Below the pieces are notes generated by a model. That model did not search any database, was not told the DNA's origin, and saw only the letters and a program-made list of their open reading frames with translations. From contig NZ_AP022586.1 of assembly GCF_010731695.1 (NCBI RefSeq), forward strand, positions 2,542,001 through 2,606,000: 64,000 nt of DNA, in the 5' to 3' direction. The translations under genes were made by a program, and so were the position numbers. Origin of the DNA: Mycolicibacterium litorale (GTDB taxonomy: Bacteria; Actinomycetota; Actinomycetes; Mycobacteriales; Mycobacteriaceae). Below, in pieces: positions 1 through 64,000 of the stretch. How positions within the stretch are numbered: the stretch's first letter is position 1; every line of letters starts with the position of its first letter.

Positions 1-254
1 AGGAAGTGCAGGTACTGCACGACCGCCGGGTCGTTGAAGCCGTACTGCTCGTTGACCGCGGCCAGCTGCTCCGCGGACGGTTTCGAGCCCGCACCGCCCA
101 GGATGGTCTGAGCGCGGTCGCCCGGCATGAGCGACTGCGCGATGAACGTCAACGTGGCCGCGCCCCACAGCACGCCGATCACCCCGGCGACGCCGACGAG
201 CGCCCGCCGCACCTCGACGGGGGTGCGGCGGGTGACCGCTGCGGTCAGGCTCAC
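1..254 (-). CDS. ABC transporter permease, DppB/OppB type (partial)
   Basis: Only the first ~84 codons are present; the gene runs past the left edge. It encodes an inner-membrane subunit of a peptide/opine/nickel-type (Dpp/Opp) importer. Visible are an Arg-containing cytoplasmic N-terminus, one membrane segment at about residues 18-38, and the MPGD motif (43-46) that follows the first helix in DppB/OppB proteins. The GTG start at 254 overlaps the stop of the upstream binding-protein gene as GTGA, so the two are translationally coupled. The substrate cannot be deduced. The family call is good despite truncation because the MPGD motif and the neighbour agree. Confidence 0.8.
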   Translation of the reverse strand, partial: MSLTAAVTRRTPVEVRRALVGVAGVIGVLWGAATLTFIAQSLMPGDRAQTILGGAGSKPSAEQLAAVNEQYGFNDPAVVQYLHF

Positions 255-1909
255 GGTGCCAGCCAGGCGTCGTGCAGCACGGGCTCGCCTTCGGACGGTT
301 CGATCCAGACGTCCTGGAGTTTCTTCTTCGCGACCAGGCGGGTGGTCACCGGGTACAGCCCCAGCTGATAGGCCTGCTCGGCGACGATCTGCTGCGTCTG
401 GCCGTAAAGACGTTGCTGCGCAGCGGTATCCGTGGTGGCAGCGGCCGCGCGGACCCGCTCGTCGATCTTCGGGTTCTCGACCCAGCTCATGTTGTTGCCC
501 GGGGCGGCCCTGAGCGAATCCGAGGAGTAGACGATCGACAGCACCGCCGGGGTGGGGCTGTTCCAGTACGCGCCGGTGAGTCCGTCGTAGGCGTTCTTGT
601 CGGTGAACGCGGCGAAGTACTGGTCCTGGGGCAGCGGTTTGAGGACGACGTCGAAGCCGATCTCCTTCTCGGCGGACTGGATGTTCTGGAACAGCGTCAC
701 GTCCGCCGGCGGGGTGTCACCGGTATCCGACGAGTACACCAGTTCGGCGGTCAGGCGCTCACCGTTCTTGGTGCGGTAGCCGTCGGCATCACGCTGGCTC
801 CAGCCGGCCTCGTCGAGCAGCTTGTTCGCCTTCTCGGGGTCGTGTTCGTAGAAGCTGCGCAGGTTCTTGTCGAAGTACGGCGTGGTCGACGAGACGGGCC
901 CCGGCTCCCAGTCGAAGACGCCGAGATAGGCGCTCTTGACCGCGGCCTCGGCATTGGCGCCGTGAATGAAGGCCTGACGGACCTTTGTGTCGTTGAAGGG
1001 TGCACGCGTGGTGTTGAGCGCGACGCCGTTCGGCAGGCCGGTGTGGGTGAACTCCTGCAGCGACAGGTTCGGGTCGGCGTTCAGGGCCGCCTCTTGCTGC
1101 GGGGGCGGGTTGAAGATGATGTCGGCGTCGCCGCCCTGTACCGCGGCGAACCGCACCGAGCCGTCCTCGACGAATTTCCAGCTGATGTGGTCGAGGTAGG
1201 CCGGGCCCTGATGCTTGGCGTCGGCCGGGGCCGAGTTGTAGTCCGGGTTGCGGTCGAGTTCGACGCTCTGGCCGCGGTTCCAGGCCTTGACGATGAACGG
1301 TCCGGTGCCCACCGGGGACTGGCAGTTCTCCTCCAGTCCGCGGGCCATCGCCTTCGGCGACTGGATGCCGAAGAAGGCCTGCGAGATCACCGGCAGCAGA
1401 GCCGAATACGGCTTCGACAGGGTGAGCTCGAAGGTGGCGGGGTCGACGGCACGCGAGGATTGGTAGTACGGCCTGAGGTAGCCCGCGTCGGTGAGCGACT
1501 GGGTGGCGGGGTCGAGCATGTGCTCGAAGTTGGCCTTCACGGCCTCGGCGTCCAGCGGCGTGCCGTCGTGGAACCTCACGCCCTGCTTGATCGTGAAGGT
1601 GTAGACCCGGCCGTCGGGTGAGACCTCCCAGGATTCGGCCAGCCACGGCACGACGCTGCCGTCCGGGCGCTCGGAGACCAGCGAGTCCAGGTACTGGCGC
1701 GCGACGTAGGTCTGCGGCATGTCACCGAAGCTGTGCGGGTCGAGGCAGGTCGGTTCACGGTCCGTGGCGTAGACGATGGAGCCGCCGCTGACCGGCGGAC
1801 CGGCCGCCGCCGACGAGGAGGAGCTGTCGGATCCGCCGCCGCATGCGGTGAGCAGTGCGGCAGTCAGCGTCACTGCGGGCAGGAGGCGGGCAGCACGGAA
1901 GGCAGGCAT
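251..1909 (-). CDS. ABC transporter substrate-binding lipoprotein, DppA/OppA family (SBP_bac_5)
   Basis: Encodes an extracytoplasmic lipid-anchored receptor for a peptide-type ABC importer. From the ATG at 1909 the protein is 552 residues, with a signal peptide ending in lipobox LLTAC (Cys23) and then a Gly/Ser-rich tether. The body has the family features: WLAESWEVSPDGRVYTF, GVRFHDGTPL and GTGPFIVKAW. In-frame starts at 1966 and 1990 exist but would put about 20-27 extra, strongly basic residues before the signal peptide, so 1909 is preferred. It is first of at least two genes, coupled to the truncated permease. The family is certain, the ligand unknown. This importer is separate from the one at 29-35 kb. 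Confidence 0.9.
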   Translation of the reverse strand: MPAFRAARLLPAVTLTAALLTACGGGSDSSSSSAAAGPPVSGGSIVYATDREPTCLDPHSFGDMPQTYVARQYLDSLVSERPDGSVVPWLAESWEVSPDGRVYTFTIKQGVRFHDGTPLDAEAVKANFEHMLDPATQSLTDAGYLRPYYQSSRAVDPATFELTLSKPYSALLPVISQAFFGIQSPKAMARGLEENCQSPVGTGPFIVKAWNRGQSVELDRNPDYNSAPADAKHQGPAYLDHISWKFVEDGSVRFAAVQGGDADIIFNPPPQQEAALNADPNLSLQEFTHTGLPNGVALNTTRAPFNDTKVRQAFIHGANAEAAVKSAYLGVFDWEPGPVSSTTPYFDKNLRSFYEHDPEKANKLLDEAGWSQRDADGYRTKNGERLTAELVYSSDTGDTPPADVTLFQNIQSAEKEIGFDVVLKPLPQDQYFAAFTDKNAYDGLTGAYWNSPTPAVLSIVYSSDSLRAAPGNNMSWVENPKIDERVRAAAATTDTAAQQRLYGQTQQIVAEQAYQLGLYPVTTRLVAKKKLQDVWIEPSEGEPVLHDAWLAP

Positions 1910-2145
1910 CGAGGGTGTGGGTACTTTCGCTGGACTGCGCGCGCGTTGGTCAGGCCGGCGACGCATCGTGAACTGGGGCTTGGTCACCATGCCGGACCGC
2001 GGTCGCCGGCGTAAGCGATGAAATCGGCGCGATTCTCATTGACGGGCGAGGCGAATCCGCCGAACGCCCGCTTGCGTGACGCCACGGCGGAAAACAGCGC
2101 GGAAAACCGCCACTGCGTTACGAACGAGACCCTTGGGCCGTGAAG

Positions 2146-3222
2146 CTAGCGGTCGGTTCCGCTGATCGTGGCGCTGGCGAGCACTTCGTCGCCTTCCGGA
2201 TCGGGGCGGTAGATCACCATCGTCTGCCCCGGCGCCACGCCGCGCAGGGGCTCGCGCAGATCCACCGACAGCACCCGGTCGTCATAGGACGCGACCGCAT
2301 CGGCCAGTCCGCCGTGTGCCCGCACCTGCACCTGGCATTCCACCGGGCCGGCGAACGCCACTCCGGAGGTGAACACCGGGCGCTCGCCGCGCAGCATCGA
2401 GACCTCGAGGTCCTCGACACCTCCGACGCGCACCGTGCCGCTCTCCGCGTCGATCCCGGTGACGTACCGCGGCTGCCCGTCCGGACCGGGCCCGGCAATA
2501 CCGAGCCCCTTGCGCTGACCGATCGTGAATCCGTGCACGCCTTCGTGTTCGGCGAGTACCGCGCCGCGCGCGTCGACCACCGCGCCGGGCCGCACCCCGA
2601 TCCGCGCGCCGAGGAACGCCCGGGTGTCACCGGACGGGATGAAGCAGATGTCGTGGCTGTCGGGCTTGTCGGCCACGGCCAGTCCGCGTTGCGCGGCCTC
2701 CGCGCGGATCTGCGCCTTGGGGGTGTCACCGATCGGGAACACCGCGTGGCGCAACTGCTCGGCGGTCAGCACTCCCAGCACGTAGGACTGGTCCTTGTCG
2801 TGATCGACCGCACGACGCAACCGGCCGTCGGCCAACCGCGCGTAGTGGCCGGTGGCCAGCGCGTCGAAACCGAGCGCCAGCGCACGCCCGGCCAGGGCGG
2901 AGAACTTGATCTTCTCGTTGCACCGCACACACGGGTTCGGCGTCTCACCGCGTTCGTAGGACGCGACGAAATCGTCGATCACGTCCGCCTTGAAGCGGTC
3001 CGCGAAATCCCAGACGTAGAAAGGGATGTCGAGCACATCGGCGACCCGGCGGGCGTCGCCCGCGTCCTCCTTCGAGCAGCACCCCCGCGAGCCGGTGCGC
3101 AGCGTCCCCGGGGTCGCCGACAGCGCCAGGTGGACCCCGACCACGTCGTGTCCGGCGTCGACCATCCGGGCCGCGGCGACCGAGGAGTCGACGCCGCCGC
3201 TCATCGCAACCAGAACTCGCAT
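2146..3222 (-). CDS. mnmA: tRNA-specific 2-thiouridylase MnmA (Rv3024c orthologue)
   Basis: Adenylates and then thiolates U34 of tRNA-Lys, -Glu and -Gln in the cytoplasm, using sulfur relayed from a cysteine desulfurase. The 358-residue protein starts [14 protein letters not shown]: the SGGVDSS ATP-pyrophosphatase loop lies at residues 8-14. A Cys pair in [11 protein letters not shown] and the NPCVRCN catalytic motif follow, with the second catalytic Cys in SHDICFIP, and a C-terminal beta-barrel (GQRKGLG, DREPL-like region). ATG codons at 3225 and 3222 are adjacent; 3222 gives the family N-terminus. The gene lies 31 bp downstream of the desulfurase gene on the same strand, a natural functional pair. 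Length and motifs are complete. Confidence 0.95.
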
Positions 3223-3253
3223 CATCGCCCACTCTTCGCGCAAGCGCTCATCG

Positions 3254-4447
3254 TCAGTCCACCATCCCCGAAGCCGCGAGCGCGGCCTGGCGCGCCCTCT
3301 CGACCGCAGCGGGCAGCGCCTGCAGGGCGGCGTCGACGTCCGCGTCGGTACTGGTGTGGCCCAGCGACAGCCGCAGTGAACCCCGGGCACTGGCCGGATC
3401 GGCACCCATGGCGATCAGCACGTGCGACGGCTGCGCCACCCCGGCGGTACACGCTGAGCCGGTCGAACACTCGATTCCCTTGGCGTCCAACAGCATCAGC
3501 AGCGAATCGCCTTCGCATCCCCGAAACGTGAAGTGCGCGTTACCCGGCAGGCGGTCCGCGCGGGCGCCGTTGACATAGGTGTCGTCGATCGCCGCCAGCA
3601 CGCCGTCGATCAACCGGTCACGCAGCGCGGACACCCGGGTCCGGTAGGCGTCGAGCCCTTCGACCGCGATCCGGGCCGCCGCCGCCATGGCGACCGCCCC
3701 GGCGACGTCGGCAGTCCCCGAACGCACGTCGCGCTCCTGACCCCCGCCGTGCAGCAGCGGCACGCAGGCGGTGTCCCGCCGCAGCAGCAGCGCGCCGATT
3801 CCGGTGGGTCCACCGAACTTGTGCGCGGTCACGCTCATCGCCGAGAGGCCGCTGGCTCCGAAGTCCACCGGGACCTGGCCGACGGCCTGCACCGCATCGC
3901 TGTGCATCGGGACGCCGAACTCCGCGGCGACCGCGGCCAGCTCGCCGATCGGCTGTACGGTGCCGACCTCGTTGTTCGCCCACATGACCGACACCAGCGC
4001 CACGTCGTCGCAGGACTCCAGCACCTCACGCAGCGCGGCCGGGGCCACCGACCCGTCGGAAGCCACGGGCAGCCACGTCACCTCGGCGCCCTCGTGGTCG
4101 ACCAGCCACTCCACCGCATCGAGGACGGCGTGGTGTTCGATCGGCGTGGTCACGATGCGGCGACGCCGCGGATCGGCGTCGCGGCGGGCCCAGAAGATGC
4201 CCTTGACCGCCAGGTTGTCGCTCTCGGTGCCGCCGGCGCAGAAGATGATCTCCGACGGGCGCGCGCCCAGCAGGCGGGCCAGCGTCTCGCGGGCCTCCTC
4301 CATCCGGCGGCGCGCCAGTCGGCCCGCCCCGTGCAGCGACGATGCGTTGCCGACGGTGGTCAGCACAGCCGTCATCGCCTCGATGGCAGCGGGGTGCATC
4401 GGGGTGGTCGCGGCGTGGTCGAGGTAGACCGACTTATGCGAGGTCAT
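3254..4447 (-). CDS. iscS: Cysteine desulfurase, IscS/NifS-like (Rv3025c orthologue)
   Basis: PLP enzyme that removes sulfur from cysteine as an enzyme persulfide, feeding tRNA thiolation and Fe-S assembly. The 397-residue protein has the class-V aminotransferase fold signatures: [12 protein letters not shown] at the N-terminus, the PLP-binding lysine in [10 protein letters not shown], and the active-site loop [10 protein letters not shown] with the catalytic cysteine. The gene immediately precedes mnmA and is likely its sulfur donor. No Fe-S scaffold genes are adjacent, which supports a tRNA-modification role. It begins 48 bp after the acyltransferase gene, so the run from 6.2 to 2.1 kb may be one transcript. 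Confidence 0.95.
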
Positions 4448-4495
4448 GGCCCGTCCAGGATAGCCGCAGGCCCGGGCACCCCCCGGATCGCCGGG

Positions 4496-5332
4496 TCAGG
4501 CGGCCAGCGCGTGGGCGGTCGCGGGCGCCGAGGCGGCGCCGCGGACAGCCGTCTCGCAGCGGGCCGCGAGGTCGCGGCGGTCCTCACCCGGCAGCTGCAG
4601 CGATTCGACGCCGACGTGGCACACGGTGCGGCGGGCGGTGACCACCCGGCGGATCGACGCCATCAGGGAGTCGTCGCCGACGAACGCCGGCACGGTCGAC
4701 AACCGTCCGTCGAGGTGCCGGTAGGTCAGGCGCAGCGGTTGCACCGGCCGGCGGGCGTTCACCGCAGCCTGGAACATCGCCGGACGGAACCGCCCGTAAC
4801 CCAGCCCGCACCAGGTGGTGCCCTCCGGGAACGCGACGACGGTGTGTCCTGCGCCCAGCCGCTCGGCCACGGTTTGCACGACGGCGGGAAGCCGGCGCAA
4901 ACTCCCCCGGTCGATCGGGATCACCTTCATCAGCCGCACGACGGGTCCCAGCGCGGGCCAGTCCACCAGGTCCGCCCGCGCGACGAACGATCCGGGCAGC
5001 ACCGCGCCGATGGTGAAGATGTCCAGCCAGGAGACGTGCCCGCTGACGACGAGGACCCCGCGCAGGTTGCGGATGGGGCCGCCGGACACCGAGATCCGCA
5101 CGCCGAAGCTGCGCAGGAGCAGACGGCAGTATGCCCGCTGCACGTGCCAGCGGCCGGGCATCGGCACCGCCAGCAGCCACACGCACGAGAACAGCGACAC
5201 GGCCGCACAGATCCGCATCCCGGTGCGGACCGCCACCCACCACCGGCGGCCCGGTCGGTCGGCGCCGGCGTGGACGCAACTGGCGTCGCAGGTGGCGCGC
5301 TGCAGCCAAGCGTGTTCGGACGTCAGTGTCAT
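4496..5332 (-). CDS. PlsC-family 1-acyl-glycerol-3-phosphate acyltransferase-like protein (Rv3026c orthologue)
   Basis: Predicted membrane-associated acyltransferase of 278 residues. A hydrophobic segment lies near residues 35-57 (CAAVSLFSCVWLLAVP). The acyltransferase H-x4-D motif follows as GHVSWLD, and the substrate loop as FPEGTTW. The ATG at 5332 overlaps the stop of the GNAT gene as ATGA, so the two are co-translated. A GNAT N-acyltransferase coupled to a PlsC-type O-acyltransferase is the layout of ornithine-lipid synthesis (OlsB then OlsA). Phosphatidic acid synthesis is the alternative. The family call is firm; the acceptor is inferred only from the neighbour. Confidence 0.85.
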   Translation of the reverse strand: MTLTSEHAWLQRATCDASCVHAGADRPGRRWWVAVRTGMRICAAVSLFSCVWLLAVPMPGRWHVQRAYCRLLLRSFGVRISVSGGPIRNLRGVLVVSGHVSWLDIFTIGAVLPGSFVARADLVDWPALGPVVRLMKVIPIDRGSLRRLPAVVQTVAERLGAGHTVVAFPEGTTWCGLGYGRFRPAMFQAAVNARRPVQPLRLTYRHLDGRLSTVPAFVGDDSLMASIRRVVTARRTVCHVGVESLQLPGEDRRDLAARCETAVRGAASAPATAHALAA

Positions 5333-6162
5333 GGCGCCACCCCGTTCGCGAGGTCGCCGGCCGCTGCCGCCGACCGCAGCCGGCGCAGATAGCGGGTGTC
5401 GGCGTCGCGCTTGTCCAGCAACGCCGGGAAGTCCCCGACGCCGAAGTCCGGATCGTGCGCCGGCTCGCCGCACACCTGCGCACCCAACCGCAGGTAGCCG
5501 CGCATCAACGGCGGCACGGTCGGCCGCGGTGGCGGCGCGATGTCGTCGAGGCCGCGGCCGTCCACGACCACCGGCCGGTACGGGTGCACGGTGTAGCGCT
5601 CGGGTGCGGCGTGGCGGCGCCGCACGAAGTCACGGACGCCGCGCAGCCGGCTGCCCGCGGGTTCGCCCGCCGCGCCGGCGACCGGGACGGACACGCAGCC
5701 GGTGACGAAGTCGTAGTCGCAGCGGTCGAGGTAGGCCAGGATGCCGGCCCACATGAGCAGCACCACACCGCCGTTGCGGTGGTCGGGGCGCACCACGGCG
5801 CGGCCCATCTCGACCATCGAGGGCCGCAGCGGGTCCAGCGCCCGCACGTCGAACTCGGTGGCGGTGTAGAGGCCGCCCGCCGCGATGGCGCCCGGCGGGG
5901 GCAGCATCCGGTAGCAGCCGACCAGCTCACCCGACGTCTCCTCGCGGACGAGGAGGTGGTCGCAGAACTCGTCGAAACGGTCGGCATCACGGCCGTCGGC
6001 AGCTCCGGTCAGCGCGAAGCCGGGTTCGGTGGTGAACACGTCGTGCCGCAACCGCTGGGCGGCGGCGATGAGGTCCGGGTCATTGGTCAACAGCAGCGAA
6101 TACCGCGGAGTGTCCGCCGCCGCGGGGCGATCGGCGGCGATGAGTACAGAAGCAGCGCTCAT
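5329..6162 (-). CDS. GNAT-family N-acyltransferase, OlsB-like (Rv3027c orthologue)
   Basis: 277 residues from the ATG at 6162. It resembles the hemolysin-like/ornithine acyl-ACP N-acyltransferase branch of GNAT proteins: RLRHDVFTTEPGF near the N-terminus, then FDEFCDHLLVREETSGELVGCYRML, an ETSGELVG beta-strand and a MGRAVVRPDHRNGG acyl-donor loop. An in-frame GTG at 6204 would add 14 residues; neither start has a strong ribosome-binding site, so the start is uncertain. It is coupled by a 4-base overlap to the PlsC-like gene. A role in ornithine or another amino-acid lipid is inferred from this pairing. The acyl acceptor is not shown by the sequence. Confidence 0.8.
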   Translation of the reverse strand: MSAASVLIAADRPAAADTPRYSLLLTNDPDLIAAAQRLRHDVFTTEPGFALTGAADGRDADRFDEFCDHLLVREETSGELVGCYRMLPPPGAIAAGGLYTATEFDVRALDPLRPSMVEMGRAVVRPDHRNGGVVLLMWAGILAYLDRCDYDFVTGCVSVPVAGAAGEPAGSRLRGVRDFVRRRHAAPERYTVHPYRPVVVDGRGLDDIAPPPRPTVPPLMRGYLRLGAQVCGEPAHDPDFGVGDFPALLDKRDADTRYLRRLRSAAAAGDLANGVAP

Positions 6163-6240
6163 AGGCAGCACGCTCGCGGAGCCGTCCGGCGTGGCGGCAA
6201 GCACCGCGTGACGTGTTCGTGCACGCTCGGTGACGAGTTG

Positions 6241-6906
6241 TCAGTCCTCGCGGAACACCACGTTGGCCTCGACCGGGTTGCGCGGCGTGTCGAGGTGGTT
6301 GGCGGCGAAGTCCGGGTCGGGGTAGCCGATGGCCAGTCCGCACAACACGGTCAATTCGTCCGGGATCTCCAGGTGTTCCCGGACGACGTCGGGGAAATGG
6401 GCGATGGACACCTGCGCACAGCTGCCGATCCCGCGCTCGGTCAACGCCAGCATCAGCGTCTGCAGGAACATCCCCACACTCATGCTGTCCACCGGCCCGA
6501 GGTCGCGGTGCACACACACCGCACCGGCGACGGGCGCGCGGAAGTACTCCCAGTTGCGCAGTTGAGCGATCCGCCTCGCCTCGCGGTCACCGCGCGCGAT
6601 CCCCATCGCGCCGTAGACCATCTTGCCGACCTCCCTGCGCAGCTCCGCGAAACTCTCGGGCAGTCCGACGGTGGCGGGGTAACCCCGCGTCGCCTGCTCC
6701 AGCAGCGCCTCGACCAGTCGGTCCCTGCGCCGGCCGGAGGCCAGGAACAGCCGCCACGGCTGGATGTTCGAGTTGGACGGGGCGCGCATGGCGAGTTCGA
6801 GCGATTCCGTCAGCAACTCACGGGGAACCGGTTTGTCACGCAGGAACATGCGAATCGACCGGCGTCCGTGCACCACGGCGCTCAGCGTGCCGCCGGGATC
6901 CGTCAT
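6241..6906 (-). CDS. Nitroreductase-family flavoprotein
   Basis: 221 residues, predicted cytoplasmic FMN-dependent NAD(P)H oxidoreductase. It opens with the family N-terminus RRSIRMFLRDKPVPRELL, followed by APSNSNIQPW at the FMN site and a GMFLQTLMLALTERGIGSC dimer-interface helix and active-site segment. ATG 6906 has GGGAG seven bases upstream. The GTG at 6942 is possible but has its purine run immediately adjacent. I do not recognise an equivalent in the M. tuberculosis order, where Rv3027c and Rv3028c are adjacent, so this looks like a lineage-specific insertion. Substrate unknown. Confidence 0.88.
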   Translation of the reverse strand: MTDPGGTLSAVVHGRRSIRMFLRDKPVPRELLTESLELAMRAPSNSNIQPWRLFLASGRRRDRLVEALLEQATRGYPATVGLPESFAELRREVGKMVYGAMGIARGDREARRIAQLRNWEYFRAPVAGAVCVHRDLGPVDSMSVGMFLQTLMLALTERGIGSCAQVSIAHFPDVVREHLEIPDELTVLCGLAIGYPDPDFAANHLDTPRNPVEANVVFRED

Positions 6907-7061
6907 CGCGGGCTCCCATCGAGCGGTGCGGTCATTGCTCACTCCCTTCCCGTCGAGGCGAGGGCCGGGATGCGCCCGGCCGTCTCCTTTCACGATGGCA
7001 GTGATCGCCGGCGGGCGAACCCCGGAAAGTCCGTGGTCTTCGGGGCGACCCCGGAAAACGA

Positions 7062-7093
7062 CGGACCCCGGCACCGCGAGGTGCCGGGGTCCG
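7062..7093 (-). terminator. Intrinsic terminator after fixAB
   Basis: A perfect 14-bp hairpin with arms CGGACCCCGGCACC / GGTGCCGGGGTCCG and a 4-nt loop. Read on the minus strand it is followed within a few bases by a TTTT run. It lies 22 bp beyond the etfA stop and separates that operon from the nitroreductase gene. Confidence 0.85.
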
Positions 7094-7114
7094 CTGCTCA
7101 TTCTGGCGGGCTGA

Positions 7115-8071
7115 TCAGCCCTTGCGCGCCTTGACCTTCTCGGTGAGCTGCGGGGTGACCTTGAACAGGTCGCCGACGATGCCGAGGTCGCTGATCTCGA
7201 AGATCGGCGCCTCTTCGTCCTTGTTCACCGCGATGATCGTCTTCGACGTCTGCATACCGGCGCGGTGCTGGATCGCACCGGAGATGCCCAGCGCGATGTA
7301 CAGCTGCGGCGAGACGGTCTTTCCGGTCTGGCCGACCTGGAACTGACCCGGGTAGTAGCCCGAGTCGACCGCCGCACGCGACGCGCCGACCGCACCGCCA
7401 AGCGCATCGGCGAGCTCCTCGACGATCGAGAAGTTCTCCGCGCTGCCCACACCGCGGCCGCCCGAGACGACGACGGTCGCCTCGGTGAGCTCCGGGCGGT
7501 CGCCGGCGACGGCGGGCTCCCGCTTGGTGATCTTCGTCGCGGTCTCGGCCTGCGCCGGCACCTCGACGTTGACGACCTCGCCGGCACCGTCGGCGGGCTC
7601 GGCGTCGATCGCGCCTGCGCGCACGGTGATCACCGGGGTGTCACCGGTGACCTCGGCCTCGACGGTGTAGGCGCCACCGAAGATCGAGTGGGTGGCCTTG
7701 CCGCCCTCCTTGACCTCGATGACGTCGGTCAGCACACCCGACCCGATACGGGCCGCGAGCCGCCCGGCGATCTCCTTGCCGTCCGCGGAGGCGGCCAGCA
7801 GCACAGCCGCAGGGCTGTTCTCCTCGGCCAGCGCGGCGAGCACGTCGACCTGCGGGGTGATGAGGTAGTTCTCCGCATCCTCGGATTCGGCAACGTAGAT
7901 CTTGGCGGCGCCGGCCGCCTTGAGTCCCTCGACCAGCGGCTCAGCGGTGCCCGGCTTGCCCACCACGACGGCGGCGGGCTCACCCAGGGGGCGCGCGGCG
8001 GTGATCAACTCGCTGGTGACCTTCTTCAGTGCACCTTCTGCATGCTCGACGAGCACGAGTACTTCAGCCAT
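7115..8071 (-). CDS. etfA: Electron transfer flavoprotein alpha subunit (Rv3028c, FixB)
   Basis: FAD-carrying subunit of the ETF heterodimer, which takes electrons from acyl-CoA and other dehydrogenases. The 318-residue protein has an N-terminal ETF domain ([10 protein letters not shown]) and the C-terminal FAD-binding domain, with [12 protein letters not shown], the [12 protein letters not shown] loop and [11 protein letters not shown] near the C-terminus. It lies 35 bp downstream of etfB on the same strand and is followed by a strong terminator, so etfB-etfA forms a two-gene operon. Full length for the family. Confidence 0.97.
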
Positions 8072-8106
8072 GTCTTTTCTTCCGGTCCTTCGTGTCTCGG
8101 GGAGTC

Positions 8107-8907
8107 TTAGATGATTTTTTGGGCGACCAGGTACTCGGCGACCTTGCTGCCGCCCTCGCCTTCGTCGGTGACCTTCTCGCCCGCGGTCTTCGGCGGCTTC
8201 GGGGTCGACGACAGCACCTTGGAACCGGCGTTGGCGACACCGACCTCGTCGGGCTCGACACCGATCTCGGCCAGGGTGAGCGTGGTGACTTCCTTCTTCT
8301 TGGCGGCCATGATGCCCTTGAAGGACGGGAAGCGCGGCTCGTTGATCTTCTCGTTCACGCTGACCACGGCGGGCAGCGGCGCCTCGAGGGTGAACACACC
8401 GTCGTCGGTCTCGCGCTCACCGGTGACCTTGCCGTCCTCGACGGTGACCTTGCGCATGTGGGTCAGCTGCGGCAGGCCGAGGTACTCGGCGATGATGGCC
8501 GGCACCGCGCCGCCCGCACCGTCGGTGGCCTCGTTACCGGCGATGACCAGTTCGGTGCCCTCGATGGCGCCCAGCGCGCGGGCGAGCGCCCACCCGGTCT
8601 GCACCATGTCGGAGCCGTGCAGTCCCTCGTCGACGAGGTGCACGGCCTTGTCGGCGCCCATCGACAGCGCCTTGCGGATCGCCTCGGTGGCCCGCTCCGG
8701 GCCGGCGGTCAGCACGGTGACCGTGCCCTCGACGCCGTTGGCGGCTTCCTTCTCCTTGATGAGCAGCGCCTCTTCGACGGCGCGTTCGTTGATCTCGTCG
8801 AGCACGGCGTCGGCGGCTTCCCGGTCCAACGTCCAGTCGCCTTCGGACAGCTTGCGCTCGGACCAGGTGTCAGGGACCTGTTTGATCAGGACCACGATGT
8901 TCGTCAT
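8107..8907 (-). CDS. etfB: Electron transfer flavoprotein beta subunit (Rv3029c, FixA)
   Basis: 266-residue AMP-binding partner of EtfA. It opens with MTNIVVLIKQVPDTW and contains DRAAD-type EREAADAVLDEINERAVEEAL-like sequence, MGADKAVHLVD and the conserved GNEATDGAGGAVPA adenine-nucleotide loop. It is first in the etfBA operon. The gene is divergent from the MGLP methyltransferase across a 206-bp intergenic region containing a long inverted repeat, a candidate operator for one or both directions. Confidence 0.97.
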   Translation of the reverse strand: MTNIVVLIKQVPDTWSERKLSEGDWTLDREAADAVLDEINERAVEEALLIKEKEAANGVEGTVTVLTAGPERATEAIRKALSMGADKAVHLVDEGLHGSDMVQTGWALARALGAIEGTELVIAGNEATDGAGGAVPAIIAEYLGLPQLTHMRKVTVEDGKVTGERETDDGVFTLEAPLPAVVSVNEKINEPRFPSFKGIMAAKKKEVTTLTLAEIGVEPDEVGVANAGSKVLSSTPKPPKTAGEKVTDEGEGGSKVAEYLVAQKII

Positions 8908-8974
8908 GAGATGGTTCGTCCTCCTCGATGAGGCCGGCCGTCGGTCGGCCCGTTACCACGTTTTGTGAAACTGA

Positions 8975-9004
8975 CACCATGTTACTCGTCAGTAACTAAT
9001 GGTG
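8975..9004. promoter_or_regulatory. Candidate operator: nested inverted repeat upstream of etfB
   Basis: The core is a perfect palindrome GTTACT-CGTC-AGTAAC (8981-8996). It is flanked by outer arms CACCAT (8975-8980) and ATGGTG (8999-9004), with only a 2-base asymmetry. It lies in the etfB/methyltransferase divergent region, 68 bp upstream of the etfB start. The shape suits a dimeric TetR-type repressor; the regulator is unknown. Confidence 0.55.
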
Positions 9005-9113
9005 GTTTGCAGGAACACCATAGCTGGTCGAAGTTCATGTGCCCGCCTCCCCTACCACCGCGAACTGTTCGCGAACCGGCCACGATCCCGTCGCCTGGGT
9101 TAGCCTGCCTGCG

Positions 9114-9893
9114 ATGAGCGCATTCGTTACCGGGCCGCGTGGAGGCGGCGACGAAACCCTCCCCCTCACCGGCGAGCGGACGATTCCGGGGCTGGCCGAA
9201 GAGAACTACTGGTTCCGCAGGCATGAGGTCGTCTACGCCCACCTTGCCGACCGGTGCGCCGGACGCGATGTCCTCGAGGCCGGATGCGGCGAGGGCTACG
9301 GCGCCGATCTGATCGCCGGCGTCGCCCGGCGGGTGATCGCGCTCGACTACGACGAGGCGACCGTCGCGCACGTGCGCGCCCGTTATCCGCGGGTGGACGT
9401 GCACCACGGCAACCTCGCCGCGCTGCCCCTGGCCGACGCATCGGTCGACGTGGTGGTGAACTTCCAGGTCATCGAACACCTGTGGGACCAACCGCAATTC
9501 GTGAGCGAATGCCTCCGGGTGCTGCGGCCCGGGGGCCTGTTGCTGATGTCGACGCCGAACCGGATCACGTTCTCCCCCGGCCGCGACACCCCGGTCAACC
9601 CGTTCCACACCCGTGAACTGAACGCGGACGAACTGACCGCACTGCTCACCGACGCGGGCTTCGACATGGAGGCGATGCTCGGGGTGTTCCACGGCCCGGG
9701 CCTGCGCGCACTGGACGCCAGGCACGGCGGTTCGATCATCGACGCGCAGATCGCCCGCGCCGTGGCCGACGCCCCGTGGCCGCAGGACCTCCTCGACGAC
9801 GTGGCGGCGGTGCGCATCGACGACTTCGAGCTGACGTCTGAGCGTGACATCGACGACAGCCTCGATCTGGTCGCGATCGCGGTGCGACCGTGA
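9114..9893 (+). CDS. SAM-dependent methyltransferase of the MGLP locus (Rv3030 orthologue)
   Basis: 259-residue class I methyltransferase. Motif I is VLEAGCGEGYGADLI, the acidic post-I end is ALDYDE, and motif IV lies in VDVVVNFQVIEHLW. The ATG at 9114 gives the expected N-terminus; longer in-frame versions add unlike sequence. The gene overlaps the GH57 gene by GTGA. Its M. tuberculosis counterpart lies in the gene set for methylglucose lipopolysaccharides, cytoplasmic polysaccharides that bind fatty acyl-CoA, and is thought to O-methylate glucose units. That role is inferred from position and neighbours. Confidence 0.9.
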   Translation: MSAFVTGPRGGGDETLPLTGERTIPGLAEENYWFRRHEVVYAHLADRCAGRDVLEAGCGEGYGADLIAGVARRVIALDYDEATVAHVRARYPRVDVHHGNLAALPLADASVDVVVNFQVIEHLWDQPQFVSECLRVLRPGGLLLMSTPNRITFSPGRDTPVNPFHTRELNADELTALLTDAGFDMEAMLGVFHGPGLRALDARHGGSIIDAQIARAVADAPWPQDLLDDVAAVRIDDFELTSERDIDDSLDLVAIAVRP

Positions 9894-11467
9894 CCGACGA
9901 GGCGACCCAGGGCACCCCGGTTCCGGGGCTGTTCACCCTCGTCCTGCACACGCACCTGCCGTGGCTGGCGCACCACGGCCGCTGGCCGGTCGGCGAGGAG
10001 TGGCTCTACCAGTCCTGGTCGGCCTCGTACCTGCCGCTGTTGCGGGTGCTGCGCACGCTGGCCGCCGAAGGCCGCAGTCACCTGCTCACGCTCGGCATGA
10101 CCCCCGTCGTGACCGCCCAGCTCGACGATCCCTACTGCCTGACCGGGATGCACAGCTGGCTGGCGAACTGGCAGCTGCGTGCGCTGGAGGCGGCGACCCT
10201 GCGCACCTCGTCCGACACCACACCGGCGTGCACACCGGAGGCGCTGCGGGCCTTCGGCGCACGTGAACTGAGCGAGGCCGAGCGGGCGCTCGACGAGTTC
10301 GCGACGCTGTGGCGCCACGGCGGTAGCCCGCTGTTGCGGGAACTCATCGACGCCCGGGCCGTCGAGTTGCTCGGCGGCCCGCTGGCGCATCCGTTCCAGC
10401 CGCTGCTCAACCCGAGGCTGCGGGAGTTCGCGCTTCGCGAGGGGCTCGCCGACGCGGGCCAGCGCTTCGCCCACACCCCACGCGGCATCTGGGCTCCGGA
10501 GTGCGCGTACGCGCCGGGTATGGAGGCCGACTACGCCGCGGCCGGGGTCGGCCACTTCATGGTCGACGGTCCGTCGCTGCACGGCGACACCGCGCTCGGG
10601 CGGCCCGTCGGCGACTCCGGGGTGGTCGCGTTCGGGCGCGACCTGCAGGTCAGCTACCGGGTGTGGTCGCCGAAGTCCGGATACCCCGGCCACGCGGCCT
10701 ACCGCGACTTCCACACCTACGACCACGTCACCGGGCTGAAGCCCGCGCGCGTCACGGGCCGCAACGTGCCGTCCTCCGCGAAGGCGCCCTACGACCAGGA
10801 CCGCGCCGATGCCGCCGTCGACGCCCACGTCGCCGACTTCGTGCAGGTGGTCCGGCGGCGGATGATCGACGAGAGTGAGCGCATCGGCCGACCCGCGCAC
10901 GTCGTCGCCGCATTCGACACCGAACTGTTCGGCCACTGGTGGTACGAGGGACCCGAATGGCTGGCGCGGGTGCTGCGCGCGCTGCCTGAGGCGGGCGTGC
11001 GGGTCGGCACGCTCGGCGACGCCGTCGACGACGGATTCGTCGGCGCCTCAGTCGATCTGCCGCCCAGTTCGTGGGGGTCGGGCAAGGACTGGCAGGTGTG
11101 GGCCGGCGAGCAGGTCACCGACTTCGTCCGACTCAACTCCGAGGTCGTCGACACCGCCCTGAGCACGGTGGACAAGGCCCTCACCCAGCACGCATCGGTG
11201 GGCACACCGACGCCGCGAGACACCGTCGCCGACCAGATCCTGCGCGAGACGCTGCTGACGGTGTCCAGCGACTGGCCGTTCATGGTGAGCAAGAACTCCG
11301 CTGCGGACTACGCCCGCTACCGCGCCCACCTGCACGCGCACGCCACCCGCGAGATCGCCGACGCGCTGGCCGCCGGCCGGCGCGAACAGGCCCAGCGTCT
11401 CGCCGACGGCTGGAACCGCGCCGACGGCCTGTTCGGTGCGCTCGACGCCCGGCGGCTGCCCCGGTGA
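9890..11467 (+). CDS. GH57 1,4-alpha-glucan branching enzyme (Rv3031 orthologue)
   Basis: 525-residue glycoside hydrolase family 57 protein. It begins with the family motif HTHLPW (residues 20-25). The nucleophile-containing motif is WAPECAY (about residue 200), and the general-acid region is FDTELFGHWWYEG (about 341). The C-terminal region (WPFMVSKNSAADYA) is typical of GH57 branching enzymes. It would introduce alpha-1,6 branches into the glucan or MGLP precursor. The GTG start overlaps the methyltransferase stop (GTGA), and the glucosyltransferase gene begins 25 bp downstream, so the three genes form one operon. Confidence 0.93.
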   Translation: MTDEATQGTPVPGLFTLVLHTHLPWLAHHGRWPVGEEWLYQSWSASYLPLLRVLRTLAAEGRSHLLTLGMTPVVTAQLDDPYCLTGMHSWLANWQLRALEAATLRTSSDTTPACTPEALRAFGARELSEAERALDEFATLWRHGGSPLLRELIDARAVELLGGPLAHPFQPLLNPRLREFALREGLADAGQRFAHTPRGIWAPECAYAPGMEADYAAAGVGHFMVDGPSLHGDTALGRPVGDSGVVAFGRDLQVSYRVWSPKSGYPGHAAYRDFHTYDHVTGLKPARVTGRNVPSSAKAPYDQDRADAAVDAHVADFVQVVRRRMIDESERIGRPAHVVAAFDTELFGHWWYEGPEWLARVLRALPEAGVRVGTLGDAVDDGFVGASVDLPPSSWGSGKDWQVWAGEQVTDFVRLNSEVVDTALSTVDKALTQHASVGTPTPRDTVADQILRETLLTVSSDWPFMVSKNSAADYARYRAHLHAHATREIADALAAGRREQAQRLADGWNRADGLFGALDARRLPR

Positions 11468-11492
11468 ACCGCTCGCCTGCGGACGCGGCACC

Positions 11493-12734
11493 GTGAAGAT
11501 CCTCCTGGTGTCGTGGGAATACCCGCCGGTGGTCATCGGCGGACTCGGCCGGCACGTCCACCACATCGCCACCGCGCTCGCCGCGGCCGGCCACGAGGTC
11601 GTCGTGCTCAGCCGCAGGCCGTCTGACACCGACCCCAGCACGCACCCCACCACCGACGAGATCAGCGAGGGCGTACGGGTGATCGCCGCCGCCCACGATC
11701 CGCATGAATTCGATTTCGGCACCGACATGATGGCCTGGATCCTGGCCATGGGCCACGCCATGATCAGGGCCGGCCTGGCCGTCAAGGACCACGGCCGGCC
11801 GTGGCGTCCCGACGTGGTGCACGCCCATGACTGGCTGGTCGCCCATCCGGCGATCACGCTGGCCGAATTCTTCGACGTTCCGCTGGTGTCCACCATCCAC
11901 GCCACCGAGGCGGGCAGGCACTCGGGCTGGGTGTCCGGTCCGATCAGCCGCCAGGTGCACGCGGTCGAGTCGTGGCTGGTGCGTGAATCCGATTCGCTCA
12001 TCACGTGTTCGGCGTCGATGCGCGACGAGATCACCACGCTGTTCGGCCCGAACCTGCCCGACATCCGGGTCATCCGCAACGGGATCGAGGCGGGGCGCTG
12101 GCCGTTCGCACGCCGCAGACCCCGCAGCGGGCCCGCCCACCTGCTCTACCTCGGCCGCCTGGAGTACGAGAAAGGAGTGCACGACCTGATCGCCGCGCTC
12201 CCCCGCATCCGGCGGGCCCACCCCGGCACCACCCTGACGATCGCCGGCGACGGCACCCAGCTGGACTGGTTGATCGAGCAGACGCGAAAACACAAGGTGC
12301 GCAAGGCCGTCTCGTTCGCCGGGCGGCTGGACCACGACGGACTCGTCGACATGCTGCACTCCGCCGACGCCGCGGTGCTGCCCAGCCACTACGAGCCGTT
12401 CGGCATCGTCGCGCTGGAGGCCGCCGCGACGGGCACACCGCTGGTGACCTCCACGGCGGGCGGCCTCGGTGAAGCGGTGATCGACGGGGTGACCGGAATG
12501 TCGTTCCCGCCGCGCGACATCGCCGCCCTGGCCGCGGCCGTACGCGTCGTACTGGACGATCCGGCCGCCGCCCAGCAGCGCGCGGTCGCCGCACGCGAAC
12601 GGCTCACCTCGGACTTCGACTGGGGCACCGTCGCGGCCGAGACCTCTCAGGTGTATCTGGCCGCCAAACGCCGTGAGCGCGAACCGCATCCGCGGCTCCC
12701 GATCGTCGAGCGGGCGCTGCCCGACCGCTCGTGA
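11493..12734 (+). CDS. GT4 alpha-1,4-glucosyltransferase of MGLP/glycogen synthesis (Rv3032 orthologue)
   Basis: 413-residue GT-B glycosyltransferase. The N-terminal domain has VKILLVSWEYPPVVIGGLGRH (donor/acceptor glycine loop), and HAHDWLVAHPA follows. The C-terminal domain has LYLGRLEYEKGVHDLI and the E-x7-E nucleotide-sugar motif EPFGIVALE. The GTG at 11493 gives the family N-terminus. In M. tuberculosis this protein elongates the glucan chain of methylglucose lipopolysaccharide and also contributes to glycogen. The stop is 4 bp from the stop of the convergent acetyltransferase gene. Confidence 0.95.
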   Translation: MKILLVSWEYPPVVIGGLGRHVHHIATALAAAGHEVVVLSRRPSDTDPSTHPTTDEISEGVRVIAAAHDPHEFDFGTDMMAWILAMGHAMIRAGLAVKDHGRPWRPDVVHAHDWLVAHPAITLAEFFDVPLVSTIHATEAGRHSGWVSGPISRQVHAVESWLVRESDSLITCSASMRDEITTLFGPNLPDIRVIRNGIEAGRWPFARRRPRSGPAHLLYLGRLEYEKGVHDLIAALPRIRRAHPGTTLTIAGDGTQLDWLIEQTRKHKVRKAVSFAGRLDHDGLVDMLHSADAAVLPSHYEPFGIVALEAAATGTPLVTSTAGGLGEAVIDGVTGMSFPPRDIAALAAAVRVVLDDPAAAQQRAVAARERLTSDFDWGTVAAETSQVYLAAKRREREPHPRLPIVERALPDRS

Positions 12735-12738
12735 GGAC

Positions 12739-13476
12739 CTAGCGAGAAGCCTTCTTGCGCTCGATGTCGGCCAGCGCGGCGGCGAGTTCGGCACGCTGCG
12801 CCGCGGAGCTCTCCCATGCCAGCTTGCGGTTCTTGACCACCTTCGCCGGCGCGCCGACCGCGATCGAGAAGTCCGGGATGTCGCCCTTGACCACAGCATG
12901 GGCGGCCAGCACGCATCCGCGGCCGACCGTGGTGCCGCGCAGCACGCTGACCTTGGTGGCCACCCAGGTGTCGGGGCCGATCCGCACCGGGCTCTTGACG
13001 ATGCCCTGGTCCTTGATCGGCATCTCGATGCTGTCCATCTTGTGGTCGAAGTCGCAGACGTAGCACCAGTCGGCCATCAGGACCGAGTCCCCGAGTTCGA
13101 TGTCGAGATAGGTGTTGATGACGTTGTCGCGCCCCAGCACCACCTTGTCGCCGATGCGCAGCGAGCCCTCGTGGGCGCGAATGGTGTTCTTGTCGCCGAT
13201 GTGCACCCAGCGCCCGATCTCGAGCTGGGCCAACTCGGGCGTCGCCTGGATCTCGACGTTCTTGCCCAGGAACACCATCCCGCGGGTGATCACGTGCGGG
13301 TTGGCCAGCTTGAACTTCAGCAGCCGCCAGTAACGGACCAGGTACCAGGGGGTGTAGGCGCGGTTGGCCAGCACCCATCTGACCGAAGCCCGCGTCAGGA
13401 ACCGGGCCTGGCGCGGGTCACGCAGTCGCGAGCCCCGCCAACGCTTGTGCAGCGGAGCGCCCCACATCGTGGTCAT
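12739..13476 (-). CDS. Left-handed beta-helix acyltransferase (Rv3034c orthologue)
   Basis: 245 residues. The central and C-terminal parts are hexapeptide repeats (IGRWVHIGDKNTIRAHEG, IGDKVVLGRDNVINTY, IGPDTWVATKVSVLRG) ending in VGAPAKVVKNRK, the classic LbH acetyltransferase/maltose-O-acetyltransferase pattern. The C-terminal tail is a short charged helix. The ATG at 13476 is preferred over a more upstream start that adds 16 unlike residues. It sits tail-to-tail with the GT4 gene in the MGLP neighbourhood, so it may attach the acetyl or short-acyl groups found on MGLP. That role is inferred. Confidence 0.85.
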   Translation of the reverse strand: MTTMWGAPLHKRWRGSRLRDPRQARFLTRASVRWVLANRAYTPWYLVRYWRLLKFKLANPHVITRGMVFLGKNVEIQATPELAQLEIGRWVHIGDKNTIRAHEGSLRIGDKVVLGRDNVINTYLDIELGDSVLMADWCYVCDFDHKMDSIEMPIKDQGIVKSPVRIGPDTWVATKVSVLRGTTVGRGCVLAAHAVVKGDIPDFSIAVGAPAKVVKNRKLAWESSAAQRAELAAALADIERKKASR

Positions 13477-13555
13477 GGCCGCAAAGCCTACGCGAGGGCA
13501 CCGCACCGCCCGGGTTACCCTCACGTGGGCCCATCAGCGACCGCGAAAGGACACC

Positions 13556-14839
13556 GTGTTCCGGCGATTCCTCGTGCTGACGGTTTCAGCGCTGCTGGTG
13601 GGTGTGTCAGCCGGGTGCGGCGACACGTCATCGTGGGTCCAGGCGCGCGCCGCCTCGGGGTGGGCGGCGCAGTACGGCGACGCGGCCAACAGCAGCTTCG
13701 TCGACGCCGACGGGCCCGATGCGCTGAAGCTGGAGTGGAGCCGGTCGGTCAAGGGTGACCTCGGCGCCGCGGTGGCCATCGACTCCGAAGGCCATCTCGC
13801 GGCCAACGCCCAGAGCCCGGCGGGCTGCTCGCTGATGGTGTGGGAGGCCGACAACAACGGCCGGCAGCGGTGGTGCTCGCGCCTCGTGCAGGGCGCCGGC
13901 TCGGCCAGCCCGTTGTTCGACGGGTTCGGGAACCTCTATGTCGGTCAGCCGGGGGCGATCCTGTCGTTCCCGTTGACCCAGTGGATCCGTTGGCGCCGCC
14001 TCGTGATCGGTATGCCGACGACACCGCGGATCATGGCGTCGGGCCAGTTGCTGGTGGTGACCCACCTGGGTCAGGTGCTCGTGTTCGACGCGCACCGCGG
14101 CACCGTGGAGGGCACACCCCTGGATCTGGTCAGCGGCGTCGATCCGAGGAACTCCGAGCGAGGCCTCGGCGACTGCGCCCAGTCGCGGCCCGGATGCCCG
14201 GTGGCCGCGGCTCCGGCCTTCTCGGCCGCAGGCAACATCGTGGTGCTCACCCTGTGGGAGCCGGGCGCCGCGAAGCCCGTCGTCGTCGGGTTGCGCTACC
14301 GGCCGGGCCAGACGCCGCTGCTGGCGCGCGAATGGACCAGCGATGCGGTGGACAAGGGGCCGCTGGCCAGTCCGGTGCTCTCGGCCGACGGGGCGACGGT
14401 GTACGTCAACGGCCGCGACCAACGACTGTGGGCGCTCGACACGTCGGATGGCGCCGCGAAATGGTCGGTGCCGCTGGACTATCTACCGCAGACGCCGCCC
14501 TCGGTCTCACCCGACGGCGTGATCGTCGCGGGTGGCGGGCCGGGGGCGAAGCTGACGGCGATCCGTGACGAGGGCGACCGTGGCGAGGTGCTGTGGACGC
14601 GCGACGACGTCGTCCCGCTGACCACGTCGAGTCGCGCCGGCCGCCTCGGTTACGCCGTCGCCGAGGCGCCCGAGCGCGGTCAGGAGCTGCTGGTGGTCGA
14701 CACCGCCGACGGCCGCACCGTCAACACCTACCCGCTGCCGGAGGCGACGGGGTGGCCGGTCGGGGTGTCCCTCGGACCCGACGGGCGCGTGGTCGCCGCC
14801 ACCAGCGACGGACAGGTGTACGGATTCGCGCCTGACTGA
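13556..14839 (+). CDS. Exported PQQ/beta-propeller-like lipoprotein (Rv3035 orthologue)
   Basis: 427 residues. The N-terminus is a signal peptide with a Cys at a plausible lipobox (VGVSAGCGD), so it is probably membrane-anchored outside the cell. The rest is repetitive beta sequence with PQQ-propeller-like blades (LWALDTSDGAAKWSVPLD, LVVDTADGRTVNTYPLP, VVAATSDGQVYGFAPD). The GTG at 13556 has AAAGG upstream. Biochemical role unknown; this fold usually serves as a scaffold or binding surface. It converges on the DUF3298 gene, with a 7-bp stem (14836-14854) spanning both stop codons. Confidence 0.85.
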   Translation: MFRRFLVLTVSALLVGVSAGCGDTSSWVQARAASGWAAQYGDAANSSFVDADGPDALKLEWSRSVKGDLGAAVAIDSEGHLAANAQSPAGCSLMVWEADNNGRQRWCSRLVQGAGSASPLFDGFGNLYVGQPGAILSFPLTQWIRWRRLVIGMPTTPRIMASGQLLVVTHLGQVLVFDAHRGTVEGTPLDLVSGVDPRNSERGLGDCAQSRPGCPVAAAPAFSAAGNIVVLTLWEPGAAKPVVVGLRYRPGQTPLLAREWTSDAVDKGPLASPVLSADGATVYVNGRDQRLWALDTSDGAAKWSVPLDYLPQTPPSVSPDGVIVAGGGPGAKLTAIRDEGDRGEVLWTRDDVVPLTTSSRAGRLGYAVAEAPERGQELLVVDTADGRTVNTYPLPEATGWPVGVSLGPDGRVVAATSDGQVYGFAPD

Positions 14840-14850
14840 CCGACAGCCGG

Positions 14851-15549
14851 TCAGATCGCCAGCAGCGGGGCGAGCACCGCCCGCGGCACCGAGGCCTGCG
14901 TCGCGCCCGCGGCTTCCGGCAGCAGTTCGCCCTGGCCGAAGAAGAAGATCACCGCATCGTCGGTGATCGCGAAATTCTGGTAGCTCTGTGGGTCGAGGCC
15001 GTCGGCGGGCAGGACGGGCTGGTCGATGCCGGTCTTCTCCTGCAGGTCGCGCTGCACCGCGGGGAACACCACATCCAGCGGACGGGTGCCCGGCCGGAAC
15101 AGCGTGTCGAACGTGATCGGGGTACGGGTGCCGAGGTCGTAGGAGAACGCCTTGAACCACGTCTGTGGGTGCGCACCGCCGACGTTCTGGTAGACCTCCA
15201 GCACCAGGCTCTGCGTCCCGCGCGGGGCCAACCCGGAATGGTAGGCGGTGCCCTTGGCGTCGAGCACGTACGGCAGCCCGCGCGAGCCCGGCATCTCGGA
15301 GACGTTGACGAACCCGTCGCGGGTCTGGCGCAGGTACGCCGACACCGCCTGCTCGTCGGGGTAGCCGGCCGGGAAGCTGAAATCGAGGGTGTACGTGGGG
15401 GTCGACGCGTGCACCTGACAGGACTGCTCGGCGTTCAGCGCGCCACCGAGGTCGGCGCACGCGGTCTGCGCCGACGCCACCGGTGTGCCGGACCAACCGG
15501 TCAGCACGGTGGCGGTCAGCAGCGCCGCGACGGATAGTGCTCGTCTCAT
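14851..15549 (-). CDS. Secreted DUF3298/RsiV-like protein (Rv3036c/TB22.2 orthologue)
   Basis: 232 residues with a Sec signal peptide (about residues 1-28, ending PVASAQ). The body matches the secreted mycobacterial DUF3298 family: SFPAGYPDEQAVSAYL, FKAFSYDLGTRTPITFDTLF, and a C-terminal ITDDAVIFFFGQGELLPEAAG block. Two Cys residues (after TACADLG and EQSCQV) could form a disulfide. The start at 15549 is the first ATG before the signal peptide; an upstream extension would overlap the neighbouring methyltransferase in another frame. No catalytic function is established for the family. Confidence 0.85.
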   Translation of the reverse strand: MRRALSVAALLTATVLTGWSGTPVASAQTACADLGGALNAEQSCQVHASTPTYTLDFSFPAGYPDEQAVSAYLRQTRDGFVNVSEMPGSRGLPYVLDAKGTAYHSGLAPRGTQSLVLEVYQNVGGAHPQTWFKAFSYDLGTRTPITFDTLFRPGTRPLDVVFPAVQRDLQEKTGIDQPVLPADGLDPQSYQNFAITDDAVIFFFGQGELLPEAAGATQASVPRAVLAPLLAI

Positions 15550-15571
15550 TCCCGTCAGCGTACGTGTCGGG

Positions 15572-16810
15572 TCAACGTGACGGCCGACATATGAAGGCCG
15601 TTGCCCGGCTTGCGGTCCCGGCGCCCAACCGGGTGATGACGACCGACACCGCGGCGCTGCCGCGGGGGCGCAGTCGGCGGCGCAGTGCGTCCGGGTCGGC
15701 ATCGACGCCGCGGACCAGGATCTCGAGCGCGCCGGCGTCATGGGCGGCGAGCGCCTGGCGCAACCGCTTCTCCTGGTAGGAGACCTGTTCGAGCACCTCG
15801 AAACCGCGCACGCCGTCCGGTAACCGGTCGCCGGACAGGTAGGCGATGTCGGGGTCGAGCTGCCACAGCCCGTGCCGCGCGGCGTAGTGCCGGACCAGCC
15901 CGGCGCGCACCACGGCGCCGTCCGGGTCCACGATCCAGCGTCCCGCCGGCCCGACCGCGCAGTCGTCGGGGTCGGCGTCGGTGAGTTCTTCGGCACGGTC
16001 GAGGAGGCTGGCCCGGCGGGTCACCCCGGCCGGTGCCAGCCCGGCTGACCACAGGCACGCCTCCCGCACGCTGCCGCCGTAGGAGGTGATCTCGATCTCA
16101 CCGTCGAACCCGAGGTCGCGCACCGCGTTGAAATCCACTCCGGGAGCGCATTTGACGGCGACGTCCCTGCCGGCGTACGTGTCGAGGACGGCGTCGAGCG
16201 GCGGAGCGTAGGCGCGCGGATCGAAGGTGCGTCGCCCGCCGCTTCTGCGCGCCGGGTCGAGCAGCACGACGGTGTCGCGGGTGACCGGCCGCAGGGCGTC
16301 GGCACGCAGGAGCGGCACGCCGCGGCCATCGGTGGCGAGATTGTGCCGGGCCATCGCCAACCGCACCGGGTCGAGGTCGCTGCCCACCACGTAGGACGCG
16401 TGATCGGCAAGGGCGGCAAGCTCGGTGCCGACCGAGCACGTCGCGTCGTGCACCGGGCGGCCGGCCAACCGCCGCGCCCGGTGCGCCGCGACGGCGCCCG
16501 CGGTGGCCTGCTGCAGCGCCTCGTCGGTGAACAGCCAGCCGGCGGTGCCGGGCAGCTTGTCGGCCGCCTTGCGCCGCAACCGCACCGTCTCGACGAGGAC
16601 GCCGGCGCGGTCGCCGAATCTCGTTCGCGCAGAGGCGATGTCAGCGACCAGGGTGGCAGGGGTCAGCGGCAGTGCCGCGACCTCGTCGAGCGCCCGGCGA
16701 CCCTCGTCGCCGCCGAGGTAGGCGACGGATTCGAGGCCGAACCCTAGGACGGCTTGACCCCGGTGATCATCACGTTGTAGAACCAGCCCTTCGGGACGAA
16801 TCGACGCCAC
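15572..16810 (-). CDS. Class I methyltransferase with C-terminal THUMP-like domain (Rv3037c orthologue)
   Basis: Up to 412 residues. The SAM-binding motif is VHDATCSVGTELAALA (about residue 138), an acidic SDLDPVRLAMARHN segment follows, and VVLLDPARRSGGRRTFD is the motif-IV-like region. The C-terminal third matches the THUMP-like domain seen in this actinobacterial family. The only start codon upstream of the conserved GFGLESVAYL segment is the GTG at 16810, which makes the gene overlap the preceding methyltransferase gene by 67 bp; a shorter form cannot be excluded. Target unknown: RNA (domain type) or MGLP glucose (location) are both possible. Confidence 0.82.
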   Translation of the reverse strand: MASIRPEGLVLQRDDHRGQAVLGFGLESVAYLGGDEGRRALDEVAALPLTPATLVADIASARTRFGDRAGVLVETVRLRRKAADKLPGTAGWLFTDEALQQATAGAVAAHRARRLAGRPVHDATCSVGTELAALADHASYVVGSDLDPVRLAMARHNLATDGRGVPLLRADALRPVTRDTVVLLDPARRSGGRRTFDPRAYAPPLDAVLDTYAGRDVAVKCAPGVDFNAVRDLGFDGEIEITSYGGSVREACLWSAGLAPAGVTRRASLLDRAEELTDADPDDCAVGPAGRWIVDPDGAVVRAGLVRHYAARHGLWQLDPDIAYLSGDRLPDGVRGFEVLEQVSYQEKRLRQALAAHDAGALEILVRGVDADPDALRRRLRPRGSAAVSVVITRLGAGTASRATAFICRPSR

Positions 16811-17730
16811 ACGTTGGAGTCGACCCAGCTCAGTGTCGTCCAGCTGCTGAATGCGAATTTCGCCCAGCCCCAGCCCAATCGGCCCGGGGGCACGGCGGCC
16901 TCGAACGTCCGCACCGGCCAGCCGAGCATGGCGGCGGTGAATTCCTCACTGGCCGTGCGAACCTCGACGGCGCCGGCCGAGCGGGCCATCTTCTCGAGGT
17001 CGGCCGGGTCGAAGGTGTGCAGATCGACGACGGCTTCGAGGGCCGCGGCGCGCGACGACTCGTCGAGCTCGGTCTGCGGGCGCCGCCAGTCCGAGAGCAT
17101 CGGGAGCTTGGTGACGTTGGTGGCGATCCGCCACGTCAGCGTCGACAGCTCGCGGGCATAGCGATTGCCCACCGTGGTCGGTTCGCCGGCGAACACGAAC
17201 CGGCCGCCCGGCTTGAGCACCCGGATGACCTCGCGCAGGGACAGCTCGACGTCGGGGATGTGGTGCAGCACCGCGTGCCCGACCACCAGGTCGAAGGTGT
17301 CGTCCTCGTACGGGATGCCTTCGGCGTCGGCGACCCGGCCGTCGATGTCGAGCCCCAGCGACTGGCCGTTACGGGTGGCTACCTTCACCATGCCGGGTGA
17401 CAGGTCGGTCACCGATCCGCGCCGGGCGACGCCCGCCTGGATCAGGTTGAGCAGGAAGAAGCCGGTGCCGCAGCCGAGCTCGAGCGCCCGGTCGTAGGGC
17501 AGTTCACGCTGCACCTCTTCGGGCACCGCGGCGTCGAACCGGCCGCGGGCGTAGTCGACGCAGCGCTGGTCGTAGGAGATCGACCACTTCTCGTCGTAGG
17601 TCTCGGCCTCCCAGTCGTGGTAGAGCACCTGGGCGAGCTTCGAGTCGGACATGGCGGCCTCGACCTGTTCGGCGGTCGCGTGCGGGTTGGACGCGGGCAG
17701 ATCGGTGGACGTGTGGTCGATACTCGTCAT
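16744..17730 (-). CDS. SAM-dependent methyltransferase (Rv3038c orthologue)
   Basis: 328 residues. Clear class I methyltransferase core: motif I ALELGCGTGFFLLNL (about residue 82), VTDLSPGMVKVA, DTFDLVVGHAVLHHIPD (motif IV) and LREVIRVLKPGGRFVFAGEP (motif VI). The C-terminal ~90 residues are less typical and end in a Trp-rich segment (WRRFVPKGWFYNVMI). It starts 10 bp after the crotonase stop and ends inside the next methyltransferase gene. Substrate unknown. Confidence 0.9.
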   Translation of the reverse strand: MTSIDHTSTDLPASNPHATAEQVEAAMSDSKLAQVLYHDWEAETYDEKWSISYDQRCVDYARGRFDAAVPEEVQRELPYDRALELGCGTGFFLLNLIQAGVARRGSVTDLSPGMVKVATRNGQSLGLDIDGRVADAEGIPYEDDTFDLVVGHAVLHHIPDVELSLREVIRVLKPGGRFVFAGEPTTVGNRYARELSTLTWRIATNVTKLPMLSDWRRPQTELDESSRAAALEAVVDLHTFDPADLEKMARSAGAVEVRTASEEFTAAMLGWPVRTFEAAVPPGRLGWGWAKFAFSSWTTLSWVDSNVWRRFVPKGWFYNVMITGVKPS

Positions 17731-17740
17731 GGCTGGCAGC

Positions 17741-18391
17741 CTAACCGGCGAAGGCCGCCTTGGCGGCAGCCAGCACCTGGGGCGGGTGGTCGCTGAACCG
17801 TCCCGCCCAGGCCACGGCCGCGTCGTAGACGCCGTCGGGTGCGGCCAACTCGTCGAGCAGCCCCAGCGCGTGGGCCTCCTCGGCGCCGACGAAGCGCCCG
17901 GAGAACACCAGGTCCTTGGCGTGGCTCACGCCGACCGCCCGGGCCAGCCGGGCGGTGGCGTCCGGGCCCGGAGCCAGCCCGGCGAGGATCTCGGTCGATC
18001 CCACCTTGACGTTGTCGCCGCTGACCCGCCAGTCGGCGGCCAGGGCCAGGGTCAGGCCACTGCCCAGGGCGTAGCCGGTCACCGCGGCGACGGTCGGCTT
18101 CGGGATGGCCGCCACCGCGGCGATGGCGCGGCGGGCCACCTCCGCGGCGGCCGCGCTCTCCTCCTGGTCGAGGGTGCGCAGCGCGGGAACGTCATCGCCG
18201 GCGGAGAAGATCTCGTGCCCGCCGAACAGGATCACCGCGGTGATGTCGTCGCGGCCGGCGAGTTCGTCTGCGGCCGCGGCCAACTCGCGGTAGACCTGAC
18301 GGGTCAGCGCGTTGGTCGGCGGACGCGACAGCAGCAGCGTGGCGATGCCCGGCTGCTCGTCGCTGGTGTGGACGCCGACGAACTCCCTCAT
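17741..18391 (-). CDS. echA17: Enoyl-CoA hydratase/isomerase family protein (EchA17, Rv3039c)
   Basis: 216 residues, short for a crotonase (usually about 250-280), but it retains the fold signatures: [14 protein letters not shown], the oxyanion-hole segment [13 protein letters not shown], and [17 protein letters not shown]. The substrate is an acyl-CoA thioester. The truncated C-terminus lacks the last helix seen in longer paralogues. It is 4 bp downstream of the Nudix gene, so both are on one transcript with the ABC ATPase upstream. Confidence 0.9.
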
Positions 18392-18395
18392 CGCG

Positions 18396-19214
18396 TCACG
18401 GCGCCCGGTGGTTGCGCGCCGCGTTGTAGCGGTCGCTGTCGAAGAATTCGATCTCCCAGTTGCCGTTGCGAACGGCCAGCGTGGGCTGTACAGCCTCGAT
18501 GCGGCGTTCGACGGCGAGCACCTCGCCCACCGTCCGGCCGGCCAATGCGTCGAGTTGCGTCCACGTCGGGGGCAGCAGGAAGGAACGGCCGTCGGCGAAG
18601 TCCCGCAGGGCCTCTTCGGGGGTGATCCAGCCGGCCTGGTCGGTCTCGGTGTTCTCGCCGTCGGCCCGCTGACCGGCAGGCAGGGCTCCGACGAAGAAGT
18701 ACGTGTCGTAGCGGCGAGTGCGTTCCTCTTCGGGGGTCACCCAGTTCGCCCACGGGCGCAGCAGGTCCGCCCTCAGCACCAGCTTCTCGGTGCGCAGGAA
18801 GTCGGCGAACGACAGCGAGCGGTTGGTCAGCGCCAGCCGCGCCTCGCGGTACACCGACGCGTCGTCGACGAGCACGTCCGGATCGTCGGCGGCGCCGGCG
18901 AACAGCACGCCGCACTCCTCGAACGTCTCGCGGGCGGCCGCGCACACCAGCGCCTCGGCGAGGTCCTCGTCGACTCCGAGCCGGTCGGCCCACCACCGCG
19001 GTCCCGGACCGGCCCACGCGATGTCGGCGTTGCGGTCACGGTCGTCGACCCCGCCACCCGGGAAGACCATCACGCCGGCGACGAACTCCATCCCCGCGTG
19101 CCGGCGCATCAGGAACACCTTGATCCCGTCCGGGGTGTCGCGGATCAGCATCACCGTCGCGGCCGGCCGTGGGACGAGTGGCTCCGGGGTCGACTTCTCC
19201 GCGGCTTCGGTCAT
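18396..19214 (-). CDS. Nudix hydrolase, NUDT19/CoA-pyrophosphatase-like (Rv3040c)
   Basis: 272 residues. The Nudix box is split by an insertion: the glycine part is [12 protein letters not shown], and the metal-binding part [11 protein letters not shown] comes about 45 residues later. This long-insert layout is that of RP2/NUDT19-type proteins, which hydrolyse CoA-like pyrophosphates; the neighbouring crotonase also points to CoA metabolism. The ATG overlaps the ABC ATPase stop as ATGA. Substrate inferred. Confidence 0.88.
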
Positions 19215-20083
19215 GAACGTCTCCTGTGGGCGGCACGGGTACGGATACGACGAGCGAAGTAGCGACCGTCGATCACGTCGAGGGCGATCCGCTGACCGAA
19301 CGCCTTGGACAGGTTCTCGGCCGTCAGCACGTCGGTCAGCAGACCGGCGTCGACGACCTTGCCCTCCGAGAGGATCAGGCAGTGGCTGAACCCCTGCGGG
19401 ATCTCCTCGACGTGGTGGGTGACGAGCACCATCGCGGGTGCGTCCGGGTCGGCCGCGAGGTCGGCCAGCCGTGCGACGAGTTCCTCGCGTCCACCGAGGT
19501 CGAGGCCTGCGGCCGGCTCGTCGAGCAGGAGCAGTTCCGGGTCGGTCATCAGCGAGCGCGCGATCAGCACGCGTTTGCGCTCACCTTCGGACAGGGTGTC
19601 GTAGACGCGTTCGGCCAGGTGCTCGGCGCCCACGCTTTCCAGCATGTCGACGGCCTGCTCGTAGTCGACGTCGTCGTAGCGTTCCCGCCACCGCCCCAGC
19701 ACCGCGTAGCCGGCGGACACCACCAGGTCGCGGACCACTTCGCCGGGCGGAATGCGTTCTGAGAGGGCCGAACTGGACAGGCCGACCCGTGACCGCAGCT
19801 CGGCCATGTCGGTGCGGCCGAGCCGCTCCCCCAGCACGTAGGCCGTGCCCGAGGACGGATGTTCCATCGCGGCGGCGATCCGCAGCAGCGACGTCTTCCC
19901 CGCCCCGTTGGGTCCGATGATCACCCAGCGCTCGTCGAGTTCGACCGCCCACGTCAGGGGGCCGACCAGCGTTCGGCCGCCGCGGCGCAGGCTGACTTTG
20001 GCGAAGTCGATCAGCAGGTCATCGTCAGTGGCGATGTCGGTGGCGATGTCGGTCGCACCGTCGGCTGCGTCTTCGTCGGGCAC
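19211..20083 (-). CDS. Stand-alone ABC transporter ATPase (Rv3041c)
   Basis: 290 residues. One nucleotide-binding domain: Walker A GPNGAGKTS, signature LSEGERKRVLIARS, Walker B LLLLDEPAAGLD, H-loop VTHHVEEIP. This resembles the ModF/PhrA-like orphan ATPases. The GTG at 20083 gives MPDEDAADG, followed by a low-complexity TDIATDIATDDD tract. No permease gene is adjacent. The first 73 bp overlap the 3' end of the YczE-type gene, which is upstream on the same strand. It heads the ABC-Nudix-crotonase run. Confidence 0.92.
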   Translation of the reverse strand: MPDEDAADGATDIATDIATDDDLLIDFAKVSLRRGGRTLVGPLTWAVELDERWVIIGPNGAGKTSLLRIAAAMEHPSSGTAYVLGERLGRTDMAELRSRVGLSSSALSERIPPGEVVRDLVVSAGYAVLGRWRERYDDVDYEQAVDMLESVGAEHLAERVYDTLSEGERKRVLIARSLMTDPELLLLDEPAAGLDLGGREELVARLADLAADPDAPAMVLVTHHVEEIPQGFSHCLILSEGKVVDAGLLTDVLTAENLSKAFGQRIALDVIDGRYFARRIRTRAAHRRRS

Positions 20084-20775
20084 CCGACCATCGTGCCGTA
20101 CCCGGCGGGTGCCGCAACCTGCGGGTCGGTGGGCGGGACCGGTGGTCGGGCGACGGTGGTGGCCCAGCCGCTGACCGCGAGCAGCCGGGCGGGCGTGAGC
20201 CGGATGAACAGTTGCACCAGTGGCCCGATCCCGAACGCGTAGATCACGGTACCGATGCCGACCGTCCCGCCCAGCAGCCAGCCCACGGTGAGCACGGTCG
20301 CCTCGATCAGCGTGCGAACCAGCCGTACCGAGTGGCCCGTGCGCCGGACCAGGCCGGTCATCAGCCCGTCGCGGGGCCCGGGTCCCAGCCCGGCGCCGAC
20401 GTAGAGCACGGTGGCCAGCGCGTTGAGCACCACGGCGCCGAACATCCAGGCCACCTGAACCGGCAGCGCCGACGGGGCGGGCAGCACGGCCAGGCCGGCG
20501 TCGACGGTCACCGCGATCACCAGCACGTTGGCCACGGTGCCCACGCCGGGCCGGTTGCGCAGCGGGATCCACGCGAGCAGCACCGCCACCCCCGCCACGG
20601 CGGAGGCGGACCCGATGGTCATCCCGGTGCGTTCGGCGAGTCCCTGGTGGAACACGTCCCATGGGTCGAGGCCGAGTCCGGCGCGCACCATCAACGCCAT
20701 GGAGAAGCCGTAACAGACCAGCCCCACCAACAGCACCGCGGCCCGTACCGACGCGCGCGCGACGCGACGCCCCAC
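20011..20775 (-). CDS. YczE/YyaS/YitT-family integral membrane protein
   Basis: 254 residues. About five hydrophobic segments (around residues 10-30, 52-72, 80-100, 108-130, 160-190) and the family signatures GLGLDPWDVFHQGLAERTG and GLGPGPRDGLMTGL. The hydrophilic Pro/Thr-rich last ~40 residues run into the ABC ATPase gene. The GTG start overlaps the stop of a 51-codon gene as TAGTG. It is divergent from a MocR-type regulator. MocR/YczE gene pairs form a known subgroup of this regulator family, so the membrane protein is probably its target. Transported compound unknown. Confidence 0.88.
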   Translation of the reverse strand: MGRRVARASVRAAVLLVGLVCYGFSMALMVRAGLGLDPWDVFHQGLAERTGMTIGSASAVAGVAVLLAWIPLRNRPGVGTVANVLVIAVTVDAGLAVLPAPSALPVQVAWMFGAVVLNALATVLYVGAGLGPGPRDGLMTGLVRRTGHSVRLVRTLIEATVLTVGWLLGGTVGIGTVIYAFGIGPLVQLFIRLTPARLLAVSGWATTVARPPVPPTDPQVAAPAGYGTMVGCPTKTQPTVRPTSPPTSPLTMTC

Positions 20776-20930
20776 TACGAGTGGTCCGGGAAGCGGACCC
20801 GGATGGCGTCCAGTTCACTGCGCATCCGGCGCAGATCGGCGTCCACTTCGGGATTGGCGAACTCACCCGGCCGGAAAGCGAAGAGCGCAGACAGGCCAGA
20901 TCCCAGTCGGGATATCCAGTTTGATGTCAT
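20775..20930 (-). CDS. Small hypothetical protein (51 aa) upstream of yczE-like gene
   Basis: Short gene whose TAG stop overlaps the GTG start of the YczE-like gene, which argues it is translated. The protein begins MTSNWISRLGSG, has a short hydrophobic patch (LSALFAF) and a charged amphipathic C-terminal half (DADLRRMRSELDAI). An upstream in-frame ATG at 20981 would give 68 residues but would overlap the putative regulator-binding region. No family recognised. Confidence 0.6.
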   Translation of the reverse strand: MTSNWISRLGSGLSALFAFRPGEFANPEVDADLRRMRSELDAIRVRFPDHS

Positions 20931-20986
20931 GTGGCTATTTTCCGAACGTTTGGCTTGCCCATCAATATCCAGTTCGCGCATACTGG
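20912..20986. promoter_or_regulatory. Repeated CCAGT elements, candidate MocR binding region
   Basis: The 10-bp sequence ATATCCAGTT occurs twice in direct orientation (20912-20921 and 20965-20974), exactly 53 bp apart. An inverted copy TACTGG follows at 20981-20986, a few bases before the MocR start codon. MocR-type regulators typically bind arrays of direct plus inverted repeats in the divergent promoter they control. Confidence 0.45.
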
Positions 20987-20991
20987 CTGCA

Positions 20992-25510
<4,519 letters not shown>

Positions 25511-25627
25511 CTATCGCTCGATGCGGCCGGGGTCAGCCTGGGTCCTACAAACCGTCGTAATTGCCTGTCGCAGGCGAGGCGCCGCGGCGTGGACGAGGGT
25601 CGCGACCAGGATGTTACCGTCGGGCCC

Positions 25628-26737
25628 GTGCTGATCGGCCGACCGCGGAACAGGGCTCGGACAAGGGCGGGAACACGGGCGGCGACGACCGTGTCGGCCG
25701 TACTCGTCACCGCACTCGCGGCGGTGCTGGCCGGATGCGGATCGACCGACGGGGAGTCCGCGTCCACACCCATGACGTCGGTGATCACCAGCACCACCCG
25801 CATCGCGGGCGCCGGTGTGCTGGGCAACGACCGCCGACCCGACGAGTCGTGCGCCCCCGAACCCGCCGCCGTCGATGCGGGCCCGCCGCAGCGGGAGGTC
25901 CGCCACGCCGCCGGGGAGACCCGGGTGCAGGCCGATCCGCAGCGCATCGTCGTGCTCTCCGGTGATCAACTCGACGCGCTGTGCGCCCTCGGCCTGCAGT
26001 CGCGCATCGTCGCCGCCGCGTTGCCCGACGGGCAGGATCAGCAGCCCTCCTACCTCGGTGCCGTCATTCACGGCGTCGCGGCGGCCGGAACGCGCTCAGC
26101 GCCGGACCTCGACGCGATACGGGCCGCGGCGCCCGACCTGATCCTCGGGTCGCAGGCCCTGACACCGGAGTTGTTCGGCGCGCTCGGGCAGATCGCGCCG
26201 ACGGTGTTCACCGGTCCCCCGGGCGCCGACTGGCAGGCCAATCTCCGCACGGTCGGCGCGGCCACCGGCAGATTCGGCGCCGCGGGTGGACTGCTCGACG
26301 GTTTCGCCGACGCCGCCCGCGGCACCGGCGCGGACAACGACGCGGCCCACTTCCAGGCCTCGGTGGTGCAACTGGCCGATGACGCGGTCCGGGTCTTCGG
26401 GGTCGACAACTTCGCGGGCAGCGTGCTGGCGGAGGTGGGCGTCGACCGTCCGGCCTCCCAGCGTTTCACCGAGGAACCGTTCGTGGAGGTCGCCACCGGC
26501 GGTTCACCGGACTACTCGATCGCCGACGCCGACATCGTGTACGTGTCGTTCGCCTCGCCCGCTGCGCGCGACCGCGCGGCGGAGGTGCTCGACAGCGACG
26601 CCTGGCGGGCGTTGTCGGCCGCTCAGGACGGCCGCGTCTACATCGTGAACAACGAGGTGTGGCAATCCGGTCAGGGCATCGTGGCGGCCCGCGGCGTCCT
26701 GGCCGACCTGCGCTGGGTCAACGCACCGATCAACTAG
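25628..26737 (+). CDS. fecB: Iron-siderophore/haem-binding lipoprotein FecB (Rv3044)
   Basis: 369 residues from GTG 25628. Arg-rich N-terminus, signal peptide and lipobox VLAGC (Cys37), then a TroA-type binding-protein fold: PQRIVVLSGDQLDALCALGL, APDLILGSQALTPELF, and DIVYVSFASPAARDRAAEVL. The mycobacterial protein of this position binds ferric-siderophore and haem in the cell envelope. No IdeR-like iron box was seen in the 168 bp upstream. The 3' end overlaps by 8 bp the end of the convergent oxygenase gene, the first gene of the accessory module. Confidence 0.92.
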   Translation: MLIGRPRNRARTRAGTRAATTVSAVLVTALAAVLAGCGSTDGESASTPMTSVITSTTRIAGAGVLGNDRRPDESCAPEPAAVDAGPPQREVRHAAGETRVQADPQRIVVLSGDQLDALCALGLQSRIVAAALPDGQDQQPSYLGAVIHGVAAAGTRSAPDLDAIRAAAPDLILGSQALTPELFGALGQIAPTVFTGPPGADWQANLRTVGAATGRFGAAGGLLDGFADAARGTGADNDAAHFQASVVQLADDAVRVFGVDNFAGSVLAEVGVDRPASQRFTEEPFVEVATGGSPDYSIADADIVYVSFASPAARDRAAEVLDSDAWRALSAAQDGRVYIVNNEVWQSGQGIVAARGVLADLRWVNAPIN

Positions 26738-27773
26738 TGGTCCCCTGCAGCGCCTGCTGGCCGAACTGGCCGAGTTCCATCGAGCCCTCGGGCAGCACCA
26801 ATTCCCCGCTCTCGAGGCGGCGCCGCAGATACGCGAACGACTGTGCGGTCTGGGCGAACAGGTGCTCACCGGCCCGCAACGGGGGCCGCGGCCGGTCGTC
26901 GCGCGGCGCGAACTGCGGTAACGGCTTCACCTCGGTGTCGTAGTCGACGTTGAAGAACAGCGGGAACGAATACCGCTCCTCTTTGACCTTGCGTACCCGG
27001 TGGCTGGTGGCGACGAAGGTGCCGTTGGTCCACAGTTCCAGCATGTCGCCGACGTTGACCACGAACGTGCCGGGCACCGGGGGCACGTCGATCCACTCCC
27101 CGGCGCCGTTGAGCACCTCGAGGCCGGGTGCGGTGGGTTTGAGCAGGGTGAAGCACTCGTAGTCGGTGTGCGCGCCGATACCCATCCGGTCTTCGGCGTC
27201 CGGGTTGAAGGGGTAGTGCACGAGGCGCAGTTGGCTCGGCGTCTTCGTCGCATGACGGGAGAACACGTCCGGGTCCTCGCCCAGCGCGATCGCGAACGCC
27301 CGCAGCAGCCGCTGTCCGACCTCGAGCACCGCGGTGTAGTAGGCGGTGACCGATTCGGCGAACCCCGGCAGGTCCGGCCAGGTGTTCGGGCCCAGCATCG
27401 GGTTGCCGGCCAGGTGGTCCGGGTCGTCGGCCGGCAGGTCCAGCGCGGTGTCGAACGCCTCCTTGAGGTCCGGGTTCGCCTGATCGGCGACGCCTTCCTC
27501 GCCGACCGGCACATATCCGCGGTGACACCGGGACAGGCCGATGTAGCTGCGCATCTTCTCCTCCAGCGGCAGCGCGAAGAACTGCTTCGTCGCAGCGAGC
27601 ATCCGGTCGAAGAGCGACTCGTCCACACCCGATCCGCTGAGGTAGAAGAAGCCGACGTCGCGCGCCGCGGCGCCGAGGTCGGCCGCCACGCGTTCCTGCT
27701 CCGCCGGGTCGGTCGAGCGCAGTCCGCTGATGTCGACGATCGGCACGGAGGTGAATGACGTTGCTCCGCTCAC
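26730..27773 (-). CDS. 2-oxoglutarate/Fe(II)-dependent oxygenase, isopenicillin-N-synthase-like family
   Basis: 347-residue cytoplasmic oxygenase. The N-terminal DIOX_N region has VPIVDISGLR and DVGFFYLSGSGVDESLF. The catalytic barrel has the iron ligands HTD in GIGAHTDYECFTLL and His in TSHRVRKV, and the oxoglutarate-binding R-x-S in RYSFPLFF. It resembles the group containing plant 2-ODDs that hydroxylate homoarginine or arginine and release guanidine; that resemblance is my recollection, not an alignment. It is the last gene of the transporter operon (GTGA overlap with the gene before). With a guanidine/urea carboxylase operon under the same operators, oxidative cleavage of a guanidino compound is a reasonable hypothesis. 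Confidence 0.88.
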   Translation of the reverse strand: MSGATSFTSVPIVDISGLRSTDPAEQERVAADLGAAARDVGFFYLSGSGVDESLFDRMLAATKQFFALPLEEKMRSYIGLSRCHRGYVPVGEEGVADQANPDLKEAFDTALDLPADDPDHLAGNPMLGPNTWPDLPGFAESVTAYYTAVLEVGQRLLRAFAIALGEDPDVFSRHATKTPSQLRLVHYPFNPDAEDRMGIGAHTDYECFTLLKPTAPGLEVLNGAGEWIDVPPVPGTFVVNVGDMLELWTNGTFVATSHRVRKVKEERYSFPLFFNVDYDTEVKPLPQFAPRDDRPRPPLRAGEHLFAQTAQSFAYLRRRLESGELVLPEGSMELGQFGQQALQGTTS

Positions 27774-28300
27774 AGTTCCACTTCTCCTTCAGTTCGCTCG
27801 ATGTCCCACCGCACGCCGCCGGCGCGTAGTCGAGGACCGGACGTCGTGATGTCGAGTGCGTTCCACCGGCTGTCCCCCACCGCGCCGACCACCACGGAAG
27901 TACCACTCGCCCAGCCGAATCGGCCACCGACCCGCAGCAGCAGACCGTGCGCGACGCCAGCGGTGAGCCACAGCGCCGAGCACGGTGTGGCCGGCCCGCT
28001 GTCGCGAACCCAGTGCTCGACGTAATCGGCGTGGACACCGCGCTCGACGAGCGTGTCGCCGTCCCAGTGCACGGCCCCCACATCGGGGAACTCGCCGGGT
28101 GGCTGCAGATCGATGTCGCGGCGCCATTCGAAGATGTTGCCGCGCTGGAGCAGTGTTCCCGCGAACCCCCGTGAATCGACGTACGCGCTCTCCCCCTGCA
28201 GCCATACGACGCCGGTCCCCGTGTCGCGGGATCCATCGGCCTCGACGAGCAGCGTGCGCCGCCACAGGCCGGTACACTCACCGATCAGCACCGCGGTCAC
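27770..28300 (-). CDS. Uncharacterised beta-rich protein in the transporter/oxygenase operon
   Basis: 176 residues from the GTG at 28300, which overlaps the stop of the hydrolase gene (GTGA). The gene's own stop overlaps the oxygenase start in the same way, so it is firmly inside the operon. The sequence predicts mostly beta strands without signal peptide or membrane helix. Distinctive segments are TGLWRRTLLVEADG, VVWLQGESAYVDSRG, FEWRRDIDLQPPGE and VERGVHADYVEHW. This may be a lipocalin-like or HRI1-like barrel, but I do not recognise the family with confidence. No catalytic motif is obvious. Confidence 0.75.
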   Translation of the reverse strand: MTAVLIGECTGLWRRTLLVEADGSRDTGTGVVWLQGESAYVDSRGFAGTLLQRGNIFEWRRDIDLQPPGEFPDVGAVHWDGDTLVERGVHADYVEHWVRDSGPATPCSALWLTAGVAHGLLLRVGGRFGWASGTSVVVGAVGDSRWNALDITTSGPRLRAGGVRWDIERTEGEVEL

Positions 28301-29130
28301 GACACCGGACCGAACCGCTCGTGGAAGTGCTGGGTCAGTTCCGGCCACACGTGCGGATCGTGGCCCGGGATGAGCGGGAAACCCTTGTCGGCGGCCAACT
28401 TCTTGAGCCGCCGGATCGGTTCGACGGTCTCCTCGGGATCGACGTCGATGAACCCGCCGATCGCCCGTTCGTGCTCGATGTTCTCCGTGAGGTCGGCGGC
28501 GTCGAACGCGAAGACGAACCCGTCACCGCCGACCGAGGAGTCGAGCTGCACGACGAAGCTCTGATGACCCGGGGTGTGACCGTAGGTGGGCACCGCGGTG
28601 ATCCCCGGCGCGATCTCCGCTTCCCCGTCGGCCAGCCGCCAGTCGATACGCGGATCGTCGAAGTCGATCCGGAAGATGGCGTGCTGCTCCGGGTCCGGGT
28701 GATTCGACAGACCGTATTCCAGCTCCCGGCGCTGCGCGTGCACCGGCACCCGGCCGGCGAACAGCTTCAGGCCGCCGGCGTGGTCGACGTGCAGATGGCT
28801 GACGGCCACGACGTGGATGTCGTCGATGTCCACCCCGACCTCGGCGAGCCGCTGTTCGATCGGCTCGCCGGGGCCGGGCAGCACCGGACGGTACTCCACC
28901 GTCGGATAGAAGCGCTTGGACAGGTAGGGATCCCGGATCAGCGCCGTGTTGAACCCGGTGTCCAGCAGTACCCAGCCGCCCTCGGTCTGCAGCAGCACAC
29001 CGGGCACCGGTTCGCGCAACTGTTCGGCCGCCGATGCGCCGTGCACGCTGACCGATTTCGGGAGGTCCTCCCAGCCGAGCGTCAGCAGGATGATGCGCCG
29101 CACCCCGCTGGGTCCGACGAGGGTCGCCAT
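28297..29130 (-). CDS. Metallo-beta-lactamase-fold hydrolase (AHL-lactonase-like)
   Basis: 277 residues. The zinc-binding HxHxDH motif is VSHLHVDHAGG; further ligands are the His in TYGHTPGHQS, an Asp in FAFDAADL and the His in IPGHDPHVW. This set matches the N-acyl-homoserine-lactonase subgroup of MBL hydrolases, which open lactones; other ester or amide bonds are possible. The ATG overlaps the stop of the binding-lipoprotein gene as TGATG, and the next gene overlaps its stop. In this operon it probably acts on the imported compound or a cyclic intermediate. Confidence 0.88.
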   Translation of the reverse strand: MATLVGPSGVRRIILLTLGWEDLPKSVSVHGASAAEQLREPVPGVLLQTEGGWVLLDTGFNTALIRDPYLSKRFYPTVEYRPVLPGPGEPIEQRLAEVGVDIDDIHVVAVSHLHVDHAGGLKLFAGRVPVHAQRRELEYGLSNHPDPEQHAIFRIDFDDPRIDWRLADGEAEIAPGITAVPTYGHTPGHQSFVVQLDSSVGGDGFVFAFDAADLTENIEHERAIGGFIDVDPEETVEPIRRLKKLAADKGFPLIPGHDPHVWPELTQHFHERFGPVS

Positions 29131-30710
29131 CAGCCGGCCGACAACTCGAACAGCCGAAGCGAGTTCGGGTTCGTCACCACGTGGGCCTGCTCTACGCCCT
29201 TCAGCCACGGCTGGGCCACCATGAAGTCGTCGACGTCGGCGATGTTGAGCCAGCAGCCGGTCTCTTCGGCGGCCTTGGCTGCGTCGGAGAAGGCCTGTGG
29301 ATCATCGGTTTCCAGACCCCGGGCCAGCGCTTCGGTGATCGGCGGGGCGGAACACCCGAGGTAGTTGAGGCCGCCGTCGGCATCCCAGGAGATGTGGCCC
29401 CACGTGTAGGGCGACGGCGCATCCGGCCACCCGGTGGAGGTCAGGATGTCCGGCGCGTTGGGGGCGTCGTTGCCGATCCAGCCGTAGATCTCCGAGGTCG
29501 GGTAGCTCTGCACCTTGGCGTCGAGGCCGGCCGCGGCCAGTTGAGTTTGAATCAGGTTGTTGACCAGCTGGTTGTCGGGGTTGGAGGAGTCGTACCCGAT
29601 GGTGACGGATTTCTGGTCGGCGGGCAGGCCCGCGGCGATCTCGGTGAGGAGCGACGGGTCGTGGGTGATGTTCTGCTTGGCCAACTCCGGAGCGAGCATG
29701 TTCGGCGGATAGAGCTGTCCGGCCTTCTCGCCACGTCCGAAGTACGTCTGCTTGACCAGCGCGTCGACGTCGATCGCGGCCAACAGTGCGGCGCGGTTCT
29801 TCGGGTCGGTCAACATTCCGCGGCGCGGGTTGACGTAGAGGTAGTTCGACATCATCGTCGGCAGCGAGTAGTGCGCGTACTTGTCGTTGTCCAGGTACGA
29901 CTCCACCGCCGAGGAGGGCAGGTCGTGCAGGATCGCGGCGATCTGGCCGTTGTTGAACTGCAGCTGCTGGGCGGAGACGTCGGTGATGACGGGGATCTCG
30001 ACCTGCTCGAAATACGGCTTGTCACCCCAGTATCCGGGGTAGGCCGCCAACGCGTACCGGGATCCGACCTCCGCGGCGGTGAGCGTGTAGGGACCGGTGC
30101 CGAGGTCGTGGGTGGTCAGGTAGGTCTGCGCGTTGTCGCCGCCGGCGTTGGCCGCCAGGCCGGTCGGGCTGAGCATCCGCGGCCCGTACGGGCACGCGAG
30201 GTAGTCCAGGAACGCCGCGTTGGGTGCCTTCAACGTGATCGTGACGTCGTGGTCGCCTTGAGTGGTGATCGATTCGACGTCTTTCACCATGTACGCCGGG
30301 CCCTGGTCGACGGCCACCCGGCGGTCGAAAGAGGCCTTGACCGCAGCAGAAGTGAAGGGTGTCCCGTCGTGGAACGTGACTCCCTCCCGCAACTTGAAGG
30401 TGTACACGCGGTGATCGGGTGATTCGGTCCACTCCGTGGCCAGCAGCGGCTCGATCTCCGGTTTGTCGGTGCCGCCCTTGAACTGCAGCAGCCCCTCGTA
30501 GACGTTGGTCGTCAACAGCAGACCCTGACCGGCGTAGAAGATGTCCGGGTCCGGCGGTTGGCCCGGGTCCTGCAGGAACGACACGTGCAGCACCTTGTCG
30601 GTGGGCGCCGCGTTCGGCGCACCGTCCCCGGAATCCGAACCGCCGCAGGCGCTCAGTGTGAGGGCGGTGACCGCGGCGATTGCGGTGACGGTGGTGAGAC
30701 GACGGATCAT
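29130..30710 (-). CDS. ABC transporter substrate-binding lipoprotein, SBP_bac_5 family
   Basis: 526 residues. Signal peptide with lipobox LSAC (Cys22). The DppA/OppA-family body has LLATEWTESPDHRVYTFKL, GVTFHDGTPF and GTGPYTLTAAEVG. ATG 30710 overlaps the stop of the cysteine-hydrolase gene (ATGA); longer versions would overlap that gene heavily. It supplies the receptor for the two permeases and fused ATPase upstream. It is unlike the lipoprotein at 0.3-1.9 kb in detail and may bind a different ligand, here suspected to be a guanidino or ureido compound from the linked genes. Confidence 0.92.
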   Translation of the reverse strand: MIRRLTTVTAIAAVTALTLSACGGSDSGDGAPNAAPTDKVLHVSFLQDPGQPPDPDIFYAGQGLLLTTNVYEGLLQFKGGTDKPEIEPLLATEWTESPDHRVYTFKLREGVTFHDGTPFTSAAVKASFDRRVAVDQGPAYMVKDVESITTQGDHDVTITLKAPNAAFLDYLACPYGPRMLSPTGLAANAGGDNAQTYLTTHDLGTGPYTLTAAEVGSRYALAAYPGYWGDKPYFEQVEIPVITDVSAQQLQFNNGQIAAILHDLPSSAVESYLDNDKYAHYSLPTMMSNYLYVNPRRGMLTDPKNRAALLAAIDVDALVKQTYFGRGEKAGQLYPPNMLAPELAKQNITHDPSLLTEIAAGLPADQKSVTIGYDSSNPDNQLVNNLIQTQLAAAGLDAKVQSYPTSEIYGWIGNDAPNAPDILTSTGWPDAPSPYTWGHISWDADGGLNYLGCSAPPITEALARGLETDDPQAFSDAAKAAEETGCWLNIADVDDFMVAQPWLKGVEQAHVVTNPNSLRLFELSAG

Positions 30711-31354
30711 CGGGCCGCTCCTTCGAGGACGAGCGCGTCGGGAGCCCAGGCGCCGAAGGCGGCGAGGATCTCGTCGGTGGTGCGCAGCGCGCCGGTCTGC
30801 AGGTACTCCATGGCGTCGAGCGCGGCGTCGTGGCGGTACTGCGACGAGCCGCCGACGCAGTCGGACACCACCCGCACGTAGTAGTCCCGCTGATGGGCGT
30901 CGGCGAACGTGTAGTGCACGCACACATCGGTCAGCCCGCCGATGAGGATGAGGGTGGAGGCCTTCAATCCGCGCAGCACGATGTCGAATTCGGTGCCGAT
31001 GAACCCGGAGTAGCGGCGTTTGACGATGTGGAACTCACGGTCGTCACGCTCCGGGCGTGGACGCAGCGACGGCTCGAGGTCGGTGCCCGGGTGACCGGCC
31101 ACGCAGTGCACCCCTTCGGTGCCGTCGAGTTCGCGGCCGAAATCGACGCCGCTGGGCCGGTGCACCTCCTGGAAGAACACGACCGGAATGTCGGCGGCGC
31201 GCGCGGCGGCCACCAATTGCTCTGCGCGAGCAACCCGTTCGGCGTGCCCGGGCATGTGGTCGATGCCCACCTCGTCGGCCGGCATCCCCCCGCCCTGTTG
31301 GATGTCGACGACGACGAGCACGGGGTTGCCCACGATGAGTGGTTGTTGGGGCAC
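30707..31354 (-). CDS. Isochorismatase-family cysteine hydrolase
   Basis: 215 residues. The catalytic triad of the cysteine-hydrolase superfamily is visible: Asp in LVVVDIQQGG, Lys in IVKRRYSGF, and Cys in GLTDVCVHYTF. Members include biuret hydrolase, N-carbamoylsarcosine amidase, ureidoacrylate amidase and nicotinamidase, so hydrolysis of a carbamoyl or amide bond fits the nitrogen-rich setting. GTG start at 31354 directly follows the permease stop, with a strong AAAGGAGG just upstream. The exact substrate cannot be called from motifs. Confidence 0.9.
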   Translation of the reverse strand: MPQQPLIVGNPVLVVVDIQQGGGMPADEVGIDHMPGHAERVARAEQLVAAARAADIPVVFFQEVHRPSGVDFGRELDGTEGVHCVAGHPGTDLEPSLRPRPERDDREFHIVKRRYSGFIGTEFDIVLRGLKASTLILIGGLTDVCVHYTFADAHQRDYYVRVVSDCVGGSSQYRHDAALDAMEYLQTGALRTTDEILAAFGAWAPDALVLEGAAR

Positions 31355-32359
31355 TTATCCTCCTTTGACGGTGATGCGGGGATCGGCGGCCGCCTGCAGG
31401 AGGTCCACCATGGTGTTGATGAAGACGTAGAGCGCGCCGAGCATCAGCGTGACGCCGGCGATGGCCGGGAAGTCGGCGACCGGGATGCTCTGGGCGATGT
31501 ACTGGCCGATGCCGGGCCAGCCGAACACCTGCTCGACGACGAGGACGCCGGAGAACATCAGACCGATCTGCAGGCCGGTCATCGACAGCGCCGCACCGAC
31601 GGAGTTGCGCAGCACGTGACCGACCATGATCCGGCCTTCCGAAAGACCCTTCGCCCGTGCGGTTCTCGCGTAGTCGCTGTCGGTGTCACCCACCAGGCTC
31701 GACCGCAGCACCCGACCGATCGCCACCGCCGGACCGAGCGCGATCACCACGGCGGGCAGGAGCAGGTGGTGGAATGCGTCCGCGACGACGTCGAACCGGG
31801 CGTGCAACAGCCCGTCCACGGTGAGCAGGCCGGTCGGACCGGACGGCGCGTTCGTGATGCCGGACCGGCCGTTGGCCGGCACCCAACCGAGCTGCTGGTA
31901 GAAGACGATCAGACCGAGGATGCCGAGCAGGAACATCGGCGCCGACGAACCGGTGAACAGGACGGCCCGCAGTACCGCCGATCCACGCCACTTCAGCGTG
32001 GTGCTGAACGCCAGCAGAGCGGCGAGCACCAGGGCGATGACGATGCCGAAGAACGCCAGTTCCAGTGTGGCGGGCAGGAAGTCGCCGAGGTCGGACGCGA
32101 CGGGGTGGCGGGTGCGGTACGACGTGCCGAGATCACCCGTCACCGCACCGGTCAGGTAGTTCCAGAACTGTACGAGTACCGGATCGTTGAGGCCGAGCGC
32201 CTCCCGGCGGGCGGCGACGGCCTCCTGCGAGGCCTGGGCGCCCAGCTGTGACTTCACCGGGTCCAGCGGTGAGATGTGGGCGAGCACGAACATCACACCG
32301 GTCAGCGCGACGAGGATCGCGAACATGGCGGCGATCCTGGTCGTCACGAAGGTCCGCAT
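31355..32359 (-). CDS. ABC transporter permease, DppB/OppB family
   Basis: 334 residues, about six membrane helices. N-terminal VTTRIAAMFAILVALTGVMF helix, then an extracytoplasmic loop, the EAA cytoplasmic loop region DYARTARAKGLSEGRIMVGHVLRN, and a C-terminal AIAGVTLMLGALYVFINTMVDLL helix. It is the first of the paired permeases in family numbering but second in the operon order, 39 bp after the DppC-type gene. Its stop abuts the hydrolase start. Confidence 0.93.
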   Translation of the reverse strand: MRTFVTTRIAAMFAILVALTGVMFVLAHISPLDPVKSQLGAQASQEAVAARREALGLNDPVLVQFWNYLTGAVTGDLGTSYRTRHPVASDLGDFLPATLELAFFGIVIALVLAALLAFSTTLKWRGSAVLRAVLFTGSSAPMFLLGILGLIVFYQQLGWVPANGRSGITNAPSGPTGLLTVDGLLHARFDVVADAFHHLLLPAVVIALGPAVAIGRVLRSSLVGDTDSDYARTARAKGLSEGRIMVGHVLRNSVGAALSMTGLQIGLMFSGVLVVEQVFGWPGIGQYIAQSIPVADFPAIAGVTLMLGALYVFINTMVDLLQAAADPRITVKGG

Positions 32360-32398
32360 GCGCCCCTCCTCGTGCTCTTCGCGAGAGCGCTCATCGGC

Positions 32399-33265
32399 CT
32401 ACCTGCCCTTCATGAGGTTGCGCAGGCTGTCGCCGGCGATGTTGCCGACCAGCGCCAGGACCAGCACGCCGAGTCCGGGCATCACCGGAATCCACCATTG
32501 CTGCAGGAAATAGCTCAGGTTGCGGGCCGAGTCCGCGCCCAGTTCCGGTGCGGGCGCGGACTGACCGAGCCCGAGGAACGACAGCGCGGCCAGGGTGAGG
32601 ATCAGCGTGCCGATGTCCATGCTGGCCGCGACCACCGCGTTCGGCACCGCACCGGGCACCAGGTGGCGGGTGGCCAGCCGGATCGGACCGACCCCGGCGA
32701 GTTTGGCGGCCTCGACGTGGGGGCGGGCGGCGAGCCGCGCGATCTCGCCGCGCACCAGCCGCGCGTAGAACGGCCACCACACGATCGACACGGCGATCAG
32801 CGTGTGCAGGAAGCCAGGCCCGAGCGCGGCGACCACCGCGATCGCGAGAACCGGTGCGGGCAGCGACAGGAACGCGTCGGTGATCCGCATCAGCGTCGAA
32901 TCGATCCAGCCTCCGGCCGTGCCGGCGATCACCCCGATCAGCCCGCCGATGAACAGGCCGAGCGCCACCACGGCCAGCGCCGCGAACCAGCTCGAGCGTG
33001 CCCCGTAGAGCACCCGCGACAGGATGTCGCGGCCGACGCTGTCGGTGCCGAGGAGGAATCCGTCGACACCGGGTGCCTGCAGTGGCATCCCGACGGGCAG
33101 CAGTGGATCGTGGGGTGAGATCACCGGTACGGCGACCGCGACCAGGGTGACGACGACGATGCTCGAGAAGCCGATCCAGTTGACCACCGCCGACCGTGAC
33201 TGTGGCAGGGCCGGCACCCGTCGCCGCACCCGCACCATGGTGGGGGCCGGCAGCGCCACCGCCAT
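32399..33265 (-). CDS. ABC transporter permease, DppC/OppC family
   Basis: 288 residues from ATG 33265, which overlaps the stop of the ATPase gene as TGATG. It begins with a hydrophobic helix after a basic N-terminus, followed by HDPLLPVGMPLQ and the DppC hallmark GTDSVGRDILSRVLYGAR. The EAA loop is HVEAAKLAGVGPIRLATRHLV. It pairs with the DppB-type protein downstream to form the membrane channel. Confidence 0.93.
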   Translation of the reverse strand: MAVALPAPTMVRVRRRVPALPQSRSAVVNWIGFSSIVVVTLVAVAVPVISPHDPLLPVGMPLQAPGVDGFLLGTDSVGRDILSRVLYGARSSWFAALAVVALGLFIGGLIGVIAGTAGGWIDSTLMRITDAFLSLPAPVLAIAVVAALGPGFLHTLIAVSIVWWPFYARLVRGEIARLAARPHVEAAKLAGVGPIRLATRHLVPGAVPNAVVAASMDIGTLILTLAALSFLGLGQSAPAPELGADSARNLSYFLQQWWIPVMPGLGVLVLALVGNIAGDSLRNLMKGR

Positions 33266-35262
33266 CAGCCGGCCTTCCGCTCGATGCAGGCGACCTGGTG
33301 GGGGTTGCCGGGGAAGCCTTCGAGGCGGACGTCCAGTCCGGTGTCGCCGCAGGCGTCGATCGCCAGCGGGCACCGCGGATGGAAGGCGCATCCGGTGGGC
33401 GGGGACAACGGGCTGGCCGGCTCCCCCGCCAGGGACCGCGGTTCGTGCCCCAGATCGGGGATCGAGTCGACCAGGGCCTGGGTGTACGGGTGTGCGGGCC
33501 GGGCGATCACCCGGTCGGCGGGCCCGATCTCGACGATGCGGCCGAGGTACATCACCGCGATGCGGTCGGCGACCACCCGGGCCACCGACAGATCGTGGGT
33601 GACGAACACCACCGACATGTCGAGGCTCCGTCGCAGGTCGCCGATCAGGTTCAGGACCGATGCGGCCAGGGAGACGTCCAGTGCGCTGGTCGGCTCGTCG
33701 CACAACAGCACCTCGGGCGGCACCACCGTCGCACGGGCCAGCGAGACACGTTGTCGTTGACCGCCCGACAGCTGACCCGCGCGGGACTTGGCGATGTCGG
33801 CGGGCAACCCGACGCGCTCGAGCACCTCGGCGACCCGCTCCCGCCGGCGGGACCGGGACAGCCCTGTCCGGCGCAACCGCTCGCCGATCAGCTCACCGAC
33901 CGACAGCCATGGCGTCAGCGAGGCGCCCGCATCCTGGAACACCATCTGCGGGCGCTCTTCTCCGATCAGCTCGACCGATCCCGACGACGGTGGCTCGAGC
34001 CCGGCGATGACCCGCAGCAGGGTGGATTTGCCCGAACCGCTCTCCCCGACCAGCGCGATCGACTCCCCGTGCCCGACGCGCAGCGAAACGCCACGCAGCG
34101 CATGCAGTTTCCCGTCCCTGTCGGCTGACCGGTCGAGCCATCGCCGGGCCACCGAGAAGGTCTTGGTGACGTCGCGCAGCGCCACCGACGGCGGCAACTC
34201 CCCACGGTCGGTATAGGTGGCGGGGAACGCCTGTCCGGTGGTGGTGGCCGCGGCCCCGAGCCGCTCAGCGACCTCCGCGAACGGGCGGATGCACGCGCTG
34301 ACGCGCTCGGCTGCCACCGCGAGCGGATCCGGTGGCGCCGTATTGCACTCCTCGGTGGCCAGCGCACAGCGCGGAACGAACGCGCACCCGGGAAGCGGTG
34401 TCACCGCGCTGGGCACCGCGCCGGCGAGTGCGGCCAGCGGGCGGTCCCGCGCGGTGTCGAGCGTCAGCCGGGAGCGCAGCAATCCGTGGGTGTAGGGGTG
34501 AGCCGGGGTGGCCAGCACCGCAGCGCTGGGGCCGATCTCGGCGATCCGGCCGGCGTAGAGCACCGCGATGCGGTCGGAGATCTGGGCGGCCACACCGAGG
34601 TCGTGGGTGATCAGCACGATGCTGCAACCGATCTCGTCGCGCAGGCGCCGCAGCAGCCGCAGCACCTGGGCCTGCACCGTGACGTCGAGCGCGGTGGTGG
34701 GTTCGTCGGCGACGATGAGGTCGGGGTCACCGGCGATCGCGATCGCGATCATCACTCGTTGCCGCAGACCGCCGGACAGTTCGTGTGGGAAGGCCCGCAT
34801 CCGGCGGTCCGGCTCCGGGATACCGACGGCGGTCAGCAGGCGTAGTGCCTCGTCCTCGCTGCCCGCCGCCTCGGCCACCTGCTTGCCGATGCGCATGGTG
34901 GGATTCAGCGAGGTCATCGGATCCTGGAACACCGCACCCAGATCGAGGCGGCGCACTTTGCGCAGCGCCTTCGCCTCACCGCGGACCATGTCGGACCCGG
35001 CGACGCGGATCGTGCCCGTGGTGGTGGCGTTGTCCGGTAGCAGACCGAGCAGACCGAACCCGAGAACGCTTTTGCCCGAACCGGATTCGCCGACCAGACC
35101 GAGGATCTCACCGCGCGCGATGGCCAGCGAGACGCCGCGCAGCGCGTGGATGGCGCGGCCGTTGCGGCGGAAGGTCACCCGCAGGTCGCCGACGGTGGCG
35201 ACCGGGTCCGGCGTCGACGGCACCACGGCGGGTGCGTCGGCTTCGGAGACAGCGATGCCCAT
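33265..35262 (-). CDS. ABC transporter ATPase with two fused nucleotide-binding domains (DppD-DppF type)
   Basis: 665 residues. Two complete ABC domains in tandem. Each has Walker A GESGSGKS, a signature (LSGGLRQRV; LSGGQRQRV), Walker B (LIVADEPTTALD; LLCDEPTSALD), and an oligopeptide-type C-terminal Cys cluster region (GCAFVPRCALATEEC; GCAFHPRCPLAIDAC). Peptide importers normally use separate DppD and DppF. ATG 35262 has AGGAG six bases upstream; a TTG at 35265 is also in frame. It heads an eight-gene operon, with a CTGTC-N4-GACAG palindrome 86 bp upstream of the start. Confidence 0.94.
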   Translation of the reverse strand: MGIAVSEADAPAVVPSTPDPVATVGDLRVTFRRNGRAIHALRGVSLAIARGEILGLVGESGSGKSVLGFGLLGLLPDNATTTGTIRVAGSDMVRGEAKALRKVRRLDLGAVFQDPMTSLNPTMRIGKQVAEAAGSEDEALRLLTAVGIPEPDRRMRAFPHELSGGLRQRVMIAIAIAGDPDLIVADEPTTALDVTVQAQVLRLLRRLRDEIGCSIVLITHDLGVAAQISDRIAVLYAGRIAEIGPSAAVLATPAHPYTHGLLRSRLTLDTARDRPLAALAGAVPSAVTPLPGCAFVPRCALATEECNTAPPDPLAVAAERVSACIRPFAEVAERLGAAATTTGQAFPATYTDRGELPPSVALRDVTKTFSVARRWLDRSADRDGKLHALRGVSLRVGHGESIALVGESGSGKSTLLRVIAGLEPPSSGSVELIGEERPQMVFQDAGASLTPWLSVGELIGERLRRTGLSRSRRRERVAEVLERVGLPADIAKSRAGQLSGGQRQRVSLARATVVPPEVLLCDEPTSALDVSLAASVLNLIGDLRRSLDMSVVFVTHDLSVARVVADRIAVMYLGRIVEIGPADRVIARPAHPYTQALVDSIPDLGHEPRSLAGEPASPLSPPTGCAFHPRCPLAIDACGDTGLDVRLEGFPGNPHQVACIERKAG

Positions 35263-35347
35263 CAATCGCTCCTGCGGGCTGTGGTCGACCTGGGCCGAGC
35301 GGCCGGTTCGACGTGGCGATGGAGCGGCACATCGGTGAACCGCCCGC

Positions 35348-35361
35348 CTGTCACTTGACAG
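35348..35361. promoter_or_regulatory. Operator A1 (CTGTC-N4-GACAG) upstream of the transporter operon
   Basis: Perfect inverted repeat CTGTC-ACTT-GACAG. On the minus strand it reads AAAACTGTCAAGTGACAG, nearly identical to operator B1 at 43050-43063 (AAAACTGTCAGGTGACAG). It is the operon-side site of a pair; its partner A2 is 94 bp away, core to core. A shared GTAACC starts exactly 50 bp from the first base of this site, as it does in the other region. Confidence 0.75.
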
Positions 35362-35435
35362 TTTTCACCGGCCGTCGGCGCGGTGGGTGTCGCGCGCGTA
35401 ACCAATTGACGGCACACGTAACTGATGGGTATCGC

Positions 35436-35461
35436 GCGTTTCTGTCGTGTGACAGAAACGC
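35436..35461. promoter_or_regulatory. Operator A2, 11-bp-arm palindrome upstream of the TetR gene
   Basis: Perfect palindrome with arms GCGTTTCTGTC and GACAGAAACGC and centre GTGT, the longest of the four sites. It ends 42 bp before the TetR ATG at 35504. A weak promoter-like TTGACG (35406-35411) and TATCGC (35430-35435) lie immediately upstream, so repressor here would cover the transcription start, consistent with autoregulation. Confidence 0.78.
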
Positions 35462-35503
35462 CGGGGTATACCGATTCACCGGTTCGTGGGCCACGATAGA
35501 ACC

Positions 35504-36208
35504 ATGCCGCTCACCCGGGCCGGTCGTCCGCGCCTGAACACCGCACGACGCCCCGGCATGTCGGCGCGTGACGAAATCCTCGATGCCGCAGGCGAACTGT
35601 TCACCACGCTGGGGTACGCGAGCACCTCGACGCGCCATATCGCGGAATCGGTCGGCATCCGGCAGGCGTCGATGTACCACTACTTCAAGACCAAGGACGA
35701 CATCCTCTGCGCGCTGCTGAGCCAGACGGTCACCCCCACATTGGGTTTCATCCCCAGCCTGCTGGGTGCGCGGCCGGCGTTGACGGCCGCCGAGCACCTG
35801 CACGCGCTCGCGGCGTTCGACGGTGACCAATTGCTCAGCGGACGGTGGAATCTGGGCGCGTTGTATCTGCTGCCGGAGTTGCGCGACGCCCGCCTGGAAC
35901 CGTTCTGGTCCGACCGCGAACGACTGCGGTTGCACTACCTCGCGCTCAGCCGCGGCGTACTCGATCAGACCGGCGTCCACGAGGCGGCCGCTGATCTGCC
36001 GTTCCGCCTGGTGGAGTCACTGGTCAACATGTGGTCGGTGCCCGCGGGCCCGCGGCGCGAGGAGTTGCCGGTCCACGTGGCCGACGCCTGCCTGCGGGTG
36101 CTCGGGGTCCCCGACGGTGCCACCGCCGCCCTGCGGGCCCGCAGCGGGGAGGCGGTGCGGGACTACACCCGCTCACTGAGTGCGTTGCCGGTGACATCGG
36201 TCAGATAG
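35504..36208 (+). CDS. TetR-family repressor, candidate master regulator of the flanking operons
   Basis: 234 residues. N-terminal HTH: ARDEILDAAGELFTTLGY, then STRHIAESVGIRQASMYHYFKTKDDI, a standard TetR DNA-binding domain at about residues 20-70. The C-terminal ligand domain has no recognised subfamily. ATG 35504 is chosen over the GTG at 35486. The gene is divergent from the transporter operon and convergent on the allophanate hydrolase gene, whose 3' end it overlaps by 46 bp. Four matching palindromes flank it: two in its own promoter region and two at 43.05-43.16 kb. The ligand may be the imported compound or a product. Confidence 0.9.
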   Translation: MPLTRAGRPRLNTARRPGMSARDEILDAAGELFTTLGYASTSTRHIAESVGIRQASMYHYFKTKDDILCALLSQTVTPTLGFIPSLLGARPALTAAEHLHALAAFDGDQLLSGRWNLGALYLLPELRDARLEPFWSDRERLRLHYLALSRGVLDQTGVHEAAADLPFRLVESLVNMWSVPAGPRREELPVHVADACLRVLGVPDGATAALRARSGEAVRDYTRSLSALPVTSVR

Positions 36209-37899
36209 CGCCGCCAGTCCCCGTAGGACGAGATGTCCTCACCGGACTCCCAAGCGTCGAGCGCGCAGCCGAACCCGACCACCTCGGTACCGTCGGCCAG
36301 CGTGACCCGGCCCAGCATCATCGGGGCGGGCAGCGCCGCGAGGAAGTCTCCGAGCATGGCGGCCCCGATCAACCACAGCTCACCGCCGATCGCCGCACCG
36401 GATGCCGCGCCCACCCGCATCAGGCCGGGTTTGGGCGGGTCGGTGTCCAGGCGCGAGAGGCGGTAGAGCGGGGCGGTGAGCACGGGTCCGACCCAACGGG
36501 CGCCCCGCTGGTCCAGCTGCCACGCCAGCGGCTGGCCACGCAGGTGCGCGCCGACGACGAGCAGCGGTACCGCCTGCAGTCCGGCACGCATCGGCCAGAC
36601 CATCTGCCGGACAACAGGATCCGAGTGCGCCATGACACGGCGCGCGATATCGAGCGCCAGCGCGTCGGCGCCCGCTCGGGCGACCACCGACACCCCGAAC
36701 TGCGCGCCGTCGACGGTCCCGGACGGCACGGCGACCGCGCACATGTCCATGAGGTTGCAGAAGTTGGTGTACGTGCCCAGCCGCGAGTTGACCCCGATCG
36801 GATCGGCCTCGACCTCGGCGATCGTCGGGTGTTCGGTCGTGGTCGGGATCAGCAGCGCATCGCAGTCGCCGAGTTCGGCCATCGCCACGGCGGTGAGTTC
36901 GGCCAGGCGCACCCGGTCGCGCAGCAGCCGTGTGGCGGGGACCGTACCGGCCGCCGAGATGATGGCACCCACGGTCGGGTCGACCTGGTCTGGGTGGGCG
37001 TCGACGAACTCCCCGACCGCTTCGTGGCGTTCGGCCACCAGGCCGCCGTCGTAGAGCAGTCGCGCCGCCTCGAGGAACGGGGTGAGGTCGATCTCGCGGA
37101 CGCTCACGCCCCGCTCCTCGAGCCGGGCCCTGGCGTCGCCGAATGCGTTCTGCCAGGCTGGATTCAGGCCGGGCAGTTCACGGGGTACGGCCACCCGCGG
37201 CTCGGCCGGCGCGCCGAGTGGAGCCCCGGGCGGGAACGGCCGCGCCGCCGTCGTCTCGTCGGCACCCGCCAGCACGCCCATGGCGGCGTCGGCGGTGTCG
37301 AGGTCGCGGGCGAAGACGGTGACGCAGTCGTACGAGCGGCAGGCGGGCACCACACCGTCGGTGGGCACCACACCGTAGGTCGGTTTGATCCCGACGATGC
37401 CCTGCAGTGCGGCGGGGACCCGCCCGGATCCCGCGGTGTCGGTGCCGATCCCGACGTCGACGATGCCCAGGGCGACCGCGACCGCCGATCCGGAACTCGA
37501 CCCGCCCGAGATGTATTCGGGCCGGCGGGCGTCGCGCACCGCGCCGTGCGGGCTGCGCGTGCCGACCAGCCCCGTGGCGAACTGGTCGAGGTTGGTCACC
37601 CCGATCACGACGGCACCGGCTGCGCGCAGGCGCGCGACCACCGGGGCGTCGGCAAGGGCGGCCTCGCCGGCATAGCCGGGACAGGCCGCGGTGGTGGGGA
37701 TGCCCGCGACGTCGACGTTGTTCTTCACCGCGGCGGTCAGACCGGCCAGCGGGAGGCCGGCTCCCGCCGCAACGGCGGCATCGACGGCCCGCGCGTCGGC
37801 GAGCGCGTCGGCCAACGGCCGCAGGGCGATCCAGATCTCGGGTCGCGCGGTGGACTCGATCGTGGTGTACGCGGCGTGCACGCGGTCGACGGCGCTCAT
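36163..37899 (-). CDS. atzF: Allophanate hydrolase (AtzF type)
   Basis: 578 residues. Amidase-signature domain with catalytic Lys in TAAVKNNVDVAG, GGSSSGSAVAVALG (cis-Ser) and the nucleophile loop GTDTAGSGRVPAAL. The C-terminal ~130 residues (VVGFGCALDAWESGEDISSY) match the extra AtzF domain. It converts allophanate to ammonia and CO2, the last step after urea carboxylase or carboxyguanidine deiminase. ATG 37899 overlaps the carboxylase stop (ATGA). The 3' end overlaps the TetR 3' end by 46 bp. Last gene of operon B. Confidence 0.95.
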   Translation of the reverse strand: MSAVDRVHAAYTTIESTARPEIWIALRPLADALADARAVDAAVAAGAGLPLAGLTAAVKNNVDVAGIPTTAACPGYAGEAALADAPVVARLRAAGAVVIGVTNLDQFATGLVGTRSPHGAVRDARRPEYISGGSSSGSAVAVALGIVDVGIGTDTAGSGRVPAALQGIVGIKPTYGVVPTDGVVPACRSYDCVTVFARDLDTADAAMGVLAGADETTAARPFPPGAPLGAPAEPRVAVPRELPGLNPAWQNAFGDARARLEERGVSVREIDLTPFLEAARLLYDGGLVAERHEAVGEFVDAHPDQVDPTVGAIISAAGTVPATRLLRDRVRLAELTAVAMAELGDCDALLIPTTTEHPTIAEVEADPIGVNSRLGTYTNFCNLMDMCAVAVPSGTVDGAQFGVSVVARAGADALALDIARRVMAHSDPVVRQMVWPMRAGLQAVPLLVVGAHLRGQPLAWQLDQRGARWVGPVLTAPLYRLSRLDTDPPKPGLMRVGAASGAAIGGELWLIGAAMLGDFLAALPAPMMLGRVTLADGTEVVGFGCALDAWESGEDISSYGDWRRYLTDVTGNALSERV

Positions 37900-40800
37900 G
37901 CCGGGATCCCGGCGAGGTCACTGTCGCCGTCCAGGACGACCAGCGGTGTTCCCGGCTCCACCTGGTTGCCCGCCTCGACGAGGATGTGGGTCACCACGCC
38001 GTCGGCGGGCGCCGTCACGACGGTCTCCATCTTCATCGCCTCCAGCGCCAGCAGTGCCTGTCCGGCGGTCACCCGTTCCCCCACGGCGACAGCGACTTTC
38101 CACACGTTCGACGAGAACGGGGCGTCCACGCGCTGCGCGCCGTCGTCGAGGACGAGTTCGGTGGTGTCCGCGGCCCGCGACTGCGCCCGCTCGGCGCGGT
38201 CGAACTCCCCGGCCGCCGCCCACGCCTCCCGCTCGGTGGAGAACGCGGCGCTCTGGCGGGCCCGGAACTCGGCGATGGAGTCGGCGTTGTGGGCCAGGAA
38301 GCGCTCGTGTTCGTCGAGGGAGAACGTGCCGTCGGTGATCTCGACGCTGCCGCGGCCGGCGGCGAGATCGGCACGCAGGTCGAGCAGTTCCTCGGCCGAC
38401 ACCGGATACCAGGAGATGCGGTCGAAGAATCGCAGCAGCCATGGGTGGCCGGGTTCGAACGGCGCGGTGTGGCGGTGGGTGCTCCACACCTGCGTGGTGC
38501 GGCCGACGAACTGGTACCCGCCCGGCCCCTCCATCCCGTAGATGCACAGGTACGCACCACCGATACCGACGGAGTTCTCCGCCGTCCAGGTGCGGGCCGG
38601 ATTGTATTTCGTGGTGACCAGGCGGTGGCGGGGGTCGAGTGGAGTCGCCACGGGCGCACCGAGATACACGTCACCGAGGCCCAGCGTCAGGTACTCGGCG
38701 GCGAACACGATGTCCGCGACGTCGTCCTGGGACGCCAATCCGTTGACGCGCCGGATGAATTCGATGTTGGACGGGCACCACGGCGCGTCGTCGCGCACCC
38801 CGGACATGTACCGCGCGATCGCCTCCCGGGTCGCCGGATCGTCCCAGGACAGCGGCAGCCGCACCGACCGGCTCGGTACCACCAGCTCCGAGGTGGCGGG
38901 CAGATCGTCTTCGAGTTCGGTCAGCAGTCCGAGGAGGCGGTCGATCGGCAGCTGTTGCGGGTCCACATGCACCTGCAGTGAGCGGATACCCGGTGTGAGG
39001 TCGACGATTCCGGTCACCCGCGTCTCGGCCAGCCGGCTGTGCAGGGCGTGCACGCGGGCGCGCAACGCCAGGTCGAGCACCATGTCGCCGTACTCGATCA
39101 GGAGGTTGTCGTCACCGCTGCGACGGTAGGTGACGCGGGGCTGACCGTCGCGGCGGGCCAGGACGCCGTCGTCACCGTCTCCCCCGGTCGCGAGCAGTGC
39201 CGGTGCGCCCACGTCGCTGCGCGCCGGCGCGTCCGCGGCGCGCACGGGCACGAACCGCACGGTGTCGCCCGGACGCAGCTGGCCGAGCTTCCATCGCTCC
39301 GCGGCCACCACCGTCACCGGGCAGACGAAGCCACCGAGACTGGGCCCGTCGGGGCCAAGCAGGATCGGGGTGTCGCCGGTGAAGTCCAGTGCGCCAACGG
39401 AATACGGGGTGTCGTGGATGTTCGACGGGTGCAGTCCGGCCTCCCCGCCGTCGGGCCGGGCCCAGCGCGGCCTCGGCCCTTCGAGCCGGACGCCGGTTCG
39501 GGCGGAGTTGAAGTGGACGCGGTACTCCGCGGCGAACAGGGTCTCGATGTCGTCGCGGGTGAAGAACTCCGGCGCGCCGTGCGGGCCCTCGGTGACGGCC
39601 AGCGTCCACCGGGAGGTCAGGGCGGGGCGCATCGCGGGGTCGACCGGGCCGCCCCCGCAGCCGGCGTCGGTCGACGGCCGCGCGGCCCGCAGCACGTCTC
39701 CGGCGACCAGGGGCCGGCCGCCGTGGCCACCGAACCGGCCCAGGGTGAACGTCGAGGCGCTGCCCAGGTAGGCGGGGATGTCGAGGCCACCGGCGACCAG
39801 CACGTAGGTCCGCAGGCCTGCGCTCTCCGGGGCGCCGACGTCCAGCACTCCCCCGGCCGGGACCTCCACCGGCTCCCACATCGGCACCGGCCGGCCGTCG
39901 ACGGTGATGCGGCACTCGGCGCCCGTGACACACACGACGGTGGCGTGGGTGACGCGCAGCGCCGGCCCGGATGCGGTGCACTCGAGACCCGCTGCGCCGT
40001 CGGGGTTGCCGAGGGCACGGTTGCCGAGCCGGAAGGACAGGTCGTCCATCGGGCCGCTCGGCGGCACGCCGACGTGCCAGAGCCCGACCCGGCCGGGCAG
40101 GTCCTGCACGGTGGTCAGCAGGCCGGGGCGTTCGACCGTGATTCGGGGCCGGGTGTCGGCGACGTCGGCGAGCGTCGCGGTGCTGTGCCGGGCGGCGCGG
40201 ACGTCTCCGTGGGTCACAGCCGCGCGCAGCGCGCCGATGTTGGTCTCGATGCCGTGCAGCACGATGTCGTCCAGCGCGGCGCCGAGTCGCTCCAACGCCT
40301 CGTCGCGTCCGGTGGCGGTGGCGATCACCTTGGCCAGCAGCGGATCGTAGAACGAGGACACCTCGGTGCCGTCCTCGATCCAGGTGTCCACGCGTACGTC
40401 GGCGGGGAAGGACACGGCGGTCAGCGTTCCGGTGCTGGGGCGGTAGTCGCGTGCCGGATCCTCGGCATACACGCGGGCCTCCAAGGCGTGGCCGTGCACC
40501 GGCACCGCACCGGTGGCCAGATGGGGTCGCAGCATGTCGGTCTCGCCGCGGCCGAGCCGGAACATCCACGCGGCGAGGTCGATTCCGGTGACGGCCTCTG
40601 TCACCGGGTGTTCCACCTGCAGCCTGGCGTTGACCTCGAGGAACGACGCCTGCTGCCGGACCGGGTCGTAGACGAACTCGACGGTGCCCGCGGACCGGTA
40701 GGCGACCGAGGCGGCCAGCGCCCGAGACGCCTGGTGCAGCAGGGCGCGGACCGGGTCGGGCAGCGCCGGCGCCGGCGCCTCTTCGATCACCTTCTGGTTG

Positions 40801-41495
40801 CGCCGCTGCAGGGAGCAGTCGCGGTCGCCGAGGGAGACGACGTTGCCGGTGCCGTCGCCGAAGATCTGCACCTCGACGTGGCGTGCGGTCTCGACGAACC
40901 GTTCGACGAACACCCCCGCGGTGCCGAAGCTGCGGGCGGCGAGGCGCGCCACCCGCTCGAAAGCCGCGCGTAGTTCGACGGCGTTGCGGCACACCTGCAT
41001 TCCGATTCCGCCGCCGCCGCCGGTCGCCTTGAGCATGACCGGGTAGCCGATGATGTCCGCGGCGTCGAGTGCGGCGCCGGCGTCGGCGAGCAGATCCGAT
41101 CCCGGGAACACGGGCACCCCGGCGTCGCGGGCCGCGGCGCGGGCGGTGTGCTTGGTGCCGAACACGCGCAGTTGCTCCGGCGTCGGGCCGACGAACGTCA
41201 TCCCCGCGGCCTCCACCGCCTCGGCGAAATCGCCGTCTTCGGAGAGAAATCCGTAACCGGGGTGGATCATGTCGGCGCCGCTGGCGAGCGCGGCGGCCAG
41301 GATGGCGTCGATGCGCAGGTAGCTGTCGCCTGGCGCGGACGGCCCGAGCCGCACGGCGTGATCGGCGAGCCGCACGTGCGGGGCGCCGCGGTCGGCGTCG
41401 GAGAACACCGCCACGGTACGCAGTCCCAGCAGGTGCGCCGAACGCAGGAGGCGCACGGCGATCTCGCCGCGGTTGGCGATCAGCGCGGTGCTCAC
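37896..41495 (-). CDS. Biotin-dependent urea/guanidine carboxylase
   Basis: 1199 residues. Order: biotin carboxylase domain (about 1-445; ATP-grasp loop ATGGGGGIGMQ, FLEVNARLQVEHPVTE), carboxyltransferase halves AHS2/KipA-like (about 450-770; VERPGLLTTVQDLPGR) and AHS1/KipI-like (about 800-1020; LTPGIRSLQVHVDP), and a biotinyl domain (about 1125-1199; EAMKME with the biotinylated Lys). Usually annotated urea carboxylase, but enzymes co-encoded with two DUF1989 proteins have been shown to prefer guanidine. The two DUF1989 genes directly upstream therefore favour guanidine carboxylase. The GTG start overlaps the DUF1989 stop. The specificity-determining carboxyltransferase residues need alignment to known enzymes. 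Confidence 0.9.
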   Translation of the reverse strand: MSTALIANRGEIAVRLLRSAHLLGLRTVAVFSDADRGAPHVRLADHAVRLGPSAPGDSYLRIDAILAAALASGADMIHPGYGFLSEDGDFAEAVEAAGMTFVGPTPEQLRVFGTKHTARAAARDAGVPVFPGSDLLADAGAALDAADIIGYPVMLKATGGGGGIGMQVCRNAVELRAAFERVARLAARSFGTAGVFVERFVETARHVEVQIFGDGTGNVVSLGDRDCSLQRRNQKVIEEAPAPALPDPVRALLHQASRALAASVAYRSAGTVEFVYDPVRQQASFLEVNARLQVEHPVTEAVTGIDLAAWMFRLGRGETDMLRPHLATGAVPVHGHALEARVYAEDPARDYRPSTGTLTAVSFPADVRVDTWIEDGTEVSSFYDPLLAKVIATATGRDEALERLGAALDDIVLHGIETNIGALRAAVTHGDVRAARHSTATLADVADTRPRITVERPGLLTTVQDLPGRVGLWHVGVPPSGPMDDLSFRLGNRALGNPDGAAGLECTASGPALRVTHATVVCVTGAECRITVDGRPVPMWEPVEVPAGGVLDVGAPESAGLRTYVLVAGGLDIPAYLGSASTFTLGRFGGHGGRPLVAGDVLRAARPSTDAGCGGGPVDPAMRPALTSRWTLAVTEGPHGAPEFFTRDDIETLFAAEYRVHFNSARTGVRLEGPRPRWARPDGGEAGLHPSNIHDTPYSVGALDFTGDTPILLGPDGPSLGGFVCPVTVVAAERWKLGQLRPGDTVRFVPVRAADAPARSDVGAPALLATGGDGDDGVLARRDGQPRVTYRRSGDDNLLIEYGDMVLDLALRARVHALHSRLAETRVTGIVDLTPGIRSLQVHVDPQQLPIDRLLGLLTELEDDLPATSELVVPSRSVRLPLSWDDPATREAIARYMSGVRDDAPWCPSNIEFIRRVNGLASQDDVADIVFAAEYLTLGLGDVYLGAPVATPLDPRHRLVTTKYNPARTWTAENSVGIGGAYLCIYGMEGPGGYQFVGRTTQVWSTHRHTAPFEPGHPWLLRFFDRISWYPVSAEELLDLRADLAAGRGSVEITDGTFSLDEHERFLAHNADSIAEFRARQSAAFSTEREAWAAAGEFDRAERAQSRAADTTELVLDDGAQRVDAPFSSNVWKVAVAVGERVTAGQALLALEAMKMETVVTAPADGVVTHILVEAGNQVEPGTPLVVLDGDSDLAGIPA

Positions 41496-42124
41496 GGGCG
41501 GGTCACGATCATACGCACCGGCGTGGGGTTGAAGGCGTTGCAGGGGTTGTTGATCTGCGGGCAGTTGGAGACGAGCACGAGTGTGTCGATGTCGGCGCGC
41601 AACGCGATCCGCTTACCCGGTCCGGACAGGCCGTCGACGATTCCGAGCGCACCGTCGGGGTCGACGGGCACGTTCATGAACCAGTTGATGTTGCTCGCCA
41701 GATCGCGGGCCCCGAGCCCGTGGCGGGCGCCCTCCACCAGGAAGTTCTCCATGCAACCGTGCTGGGCACGGGTGTGCTGTCCGTAGCGCAGTGTGTTCGA
41801 TTCCTTCGAGCACGCGCCGCCGAGGGTGTCGTGGACCCCGACCTCGTCGGCGACGACGGTCATCAACGCCGCCCCGGTGTCGGCGCGCAGTACCGAGCCG
41901 GTGGTCAGTGCGATACGGCCCTGGCGGGCAATGGTTTCCGCGGCGGAGTACCGCACCGCGGTGTCGGCGGCCGAGTACAGCAGGCAGTCGACGGCCTGGT
42001 TGCCCTCGAGGTCGACGATGGTCAGCACGTCGCCGGCGGAGACGACCGCCGACCAGGCCGCCCGGGCGGGGACGGTCTCGTCGAGCACGGTCTGTCCGGG
42101 AACGGGGGCCTCGATGGTGGTCAC
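41492..42124 (-). CDS. DUF1989 protein, urea-carboxylase-associated protein 1 / carboxyguanidine deiminase subunit
   Basis: 210 residues. Cys-containing motifs of the family are present: GGACSKESN, QHGCMENFLVEG and SNCPQINNPCN, which would bind zinc. Core DUF1989 strands: VSAGDVLTIVDLEGNQAVDCLLYSA. Paired DUF1989 proteins from such operons were identified as carboxyguanidine deiminase (CgdA/CgdB), which turns carboxyguanidine into allophanate and ammonia. GTG start overlaps the upstream DUF1989 stop (GTGA), and its stop overlaps the carboxylase start (GTGA). Confidence 0.88.
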   Translation of the reverse strand: MTTIEAPVPGQTVLDETVPARAAWSAVVSAGDVLTIVDLEGNQAVDCLLYSAADTAVRYSAAETIARQGRIALTTGSVLRADTGAALMTVVADEVGVHDTLGGACSKESNTLRYGQHTRAQHGCMENFLVEGARHGLGARDLASNINWFMNVPVDPDGALGIVDGLSGPGKRIALRADIDTLVLVSNCPQINNPCNAFNPTPVRMIVTRP

Positions 42125-43047
42125 AGCACTCCTCGGGCGACGAGATCGGCGTCGGTGTTGGCGATCGCCTGGCGGTGTTCGGGGCCCAGTTCGCCGATGA
42201 GCTCACCGGCGGCGAGCCGGCCGAGGTCGGTTGCGGCGGGCCAGGCGTGCAGCTGCAGGGGTGAGCAGGTGAATTGCGGGCGGGGATCCAACGGGTGCGC
42301 GGTGTTGGCGAGCAGCACGATGGTGTCGACGTGGAGCAGCAGGTCGACCGCGGTGCCCGGACCTGCCGACCCCTCCCACCGCAGGACGCCGTCACCGCCG
42401 GCGCGCACGGATTTGAAGAACGATACCGACGGCACCAGATCACGTTGTGCCATACCGTTTTTCAGCGCGGCGAGCAGCAGCAGCTCGCGGCCCGCCGGAG
42501 CCGGTGACTCCGGGGCACCCGACCCGTACTTCGCCTCGTTGCCGGCGAGCGTCGTCGTGCCCGCGAGCGCATCGTGATGCCCTGAGGTGTCGGCGACGAC
42601 GGTCGCGAGCACCCGCCCGAAGCCGCTCAGCAGCGGGTGACCGGGCCCGAGGTATGCCTGCCACGGCACCTTGACGGTGTCGGCGACGTTGAGCCGCTCG
42701 TGTGTCGCGTCGGCGCGGTGCAGGAGAAGATGCGCGCAGGCGTCACCGTCCACATCGGTCATGCGGATCCGCGTACCGCGGGCCAGCACCGCGGTGGTGT
42801 AGCCGCCGGGCGCCACCGTCTCCGACCACACCAGGCGTTCGGCCGCAACGCCGTCGGGTGCGGTCGGACTGCTCGACGCCGGAACGTGACGCATGTGGTC
42901 GGCGGTGCGGCCGTGCTGGGCGCGTGCGTGCGCCCGCGCGCCGGCGGTGGTGGCGGTCGACGACGTCGCTGCACTGCCGTCGGACGCGCGGAGATCGCTG
43001 GTCAAAGGTGCTCCCGGGGATCGCGGGGCCGGCGTCGACGGCGGCAT
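42121..43047 (-). CDS. DUF1989 protein, urea-carboxylase-associated protein 2 / carboxyguanidine deiminase subunit
   Basis: 308 residues, with a ~65-residue Ala/Ser-rich N-terminal extension before the DUF1989 core (VLARGTRIRMTDVDGDACAHLLLHR, VVADTSGHHDALAG, FTCSPLQLHAW). It lacks the Cys triad of its partner, as expected for the second subunit. ATG 43047 is preferred over the GTG at 43056 because AGGTGA lies five bases upstream; that ribosome-binding site is itself part of the palindromic operator at 43050-43063. First gene of operon B. Confidence 0.87.
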   Translation of the reverse strand: MPPSTPAPRSPGAPLTSDLRASDGSAATSSTATTAGARAHARAQHGRTADHMRHVPASSSPTAPDGVAAERLVWSETVAPGGYTTAVLARGTRIRMTDVDGDACAHLLLHRADATHERLNVADTVKVPWQAYLGPGHPLLSGFGRVLATVVADTSGHHDALAGTTTLAGNEAKYGSGAPESPAPAGRELLLLAALKNGMAQRDLVPSVSFFKSVRAGGDGVLRWEGSAGPGTAVDLLLHVDTIVLLANTAHPLDPRPQFTCSPLQLHAWPAATDLGRLAAGELIGELGPEHRQAIANTDADLVARGVL

Positions 43048-43049
43048 TT

Positions 43050-43063
43050 CTGTCACCTGACAG
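43050..43063. promoter_or_regulatory. Operator B1 (CTGTC-N4-GACAG) at the start of the carboxylase operon
   Basis: Perfect inverted repeat CTGTC-ACCT-GACAG, 2 bp upstream of the ATG of the first DUF1989 gene. On the coding strand its centre forms the ribosome-binding site AGGTGA. Its left and right flanks match operator A1 (GACAGTTTTC in both on the plus strand). Confidence 0.75.
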
Positions 43064-43144
43064 TTTTCGTGTCGGCCGATCGCCGGTGGTTGCCGAGAGG
43101 TAACCGATCACCCGCGAAGCGTTAAGAACGCGGGGCGCGTGTGA

Positions 43145-43158
43145 CTGTCGTGTGACAG
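43145..43158. promoter_or_regulatory. Operator B2 (CTGTC-N4-GACAG) upstream of the YciI-like gene
   Basis: Perfect inverted repeat CTGTC-GTGT-GACAG with the same centre as operator A2. It is 95 bp from B1, core to core, and 30 bp before the YciI-like ATG. GTAACC begins 50 bp from the start of B1, exactly as in the A region. Confidence 0.75.
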
Positions 43159-43187
43159 GAGACCCGCCCGGTCGCTACCCTTCGCCG

Positions 43188-43463
43188 ATGTTCCACGTGC
43201 TGACACTGACCTACCTGCAACCGCTCGACGTCATCGACCGGAGCCGGCCCGCCCACCTCGAATGGCTCGCAGGAGAAGTGGACTCCGGCCGGATCCTGCT
43301 CGCCGGCCGGGTCGAGAGCCAGACCGGCGCGGTGCTCGTCACCGGCGATCTCAGCGCTGAGGAGGCCGATGCGCTCGCAGCAGCCGACCCGTACACGCAG
43401 GCCGGAGTGGTGTCCTACGCGCGCACCTCGTTCAACGGCGCGTTCCGCGCGCCGGGCCTCTAG
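43188..43463 (+). CDS. YciI-like small protein
   Basis: 91 residues. Dimeric alpha/beta barrel family related to YciI: FHVLTLTYLQPL, then HLEWLAGEVDSGRILLAGR, DPYTQAGVVSYARTSF. The first ATG consistent with the family is 43188; a GTG at 43152 falls inside the operator. Its promoter region is shared with operon B, so it is probably a member of the same regulon. Function not established; YciI-like proteins are sometimes small hydrolase/dehydrochlorinase-like enzymes. Confidence 0.8.
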   Translation: MFHVLTLTYLQPLDVIDRSRPAHLEWLAGEVDSGRILLAGRVESQTGAVLVTGDLSAEEADALAAADPYTQAGVVSYARTSFNGAFRAPGL

Positions 43464-43574
43464 GATCGGATTCACACCTCCGATCGGGAATCGATCGGCC
43501 CCCGCGAACCGTTTCCGCACCGGGAGCGCCGCAGCGTCGCGGCCGAATTTGCGATTACCGAACAAAGAGGACGA

Positions 43575-44627
43575 ATGGGTACCACTGTTTCCGCTTATGC
43601 CGCCACGTCGGCGACCGAACCGCTCACCGAGACCACGATCACCCGGCGTGACGTCGGACCTCATGACGTGGCGTTCGACATCCACTTCGCGGGCATCTGC
43701 CACTCGGACATCCACACCGTGAAGGCCGAGTGGGGGCAGCCGAACTATCCCGTCGTGCCGGGCCACGAGATCGCCGGCATCGTGACCGAGGTCGGCGCCG
43801 AGGTGACCAAGTACAAGGTCGGCGACCGGGTGGGCGTCGGCTGTTTCGTCGACTCCTGCCGCGAATGCGACAACTGCCGCGCCGGGCTCGAGCAGTACTG
43901 CAGCACCACCGGCATGGTCGGTACGTACAACGCCGTCGGCCGCGACGGTGAGCCCACCCAGGGCGGCTACAGCGGCGCGATCGTCGTCGACGAGAACTAC
44001 GTGCTGCGCATCCCCGACAACATGGCGCTCGACGAGGCGGCTCCGCTGCTGTGCGCCGGCATCACCACCTACTCCCCGCTGCGGCACTGGGGCGCCGGCC
44101 CGGGCAAGAAGGTCGCCGTGATCGGGCTCGGCGGGCTGGGCCACCTCGCGGTGAAGATCGCCGTCGCGATGGGCGCCGAGGTCACCGTGCTGAGCCAGTC
44201 GCTGAAGAAAATGGAGGACGGGCTGCGCCTTGGCGCGACGGACTACCGCGCGACCAGCGACCGCGAGACGTTCAAGGACCTCAAGAGCACGTTCGACCTG
44301 ATCCTCAACACGGTCTCGGCCAACCTGAACCTCGCCGACTACCTCGGTCTGCTCAAGGTCGACGGCACGCTCGTCGAGCTGGGCATGCCGGAGGACGCGA
44401 TGAGCGTGCCGGCCGGCGCGCTGGTGTTCGGGCGCCGCAGCCTCGCGGGCTCGCTGATCGGCGGCATCCCCGAAACTCAGGAGATGCTCGACTTCTGCGC
44501 CGAGCACGACGTCCGTCCGGAGATCGAGGTCGTGACCCCCGACTACATCAACGAGGCGTACGAGCGCGTGCTGGCGAGCGACGTGCGGTACCGGTTCGTC
44601 ATCGACACCGCCTCGCTGCGGAGCTGA
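43575..44627 (+). CDS. adhC: NADP-dependent zinc alcohol dehydrogenase AdhC (Rv3045)
   Basis: 350 residues, cinnamyl-alcohol-dehydrogenase type. Catalytic zinc ligands in [10 protein letters not shown] and GHEIAGIV; the structural zinc cluster is [15 protein letters not shown]; nucleotide-binding [15 protein letters not shown]. It reduces aldehydes with NADPH. An inverted repeat CCGATCG-N5-CGATCGG (43480-43498) lies upstream and may be an operator. Followed by a strong bidirectional terminator. In M. tuberculosis this gene follows fecB directly; here the 16-kb module lies between. Confidence 0.95.
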
Positions 44628-44635
44628 CCTTCCAC

Positions 44636-44681
44636 ATACGAAACGGCCGGAGTGCGCATCGCACTCCGGCCGTTGTCGTAT
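44636..44681. terminator. Bidirectional terminator between adhC and the antigen-85 gene
   Basis: Perfect 15-bp stem AACGGCCGGAGTGCG with a CAT loop (44642-44674), extended by ATACGA/TCGTAT with one bulged G to a 21-bp stem. It lies between two convergent genes, 8 bp from each side. Confidence 0.88.
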
Positions 44682-44688
44682 CTGGTCG

Positions 44689-45867
<1,179 letters not shown>

Positions 45868-45962
45868 TCACGGGTCGCGGCGGCGCTGGTGACGTGCGCA
45901 TCGCTCTACGGTGTGATCGACCGCGCGGTGGTCAACCACCCGGCCCCGTAGGTCGCCGATCG

Positions 45963-46292
45963 TCACCCCTCGCCACCGAGCTCGCTTCGGTCCCGTTCGT
46001 TCTCCGCGGTGTCCTGGGCCATCACCGACCCGTCGAGCCACTTCTGGACATCGCCCCCGAGGCGGTCCGCGGACAGCTGGGCGAAGTTCAGCGCCTGTAC
46101 CGCCATCGCCGCCAAGACCTGCATAGCCCGTCCGCTGTGGTGGATCTCCGCCATCAGCGCGGAGAGCTCGTCATTGTCATCGGCGTTCAGCGCCGACAGG
46201 TACCGGCGAGCGTCAGCGAACTCCCGGTCGACGTGGGCCAGCCTCCGCCGGAAATCGTCGGGCGAGGGCAGCTCTGCGGGCGTCTCGGTCAT
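45963..46292 (-). CDS. Small hypothetical protein (109 aa)
   Basis: ATG 46292 has GGAAGAGAG upstream. The sequence is alpha-helical and Asp/Glu-rich at both ends (DDFRRRLAHVDREFADARRYLSAL; MAEIHHSGRAMQVLAAMAVQALNFAQL). No signal peptide or membrane segment. No family recognised. The reading frame continues upstream without a stop into a segment that looks like a degraded nuclease N-terminus (see findings). Confidence 0.6.
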   Translation of the reverse strand: MTETPAELPSPDDFRRRLAHVDREFADARRYLSALNADDNDELSALMAEIHHSGRAMQVLAAMAVQALNFAQLSADRLGGDVQKWLDGSVMAQDTAENERDRSELGGEG

Positions 46293-46794
46293 GGGCTCTC
46301 TTCCGGTGGCAGGCGAACCCCATTCTTGGTGTTGGCATTCCGTACTTGTCCAGAAAGGCGTGCTGCCCGAGCGGTCGTACTCGGCGATCGCGGCCAACAC
46401 GTCTTCTGCTTGGACATCCCCTCGCGCCCTGGCGTCACACGGTAGTCAATCGGTCGGACATGGCCCGACGGTGAAGTCCCCGGACGATGGATCTGATGCA
46501 GGTCTTCCGGACCGCAGATGGACGTAGTTGTCAAGGAGGCTTGCATGCAGATCGTCTTTGCCTGGAGTGGCGGCACCGCCAGGTTAACAGCCCTTCCCTG
46601 GCGTTGCACCCTTTGCCAGATTTACGGTACTTTGCGGATGGGCGGAGGCGTTCGATGGGGGGTTAATGAGGTATTTGCCTGTCAGCATGCACACCTTGGG
46701 TACAGCGCTAGCGATTAAATCGGCTCGCACACGCTGGCCTCATCCGTGACCGCTCTGTCCGATAAGGAGAACCAACTTTGAGCAAGGATGAGAA
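46293..46794. other. Non-coding stretch with lower GC
   Basis: About 500 bp with no convincing gene. Base composition drops (especially 46530-46720). A purine-rich GATAAGGAG is seen at 46771-46779, and a possible degraded coding fragment on the minus strand at about 46320-46440. The right part presumably holds the promoter of the small secreted protein. Confidence 0.4.
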
Positions 46795-47067
46795 ATGAAG
46801 AAAGCAATGGTGGGTTACGTCGGAGCGTTGATGCTCGTGTGGGGTGGCCTGGTGGTCGCCCCGGCAGTCAGCAACGCGCAGAACTGTCAGTGGGATGCGG
46901 CTTGGTTCTTCGGGGTCGGGTGCACGCCTCTCGGCCCGCCATCACCCCCGTCGCCGCCGGAGAGCCAGCCGTACCACCCGGTGCGCAACCCTCAGGGCCA
47001 CGCCTGGAGCTACGAGATGAACGGCATCCACTGGTGCTCGCCGGAGACGCCATCAGAGTGCATCTGA
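46795..47067 (+). CDS. Small secreted proline-rich protein (90 aa)
   Basis: ATG 46795 has AAGGATGAG just upstream. Signal peptide MKKAMVGYVGALMLVWGG...SNA, cleavage near SNAQ, then a ~60-residue mature chain with four Cys (NCQWDAAWFFGVGCT; WCSPETPSEC), enough for two disulfides, and a PPSPPSPPE linker. This pattern of short, Cys-containing exported proteins is common in mycobacteria. Function unknown. Confidence 0.75.
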   Translation: MKKAMVGYVGALMLVWGGLVVAPAVSNAQNCQWDAAWFFGVGCTPLGPPSPPSPPESQPYHPVRNPQGHAWSYEMNGIHWCSPETPSECI

Positions 47068-47414
47068 CCTGATCGCGTCTAGAGCATCCTCTTCGGCGAT
47101 CATCAGTCACCCTGGTGGAGATGCTGGAGCCGTAGCTGATGCCTATTGCGAGCTTGGCAACCTGCTCATTGCAGTACAGGTACACCTGTGGGCGAATACC
47201 GCGACGCTACTGCGCGATGGTTGCCGACCTCATCCTGACCAGGTGACGGCAACTGTATGAACGCGGCGATCGAATACGTCGTCAGTCGCGGTGCCGAACC
47301 CTTACGTCGGCAAGGACTCCACTGAAGTATTCGGCAGCCCCGTGATGGTTGCAGACCTCGCGACGGCAGGTCATACGCCGCCTCTAGAGAGGATTACCTC
47401 TCGGAACTGCTGTG
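47068..47414. other. Intergenic region between small secreted protein and nrdF
   Basis: About 350 bp without a convincing gene. A short stem CCTCT-AG-AGAGG occurs near 47380-47395; no clear terminator for nrdF was identified. Confidence 0.35.
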
Positions 47415-48401
<987 letters not shown>

Positions 48402-48450
48402 TCACCAGGTGTTTTCGCCAGATCGCCACAGTGCCCCGCGGCTACCGCCG

Positions 48451-48498
48451 ACACTACTCGTAGTAGCCGACACCTCGAGCGAACCCCACATATTGGGT
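48451..48498. promoter_or_regulatory. Pair of NrdR boxes upstream of nrdF
   Basis: Box 1, ACACTACTCGTAGTAG (48451-48466), and box 2, ACCCCACATATTGGGT (48483-48498), match the NrdR consensus acaCwAtATaTwGtgt. Starts are 32 bp apart, about three helical turns, the usual arrangement for NrdR. Located 62 to 109 bp upstream of the nrdF start codon. Confidence 0.7.
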
Positions 48499-48516
48499 TC
48501 GTGGCGTGTCGCGCGC

Positions 48517-49257
48517 TCAGGCGACGTGCTCGTTGCGACGCACACCCTCGTGCAGCGGCAGGTCGGGGTCGAGGACGATTCCGAGCAGCTCGCAGGTGCC
48601 GTTGATCGAGCCGATCATGATCGTCGTCAGATGCGCGACGAACTCCTCGGACGGCATGCGGCGAGGGCTGTCCTGCTCGGTGCCCAGCCACCAGTCGGTG
48701 GCCGAGGCGATCGAGCCGAACGCGGCGTAGGCGGCGAGTTCGAGCGCCGCGGCGTCCAGCTCGATCTCGCCCAGCTCGTTGTCGAACATGTCCGCCATCG
48801 CGAGCGTGATCTCGCGGCTCTCGTTCAGCGCGCGCATGGTCGATTCGCTCTGCTCGGCGAAGCGGCCCTGGATCAGGAACCGGATGACGTTGGGGTGTTC
48901 GTCGACCAGCCGCACGTATTGCTCGACCGCGCGCCGGATCACCGCGCGGCCCGAATCCACCGACAGGTCGATCGACGGGAAGATCGCCGCCCAGAGCATG
49001 TCGCGCAGGCGCTGGCCGATGGCCTGGAACAGGTCGGACTTGTCGGTGAAGTGCCGGTAGATCTTGGGTTTCGCGGTGCCGGCCTCTTCGGCGATCTCCC
49101 GCAGGCTGACGTCGGGGCCCTGCCGGTCGATGGCCCGGAACGAGGCGTCGACGATCTCCGCGCGCACCTTCTTGCGGTGCTCGCGCCAGCGCTCGCTGCG
49201 CGCGTCCACTTTGCCGCCCGGCTCACTGCCGGTGCGGGTTCTCGAGCCTCGTCGCAC
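48517..49257 (-). CDS. TetR-family regulator (Rv3050c-like)
   Basis: 246 residues. HTH: RAEIVDASFRAIDRQG, then SLREIAEEAGTAKPKIYRHFTDKSDLF. A basic N-terminal tail of ~30 residues (RRGSRTRTG) precedes it. The C-terminal domain has a WWLG segment. It is upstream of nrdF on the same strand and divergent from the geranylgeranyl-reductase-type gene; no clear palindrome was found in the 141-bp gap between those starts. Targets unknown. Confidence 0.9.
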   Translation of the reverse strand: MRRGSRTRTGSEPGGKVDARSERWREHRKKVRAEIVDASFRAIDRQGPDVSLREIAEEAGTAKPKIYRHFTDKSDLFQAIGQRLRDMLWAAIFPSIDLSVDSGRAVIRRAVEQYVRLVDEHPNVIRFLIQGRFAEQSESTMRALNESREITLAMADMFDNELGEIELDAAALELAAYAAFGSIASATDWWLGTEQDSPRRMPSEEFVAHLTTIMIGSINGTCELLGIVLDPDLPLHEGVRRNEHVA

Positions 49258-49398
49258 CCGCCCACTGTACTCGCTCGAGGGTCGCTGACCTGCTCAGAAC
49301 CCTCCGGCCGCGCGGTAGGCAGGACGCTCTCCCGCGCAGCCGCACACACATCTCTTGGGTACTATCGTCGCGACAGCCCGACAGACGAGACGAGATTC

Positions 49399-50580
49399 AT
49401 GACACAGCGATACGACCTGGTCATCGCAGGTGGCGGCCCTTCGGGCTCGGCCGCCGCGTGGCAGGCCGCGCAGACCGGCGCCAAGGTGGTGGTCCTGGAC
49501 AAGGCCGTGTTCCCGCGCGACAAGCCGTGCGGCGACGGCCTGACCGCCAGGGCGGTGAGCTACCTGCAGAAGATGGGCCTGGCCGACGAGGTCGCCACCT
49601 TCCACCGGGTCAACCGCGTCACGGTCTTCAGCCCCAGCGAGTGGGAGCTGTCGTTTCCGAAGCGCCCGGGCATGCCCGACCACGGCCACACCGTCAGCCG
49701 CACCCACCTCGACACCGTGCTGCTCAAGCACGCCGAGTCCGCCGGTGCGGAGATCCGTCAGGGCGCCGAGGTCGCGGGCCCCGAACTCGATGCCAACGGC
49801 CGGGTCATCGGCGTGACGCTCAAGGGCGGCGAGAAGGTCTACGGCGACGCCGTGATCGCCGCCGACGGCGCGTACTCCCCCATCAAGCGGGCGCTGAAGA
49901 TCGACTCGCAGTACAACGGCTACTCGGCCATCGCGATCCGCTCGGAGATGCACGCCAACCGGCCCGACTCCGACAGCCTCGACATCTATCTCAAGCTGGC
50001 GTTCCAGGGTGATCAGCTGCCCGGATACGGCTGGGTGTTCCCGATGGGCGACGGGGTGTTCAACATCGGGCTCGGGTACGTCAACAGCTACAAGAACTGG
50101 CAGTCGATCAACGCCACCCAGTTCCTCGGCGACTTCCTGCGGACGCTGCCCCGAGAGTGGGAGCTTCCGCCGATCGAGGAGCTGAAGAAGAACAAGAGTG
50201 TGCGGGCATGGCGACTGCCGATGGGCTTCACCGCATGGCCGCCATGGCGTCCGGGCGTGCTGTTCACCGGCGACTCACTGGGCGCGGGGAAGCCGGCGTC
50301 CGGCGCGGGCATCTCCAAGGCGCTGGAATCGGGGCTGGCCGCCGGTGAGTGCGCGATCGCGGCGCTGACCAACGGCGGACCCGACGATTTCACGAACTAC
50401 GCGCAGCGGATGGAAGCCGCGTGGGGCCGGGAGTACAAGCGGGGCCGCTACTTCCACAAGCTGGCCGGAATCCCCGCGGTCGCCAACAACGGCATCAAGT
50501 TGATCGACAACGCGTTCTTCCGTGACCGGATGCTCAAGTCGCTGTACAAGAAAGAGCAAGGGCCGCAGCACAAGTACTGA
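49399..50580 (+). CDS. Geranylgeranyl reductase family FAD protein
   Basis: 393 residues. N-terminal FAD-binding GGGPSGSAAAWQAAQTG; the hallmark FPRDKPCGDGLTARAVSYL; central AADGAYSPIKRAL (second FAD contact); and GDSLGAGKPASGAGISKALESG. This family saturates isoprenoid chains, for example the beta-isoprene of menaquinone (MenJ). Here it is a stand-alone gene with its own terminator, so the isoprenoid substrate is a guess. It occupies the position of a monooxygenase gene in M. tuberculosis. Confidence 0.92.
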   Translation: MTQRYDLVIAGGGPSGSAAAWQAAQTGAKVVVLDKAVFPRDKPCGDGLTARAVSYLQKMGLADEVATFHRVNRVTVFSPSEWELSFPKRPGMPDHGHTVSRTHLDTVLLKHAESAGAEIRQGAEVAGPELDANGRVIGVTLKGGEKVYGDAVIAADGAYSPIKRALKIDSQYNGYSAIAIRSEMHANRPDSDSLDIYLKLAFQGDQLPGYGWVFPMGDGVFNIGLGYVNSYKNWQSINATQFLGDFLRTLPREWELPPIEELKKNKSVRAWRLPMGFTAWPPWRPGVLFTGDSLGAGKPASGAGISKALESGLAAGECAIAALTNGGPDDFTNYAQRMEAAWGREYKRGRYFHKLAGIPAVANNGIKLIDNAFFRDRMLKSLYKKEQGPQHKY

Positions 50581-50609
50581 GATTTCCGCCCCGCCGAGTT
50601 GTCGGCGCG

Positions 50610-50648
50610 CGCCGGGTGTGAGCCTTCGGGTTCACACCCGGCGTTTTG
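50610..50648 (+). terminator. Intrinsic terminator after the geranylgeranyl reductase gene
   Basis: Stem CGCCGGGTGTGA / TCACACCCGGCG (12 bp, 50610-50621 and 50632-50643) with a loop that can extend the pairing, followed directly by GTTTTG. It lies 30 bp after the stop. Confidence 0.85.
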
Positions 50649-50797
50649 CTTGTCGAGTGCACGGTTGTTGCCACCGCTTCTCGATGTTTGCGTACACCAA
50701 CCGTGCGTTCGGCGCCGTGGCCTGGCGGCATGTGCGAGCGTTGCCAGATCGGCAAAGGTGCTTGCCAATGCACGCGAGTGCGGGTCAAGCTCGAACC

Positions 50798-51415
50798 ATG
50801 AGCGATTCACGTGTTCAGCAGGAGTGGGACGAGCGGTACTCGGGTGCCGAGCAGCTGTTCAGCGGACGACCCAACACCGTGCTCGTCGCCGAGGTGAGCG
50901 GCCTCACGCCCGGCCGCGCACTCGATGTCGGGTGCGGGGAAGGTGCCGACGCGGTGTGGCTGGCCACGATGGGGTGGACGGTCACCGGCCTCGACGTGTC
51001 GCAGGTGGCCCTGGATCGCGCCGCCAGCCGTGCGAAAAACGCTGGTGTCGAAGTGAACTGGCTGCGAGCCGACCTCGTCGAGGCGTCGCTGCCTGTCGGT
51101 GGATTCGACCTGGTGTCCGCGCAGTACCCGGCGTTGCGGTCATCGGAGAACCGGGACGCCGAACGCGCCCTCGTCACGGCGGTGGCTCCGGGAGGCGTCC
51201 TGCTCGTGGTGCACCACGCCGGGTTCGACGGCGAGGCGGCCAAGGCCCGCGGCTTCGACCCGGCCGACTACGTCTTCCCACCTGATGTGCTGTCGCTGCT
51301 CGGCAGCGACTGGGACGTCCACTTCGAGGAACGTCGCCCACGCGAGACTCCACTCGGCGACGATGAGCACCGGCATACCCACGATGCGGTCCTGCTGGCG
51401 CGCCGCCGCCCATAG
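50798..51415 (+). CDS. Small SAM-dependent methyltransferase
   Basis: 205 residues. Motif I ALDVGCGEGADAVWLA, GLDVSQVALDRA (post-I), FDLVSAQYPAL (motif IV), VAPGGVLLVVHHA. Methyltransf_25 type, with no accessory domain. It opens WDERYSGAEQLFSGRPNTVL, similar to thiopurine/tellurite-type methyltransferases. Substrate unknown. A gene of the SMI1/KNR4 type follows 9 bp downstream. Confidence 0.9.
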   Translation: MSDSRVQQEWDERYSGAEQLFSGRPNTVLVAEVSGLTPGRALDVGCGEGADAVWLATMGWTVTGLDVSQVALDRAASRAKNAGVEVNWLRADLVEASLPVGGFDLVSAQYPALRSSENRDAERALVTAVAPGGVLLVVHHAGFDGEAAKARGFDPADYVFPPDVLSLLGSDWDVHFEERRPRETPLGDDEHRHTHDAVLLARRRP

Positions 51416-51424
51416 CCTGTCCGT

Positions 51425-51991
51425 ATGGGCGACATGAGCGCGGCGCGAATCGGATCCGATGCCGCTGCATGTCTTGTGGCCGGCGGCGCGGTGACCCTCG
51501 AAGACGGTTTGACCGACGACGAGTTCGCGCGCGTCGAGGAGTTGTTCGGCTTCGCGTTCGCCGACGACCATCGGGCGTTTCTGGCCGCCGGACTGCCGGT
51601 CGGGGCGTCGTGGCCGAACTGGCGTGGCGAGGGCCGTCAGAGCCTGCAGAAGCGGCTGCAGTTGCCGACCGAGGGAATCGTCTTCGACGTGGAATGGAGC
51701 GGATTCTGGGTCGACGGGTGGGGGCCGCGCCCGGCTCGGATGAAGGATGCACTGCGCTCAGCCAGGTATCAGATGGCGCGGGTCCCGCAGATGATCCCCG
51801 TGCATGCCCACCACTATCTGCCGGCCGGCAGTGGAACGTTCGGCCATCCGGTGCTGTCGATCATGCGGACCGACGTACGCCTCGCGGGGGCCGACTTGGC
51901 CGACCACCTGGCCCGGGAGTTCGCCACCGACGGAGACCAGCCGTCGGCCGCCGCTGCCACCGTCGAGTTCTGGTCGGATCTGATCGCCTGA
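51425..51991 (+). CDS. SMI1/KNR4 (SUKH)-like protein
   Basis: 188 residues (alternative ATG at 51434). GLTDDEFARVEELFGFAFADDHRAFLAAGLPVG is the start of the SUKH fold, followed by WPNWRG and a HAHHYLPAGS segment. SUKH proteins in bacteria are often immunity proteins against polymorphic toxins, but orphan copies also exist. No toxin gene is adjacent. No signal peptide. Confidence 0.75.
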   Translation: MGDMSAARIGSDAAACLVAGGAVTLEDGLTDDEFARVEELFGFAFADDHRAFLAAGLPVGASWPNWRGEGRQSLQKRLQLPTEGIVFDVEWSGFWVDGWGPRPARMKDALRSARYQMARVPQMIPVHAHHYLPAGSGTFGHPVLSIMRTDVRLAGADLADHLAREFATDGDQPSAAAATVEFWSDLIA

Positions 51992-52015
51992 CTCCGCTCG
52001 ATCTATCGTCGACGC

Positions 52016-52267
52016 ATGCGGCTCACCAACGACTGCTACCTCGTCACTTTGCGCTTTCCGACCGGTGAGGAGCACTACTACCGCGACGGCGCCCGCTGGA
52101 CGAAGCTGACCACTCGCGGTCGACGGATGCCGGCCACCGCCGAACAGGTGATGAACCATCTGCTGCCCGCCCTGGCCGGCGTGAAGTCCGGCGTCGAGGT
52201 CCGGGTGACGCACCGCGACCTCAGCGACGAGACGGGCCAGACACTGGACCGGCTCCGCAGCGGCTAG
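52016..52267 (+). CDS. Small hypothetical protein (83 aa)
   Basis: Located 24 bp after the SMI1-like gene on the same strand. Beta-rich first half (CYLVTLRFPTGEEHYYRDGARW) and a helical second half. No membrane or signal segment. No family recognised; probably co-transcribed with its upstream neighbours. Confidence 0.6.
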   Translation: MRLTNDCYLVTLRFPTGEEHYYRDGARWTKLTTRGRRMPATAEQVMNHLLPALAGVKSGVEVRVTHRDLSDETGQTLDRLRSG

Positions 52268-52286
52268 CGCAGGCCCCGTCAGCCGC

Positions 52287-53006
52287 TCAGCGACCGCGGC
52301 CGGTCCGGCCGGGTCTACGCGCGACCTTCCCCGCAGCGGCGCGCTTGGCCTGCTTCGCCAGCGTCTTCTCCCGTGCGGTGCGTTTCGGCGCCGGCTCGAC
52401 CTGCCCCCGCGACGACCCGGGTTTGCGGCCACGGACGATCCCGATGAACTCCTCGAGCAGCGCAGGCTGCGGCCCCTCGGGGAAGGCCAGCGCCACGGGG
52501 CAGGCGGGCGCGTCGGTGATCGGGCGGTACGTGAGGTCCTTGCGGTGGTACAGCCGCGCCAGCGACTGTGGCACGATCAGCGCGCCGACCCCTGCGGCGA
52601 CGAGTTCTGTTGCCGCCTCGGTGGTTTCGGGTCGGTGGTCGACCGGGGTGCCGGGCGCGTCCGCCCAGGCGACGACGTCGTCGAGCGGGAGCAGCACCGG
52701 CTCACCGGTGAGGTCCGCGGCGGTGACGGCGTCAACGGCGCTGACTACGTGGTCGGCCGGCACCACGACCACCGTGGTCTCTTCGTAGAGCGGGATGACG
52801 GCAAGCCCGGACGTGTCGGCCGGCAGCCGGAGCAACGCCACGTCGACGGTGCCGGCCCGCACGGCGGCGGCCGCCTCTGCCGCGGCGAGGGCGCACAACT
52901 GCAACGGGGTCTCGGGGTGGCGCTCCGCCCAGTTCCGCGCCCACTTCGCGGGCGTCCCGCCGGGGACGTAACCGAGGGTGAGTGAGGGCGGTGAGGACGA
53001 AGCCAC
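52287..53006 (-). CDS. LysR-type effector-binding domain without a DNA-binding domain
   Basis: 239 residues. It begins directly in the LysR substrate-binding fold (LTLGYVPGGTPAKWARNW, VDVALLRLP, YEETTVVVVPADH, AGVGALIVPQSLA), with no winged-helix region. The last ~45 residues are strongly basic (KRTAREKTLAKQAKRAAAGK) and could bind nucleic acid. GTG start at 53006. It is divergent from the DUF5997 gene across only 41 bp, suggesting the two work together. Confidence 0.82.
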   Translation of the reverse strand: MASSSPPSLTLGYVPGGTPAKWARNWAERHPETPLQLCALAAAEAAAAVRAGTVDVALLRLPADTSGLAVIPLYEETTVVVVPADHVVSAVDAVTAADLTGEPVLLPLDDVVAWADAPGTPVDHRPETTEAATELVAAGVGALIVPQSLARLYHRKDLTYRPITDAPACPVALAFPEGPQPALLEEFIGIVRGRKPGSSRGQVEPAPKRTAREKTLAKQAKRAAAGKVARRPGRTGRGR

Positions 53007-53047
53007 CGCCTCAGGCTACCGATGGGCCTCCTCGATAGGCTCGGGTC

Positions 53048-53434
53048 ATGAGCAGGCCGAACGCGCAGTCCATGAAGCCCGCCACGGCGGCCAAGAAGCT
53101 GGACGTGTATCTGCCCGCGACGCCGGCCGAGTTCCAGGAGAACCCGATCACCCGCTCCGAGCTCGCCGCCCTTCAGGCCGATCCGCCGCAGTGGCTCAAG
53201 GACCTCCGCAAGAACGGACCGCACCCGAAGAACCTCGTGGCCGCCAAGCTGGGCGTCTCGATCGCCGCCCTGGCGCGCAACGGCGTCGGGGATGCCCTCA
53301 CCACCGAGCAGATCGATCAGCTGCTCGAGGAAAAGCCGGAGTGGCTGGTCGCGGAGCGCGAGAGCTATCAGGAGGTGCTGCGCGAGCAGCGACGCCTCAA
53401 GGCGCAGCGGGCCGACCAGGCTCGCGAGAGCTGA
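53048..53434 (+). CDS. DUF5997 family protein
   Basis: 128 residues, helical, charged. KPATAAKKLDVYLPATPAEFQENP at the N-terminus; the middle (LVAAKLGVSIAALARNGVGDALTTEQIDQLL) has helix-turn-helix-like spacing. No signal peptide. It sits head-to-head with the orphan LysR effector-domain gene. Function unknown. Confidence 0.8.
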   Translation: MSRPNAQSMKPATAAKKLDVYLPATPAEFQENPITRSELAALQADPPQWLKDLRKNGPHPKNLVAAKLGVSIAALARNGVGDALTTEQIDQLLEEKPEWLVAERESYQEVLREQRRLKAQRADQARES

Positions 53435-53452
53435 CGTGAACAGCGGCAGCCG

Positions 53453-53959
53453 ATGACCTCGCTGTACGGCTGGGTGCGCCGGAATCGAATCGCAGCGGCC
53501 ACTGCGGCTTTCGTCGGCTATTCCGCTGTGATGCTCCGATTGGATGGCCGGATGCGCGCCGCGGGCGGCCCCGGCATCGTCGCGTTCGAGCTCGCGGGCA
53601 CGGCCGCCAAGGCCGAGGACATCATGGGTCGGTGGGGACCGACCGGCCTCCGCGCGGCTCGCCAGTCGATGTGGCTCGACTTCGGTTACATGACCAGCTA
53701 CGGGATCCTGCTCGCTCTGCTCGTCGACCGCCGCCGTCGAGGCCGGGGTCATCCGCAGTGGCTACCGGCCCTGGCCGCCGGTGCGGTCGCCGCCGACGCA
53801 GTCGAAGGAGTTGCGCTGCTGCGCGTGCTCGACCGGCGAGAGATGGCCGCGAATGCCCGCCGCGCCCACGTCGCGGCCTCCATCAAATTCGCCCTCATCG
53901 CCGCGGCGCTCGGGTATGCCGTCTACCCCGTGCGGCCTAGCGGAAGAACAGGTCGCTGA
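53453..53959 (+). CDS. Hypothetical membrane protein
   Basis: 168 residues, starting 18 bp after the DUF5997 stop. Hydrophobic stretches near residues 13-28, 73-90, 103-122 and 142-160 suggest three or four membrane helices; an LDGRMRAAGGPGIVAFELAG loop joins the first two. No family recognised. The last 23 bp overlap the end of a small gene on the opposite strand. Confidence 0.75.
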   Translation: MTSLYGWVRRNRIAAATAAFVGYSAVMLRLDGRMRAAGGPGIVAFELAGTAAKAEDIMGRWGPTGLRAARQSMWLDFGYMTSYGILLALLVDRRRRGRGHPQWLPALAAGAVAADAVEGVALLRVLDRREMAANARRAHVAASIKFALIAAALGYAVYPVRPSGRTGR

Positions 53960-54101
53960 GGCGATCGACGAAGCGATCGATGCGCTGCTCGAGTCGGCTG
54001 CCCTTGACCCACTTCTCCCAGACGTAGATCAGACCGAACAACGCGACCACGACCCCGAGAACCAGAGCGGCGACGAGAACGGCTTCGACGGTCGTCGACA
54101 T
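53937..54101 (-). CDS. 54-residue single-span membrane protein downstream of nrdE
   Basis: Short gene read directly from the minus strand: ATG 54101, TAG 53937-53939. The protein begins MSTTVEAVLVAALVLGVV, has one membrane helix (about residues 7-27) ending in YVWEKW, and a basic amphipathic tail (KGSRLEQRIDRFVDRLSDLF). The ATG lies 20 bp after the nrdE stop, so it is probably on the nrdHIE transcript. No strong ribosome-binding site was seen. No known function; it could be an NrdE-operon accessory peptide or simply use its promoter. Confidence 0.65.
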   Translation of the reverse strand: MSTTVEAVLVAALVLGVVVALFGLIYVWEKWVKGSRLEQRIDRFVDRLSDLFFR

Positions 54102-54121
54102 CGGCGATCAGCGACCAGCCG

Positions 54122-56290
54122 TCACAGCATGCAGGACACGCAGCCCTCGACTTCGGTTCCCTCCAAGGCCATTTGGCGCAGGCGGATGTAGTACAGCGTC
54201 TTGATGCCCTTGCGCCACGCGTAGATCTGCGCCTTGTTCACATCACGCGTCGTCGCGGTGTCCTTGAAGAACAGCGTCAGCGACAGACCCTGATCGACGT
54301 GCTGGGTCGCCGCGGCATACGTGTCGATGATCTTCTCGTAGCCGATCTCGTACGCGTCCTGGTAGTACTCCAGGTTGTCGTTGGTCAGGTACGGCGCCGG
54401 GTAGTAGACACGGCCGATCTTGCCTTCCTTGCGGATCTCGATCTTGCTCGCCACCGGGTGGATCGAGCTGGTCGAGTGGTTGATGTAGGAGATCGACCCC
54501 GTCGGCGGCACGGCCTGCAGGTTCTGGTTGTAGATGCCGTGCTGCTGCACCGATTCCTTGAGCCGGCGCCAGTCGTCCTGGTCCGGGATGCGGATCCCCG
54601 CATCGGCGAACAGCTGCCGCACCCGCTCGGTCTTGGGCTGCCACGGCTGCTCGGTGTACTTGTCGAAGAACTCCCCCGACGCATACTTGGAGCGCTCGAA
54701 TCCCTTGAAGTGCGTGCCCCGTTCGATCGCAATGCGATTCGACGCCCGCAGCGCGTGGTAGAGCACCGTGTAGAAGTAGATGTTGGTGAAGTCCACACCC
54801 TCTTCGGATCCGTAGAAGATCCGCTCGCGCGCCAGGTAGCCGTGCAGGTTCATCTGCCCGAGGCCGATGGCGTGAGAGTCGTTGTTGCCCTGCTCGATCG
54901 ACGGCACCGAGGTGATGTGCGTCTGGTCGCTCACGGCGGTCAGCGCACGAATGGCCACCTCGATGGTCTGCGCGAAATCCGGGGAGTCCATCGCCTTGGC
55001 GATGTTCAGCGAGCCCAGGTTGCAGGAGATGTCCTTGCCGACCTTCGAATAGGACAGGTCGTCGTTGAACTCCGAGGGCGTGGAGACCTGCAGGATCTCC
55101 GAGCACAGGTTCGAGTGGGTGATCTTGCCGTAGATGGGGTTCGACCGGTTCACCGTGTCCTCGTACATGATGTACGGGTAACCCGACTCGAACTGCAGCT
55201 CGGCGAGCGTCTGGAAGAACTCGCGCGCCTTGATCTTCGTCTTGCGGATCCGGCTGTCGTCGACCATCTCGTAGTACTTCTCGGTCACTGAGATGTCGGC
55301 GAACGGCAGCCCGTACACCCGCTCGACGTCGTAGGGCGAGAACAGGTACATGTCCTCGTTCTTCTTCGCCAGCTCGAACGTGATGTCCGGGATCACGACA
55401 CCCAGCGAGAGCGTCTTGATGCGGATCTTCTCGTCGGCGTTCTCGCGTTTGGTGTCGAGGAAGCGGTAGATGTCCGGGTGGTGGGCGTGCAGGTACACCG
55501 CGCCCGCGCCCTGCCGGGCACCCAGCTGGTTGGCGTAGGAGAACGAGTCCTCGAGCAGCTTCATGATCGGGATGACGCCCGAGCTCTGGTTCTCGATGTT
55601 CTTGATCGGGGCGCCGTGCTCACGGATGTTGGTGAGCAGCAGGGCAACTCCGCCGCCGCGCTTGGACAGCTGCAGTGCGGAGTTGATGGAGCGCCCGATG
55701 GACTCCATGTTGTCCTCGATGCGCAGCAGGAAGCAGCTGACCGGTTCGCCGCGCTGCTTCTTGCCCGAGTTCAGGAACGTCGGCGTCGCCGGCTGGAACC
55801 GGCCGTCGATGATCTCGTCGACGAGCTTCTCGGCAAGCGTGGTGTCGCCGGCGGCCAGCGTCAGCGCCACCATCACGACGCGGTCCTCGAAACGCTCGAG
55901 GTAGCGCTTCCCGTCGAACGTCTTGAGCGTGTAGGAGGTGTAGTACTTGAACGCCCCGAGGAAGGTCGGGAAGCGGAACTTCTTGGCGTACGCGCGGTCG
56001 AGCAGCGTCTTGACGAAGTTGCGCGAGTACTGGTCGAGGACCTCGCGCTCGTAGTACTCCTTCTGGATCAGGTAGTCGAGCTTCTCGTCCTGATTGTGGA
56101 AGAACACCGTGTTCTGGTTGACGTGCTGCAGGAAGTACTCGCGGGCGGCGAGCACGTCCTTGTCGAACTGGATCTTGCCGTCCTTGTCGTACAAGTTCAG
56201 CATCGCGTTCAGCGCGTGGTAGTCGGTCTCCCCGGGCAGGGTGTGCGCGCCGGTGGTTACAGGCTCTGCAGCTGTGACGGTGGGTGACAC
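54122..56290 (-). CDS. nrdE: Class Ib ribonucleotide reductase large subunit NrdE (Rv3051c)
   Basis: 722 residues. Contains the R1 motifs FNSG-type [20 protein letters not shown] (redox Cys), [25 protein letters not shown] (radical Cys), and the C-terminal redox pair CVSCML. GTG 56290 is the start: GGAAGGA lies just upstream and the protein then opens [10 protein letters not shown] as in orthologues; an open frame continues 33 codons further but lacks family sequence. It starts inside nrdI (34-bp overlap). Confidence 0.97.
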
Positions 56291-56703
56291 GTCTGTTCCT
56301 TCCAGAAATTCGCCAGACCGGCGCGGACGGCGAGGACGTCGTCGACGGTCCCCATCAGTTCGAAGCGGTAGAGATAGGGCACGCCGCACTTACGGGACAC
56401 CACATCGCCCGCGTAGCCGAACTCGGCGCCGAAGTTGGTGTTGCCCGCGGCGATGACGCCGCGGATCAACGACCGGTTGTGTTCGTTGTTGAGGAACGCG
56501 ATGACCTGTTTGGGGACATAGCCCCCGGCATCGGGATCGGGCCCGTTGGCGTGCCCGCCGCCGTAGGTGGGCAGCACCAGCACGTAGGGCTCGTCGACCT
56601 CGATGCGGTCACGCAAAGGGATGCGGATGGCGGGCAGCTCCAGCTTCTCGACGAAGCGGTGCGTGTTCTCCGAGACGCTGGAGAAGTACACGATGTTGCC
56701 CAT
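56257..56703 (-). CDS. nrdI: NrdI flavodoxin-like protein (Rv3052c)
   Basis: 148 residues. Opens [19 protein letters not shown] (FMN loop), then [12 protein letters not shown] and [15 protein letters not shown], the NrdI signature. Supplies oxidant (superoxide/peroxide via FMN) for assembly of the NrdF metal-tyrosyl cofactor. Between nrdH and nrdE as usual; its 3' end overlaps the nrdE start. Confidence 0.96.
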
Positions 56704-56732
56704 TGTTCGACCTCCGCTGACCGCGTACCCGC

Positions 56733-56975
56733 TCAGGCGGTGGCGGCCACCGCACCGGCGAGCGACTTGATCCGGTCGGGACGGAAGCCCGACCAGTGGT
56801 CGTTGCCGGCCACCACGACCGGAGCCTGCAGGTAACCCAGGGCCATGACGTAGTCACGCGCCTCGCTGTCGAGGGTGATGTCGACGACCTCGTAGGCGAT
56901 GCCCTGCTTGTCCAGCGCCTTGTAGGTGGCGTTGCACTGCACGCATGCGGGCTTGGTGTACACGGTGACGGTCAT
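56733..56975 (-). CDS. nrdH: Glutaredoxin-like NrdH-redoxin (Rv3053c)
   Basis: 80 residues. [21 protein letters not shown] with redox motif CVQC (residues 11-14), then [12 protein letters not shown] and the NrdH C-terminal SGFRPDRI. Reduces NrdE using thioredoxin reductase. First gene of the nrdHIE operon; about 215 bp of leader separate it from the NrdR boxes. Confidence 0.97.
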
Positions 56976-57188
56976 CGGCGGTACGGCTCCTTACGCGAAA
57001 CGGCGATAGTGAATCAACTCGGACTGGCAACTGCATCGGTACTTCATGCCGCTACGTTGTTCAGCGGTCCACAGGCTCCGGAAATTCCTGGTCGGCCGGG
57101 GTGCGTCTCCGGCGGACCGGATAGCCGATTGCACTGGATCCTGCGCTCCGGCCGGCCTCCGAACCCTGGTGGCCTGCCGGTAGGCAAG

Positions 57189-57236
57189 ACACTACACCTA
57201 GTGGCCGACATCGCGGACAGATACAAGATGTTCTGA
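57189..57236. promoter_or_regulatory. Pair of NrdR boxes upstream of nrdHIE
   Basis: Box 1, ACACTACACCTAGTGG (57189-57204), closely matches the NrdR consensus. Box 2, ATACAAGATGTTCTGA (57221-57236), is weaker (about 11 of 16). Starts are 32 bp apart, identical to the nrdF pair. Located 214-261 bp upstream of nrdH. Confidence 0.65.
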
Positions 57237-57277
57237 ACAACATTCATGGAATTCCCAGGTCGTAAGCTCCGGCGGGC

Positions 57278-57313
57278 CCTTGCGTCCGGCGTGTCGCCAC
57301 GCCGGACGCAAGG
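57278..57313. terminator. Strong hairpin between FMN reductase gene and nrdH promoter
   Basis: Perfect 16-bp stem CCTTGCGTCCGGCGTG with a 4-nt loop TCGC and its exact complement. It lies 127 bp beyond the FMN reductase stop, immediately before the NrdR-box region. No U-run on either strand. Its probable job is to insulate the nrd promoter from upstream reading. Confidence 0.6.
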
Positions 57314-57439
57314 TGTGTCGCTATATCTGGGTAGGTCTACCACCGGCCACTGACAGCCCGCCCGGGGTGGAAGTCGTCCAGATGCGCCCAGCAAACGCTT
57401 GCGGCCACTGGGCCGTCCGGTCGTCCACCGGCGCAGCCC

Positions 57440-57982
57440 TCACCCGACCGAGGCGACGAGCTTTCCGAGCACGTCGCCCACGGCCGTGACCACGTCGGCG
57501 CTTTCACGGGGGTGTGCACCGTGCAACGACGACGCCGGTACCGACAGTTCGAGGTCCTCGATCACGCGCGCGCCCGCGATGCCGAAGGACTTGCGGGTCT
57601 CGTCGTGGGCCCACTTCCCGCCGTAGCGGCCGAGCGCGGCGCCCACCACCGCGAGCGGCTTGTCCATGAGCGCGCCGTCGCCCCACGGTCGAGACAGCCA
57701 GTCGATCGCGTTCTTGAGAACCCCCGGGATGCTTCCGTTGTATTCGGGCGTGATCACCAACGCGGCGTCGGCGTCGGCGGCCGCGGCGCGAAGCGCCCGC
57801 ACCGGCTCGGGCACCGAGTCGGTGTCGAGGTCCTCGTTGTAGAAGGGCACCTCGGCGAGGCCGTCGAAGACGCGCAGCGTGACGCCGTCGGGAGCGGTGT
57901 CGACCGCCACCTCGGCGAGCTGACGGTTGATCGACGCCTTTCGCAGGCTCCCGACGAGCACCAGGACATTCATATCCGTCAT
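57440..57982 (-). CDS. NADPH-dependent FMN reductase family protein (Rv3054c)
   Basis: 180 residues. Flavodoxin-like fold: LVGSLRKASINRQLAEVA (FMN phosphate loop), VITPEYNGSIPGVLKNAIDWLSR (isoalloxazine/dimer loop). NAD(P)H quinone or azo reductase type. ATG 57982 has AAGGAACC upstream; an in-frame GTG-type start 11 codons earlier lies close to the operator. Divergent from a TetR gene with a clear palindrome between them, so probably repressed by that TetR. Confidence 0.93.
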   Translation of the reverse strand: MTDMNVLVLVGSLRKASINRQLAEVAVDTAPDGVTLRVFDGLAEVPFYNEDLDTDSVPEPVRALRAAAADADAALVITPEYNGSIPGVLKNAIDWLSRPWGDGALMDKPLAVVGAALGRYGGKWAHDETRKSFGIAGARVIEDLELSVPASSLHGAHPRESADVVTAVGDVLGKLVASVG

Positions 57983-58018
57983 GGGCGGTTCCTTTCTCGT
58001 GACATCCACCGGCACAGC

Positions 58019-58042
58019 TTAACCGGACCACGGTCCGGTTAA
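58019..58042. promoter_or_regulatory. TetR operator in the FMN reductase/TetR divergon
   Basis: Perfect inverted repeat: arms TTAACCGGACC and GGTCCGGTTAA separated by AC. It lies 36 bp upstream of the FMN reductase start and 25 bp before the TetR start, the expected place for a repressor that controls both genes. Confidence 0.78.
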
Positions 58043-58067
58043 TTCCGGCTGGGATAAGGTCGACGGT

Positions 58068-58670
58068 GTGAGCGCCCCCGACCGGTTTGCCCCGCTCCCG
58101 GTGACCGACACGCCGCAGGAGCGTGGCGACGCCGCGCGCAACCGCGCGCTGTTGCTCGACGCGGCGCGCCGGCTCATCGCCGAGCGCGGTGCCGGGGCGG
58201 TCAGTACCGACGACATCGCCGCGGCGGCCGGGGTGGGCAAAGGAACGCTGTTCCGGCGCTTCGGCAGCCGGGCCGGCCTGATGGTGGTGCTGCTCGACGA
58301 GAACGAGAAAGCCCACCAGCAGGCCTTCATGTTCGGGCCGCCCCCGCTCGGGCCCGGCGCTCCCCCGCTGGAACGCCTGATCGCCTACGGCAGGGCCCGG
58401 CTCGCGTTCGTCCATGACCATCACGCCCTGCTGTCGGACGCCGGACGCGATCCGCAGACGCGGTTCACCGGCCCCAGCGCCCTGCACCACACCCATGTGC
58501 GGGTGCTGCTGCAGTCGGCCGGCACCACCGGTGACCTCGACGCGCAGACCACCGCGCTGAGCGCCCTGCTCGACGCCGACTACGTCGAACACCGCCTCGC
58601 CGAGGGCGCGACCCTCGACGAGCTGGGCGATGCGTGGGAAACGGTGGCCGTCAAACTCTGCGGGCGCTGA
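58068..58670 (+). CDS. TetR-family repressor (Rv3055)
   Basis: 200 residues. HTH: RNRALLLDAARRLIAERG, then STDDIAAAAGVGKGTLFRRFGSRAGLM. The ligand domain has a Pro-rich loop (PPLGPGAPPLERLIAYGRAR). GTG start at 58068 just after the divergent palindrome. Stop is 2 bp before the dinB2 GTG, so both genes are co-transcribed. Likely represses the FMN reductase gene and itself. Confidence 0.93.
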   Translation: MSAPDRFAPLPVTDTPQERGDAARNRALLLDAARRLIAERGAGAVSTDDIAAAAGVGKGTLFRRFGSRAGLMVVLLDENEKAHQQAFMFGPPPLGPGAPPLERLIAYGRARLAFVHDHHALLSDAGRDPQTRFTGPSALHHTHVRVLLQSAGTTGDLDAQTTALSALLDADYVEHRLAEGATLDELGDAWETVAVKLCGR

Positions 58671-58672
58671 CC

Positions 58673-59722
58673 GTGGGCCGCTGGATCCTACACGTCGACC
58701 TCGACCAGTTCCTCGCGGCGGTCGAGCTGCGCAGGCACCCCGAACTGGAGGGGTTGCCCGTCATCGTCGGCGGCAGCGGGGATCCGACCGAGCCCCGCAA
58801 GGTGGTCACGTGCGCGTCGTACCGGGCACGCGAGTTCGGCGTGCACGCCGGGATGCCCCTGCGGGTGGCGGCGCGCCGCTGCCCCGACGCGACGTTCCTG
58901 CCGTCGGACACCGCCGCATACGACGAGGCGTCCGACCAGGTCATGGGTTTGCTGCGCGATCTGGGTCATCCGGTCGAGGTGTGGGGCTGGGACGAGGCCT
59001 ACGTCGGGGCCGATGTCGAGGATCCGTTCGCACTCGCCGAACGGATCCGCGAGGTGGTCGCCGGGACCGGCCTGTCGTGTTCGGTCGGCATCAGCGACAA
59101 CAAGCAGCGCGCCAAGGTCGCCACCGGGTTCGGCAAACCGGCCGGGGTGTTCTCGCTCACCGACGCCAACTGGATGGCCGTGATGGGTGACCGGCCGGTC
59201 GACGCACTCTGGGGGGTGGGACCCAAGACCGCGAAAAAGCTTGCGAGTCTGGGCATCACCACGGTGTCCGACCTCGCCGCCACCGACGCCGCGGTTCTGA
59301 CGTCGGCGTTCGGCCCGACCACCGGACTGTGGATCCTGTTGCTGGCCAAGGGCGGCGGCGACAGCGAGGTCAGCCCACAGCCGTGGGTTCCGCGCTCGCG
59401 CAGCCACGTGATCACCTTCCCGCAGGACCTCACCGACCGCGCGGACATGGAATCGGCGGTGGCCCGCCTGGCCGCACAGACGCTGGCCGAGGTCGTCGAC
59501 GCCGGCCGCGTGGTCACCCGTGTCGCGGTGACGGTGCGCACCAGCACCTTCTACACCAGGACGAAGATCCGCAAGCTGGCCGCCGCCGGCACCGACCTCG
59601 ACCTCATCACCGCGACCGCACTCGACGTGCTGGCGCTGTTCGACCTCGACCGGCCGATCCGCCTCCTCGGGGTACGGCTCGAACTGGCCATGCCCGAATG
59701 GGTTGTCGGCGCGAACCCATAG
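58673..59722 (+). CDS. dinB2: Y-family DNA polymerase DinB2 (DinP, Rv3056)
   Basis: 349 residues. Catalytic acids in HVDLDQF and WGWDEAYVG; little finger includes SRSHVITFPQDL. Starting from GTG 58673, the residue at the ribose steric-gate position is Leu14 in VDLDQFLAAVE, where other DinB proteins have Phe/Tyr. The M. smegmatis DinB2 with Leu14 readily inserts ribonucleotides, so this enzyme should too. No beta-clamp-type C-terminal extension is obvious. The AAA ATPase gene starts 10 bp downstream. Confidence 0.96.
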   Translation: MGRWILHVDLDQFLAAVELRRHPELEGLPVIVGGSGDPTEPRKVVTCASYRAREFGVHAGMPLRVAARRCPDATFLPSDTAAYDEASDQVMGLLRDLGHPVEVWGWDEAYVGADVEDPFALAERIREVVAGTGLSCSVGISDNKQRAKVATGFGKPAGVFSLTDANWMAVMGDRPVDALWGVGPKTAKKLASLGITTVSDLAATDAAVLTSAFGPTTGLWILLLAKGGGDSEVSPQPWVPRSRSHVITFPQDLTDRADMESAVARLAAQTLAEVVDAGRVVTRVAVTVRTSTFYTRTKIRKLAAAGTDLDLITATALDVLALFDLDRPIRLLGVRLELAMPEWVVGANP

Positions 59723-59732
59723 CGTGGGCGCC

Positions 59733-60905
59733 ATGCTCTCGACCGTCGCCATCCGCGGCTACCGCTCGCTGCGCGATGTGGTGCTCCCGCTGCGCCGGCT
59801 GACCGTGGTGACCGGCGCCAACGGCAGCGGCAAATCGTCGCTGTACCGGGCGCTGGGACTGCTGGCCGACTGCGGCCGCGGTGAGGTGATCGGATCGCTG
59901 GCCCGCGAGGGCGGGTTGGAGTCCGTGCTGTGGGCCGGCCCCGAACAGACCGCGGGCGCCCGCCGCACCGGCACGACCGAGGGCACCGTGCGCACCCGGC
60001 CCGTATCACTTGAACTCGGTTACGCCGCAGACGATCTGGGATACCTGGTCGACCTGGGCCTGCCGCAGCACGCCGGCCCGGGCTCGCTGTTCGCCCGTGA
60101 TCCCCAGATCAAACGCGAAGCGGTGTTCGCCGGGCAGGTGATGCGCCCCGCCGCCACCCTGGTGCGTCGCGGCAGTCAGTACGCCGAGGCGAGCGCCGAA
60201 TCCGGGCGCGGCTTCGACGAACTGACCCGCTCGTTGCCGTCGCATCGCAGCGTGCTCGCCGAATACGCCGGCGCGCTGCCGGAACTGGCCGCGGTGCGCG
60301 ACCGGCTGCGGAACTGGCGGTTCTACGACGGGTTCCGCGTGGACGCCGCGGCGCCCGCCCGTCGCCCGCAGGTGGGCACCCGCACCCCGGTGCTCTCCGC
60401 CGACGGCGGCGATCTGGCTGCCGCCGTGCAGACGATCGTCGAGGCGGGTCACGACGACCTCGCCCGCGCGGTCGCAGACGCGTTCGACGGCGCGACGGTC
60501 CACATCGCCGTGCACGACGGGCTGTTCGACCTGCAGCTGCGCCAGCCGGGGATGTTGAGGCCGTTGAGGTGCGCCGAATTGTCCGACGGCACACTGCGTT
60601 TCCTGCTGTGGGCGGCGGCGCTTCTCAGTCCCGAGCCGCCGTCGCTGATGGTGCTCAACGAACCGGAGACGTCCATGCATCCCGACCTCGTCCGGCCGCT
60701 GGCGGCGCTGGTCACCGCGGCCGCGGCGCGGACACAGGTCGTCGTCGTCACGCACTCCCCGGCGATGATCGACCTGCTCGGCGCGGTGCCGCTGGATGAG
60801 GACGGCGACGCGGTCCGGCTCACGCTGTACAAGGAGTTCGGCGAGACCCGCGTCGACGGGCAGGGTCTGCTGAGCACCCCACCGTGGGACTGGGGTAAGC
60901 GGTGA
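59733..60905 (+). CDS. AAA-family ATPase (SMC/RecF/OLD-like)
   Basis: 390 residues from ATG 59733. N-terminal Walker A VTGANGSGKSSLYRAL; no TOPRIM nuclease domain; C-terminal signature-like AELSDGTLRFLLWAAAL, Walker B SLMVLNEPETSMHPDL and switch VVVVTHSPAMID. This is the pattern of ABC-type DNA-repair or overcoming-lysogenization-type ATPases. It begins 10 bp after dinB2 and is not in the M. tuberculosis order I recall, where dinB2 and the SDR are adjacent. Its stop abuts the convergent SDR stop. A role with the polymerase is inferred from position only. Confidence 0.85.
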   Translation: MLSTVAIRGYRSLRDVVLPLRRLTVVTGANGSGKSSLYRALGLLADCGRGEVIGSLAREGGLESVLWAGPEQTAGARRTGTTEGTVRTRPVSLELGYAADDLGYLVDLGLPQHAGPGSLFARDPQIKREAVFAGQVMRPAATLVRRGSQYAEASAESGRGFDELTRSLPSHRSVLAEYAGALPELAAVRDRLRNWRFYDGFRVDAAAPARRPQVGTRTPVLSADGGDLAAAVQTIVEAGHDDLARAVADAFDGATVHIAVHDGLFDLQLRQPGMLRPLRCAELSDGTLRFLLWAAALLSPEPPSLMVLNEPETSMHPDLVRPLAALVTAAAARTQVVVVTHSPAMIDLLGAVPLDEDGDAVRLTLYKEFGETRVDGQGLLSTPPWDWGKR

Positions 60906-61760
60906 TCAGCGGCGCGGCCGAAGGGCACGGGAGAACAGCACGTTGACCTGTCGCATCGCCACGCTGTACGGCCACCACATGGTGCGCTTGAACAAGTAGA
61001 ACGCCCGGATGTCGGGCGAGGTGTAGATCAGGTAGCGGTTGCGGCGCACGCCGGTCAGGATGCGCTCGGCGGCCCGTTCCGGTGACACCGCGTGCCCGCT
61101 GAACCGGCTCGTCCACTTCTGCACGTTCGGGTCCTCGCGGTCGACGCCGGCGATCTGAACGGTCTGCACCAGTGGGGTTTTCACCGCGCCGGGCACCACC
61201 ACCGACACTCCGATGCGATGGCGCGCGAGGTCGAAGCGCAGCACTTCGGACAGGCCGCGCAAACCGTACTTGCTGGCGCTGTAGGCGGCGTGCCACGGCA
61301 GGGCGACCAGCCCGGCCGCCGACGACACGTTGACCAGCTGGCCACCCCGGCGTGCCTCGATCATCGGCGGCACGAACGTCTCGATGACGTGGATGGGTCC
61401 CATCAGGTTGACGTCGATCATCGACTTCCAGTGCTGGTGGGTCAGGCGGTCGACGGTGCCCCACGCCGAGACGCCGGCGATGTTCATCACGACGTCCATC
61501 GCGGGGTGCGCGGCGTGGATGTCGGCGGCGAACTGCACGACGGCGTCGTAGTCGGAGATGTCGAGTGCCCGGTGCACCGCGACCTTGCCGCCGAGCGCGC
61601 GGGCATCGGCGACCGTGGTCTCCAACCCCTCGGCGTCCCGGTCGGTGAGGAACAGTTCGGCGCCCTCGCGGGCCAGTCGCAGCGCGGTGGCCCGCCCGAT
61701 TCCGCTGGCCGCGCCGGTGAGGAGACAACGCTTTCCGGTGAATCCGCTGCCCTGCGTCAT
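60906..61760 (-). CDS. Short-chain dehydrogenase/reductase (Rv3057c)
   Basis: 284 residues. Rossmann TGAASGIGRATALRLAREG, NIAGVSAWG, catalytic Ser ... YSASKYGLRGLSEVL (Tyr and Lys in the Y-x3-K motif). Family cannot be narrowed further; the C-terminal RYLIYTSPDIRAFYLFKRTMWWP segment is typical of mycobacterial SDRs linked to lipid metabolism. Located 30 bp after the TetR stop on the same strand. Confidence 0.93.
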   Translation of the reverse strand: MTQGSGFTGKRCLLTGAASGIGRATALRLAREGAELFLTDRDAEGLETTVADARALGGKVAVHRALDISDYDAVVQFAADIHAAHPAMDVVMNIAGVSAWGTVDRLTHQHWKSMIDVNLMGPIHVIETFVPPMIEARRGGQLVNVSSAAGLVALPWHAAYSASKYGLRGLSEVLRFDLARHRIGVSVVVPGAVKTPLVQTVQIAGVDREDPNVQKWTSRFSGHAVSPERAAERILTGVRRNRYLIYTSPDIRAFYLFKRTMWWPYSVAMRQVNVLFSRALRPRR

Positions 61761-61790
61761 GGCGGTGACCCTACCTGCCGGCTGGGACGC

Positions 61791-62426
61791 TCAGCCCTCA
61801 CGCAGGTCGGAACCACCCCACAGGGCGTACAGCCAGAGCCGCTCGACCACCTCGACCGCACGTGCCGGGTCGTCCCCGCGGCCGACGAAGGCACTGTCCT
61901 GGGTCAGCGTCATGGACGTGGTGGCGGTCAGCATCCGCACCAGCGCGGGCAGGTCGTCGGAGATCGGCCGGGCGCCCTCGTCCTGACGCACCAGCCCGAC
62001 GATCTTGTCGATGACGGTGTCCTCGAAGTCGTTCATGATCTCGCGGATCTGCGCGTCGGTGCTCTGCGCCAGCTTGCACGCCCGCATGATCGGGTCGTTG
62101 CTGGCGAACACGGCGGCGGCGTAGCCGACCATGCGCTCGGCGAAATCCGACGGGGATTCGCCGGCTTCGCGCGGCGCGAAGTCGTGGGTCAGTTTGTCGA
62201 GTTCGGCCATGGCGTCGGCGACGATCACGGCCAGCACCGCGTACTTGGAGTCGAAGTAGAAATAGAACCCGGAACGGGCGACGCCGGCCCTTTCGCTGAT
62301 CGTGCTCACCGACAGGTCGGCGAACGGCCGCTCCTGGAGTAGCTCGCGGACCGCGCCGACGATCGCGTCGCGTTGCCGGTCACCGCGGCTGCGGCGGATC
62401 TCGGGCGTGGCCGATTCGGCGGTCAT
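61791..62426 (-). CDS. TetR-family repressor (Rv3058c)
   Basis: 211 residues from ATG 62426. HTH: RDAIVGAVRELLQERP, then SVSTISERAGVARSGFYFYFDSKYAVL. Divergent from cyp136 with a palindrome TTGAC-N4-GTCAA between the genes; probably represses cyp136 and its own operon (TetR then SDR). Confidence 0.93.
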   Translation of the reverse strand: MTAESATPEIRRSRGDRQRDAIVGAVRELLQERPFADLSVSTISERAGVARSGFYFYFDSKYAVLAVIVADAMAELDKLTHDFAPREAGESPSDFAERMVGYAAAVFASNDPIMRACKLAQSTDAQIREIMNDFEDTVIDKIVGLVRQDEGARPISDDLPALVRMLTATTSMTLTQDSAFVGRGDDPARAVEVVERLWLYALWGGSDLREG

Positions 62427-62463
62427 GACATTAAACCTTGGCACCGCGGCACGCCAGAACAAA

Positions 62464-62481
62464 ACTTGACATGCGTCAAGT
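62464..62481. promoter_or_regulatory. TetR operator between Rv3058c-like gene and cyp136
   Basis: Perfect inverted repeat ACTTGAC-ATGC-GTCAAGT, 38 bp from the TetR start and 65 bp from cyp136. The 7-bp arms and 4-bp spacer suit a TetR dimer. Confidence 0.72.
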
Positions 62482-62545
62482 GTGTTGGTCAGGATGTGCA
62501 GGAGGTGACGTCCACCACAGCGTTGTGACCAGCAGGAGCGTTCAG

Positions 62546-64000
62546 ATGGCGACCATCAGCACCCCGGATTATCTGCTCGACCAGGCCAGGCGGCGGTTCA
62601 CGCCGACGCTGAACACCATCCCCGGGATGGGAGCCGTAGAGAAGCGGTTGCGCACCAGGCTGGAGAACAACGAGTGGAAGCAGTTCGTGCTGGCCGAGCC
62701 ACCGGCGGGCAGCGGACTCAAGCCGGTGATGGGTGATTCGGGTCTTCCGGTGCTCGGCCACATGATCGAGACGTTCCGCGGCGGCCCGGACTATCTGCTC
62801 CAGGTGTACAAGACCTACGGTCCGCTGCACTACGCGTACTCCCCCGCTCTGCCCGCGGTCGTCGCCCTCGGGCCCGACGCCACCCAGGCCGTCTTCTCGA
62901 ACAAGAACAAGGACTTCTCGCAGCGCGGCTGGCATCCGGTCATCGGCCCGTTCTTCAACCGGGGTCTGATGATGCTCGACTTCGATGAGCACATGTACCA
63001 CCGCCGGATCATGCAGGAGGCCTTCACCCGCAGCCGGCTGACCGGGTACGTCGAGCACATCGACCGCGTCGCCTCCCAGGTGATCGCCGGCGACTGGGTG
63101 GAGAACGACCCGCGGTTCCTGTTCTATCCAGCCGTCAAGGAACTGACGCTCGACATCGCCTCGGTGGTGTTCATGGGCCACGAGCCGGGGACCGACAAGG
63201 AACTCGTCACCAAGGTCAACGACGCGTTCACGATGACGACCCGGGCCGGCGGGGCCATCATCCGCACGGCACTGCCGCCGTTCAAGTGGTGGCGTGGGCT
63301 GCAGGCGCGCAAGGTCCTCGACGACTACTTCGAGGCACGGGTCAAGGAGAAGCGCGGTTCGGACGGCACCGACATGCTCACGGTGCTGTGTCACACCGCT
63401 GACGAGGACGGCAACACGTTCTCCGACCAGGACATCGTCAACCACATGATCTTCCTGATGATGGCGGCCCACGACACCTCGACCTCCACGCTGACGACGA
63501 TGGCCTACCACCTGTCGCGCAATCCGGAGTGGCAGGAGCGCTGCCGCGAGGAGTCCGAGCGTCTGGGCGACGGTCCGCTCGACATCGAGGCGCTGGAGAA
63601 GCTCGAGACCCTCGACCTGGTGATGAACGAGGCGCTGCGCCTGGTGACGCCGCTGCCGTTCAACGTGCGTCAGACCGTACGTGACACCGAGCTGCTGGGC
63701 CACTACCTGCCGGCCAACACGAACGTGGTGACCTGGCCGTCGGTGAACCATCACCTGCCGGAGTTGTGGACCGATCCCGAGAAGTTCGATCCGGCGCGCT
63801 TCGCCGAACCGCGCAACGAACACAAGCGGCACCGGTACGCGTTCGCGCCGTTCGGCGGCGGAGCGCACAAGTGCATCGGCATGGTGTTCGGCCAGCTGGA
63901 GATCAAGACCGTGATGCACCGGCTGCTGCGCCGCTACCGCCTGGAGCCGCCACGCCCCGGTTACGTCTCGAAGCTGGACTACGCGGGCATGCCGGTGCCG
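62546..64000 (+). CDS. cyp136: Cytochrome P450 CYP136 (Rv3059), 3'-truncated by window edge
   Basis: 485 codons are present, running off the right edge close to the natural end. I-helix MMAAHDTSTSTL, ExxR in NEALRL, PERF-type DPARFAE, haem-binding FAPFGGGAHKCIGMVFG. CYP136 is one of the mycobacterial P450s; its substrate is not known. AGGAG lies ten bases before ATG 62546. Downstream of a TetR-type operator, so probably induced by ligand. Confidence 0.95.
   Translation, partial: MATISTPDYLLDQARRRFTPTLNTIPGMGAVEKRLRTRLENNEWKQFVLAEPPAGSGLKPVMGDSGLPVLGHMIETFRGGPDYLLQVYKTYGPLHYAYSPALPAVVALGPDATQAVFSNKNKDFSQRGWHPVIGPFFNRGLMMLDFDEHMYHRRIMQEAFTRSRLTGYVEHIDRVASQVIAGDWVENDPRFLFYPAVKELTLDIASVVFMGHEPGTDKELVTKVNDAFTMTTRAGGAIIRTALPPFKWWRGLQARKVLDDYFEARVKEKRGSDGTDMLTVLCHTADEDGNTFSDQDIVNHMIFLMMAAHDTSTSTLTTMAYHLSRNPEWQERCREESERLGDGPLDIEALEKLETLDLVMNEALRLVTPLPFNVRQTVRDTELLGHYLPANTNVVTWPSVNHHLPELWTDPEKFDPARFAEPRNEHKRHRYAFAPFGGGAHKCIGMVFGQLEIKTVMHRLLRRYRLEPPRPGYVSKLDYAGMPVP

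Follow-up and report, generated by a model that had tools for sequence, protein, structure and literature searches.

The 64-kb stretch of DNA analysed here (the window) contains two operons and a TetR-family regulator gene that share a predicted operator, arranged in two pairs. These paired AmtR operators bracket a GlnR-like box, and it is quite probable from their sequence and setting that they control a guanidine regulon of two operons (Table 1). The motif, the regulator and the GlnR partner are of a known kind, while the paired-operator module, the second (transporter) operon and the guanidine reading are, to our knowledge, new.

Table 1. Genes, predicted operators and GlnR-like boxes of the locus, with positions in the window.
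Feature	Position	Strand	Basis and remarks
2-oxoglutarate/Fe(II) dioxygenase, candidate guanidine-releasing hydroxylase	26730..27773	-	DIOX_N, 2OG-FeII_Oxy; best solved relative 9ovh
Unannotated beta-rich protein with D42-S-R44, candidate hemiaminal-guanidine lyase (MgdL-like; start inferred)	27770..28300	-	
Metallo-beta-lactamase-fold, lactonase-like hydrolase (start inferred)	28297..29130	-	Lactamase_B
Solute-binding protein, family 5 (start inferred)	29130..30710	-	SBP_bac_5
Isochorismatase-family hydrolase	30707..31354	-	PF00857, E 2.6e-39; same-family gene in L204
ABC importer permease B	31355..32359	-	BPD_transp_1
ABC importer permease C (start inferred)	32399..33265	-	BPD_transp_1
ABC importer, double ATPase (Opp/Dpp type)	33265..35262	-	profile matches
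Predicted AmtR operator, transporter-operon side	35348..35361	.	exact motif; conserved in relatives
GlnR-like box, GTTAC-N6-GACAC	35387..35402	-	GnnAC-n6-GnnAC in 31/32 aligned promoters
Second GlnR-like box, GATAC-N6-GTTAC	35418..35433	-	found in window copy; promoter alignment
Predicted AmtR operator, amtR side, core of inverted repeat 35436-35461	35442..35455	.	exact motif; conserved in relatives
amtR, TetR-family regulator	35504..36208	+	TetR_N; best solved relative 5e57, Transcription regulator AmtR, E 4.9e-54
Allophanate hydrolase	36163..37899	-	TIGR02713, 642.8 bits, cut-off 511
Guanidine carboxylase (model name urea carboxylase)	37896..41495	-	TIGR02712, 1744 bits; diagnostic Asp residues
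Carboxyguanidine deiminase subunit (UAAP2)	41492..42124	-	TIGR03424
Carboxyguanidine deiminase subunit (UAAP1), TTG start inferred	42121..43005	-	TIGR03425
Predicted AmtR operator, carboxylase-operon side	43050..43063	.	exact motif; promoter alignment
GlnR-like box, GTTAC-N6-GCAAC, directed at carboxylase operon	43089..43104	-	GnnAC-n6-GnAAC in 22/22
Second predicted AmtR operator, 95 bp from first	43145..43158	.	exact motif; 95-bp pair in 22/44 non-redundant promoters
YciI-like gene	43188..43463	+	YCII; possible, not conserved target

Paired operators and the boxes between them

The motif CTGTC-N4-GACAG has four exact matches in the window, where 0.15 are expected, and none of 100 dinucleotide shuffles reached this number. 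A sequence-only reading of the same DNA had placed four copies at these sites, and the search confirmed them and found no fifth in the window. It had also described spacings of 94 and 95 bp within the pairs, matching flanks of the operon-side copies (GACAGTTTTC), a GTGT centre common to the other two and a GTAACC beginning 50 bp from the first operator in both regions. All of these held on inspection, with the GTAACC at 35398 and 43100. The inverted repeat around the amtR-side operator has arms of 11 bp.

The genome-wide motif scan proposed in that reading gave a divided answer, since single sites are also present elsewhere but pairs proved specific. The whole genome contains 11 sites versus 5 for a reversed control, so that a single motif lacks genome-wide specificity. 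The seven sites outside the window look like chance occurrences; open frames of 876 to 3012 nt overlie six of them, and one of 522 nt overlies the seventh (L001). The L001 site was considered as a further target and rejected, as its 221 bases were matched in none of the 20 other genomes searched. Exact pairs, searched at spacings of 79-109 bp, number two in the genome itself and are present in 44 of 198 same-genus genomes (this one included), versus 1 of 198 for the reversed control. Moreover, a family draw of 301 genomes, 29 of which are of the same genus and partly overlap the 198-genome set, yielded pairs in eight genomes and control pairs in none. Six of these eight belong to the genus and two to other genera (2 of 272). 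Both of the latter pairs are spaced at 95 bp, one adjoining a deiminase gene (L209) and the other flanked by genes for an AmtR and an ABC ATPase (L210). The layout of a regulator plus a shared operator thus recurs within the genus and in two other genera.

We then compared the promoters of the window and of the fetched loci, allowing at most one mismatch per operator site. On the ABC/amtR side, 47 promoters (41 non-redundant) were compared, and a pair is present in 35 of the 41, with spacings of 94 (n=21), 95 (10), 96 (1), 106 (2) and 75 bp (1); the other six have one site only. On the carboxylase side, where we took the 450 bp ahead of UAAP1 in 47 cases (44 non-redundant), the 95-bp pair is present in half, or 22 of 44. 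Among the 22 regions that lack it, two show a pair with the shorter spacing of 71 or 74 bp and the rest have one site or none, and a recheck extended to 900 bp found no further pair of 60-120 bp. Six of these regions resemble the end of a preceding gene, so the promoter may be situated further upstream; in L130 an exact site lies about 1.6 kb upstream.

The modules spaced 94-96 bp on the ABC/amtR side (n=32) and 95 bp on the carboxylase side (n=22) were aligned. In 30 of the 32 and in all 22, respectively, the distance from the first operator to the start of GTAAC is 50 bp. The published GlnR form Gn2AC-n6-GnAAC (PMC3662644) fits all 22 carboxylase modules, the window's own included (mononucleotide shuffles of these related sequences give a mean of 0.2). 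At the amtR/transporter promoter this strict form is found in 0 of 32 modules on the minus strand and in 1 of 32 on either strand. The looser GnnAC-n6-GnnAC is found on the minus strand in 31 of the 32 (shuffle mean 1.4, the sequences again being related), and the core AC-n9-AC is uninformative, shuffles giving 13.9 of 32 and 10.9 of 22. Since GTTAC-N6-GCAAC is present in every carboxylase module and the loose form in nearly every amtR module, GTAACC most likely belongs to a GlnR site, a reading that is firm for the carboxylase promoter and less firm for that of amtR.

Spacings of 94 and 95 bp correspond to about nine helical turns, and both dimers would therefore be expected on the same face of the DNA. 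We considered this phasing as proof of cooperation and rejected it: 75, 94-96 and 106 bp are close to whole turns, but 71 and 74 bp occur too and there are few independent changes, so cooperation through helical phase is at this stage only what we infer.

The regulator and the two operons

The six best PDB matches of the regulator at 35504 are 5e57, followed by 5dy1, 5dy0, 5dxz, 5mqq and 6gy3 at E values of about 1e-30 to 2.3e-26, and the next match is at 2e-10. Three of the six are named AmtR and three TetR family regulator. We take 5e57 to be the AmtR of M. smegmatis, and 5dy1, 5dy0 and 5dxz (about E 1e-30) are presumably the AmtR of C. glutamicum. The recognition region is VGIRQASMYHYF in the window and VGVRQASLYHHF in 5e57. 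Judged by its sequence, the TetR-family protein at 35504 is an AmtR. The sequence-only reading had overlooked this identity, the GlnR-like box between the operators and the resemblance of the operator to an AmtR box reported for M. smegmatis. In the work of Petridis et al. from 2016, CTGTC-N4-GACAG is reportedly the AmtR box of M. smegmatis; if so, the motif was already known. The AmtR box of C. glutamicum differs from the mycobacterial one. AmtR of C. glutamicum, a member of the same family, is a global nitrogen regulator that is freed from DNA by a PII protein (PMC4617892).

The M. smegmatis AmtR (MSMEG_4300) also belongs to this family. It binds and represses msmeg_2184 and is autoregulated, and across msmeg_2184-2189, which include urf1/urf2, carboxylase and amidase genes, its repression is subject to control by GlnR (PMC4222082). 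In addition, a GlnR ChIP peak and a gel-shift assay (EMSA) have been reported at the msmeg_2184 promoter (PMC3662644). Unlike the M. smegmatis system, the locus described here includes amtR itself, and its operators are paired around a GlnR-like box.

The carboxylase of the window has Asp704 at the position of Asn1330 in K. lactis urea amidolyase and an Asp also at that of Asp1584 (alignment to 5i8i). Both positions are diagnostic, and the first separates guanidine carboxylases from urea carboxylases (PMC11410670). The first Asp is present in all 45 non-redundant carboxylases of the fetched loci and the second in 44, L129 being unreadable there. By this signature, the "urea" carboxylase of the window is predicted to be a guanidine carboxylase. 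Because the signature is accompanied by both deiminase subunits, we read the carboxylase operon as one for guanidine degradation. The UAAP1 gene of another locus (L081) has a similar TTG start.

The transporter operon consists of eight genes that abut or almost do so. Its lactonase-like hydrolase scores below the cut-offs of the AttM and AiiA models. The 176-residue Asp-x-Arg protein has no Pfam match up to E 0.01; its D42 and R44 are invariant in 21 of 21 sequences, and its predicted structure is mostly strand (pLDDT 91.8). In the methylguanidine module of Vreelandella boliviensis, the 2-oxoglutarate (2OG) dioxygenase MgdH is encoded beside the small beta-barrel Asp-x-Arg protein MgdL (A0A265DXW6), near guanidine carboxylase genes. 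Following the dioxygenase step, N-(hydroxymethyl)guanidine is cleaved by MgdL, which is modelled as a beta-barrel whose catalytic residues are D49 and R51 (PMC12508155). We liken the locus to this system by its 2OG dioxygenase, the Asp-x-Arg motif, the mostly-strand model and the nearby guanidine carboxylase genes, MgdL being represented by its published description. Unlike MgdH/MgdL, the operon here adds an Opp/Dpp-type importer, lactonase-like and isochorismatase-like hydrolases and AmtR operators.

A contig scan for relatives covering 73 loci included none from Vreelandella, but found Noviherbaspirillum (L204) and a Rhodobacter MAG (L207). In L204, the Asp-x-Arg homologue follows an isochorismatase-like and then a lactonase-like gene, in a stretch that also holds guanidine-I and guanidine-II riboswitches and carboxylase genes, with no dioxygenase match in the fetched stretch. 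In L207, riboswitches of both these classes and the deiminase genes accompany the homologue, with a 2OG dioxygenase encoded about 5 kb away on the other strand. Plasmids, tried as a source of relatives, gave one weak Streptomyces match. With a dioxygenase, an Asp-x-Arg protein with MgdL features and homologues near guanidine riboswitches, the transporter operon may import and unpack a substituted guanidine.

Co-occurrence with guanidine degradation across the genus

We surveyed 198 genomes of the genus. An AmtR of the local type (identity of 61% or more, a cut set after the list had been inspected) is present in 49. A guanidine carboxylase or guanidinase is encoded in 48 of these versus 72 of the other 149 (Fisher 1.2e-11, a test that ignores phylogeny), and the sole exception is a genome that is 70% complete. 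The carboxylase is lacking in nine of the 49, eight of which have a guanidinase. The Asp-x-Arg protein was found in 60 of the 198 genomes, 59 of them with a degradation route. The guanidinase query, taken from L072, is closest to 9fek and 7esr, and its diagnostic Thr, His and Trp are aligned, chain positions being counted as residue plus two; the remaining 45 guanidinases were assigned by similarity.

With AmtR defined more broadly (E up to 1e-20), it is present in 89 of the 198 genomes and in 77 of the 78 that have the carboxylase, counts that likewise ignore phylogeny, and 62 of 79 carboxylase loci have an AmtR no more than 15 kb away. The guanidine-I riboswitch was found in 59 of the 198 genomes at E up to 1e-3, and above the family cut-off in 32. 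Of 46 guanidinase genes, 26 have such a riboswitch within 1 kb, versus none of 79 carboxylase genes, two of which have one within 10 kb. In this 198-genome sample, therefore, the riboswitch accompanies the guanidinase, and the carboxylase is accompanied by AmtR.

For the locus itself, a guanidine riboswitch was considered and rejected, as there is no match in 28000-46000 of the window up to E 1; nor does the genome contain a guanidine-I match up to E 1e-3. The guanidine carboxylase pathway controlled by guanidine-I and guanidine-II riboswitches has the same enzymes and signature residue as this locus. Unlike that pathway, the locus has predicted protein-repressor operators at its promoters.

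Proposed regulation and competing explanations

We propose that each operator pair and the GlnR-like box it brackets act together as a single promoter module. With AmtR dimers bound to both operators, the leftward operon would be held low and, at the first module, amtR itself as well, and GlnR bound between the dimers would activate under nitrogen limitation. The transporter operon would import a substituted guanidine, from which the dioxygenase and the Asp-x-Arg protein would release guanidine. The carboxylase operon would then convert guanidine through carboxyguanidine and allophanate to ammonia and CO2. Guanidine is the obvious candidate inducer of AmtR. A bolder version, which is possible but which we hold only tentatively, is that AmtR of the local type is a guanidine-responsive repressor that replaces the guanidine riboswitch. 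Guanidine, carboxyguanidine or an imported guanidino compound would free the paired operators and GlnR would report nitrogen status, so that both promoters would follow AND logic. According to a 2025 review, no guanidine-binding regulatory protein is known (PMC12186494). In the open-licence literature, we found no paper joining guanidine with AmtR, which does not establish its absence from print, and urea carboxylase was joined with AmtR only for M. smegmatis.

The proposal has to be weighed first against a regulator that senses nothing. AmtR may only set a ceiling on expression, with nitrogen status conveyed by GlnR and by the amount of AmtR, and we give this explanation close to an even chance. 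It agrees well with M. smegmatis, where nitrogen control requires GlnR, persisting without amtR and being lost without glnR, and where urea and amino acids have no effect on AmtR binding (PMC4222082). However, guanidine is not among the effectors named in the binding passages of that paper, and AmtR is present in all but one of the carboxylase genomes, which also speaks against this explanation.

The paired sites could also be independent operators for two divergent genes, with the YciI-like gene a true fourth target and the spacing incidental. Each site does face one gene in this genome, the amtR module has plausible targets on both sides, and the second carboxylase-side operator ends about 30 bp upstream of the YciI start, so that an effect of AmtR on YciI in this genome is possible. 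Moreover, L085, L086 and L087 have neither YciI nor a second operator. We nevertheless find this explanation doubtful, since in 14 of the 22 non-redundant carboxylase promoters that retain the 95-bp second operator, no YciI gene was found in the locus, and on this ground YciI was rejected as an explanation of the far operator. The L089 open frame that lies past this operator is unlike YciI. Where the carboxylase operon is missing, YciI and an alcohol dehydrogenase come after amtR in several loci; for this reason YciI seems to be a long-standing neighbour and not a core target. The sequence-only reading had assigned all four transcripts to the TetR at 35504. This stands, as a prediction from sequence, for the transporter operon, amtR and the carboxylase operon, each preceded by the shared operator, and does not stand for YciI as a conserved target.

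A plain urea nitrogen regulon, with a urea carboxylase operon as the target of AmtR and GlnR and no role for guanidine, has the wording of the M. smegmatis papers (urea amidolyase, urea metabolism) and the name of family model TIGR02712 on its side, but is very improbable given the diagnostic Asp in 45 of 45 carboxylases, the deiminase subunits in the operon, the indifference of M. smegmatis AmtR binding to urea (PMC4222082) and the guanidinase in eight of the nine genomes that have the local AmtR type and no carboxylase.

The preferred reading, a guanidine regulon under paired AmtR operators, suggests that the published urea regulon of M. smegmatis may be re-read as a guanidine regulon. It would also give AmtR a plausible candidate inducer. 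Because the guanidine carboxylase goes, across the sampled genus, with an AmtR for which neither urea nor amino acids proved to be effectors in M. smegmatis (PMC4222082), both the effector of AmtR and the substrate of the dioxygenase operon become directly testable. Until now, RNA switches have been the known sensors of guanidine as a nitrogen source, and here one protein repressor is predicted to control two neighbouring operons that may release and degrade it.

Operator-like sites and carboxylase loci

Locus L001 carries one copy of CTGTCATCTGACAG, seemingly intergenic, which is probably a chance occurrence because the sequence around it had no match in 20 other genomes searched. The CTGTC-N4-GACAG pair is absent at the guanidine carboxylase operons of two loci, L092 (genome G051) and L088 (genome G194). 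In L092, this operon is faced by a gene group downstream of a guanidine-I riboswitch.

A second carboxylase type, for which the match is confined to the carboxyltransferase part, was found in loci L100, L102, L115 and L125–L128, where it adjoins an AmtR of 44–55% identity. The operators at these loci are altered, with a spacing of 74 in L100 and 71 in L115. Both AmtR types are present together in some genomes.

Alcohol dehydrogenase gene near amtR

The position of this gene near amtR is kept in several genomes without the carboxylase operon.

Coordinates of the features
Feature	Location	Description
Alcohol dehydrogenase gene	window 43575-44627	closest to aldehyde reductase Ahr, score below the Ahr cut-off
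Riboswitch-led group	L092 555-5831	putative genes for creatininase, glutamine synthetase, a TetR and a diverged AmtR
Single site	L001 1501-1514	G000:C1:247375

Guanidine-I riboswitches in the genus

In locus L072 (genome G011), a guanidine-I riboswitch precedes an apparent sodium-solute symporter gene, from which a guanidinase gene diverges. Genus-wide, such riboswitches are common: 59 of the 198 same-genus genomes had matches at E <= 1e-3, and 32 of the 198 scored above the family cut-off.
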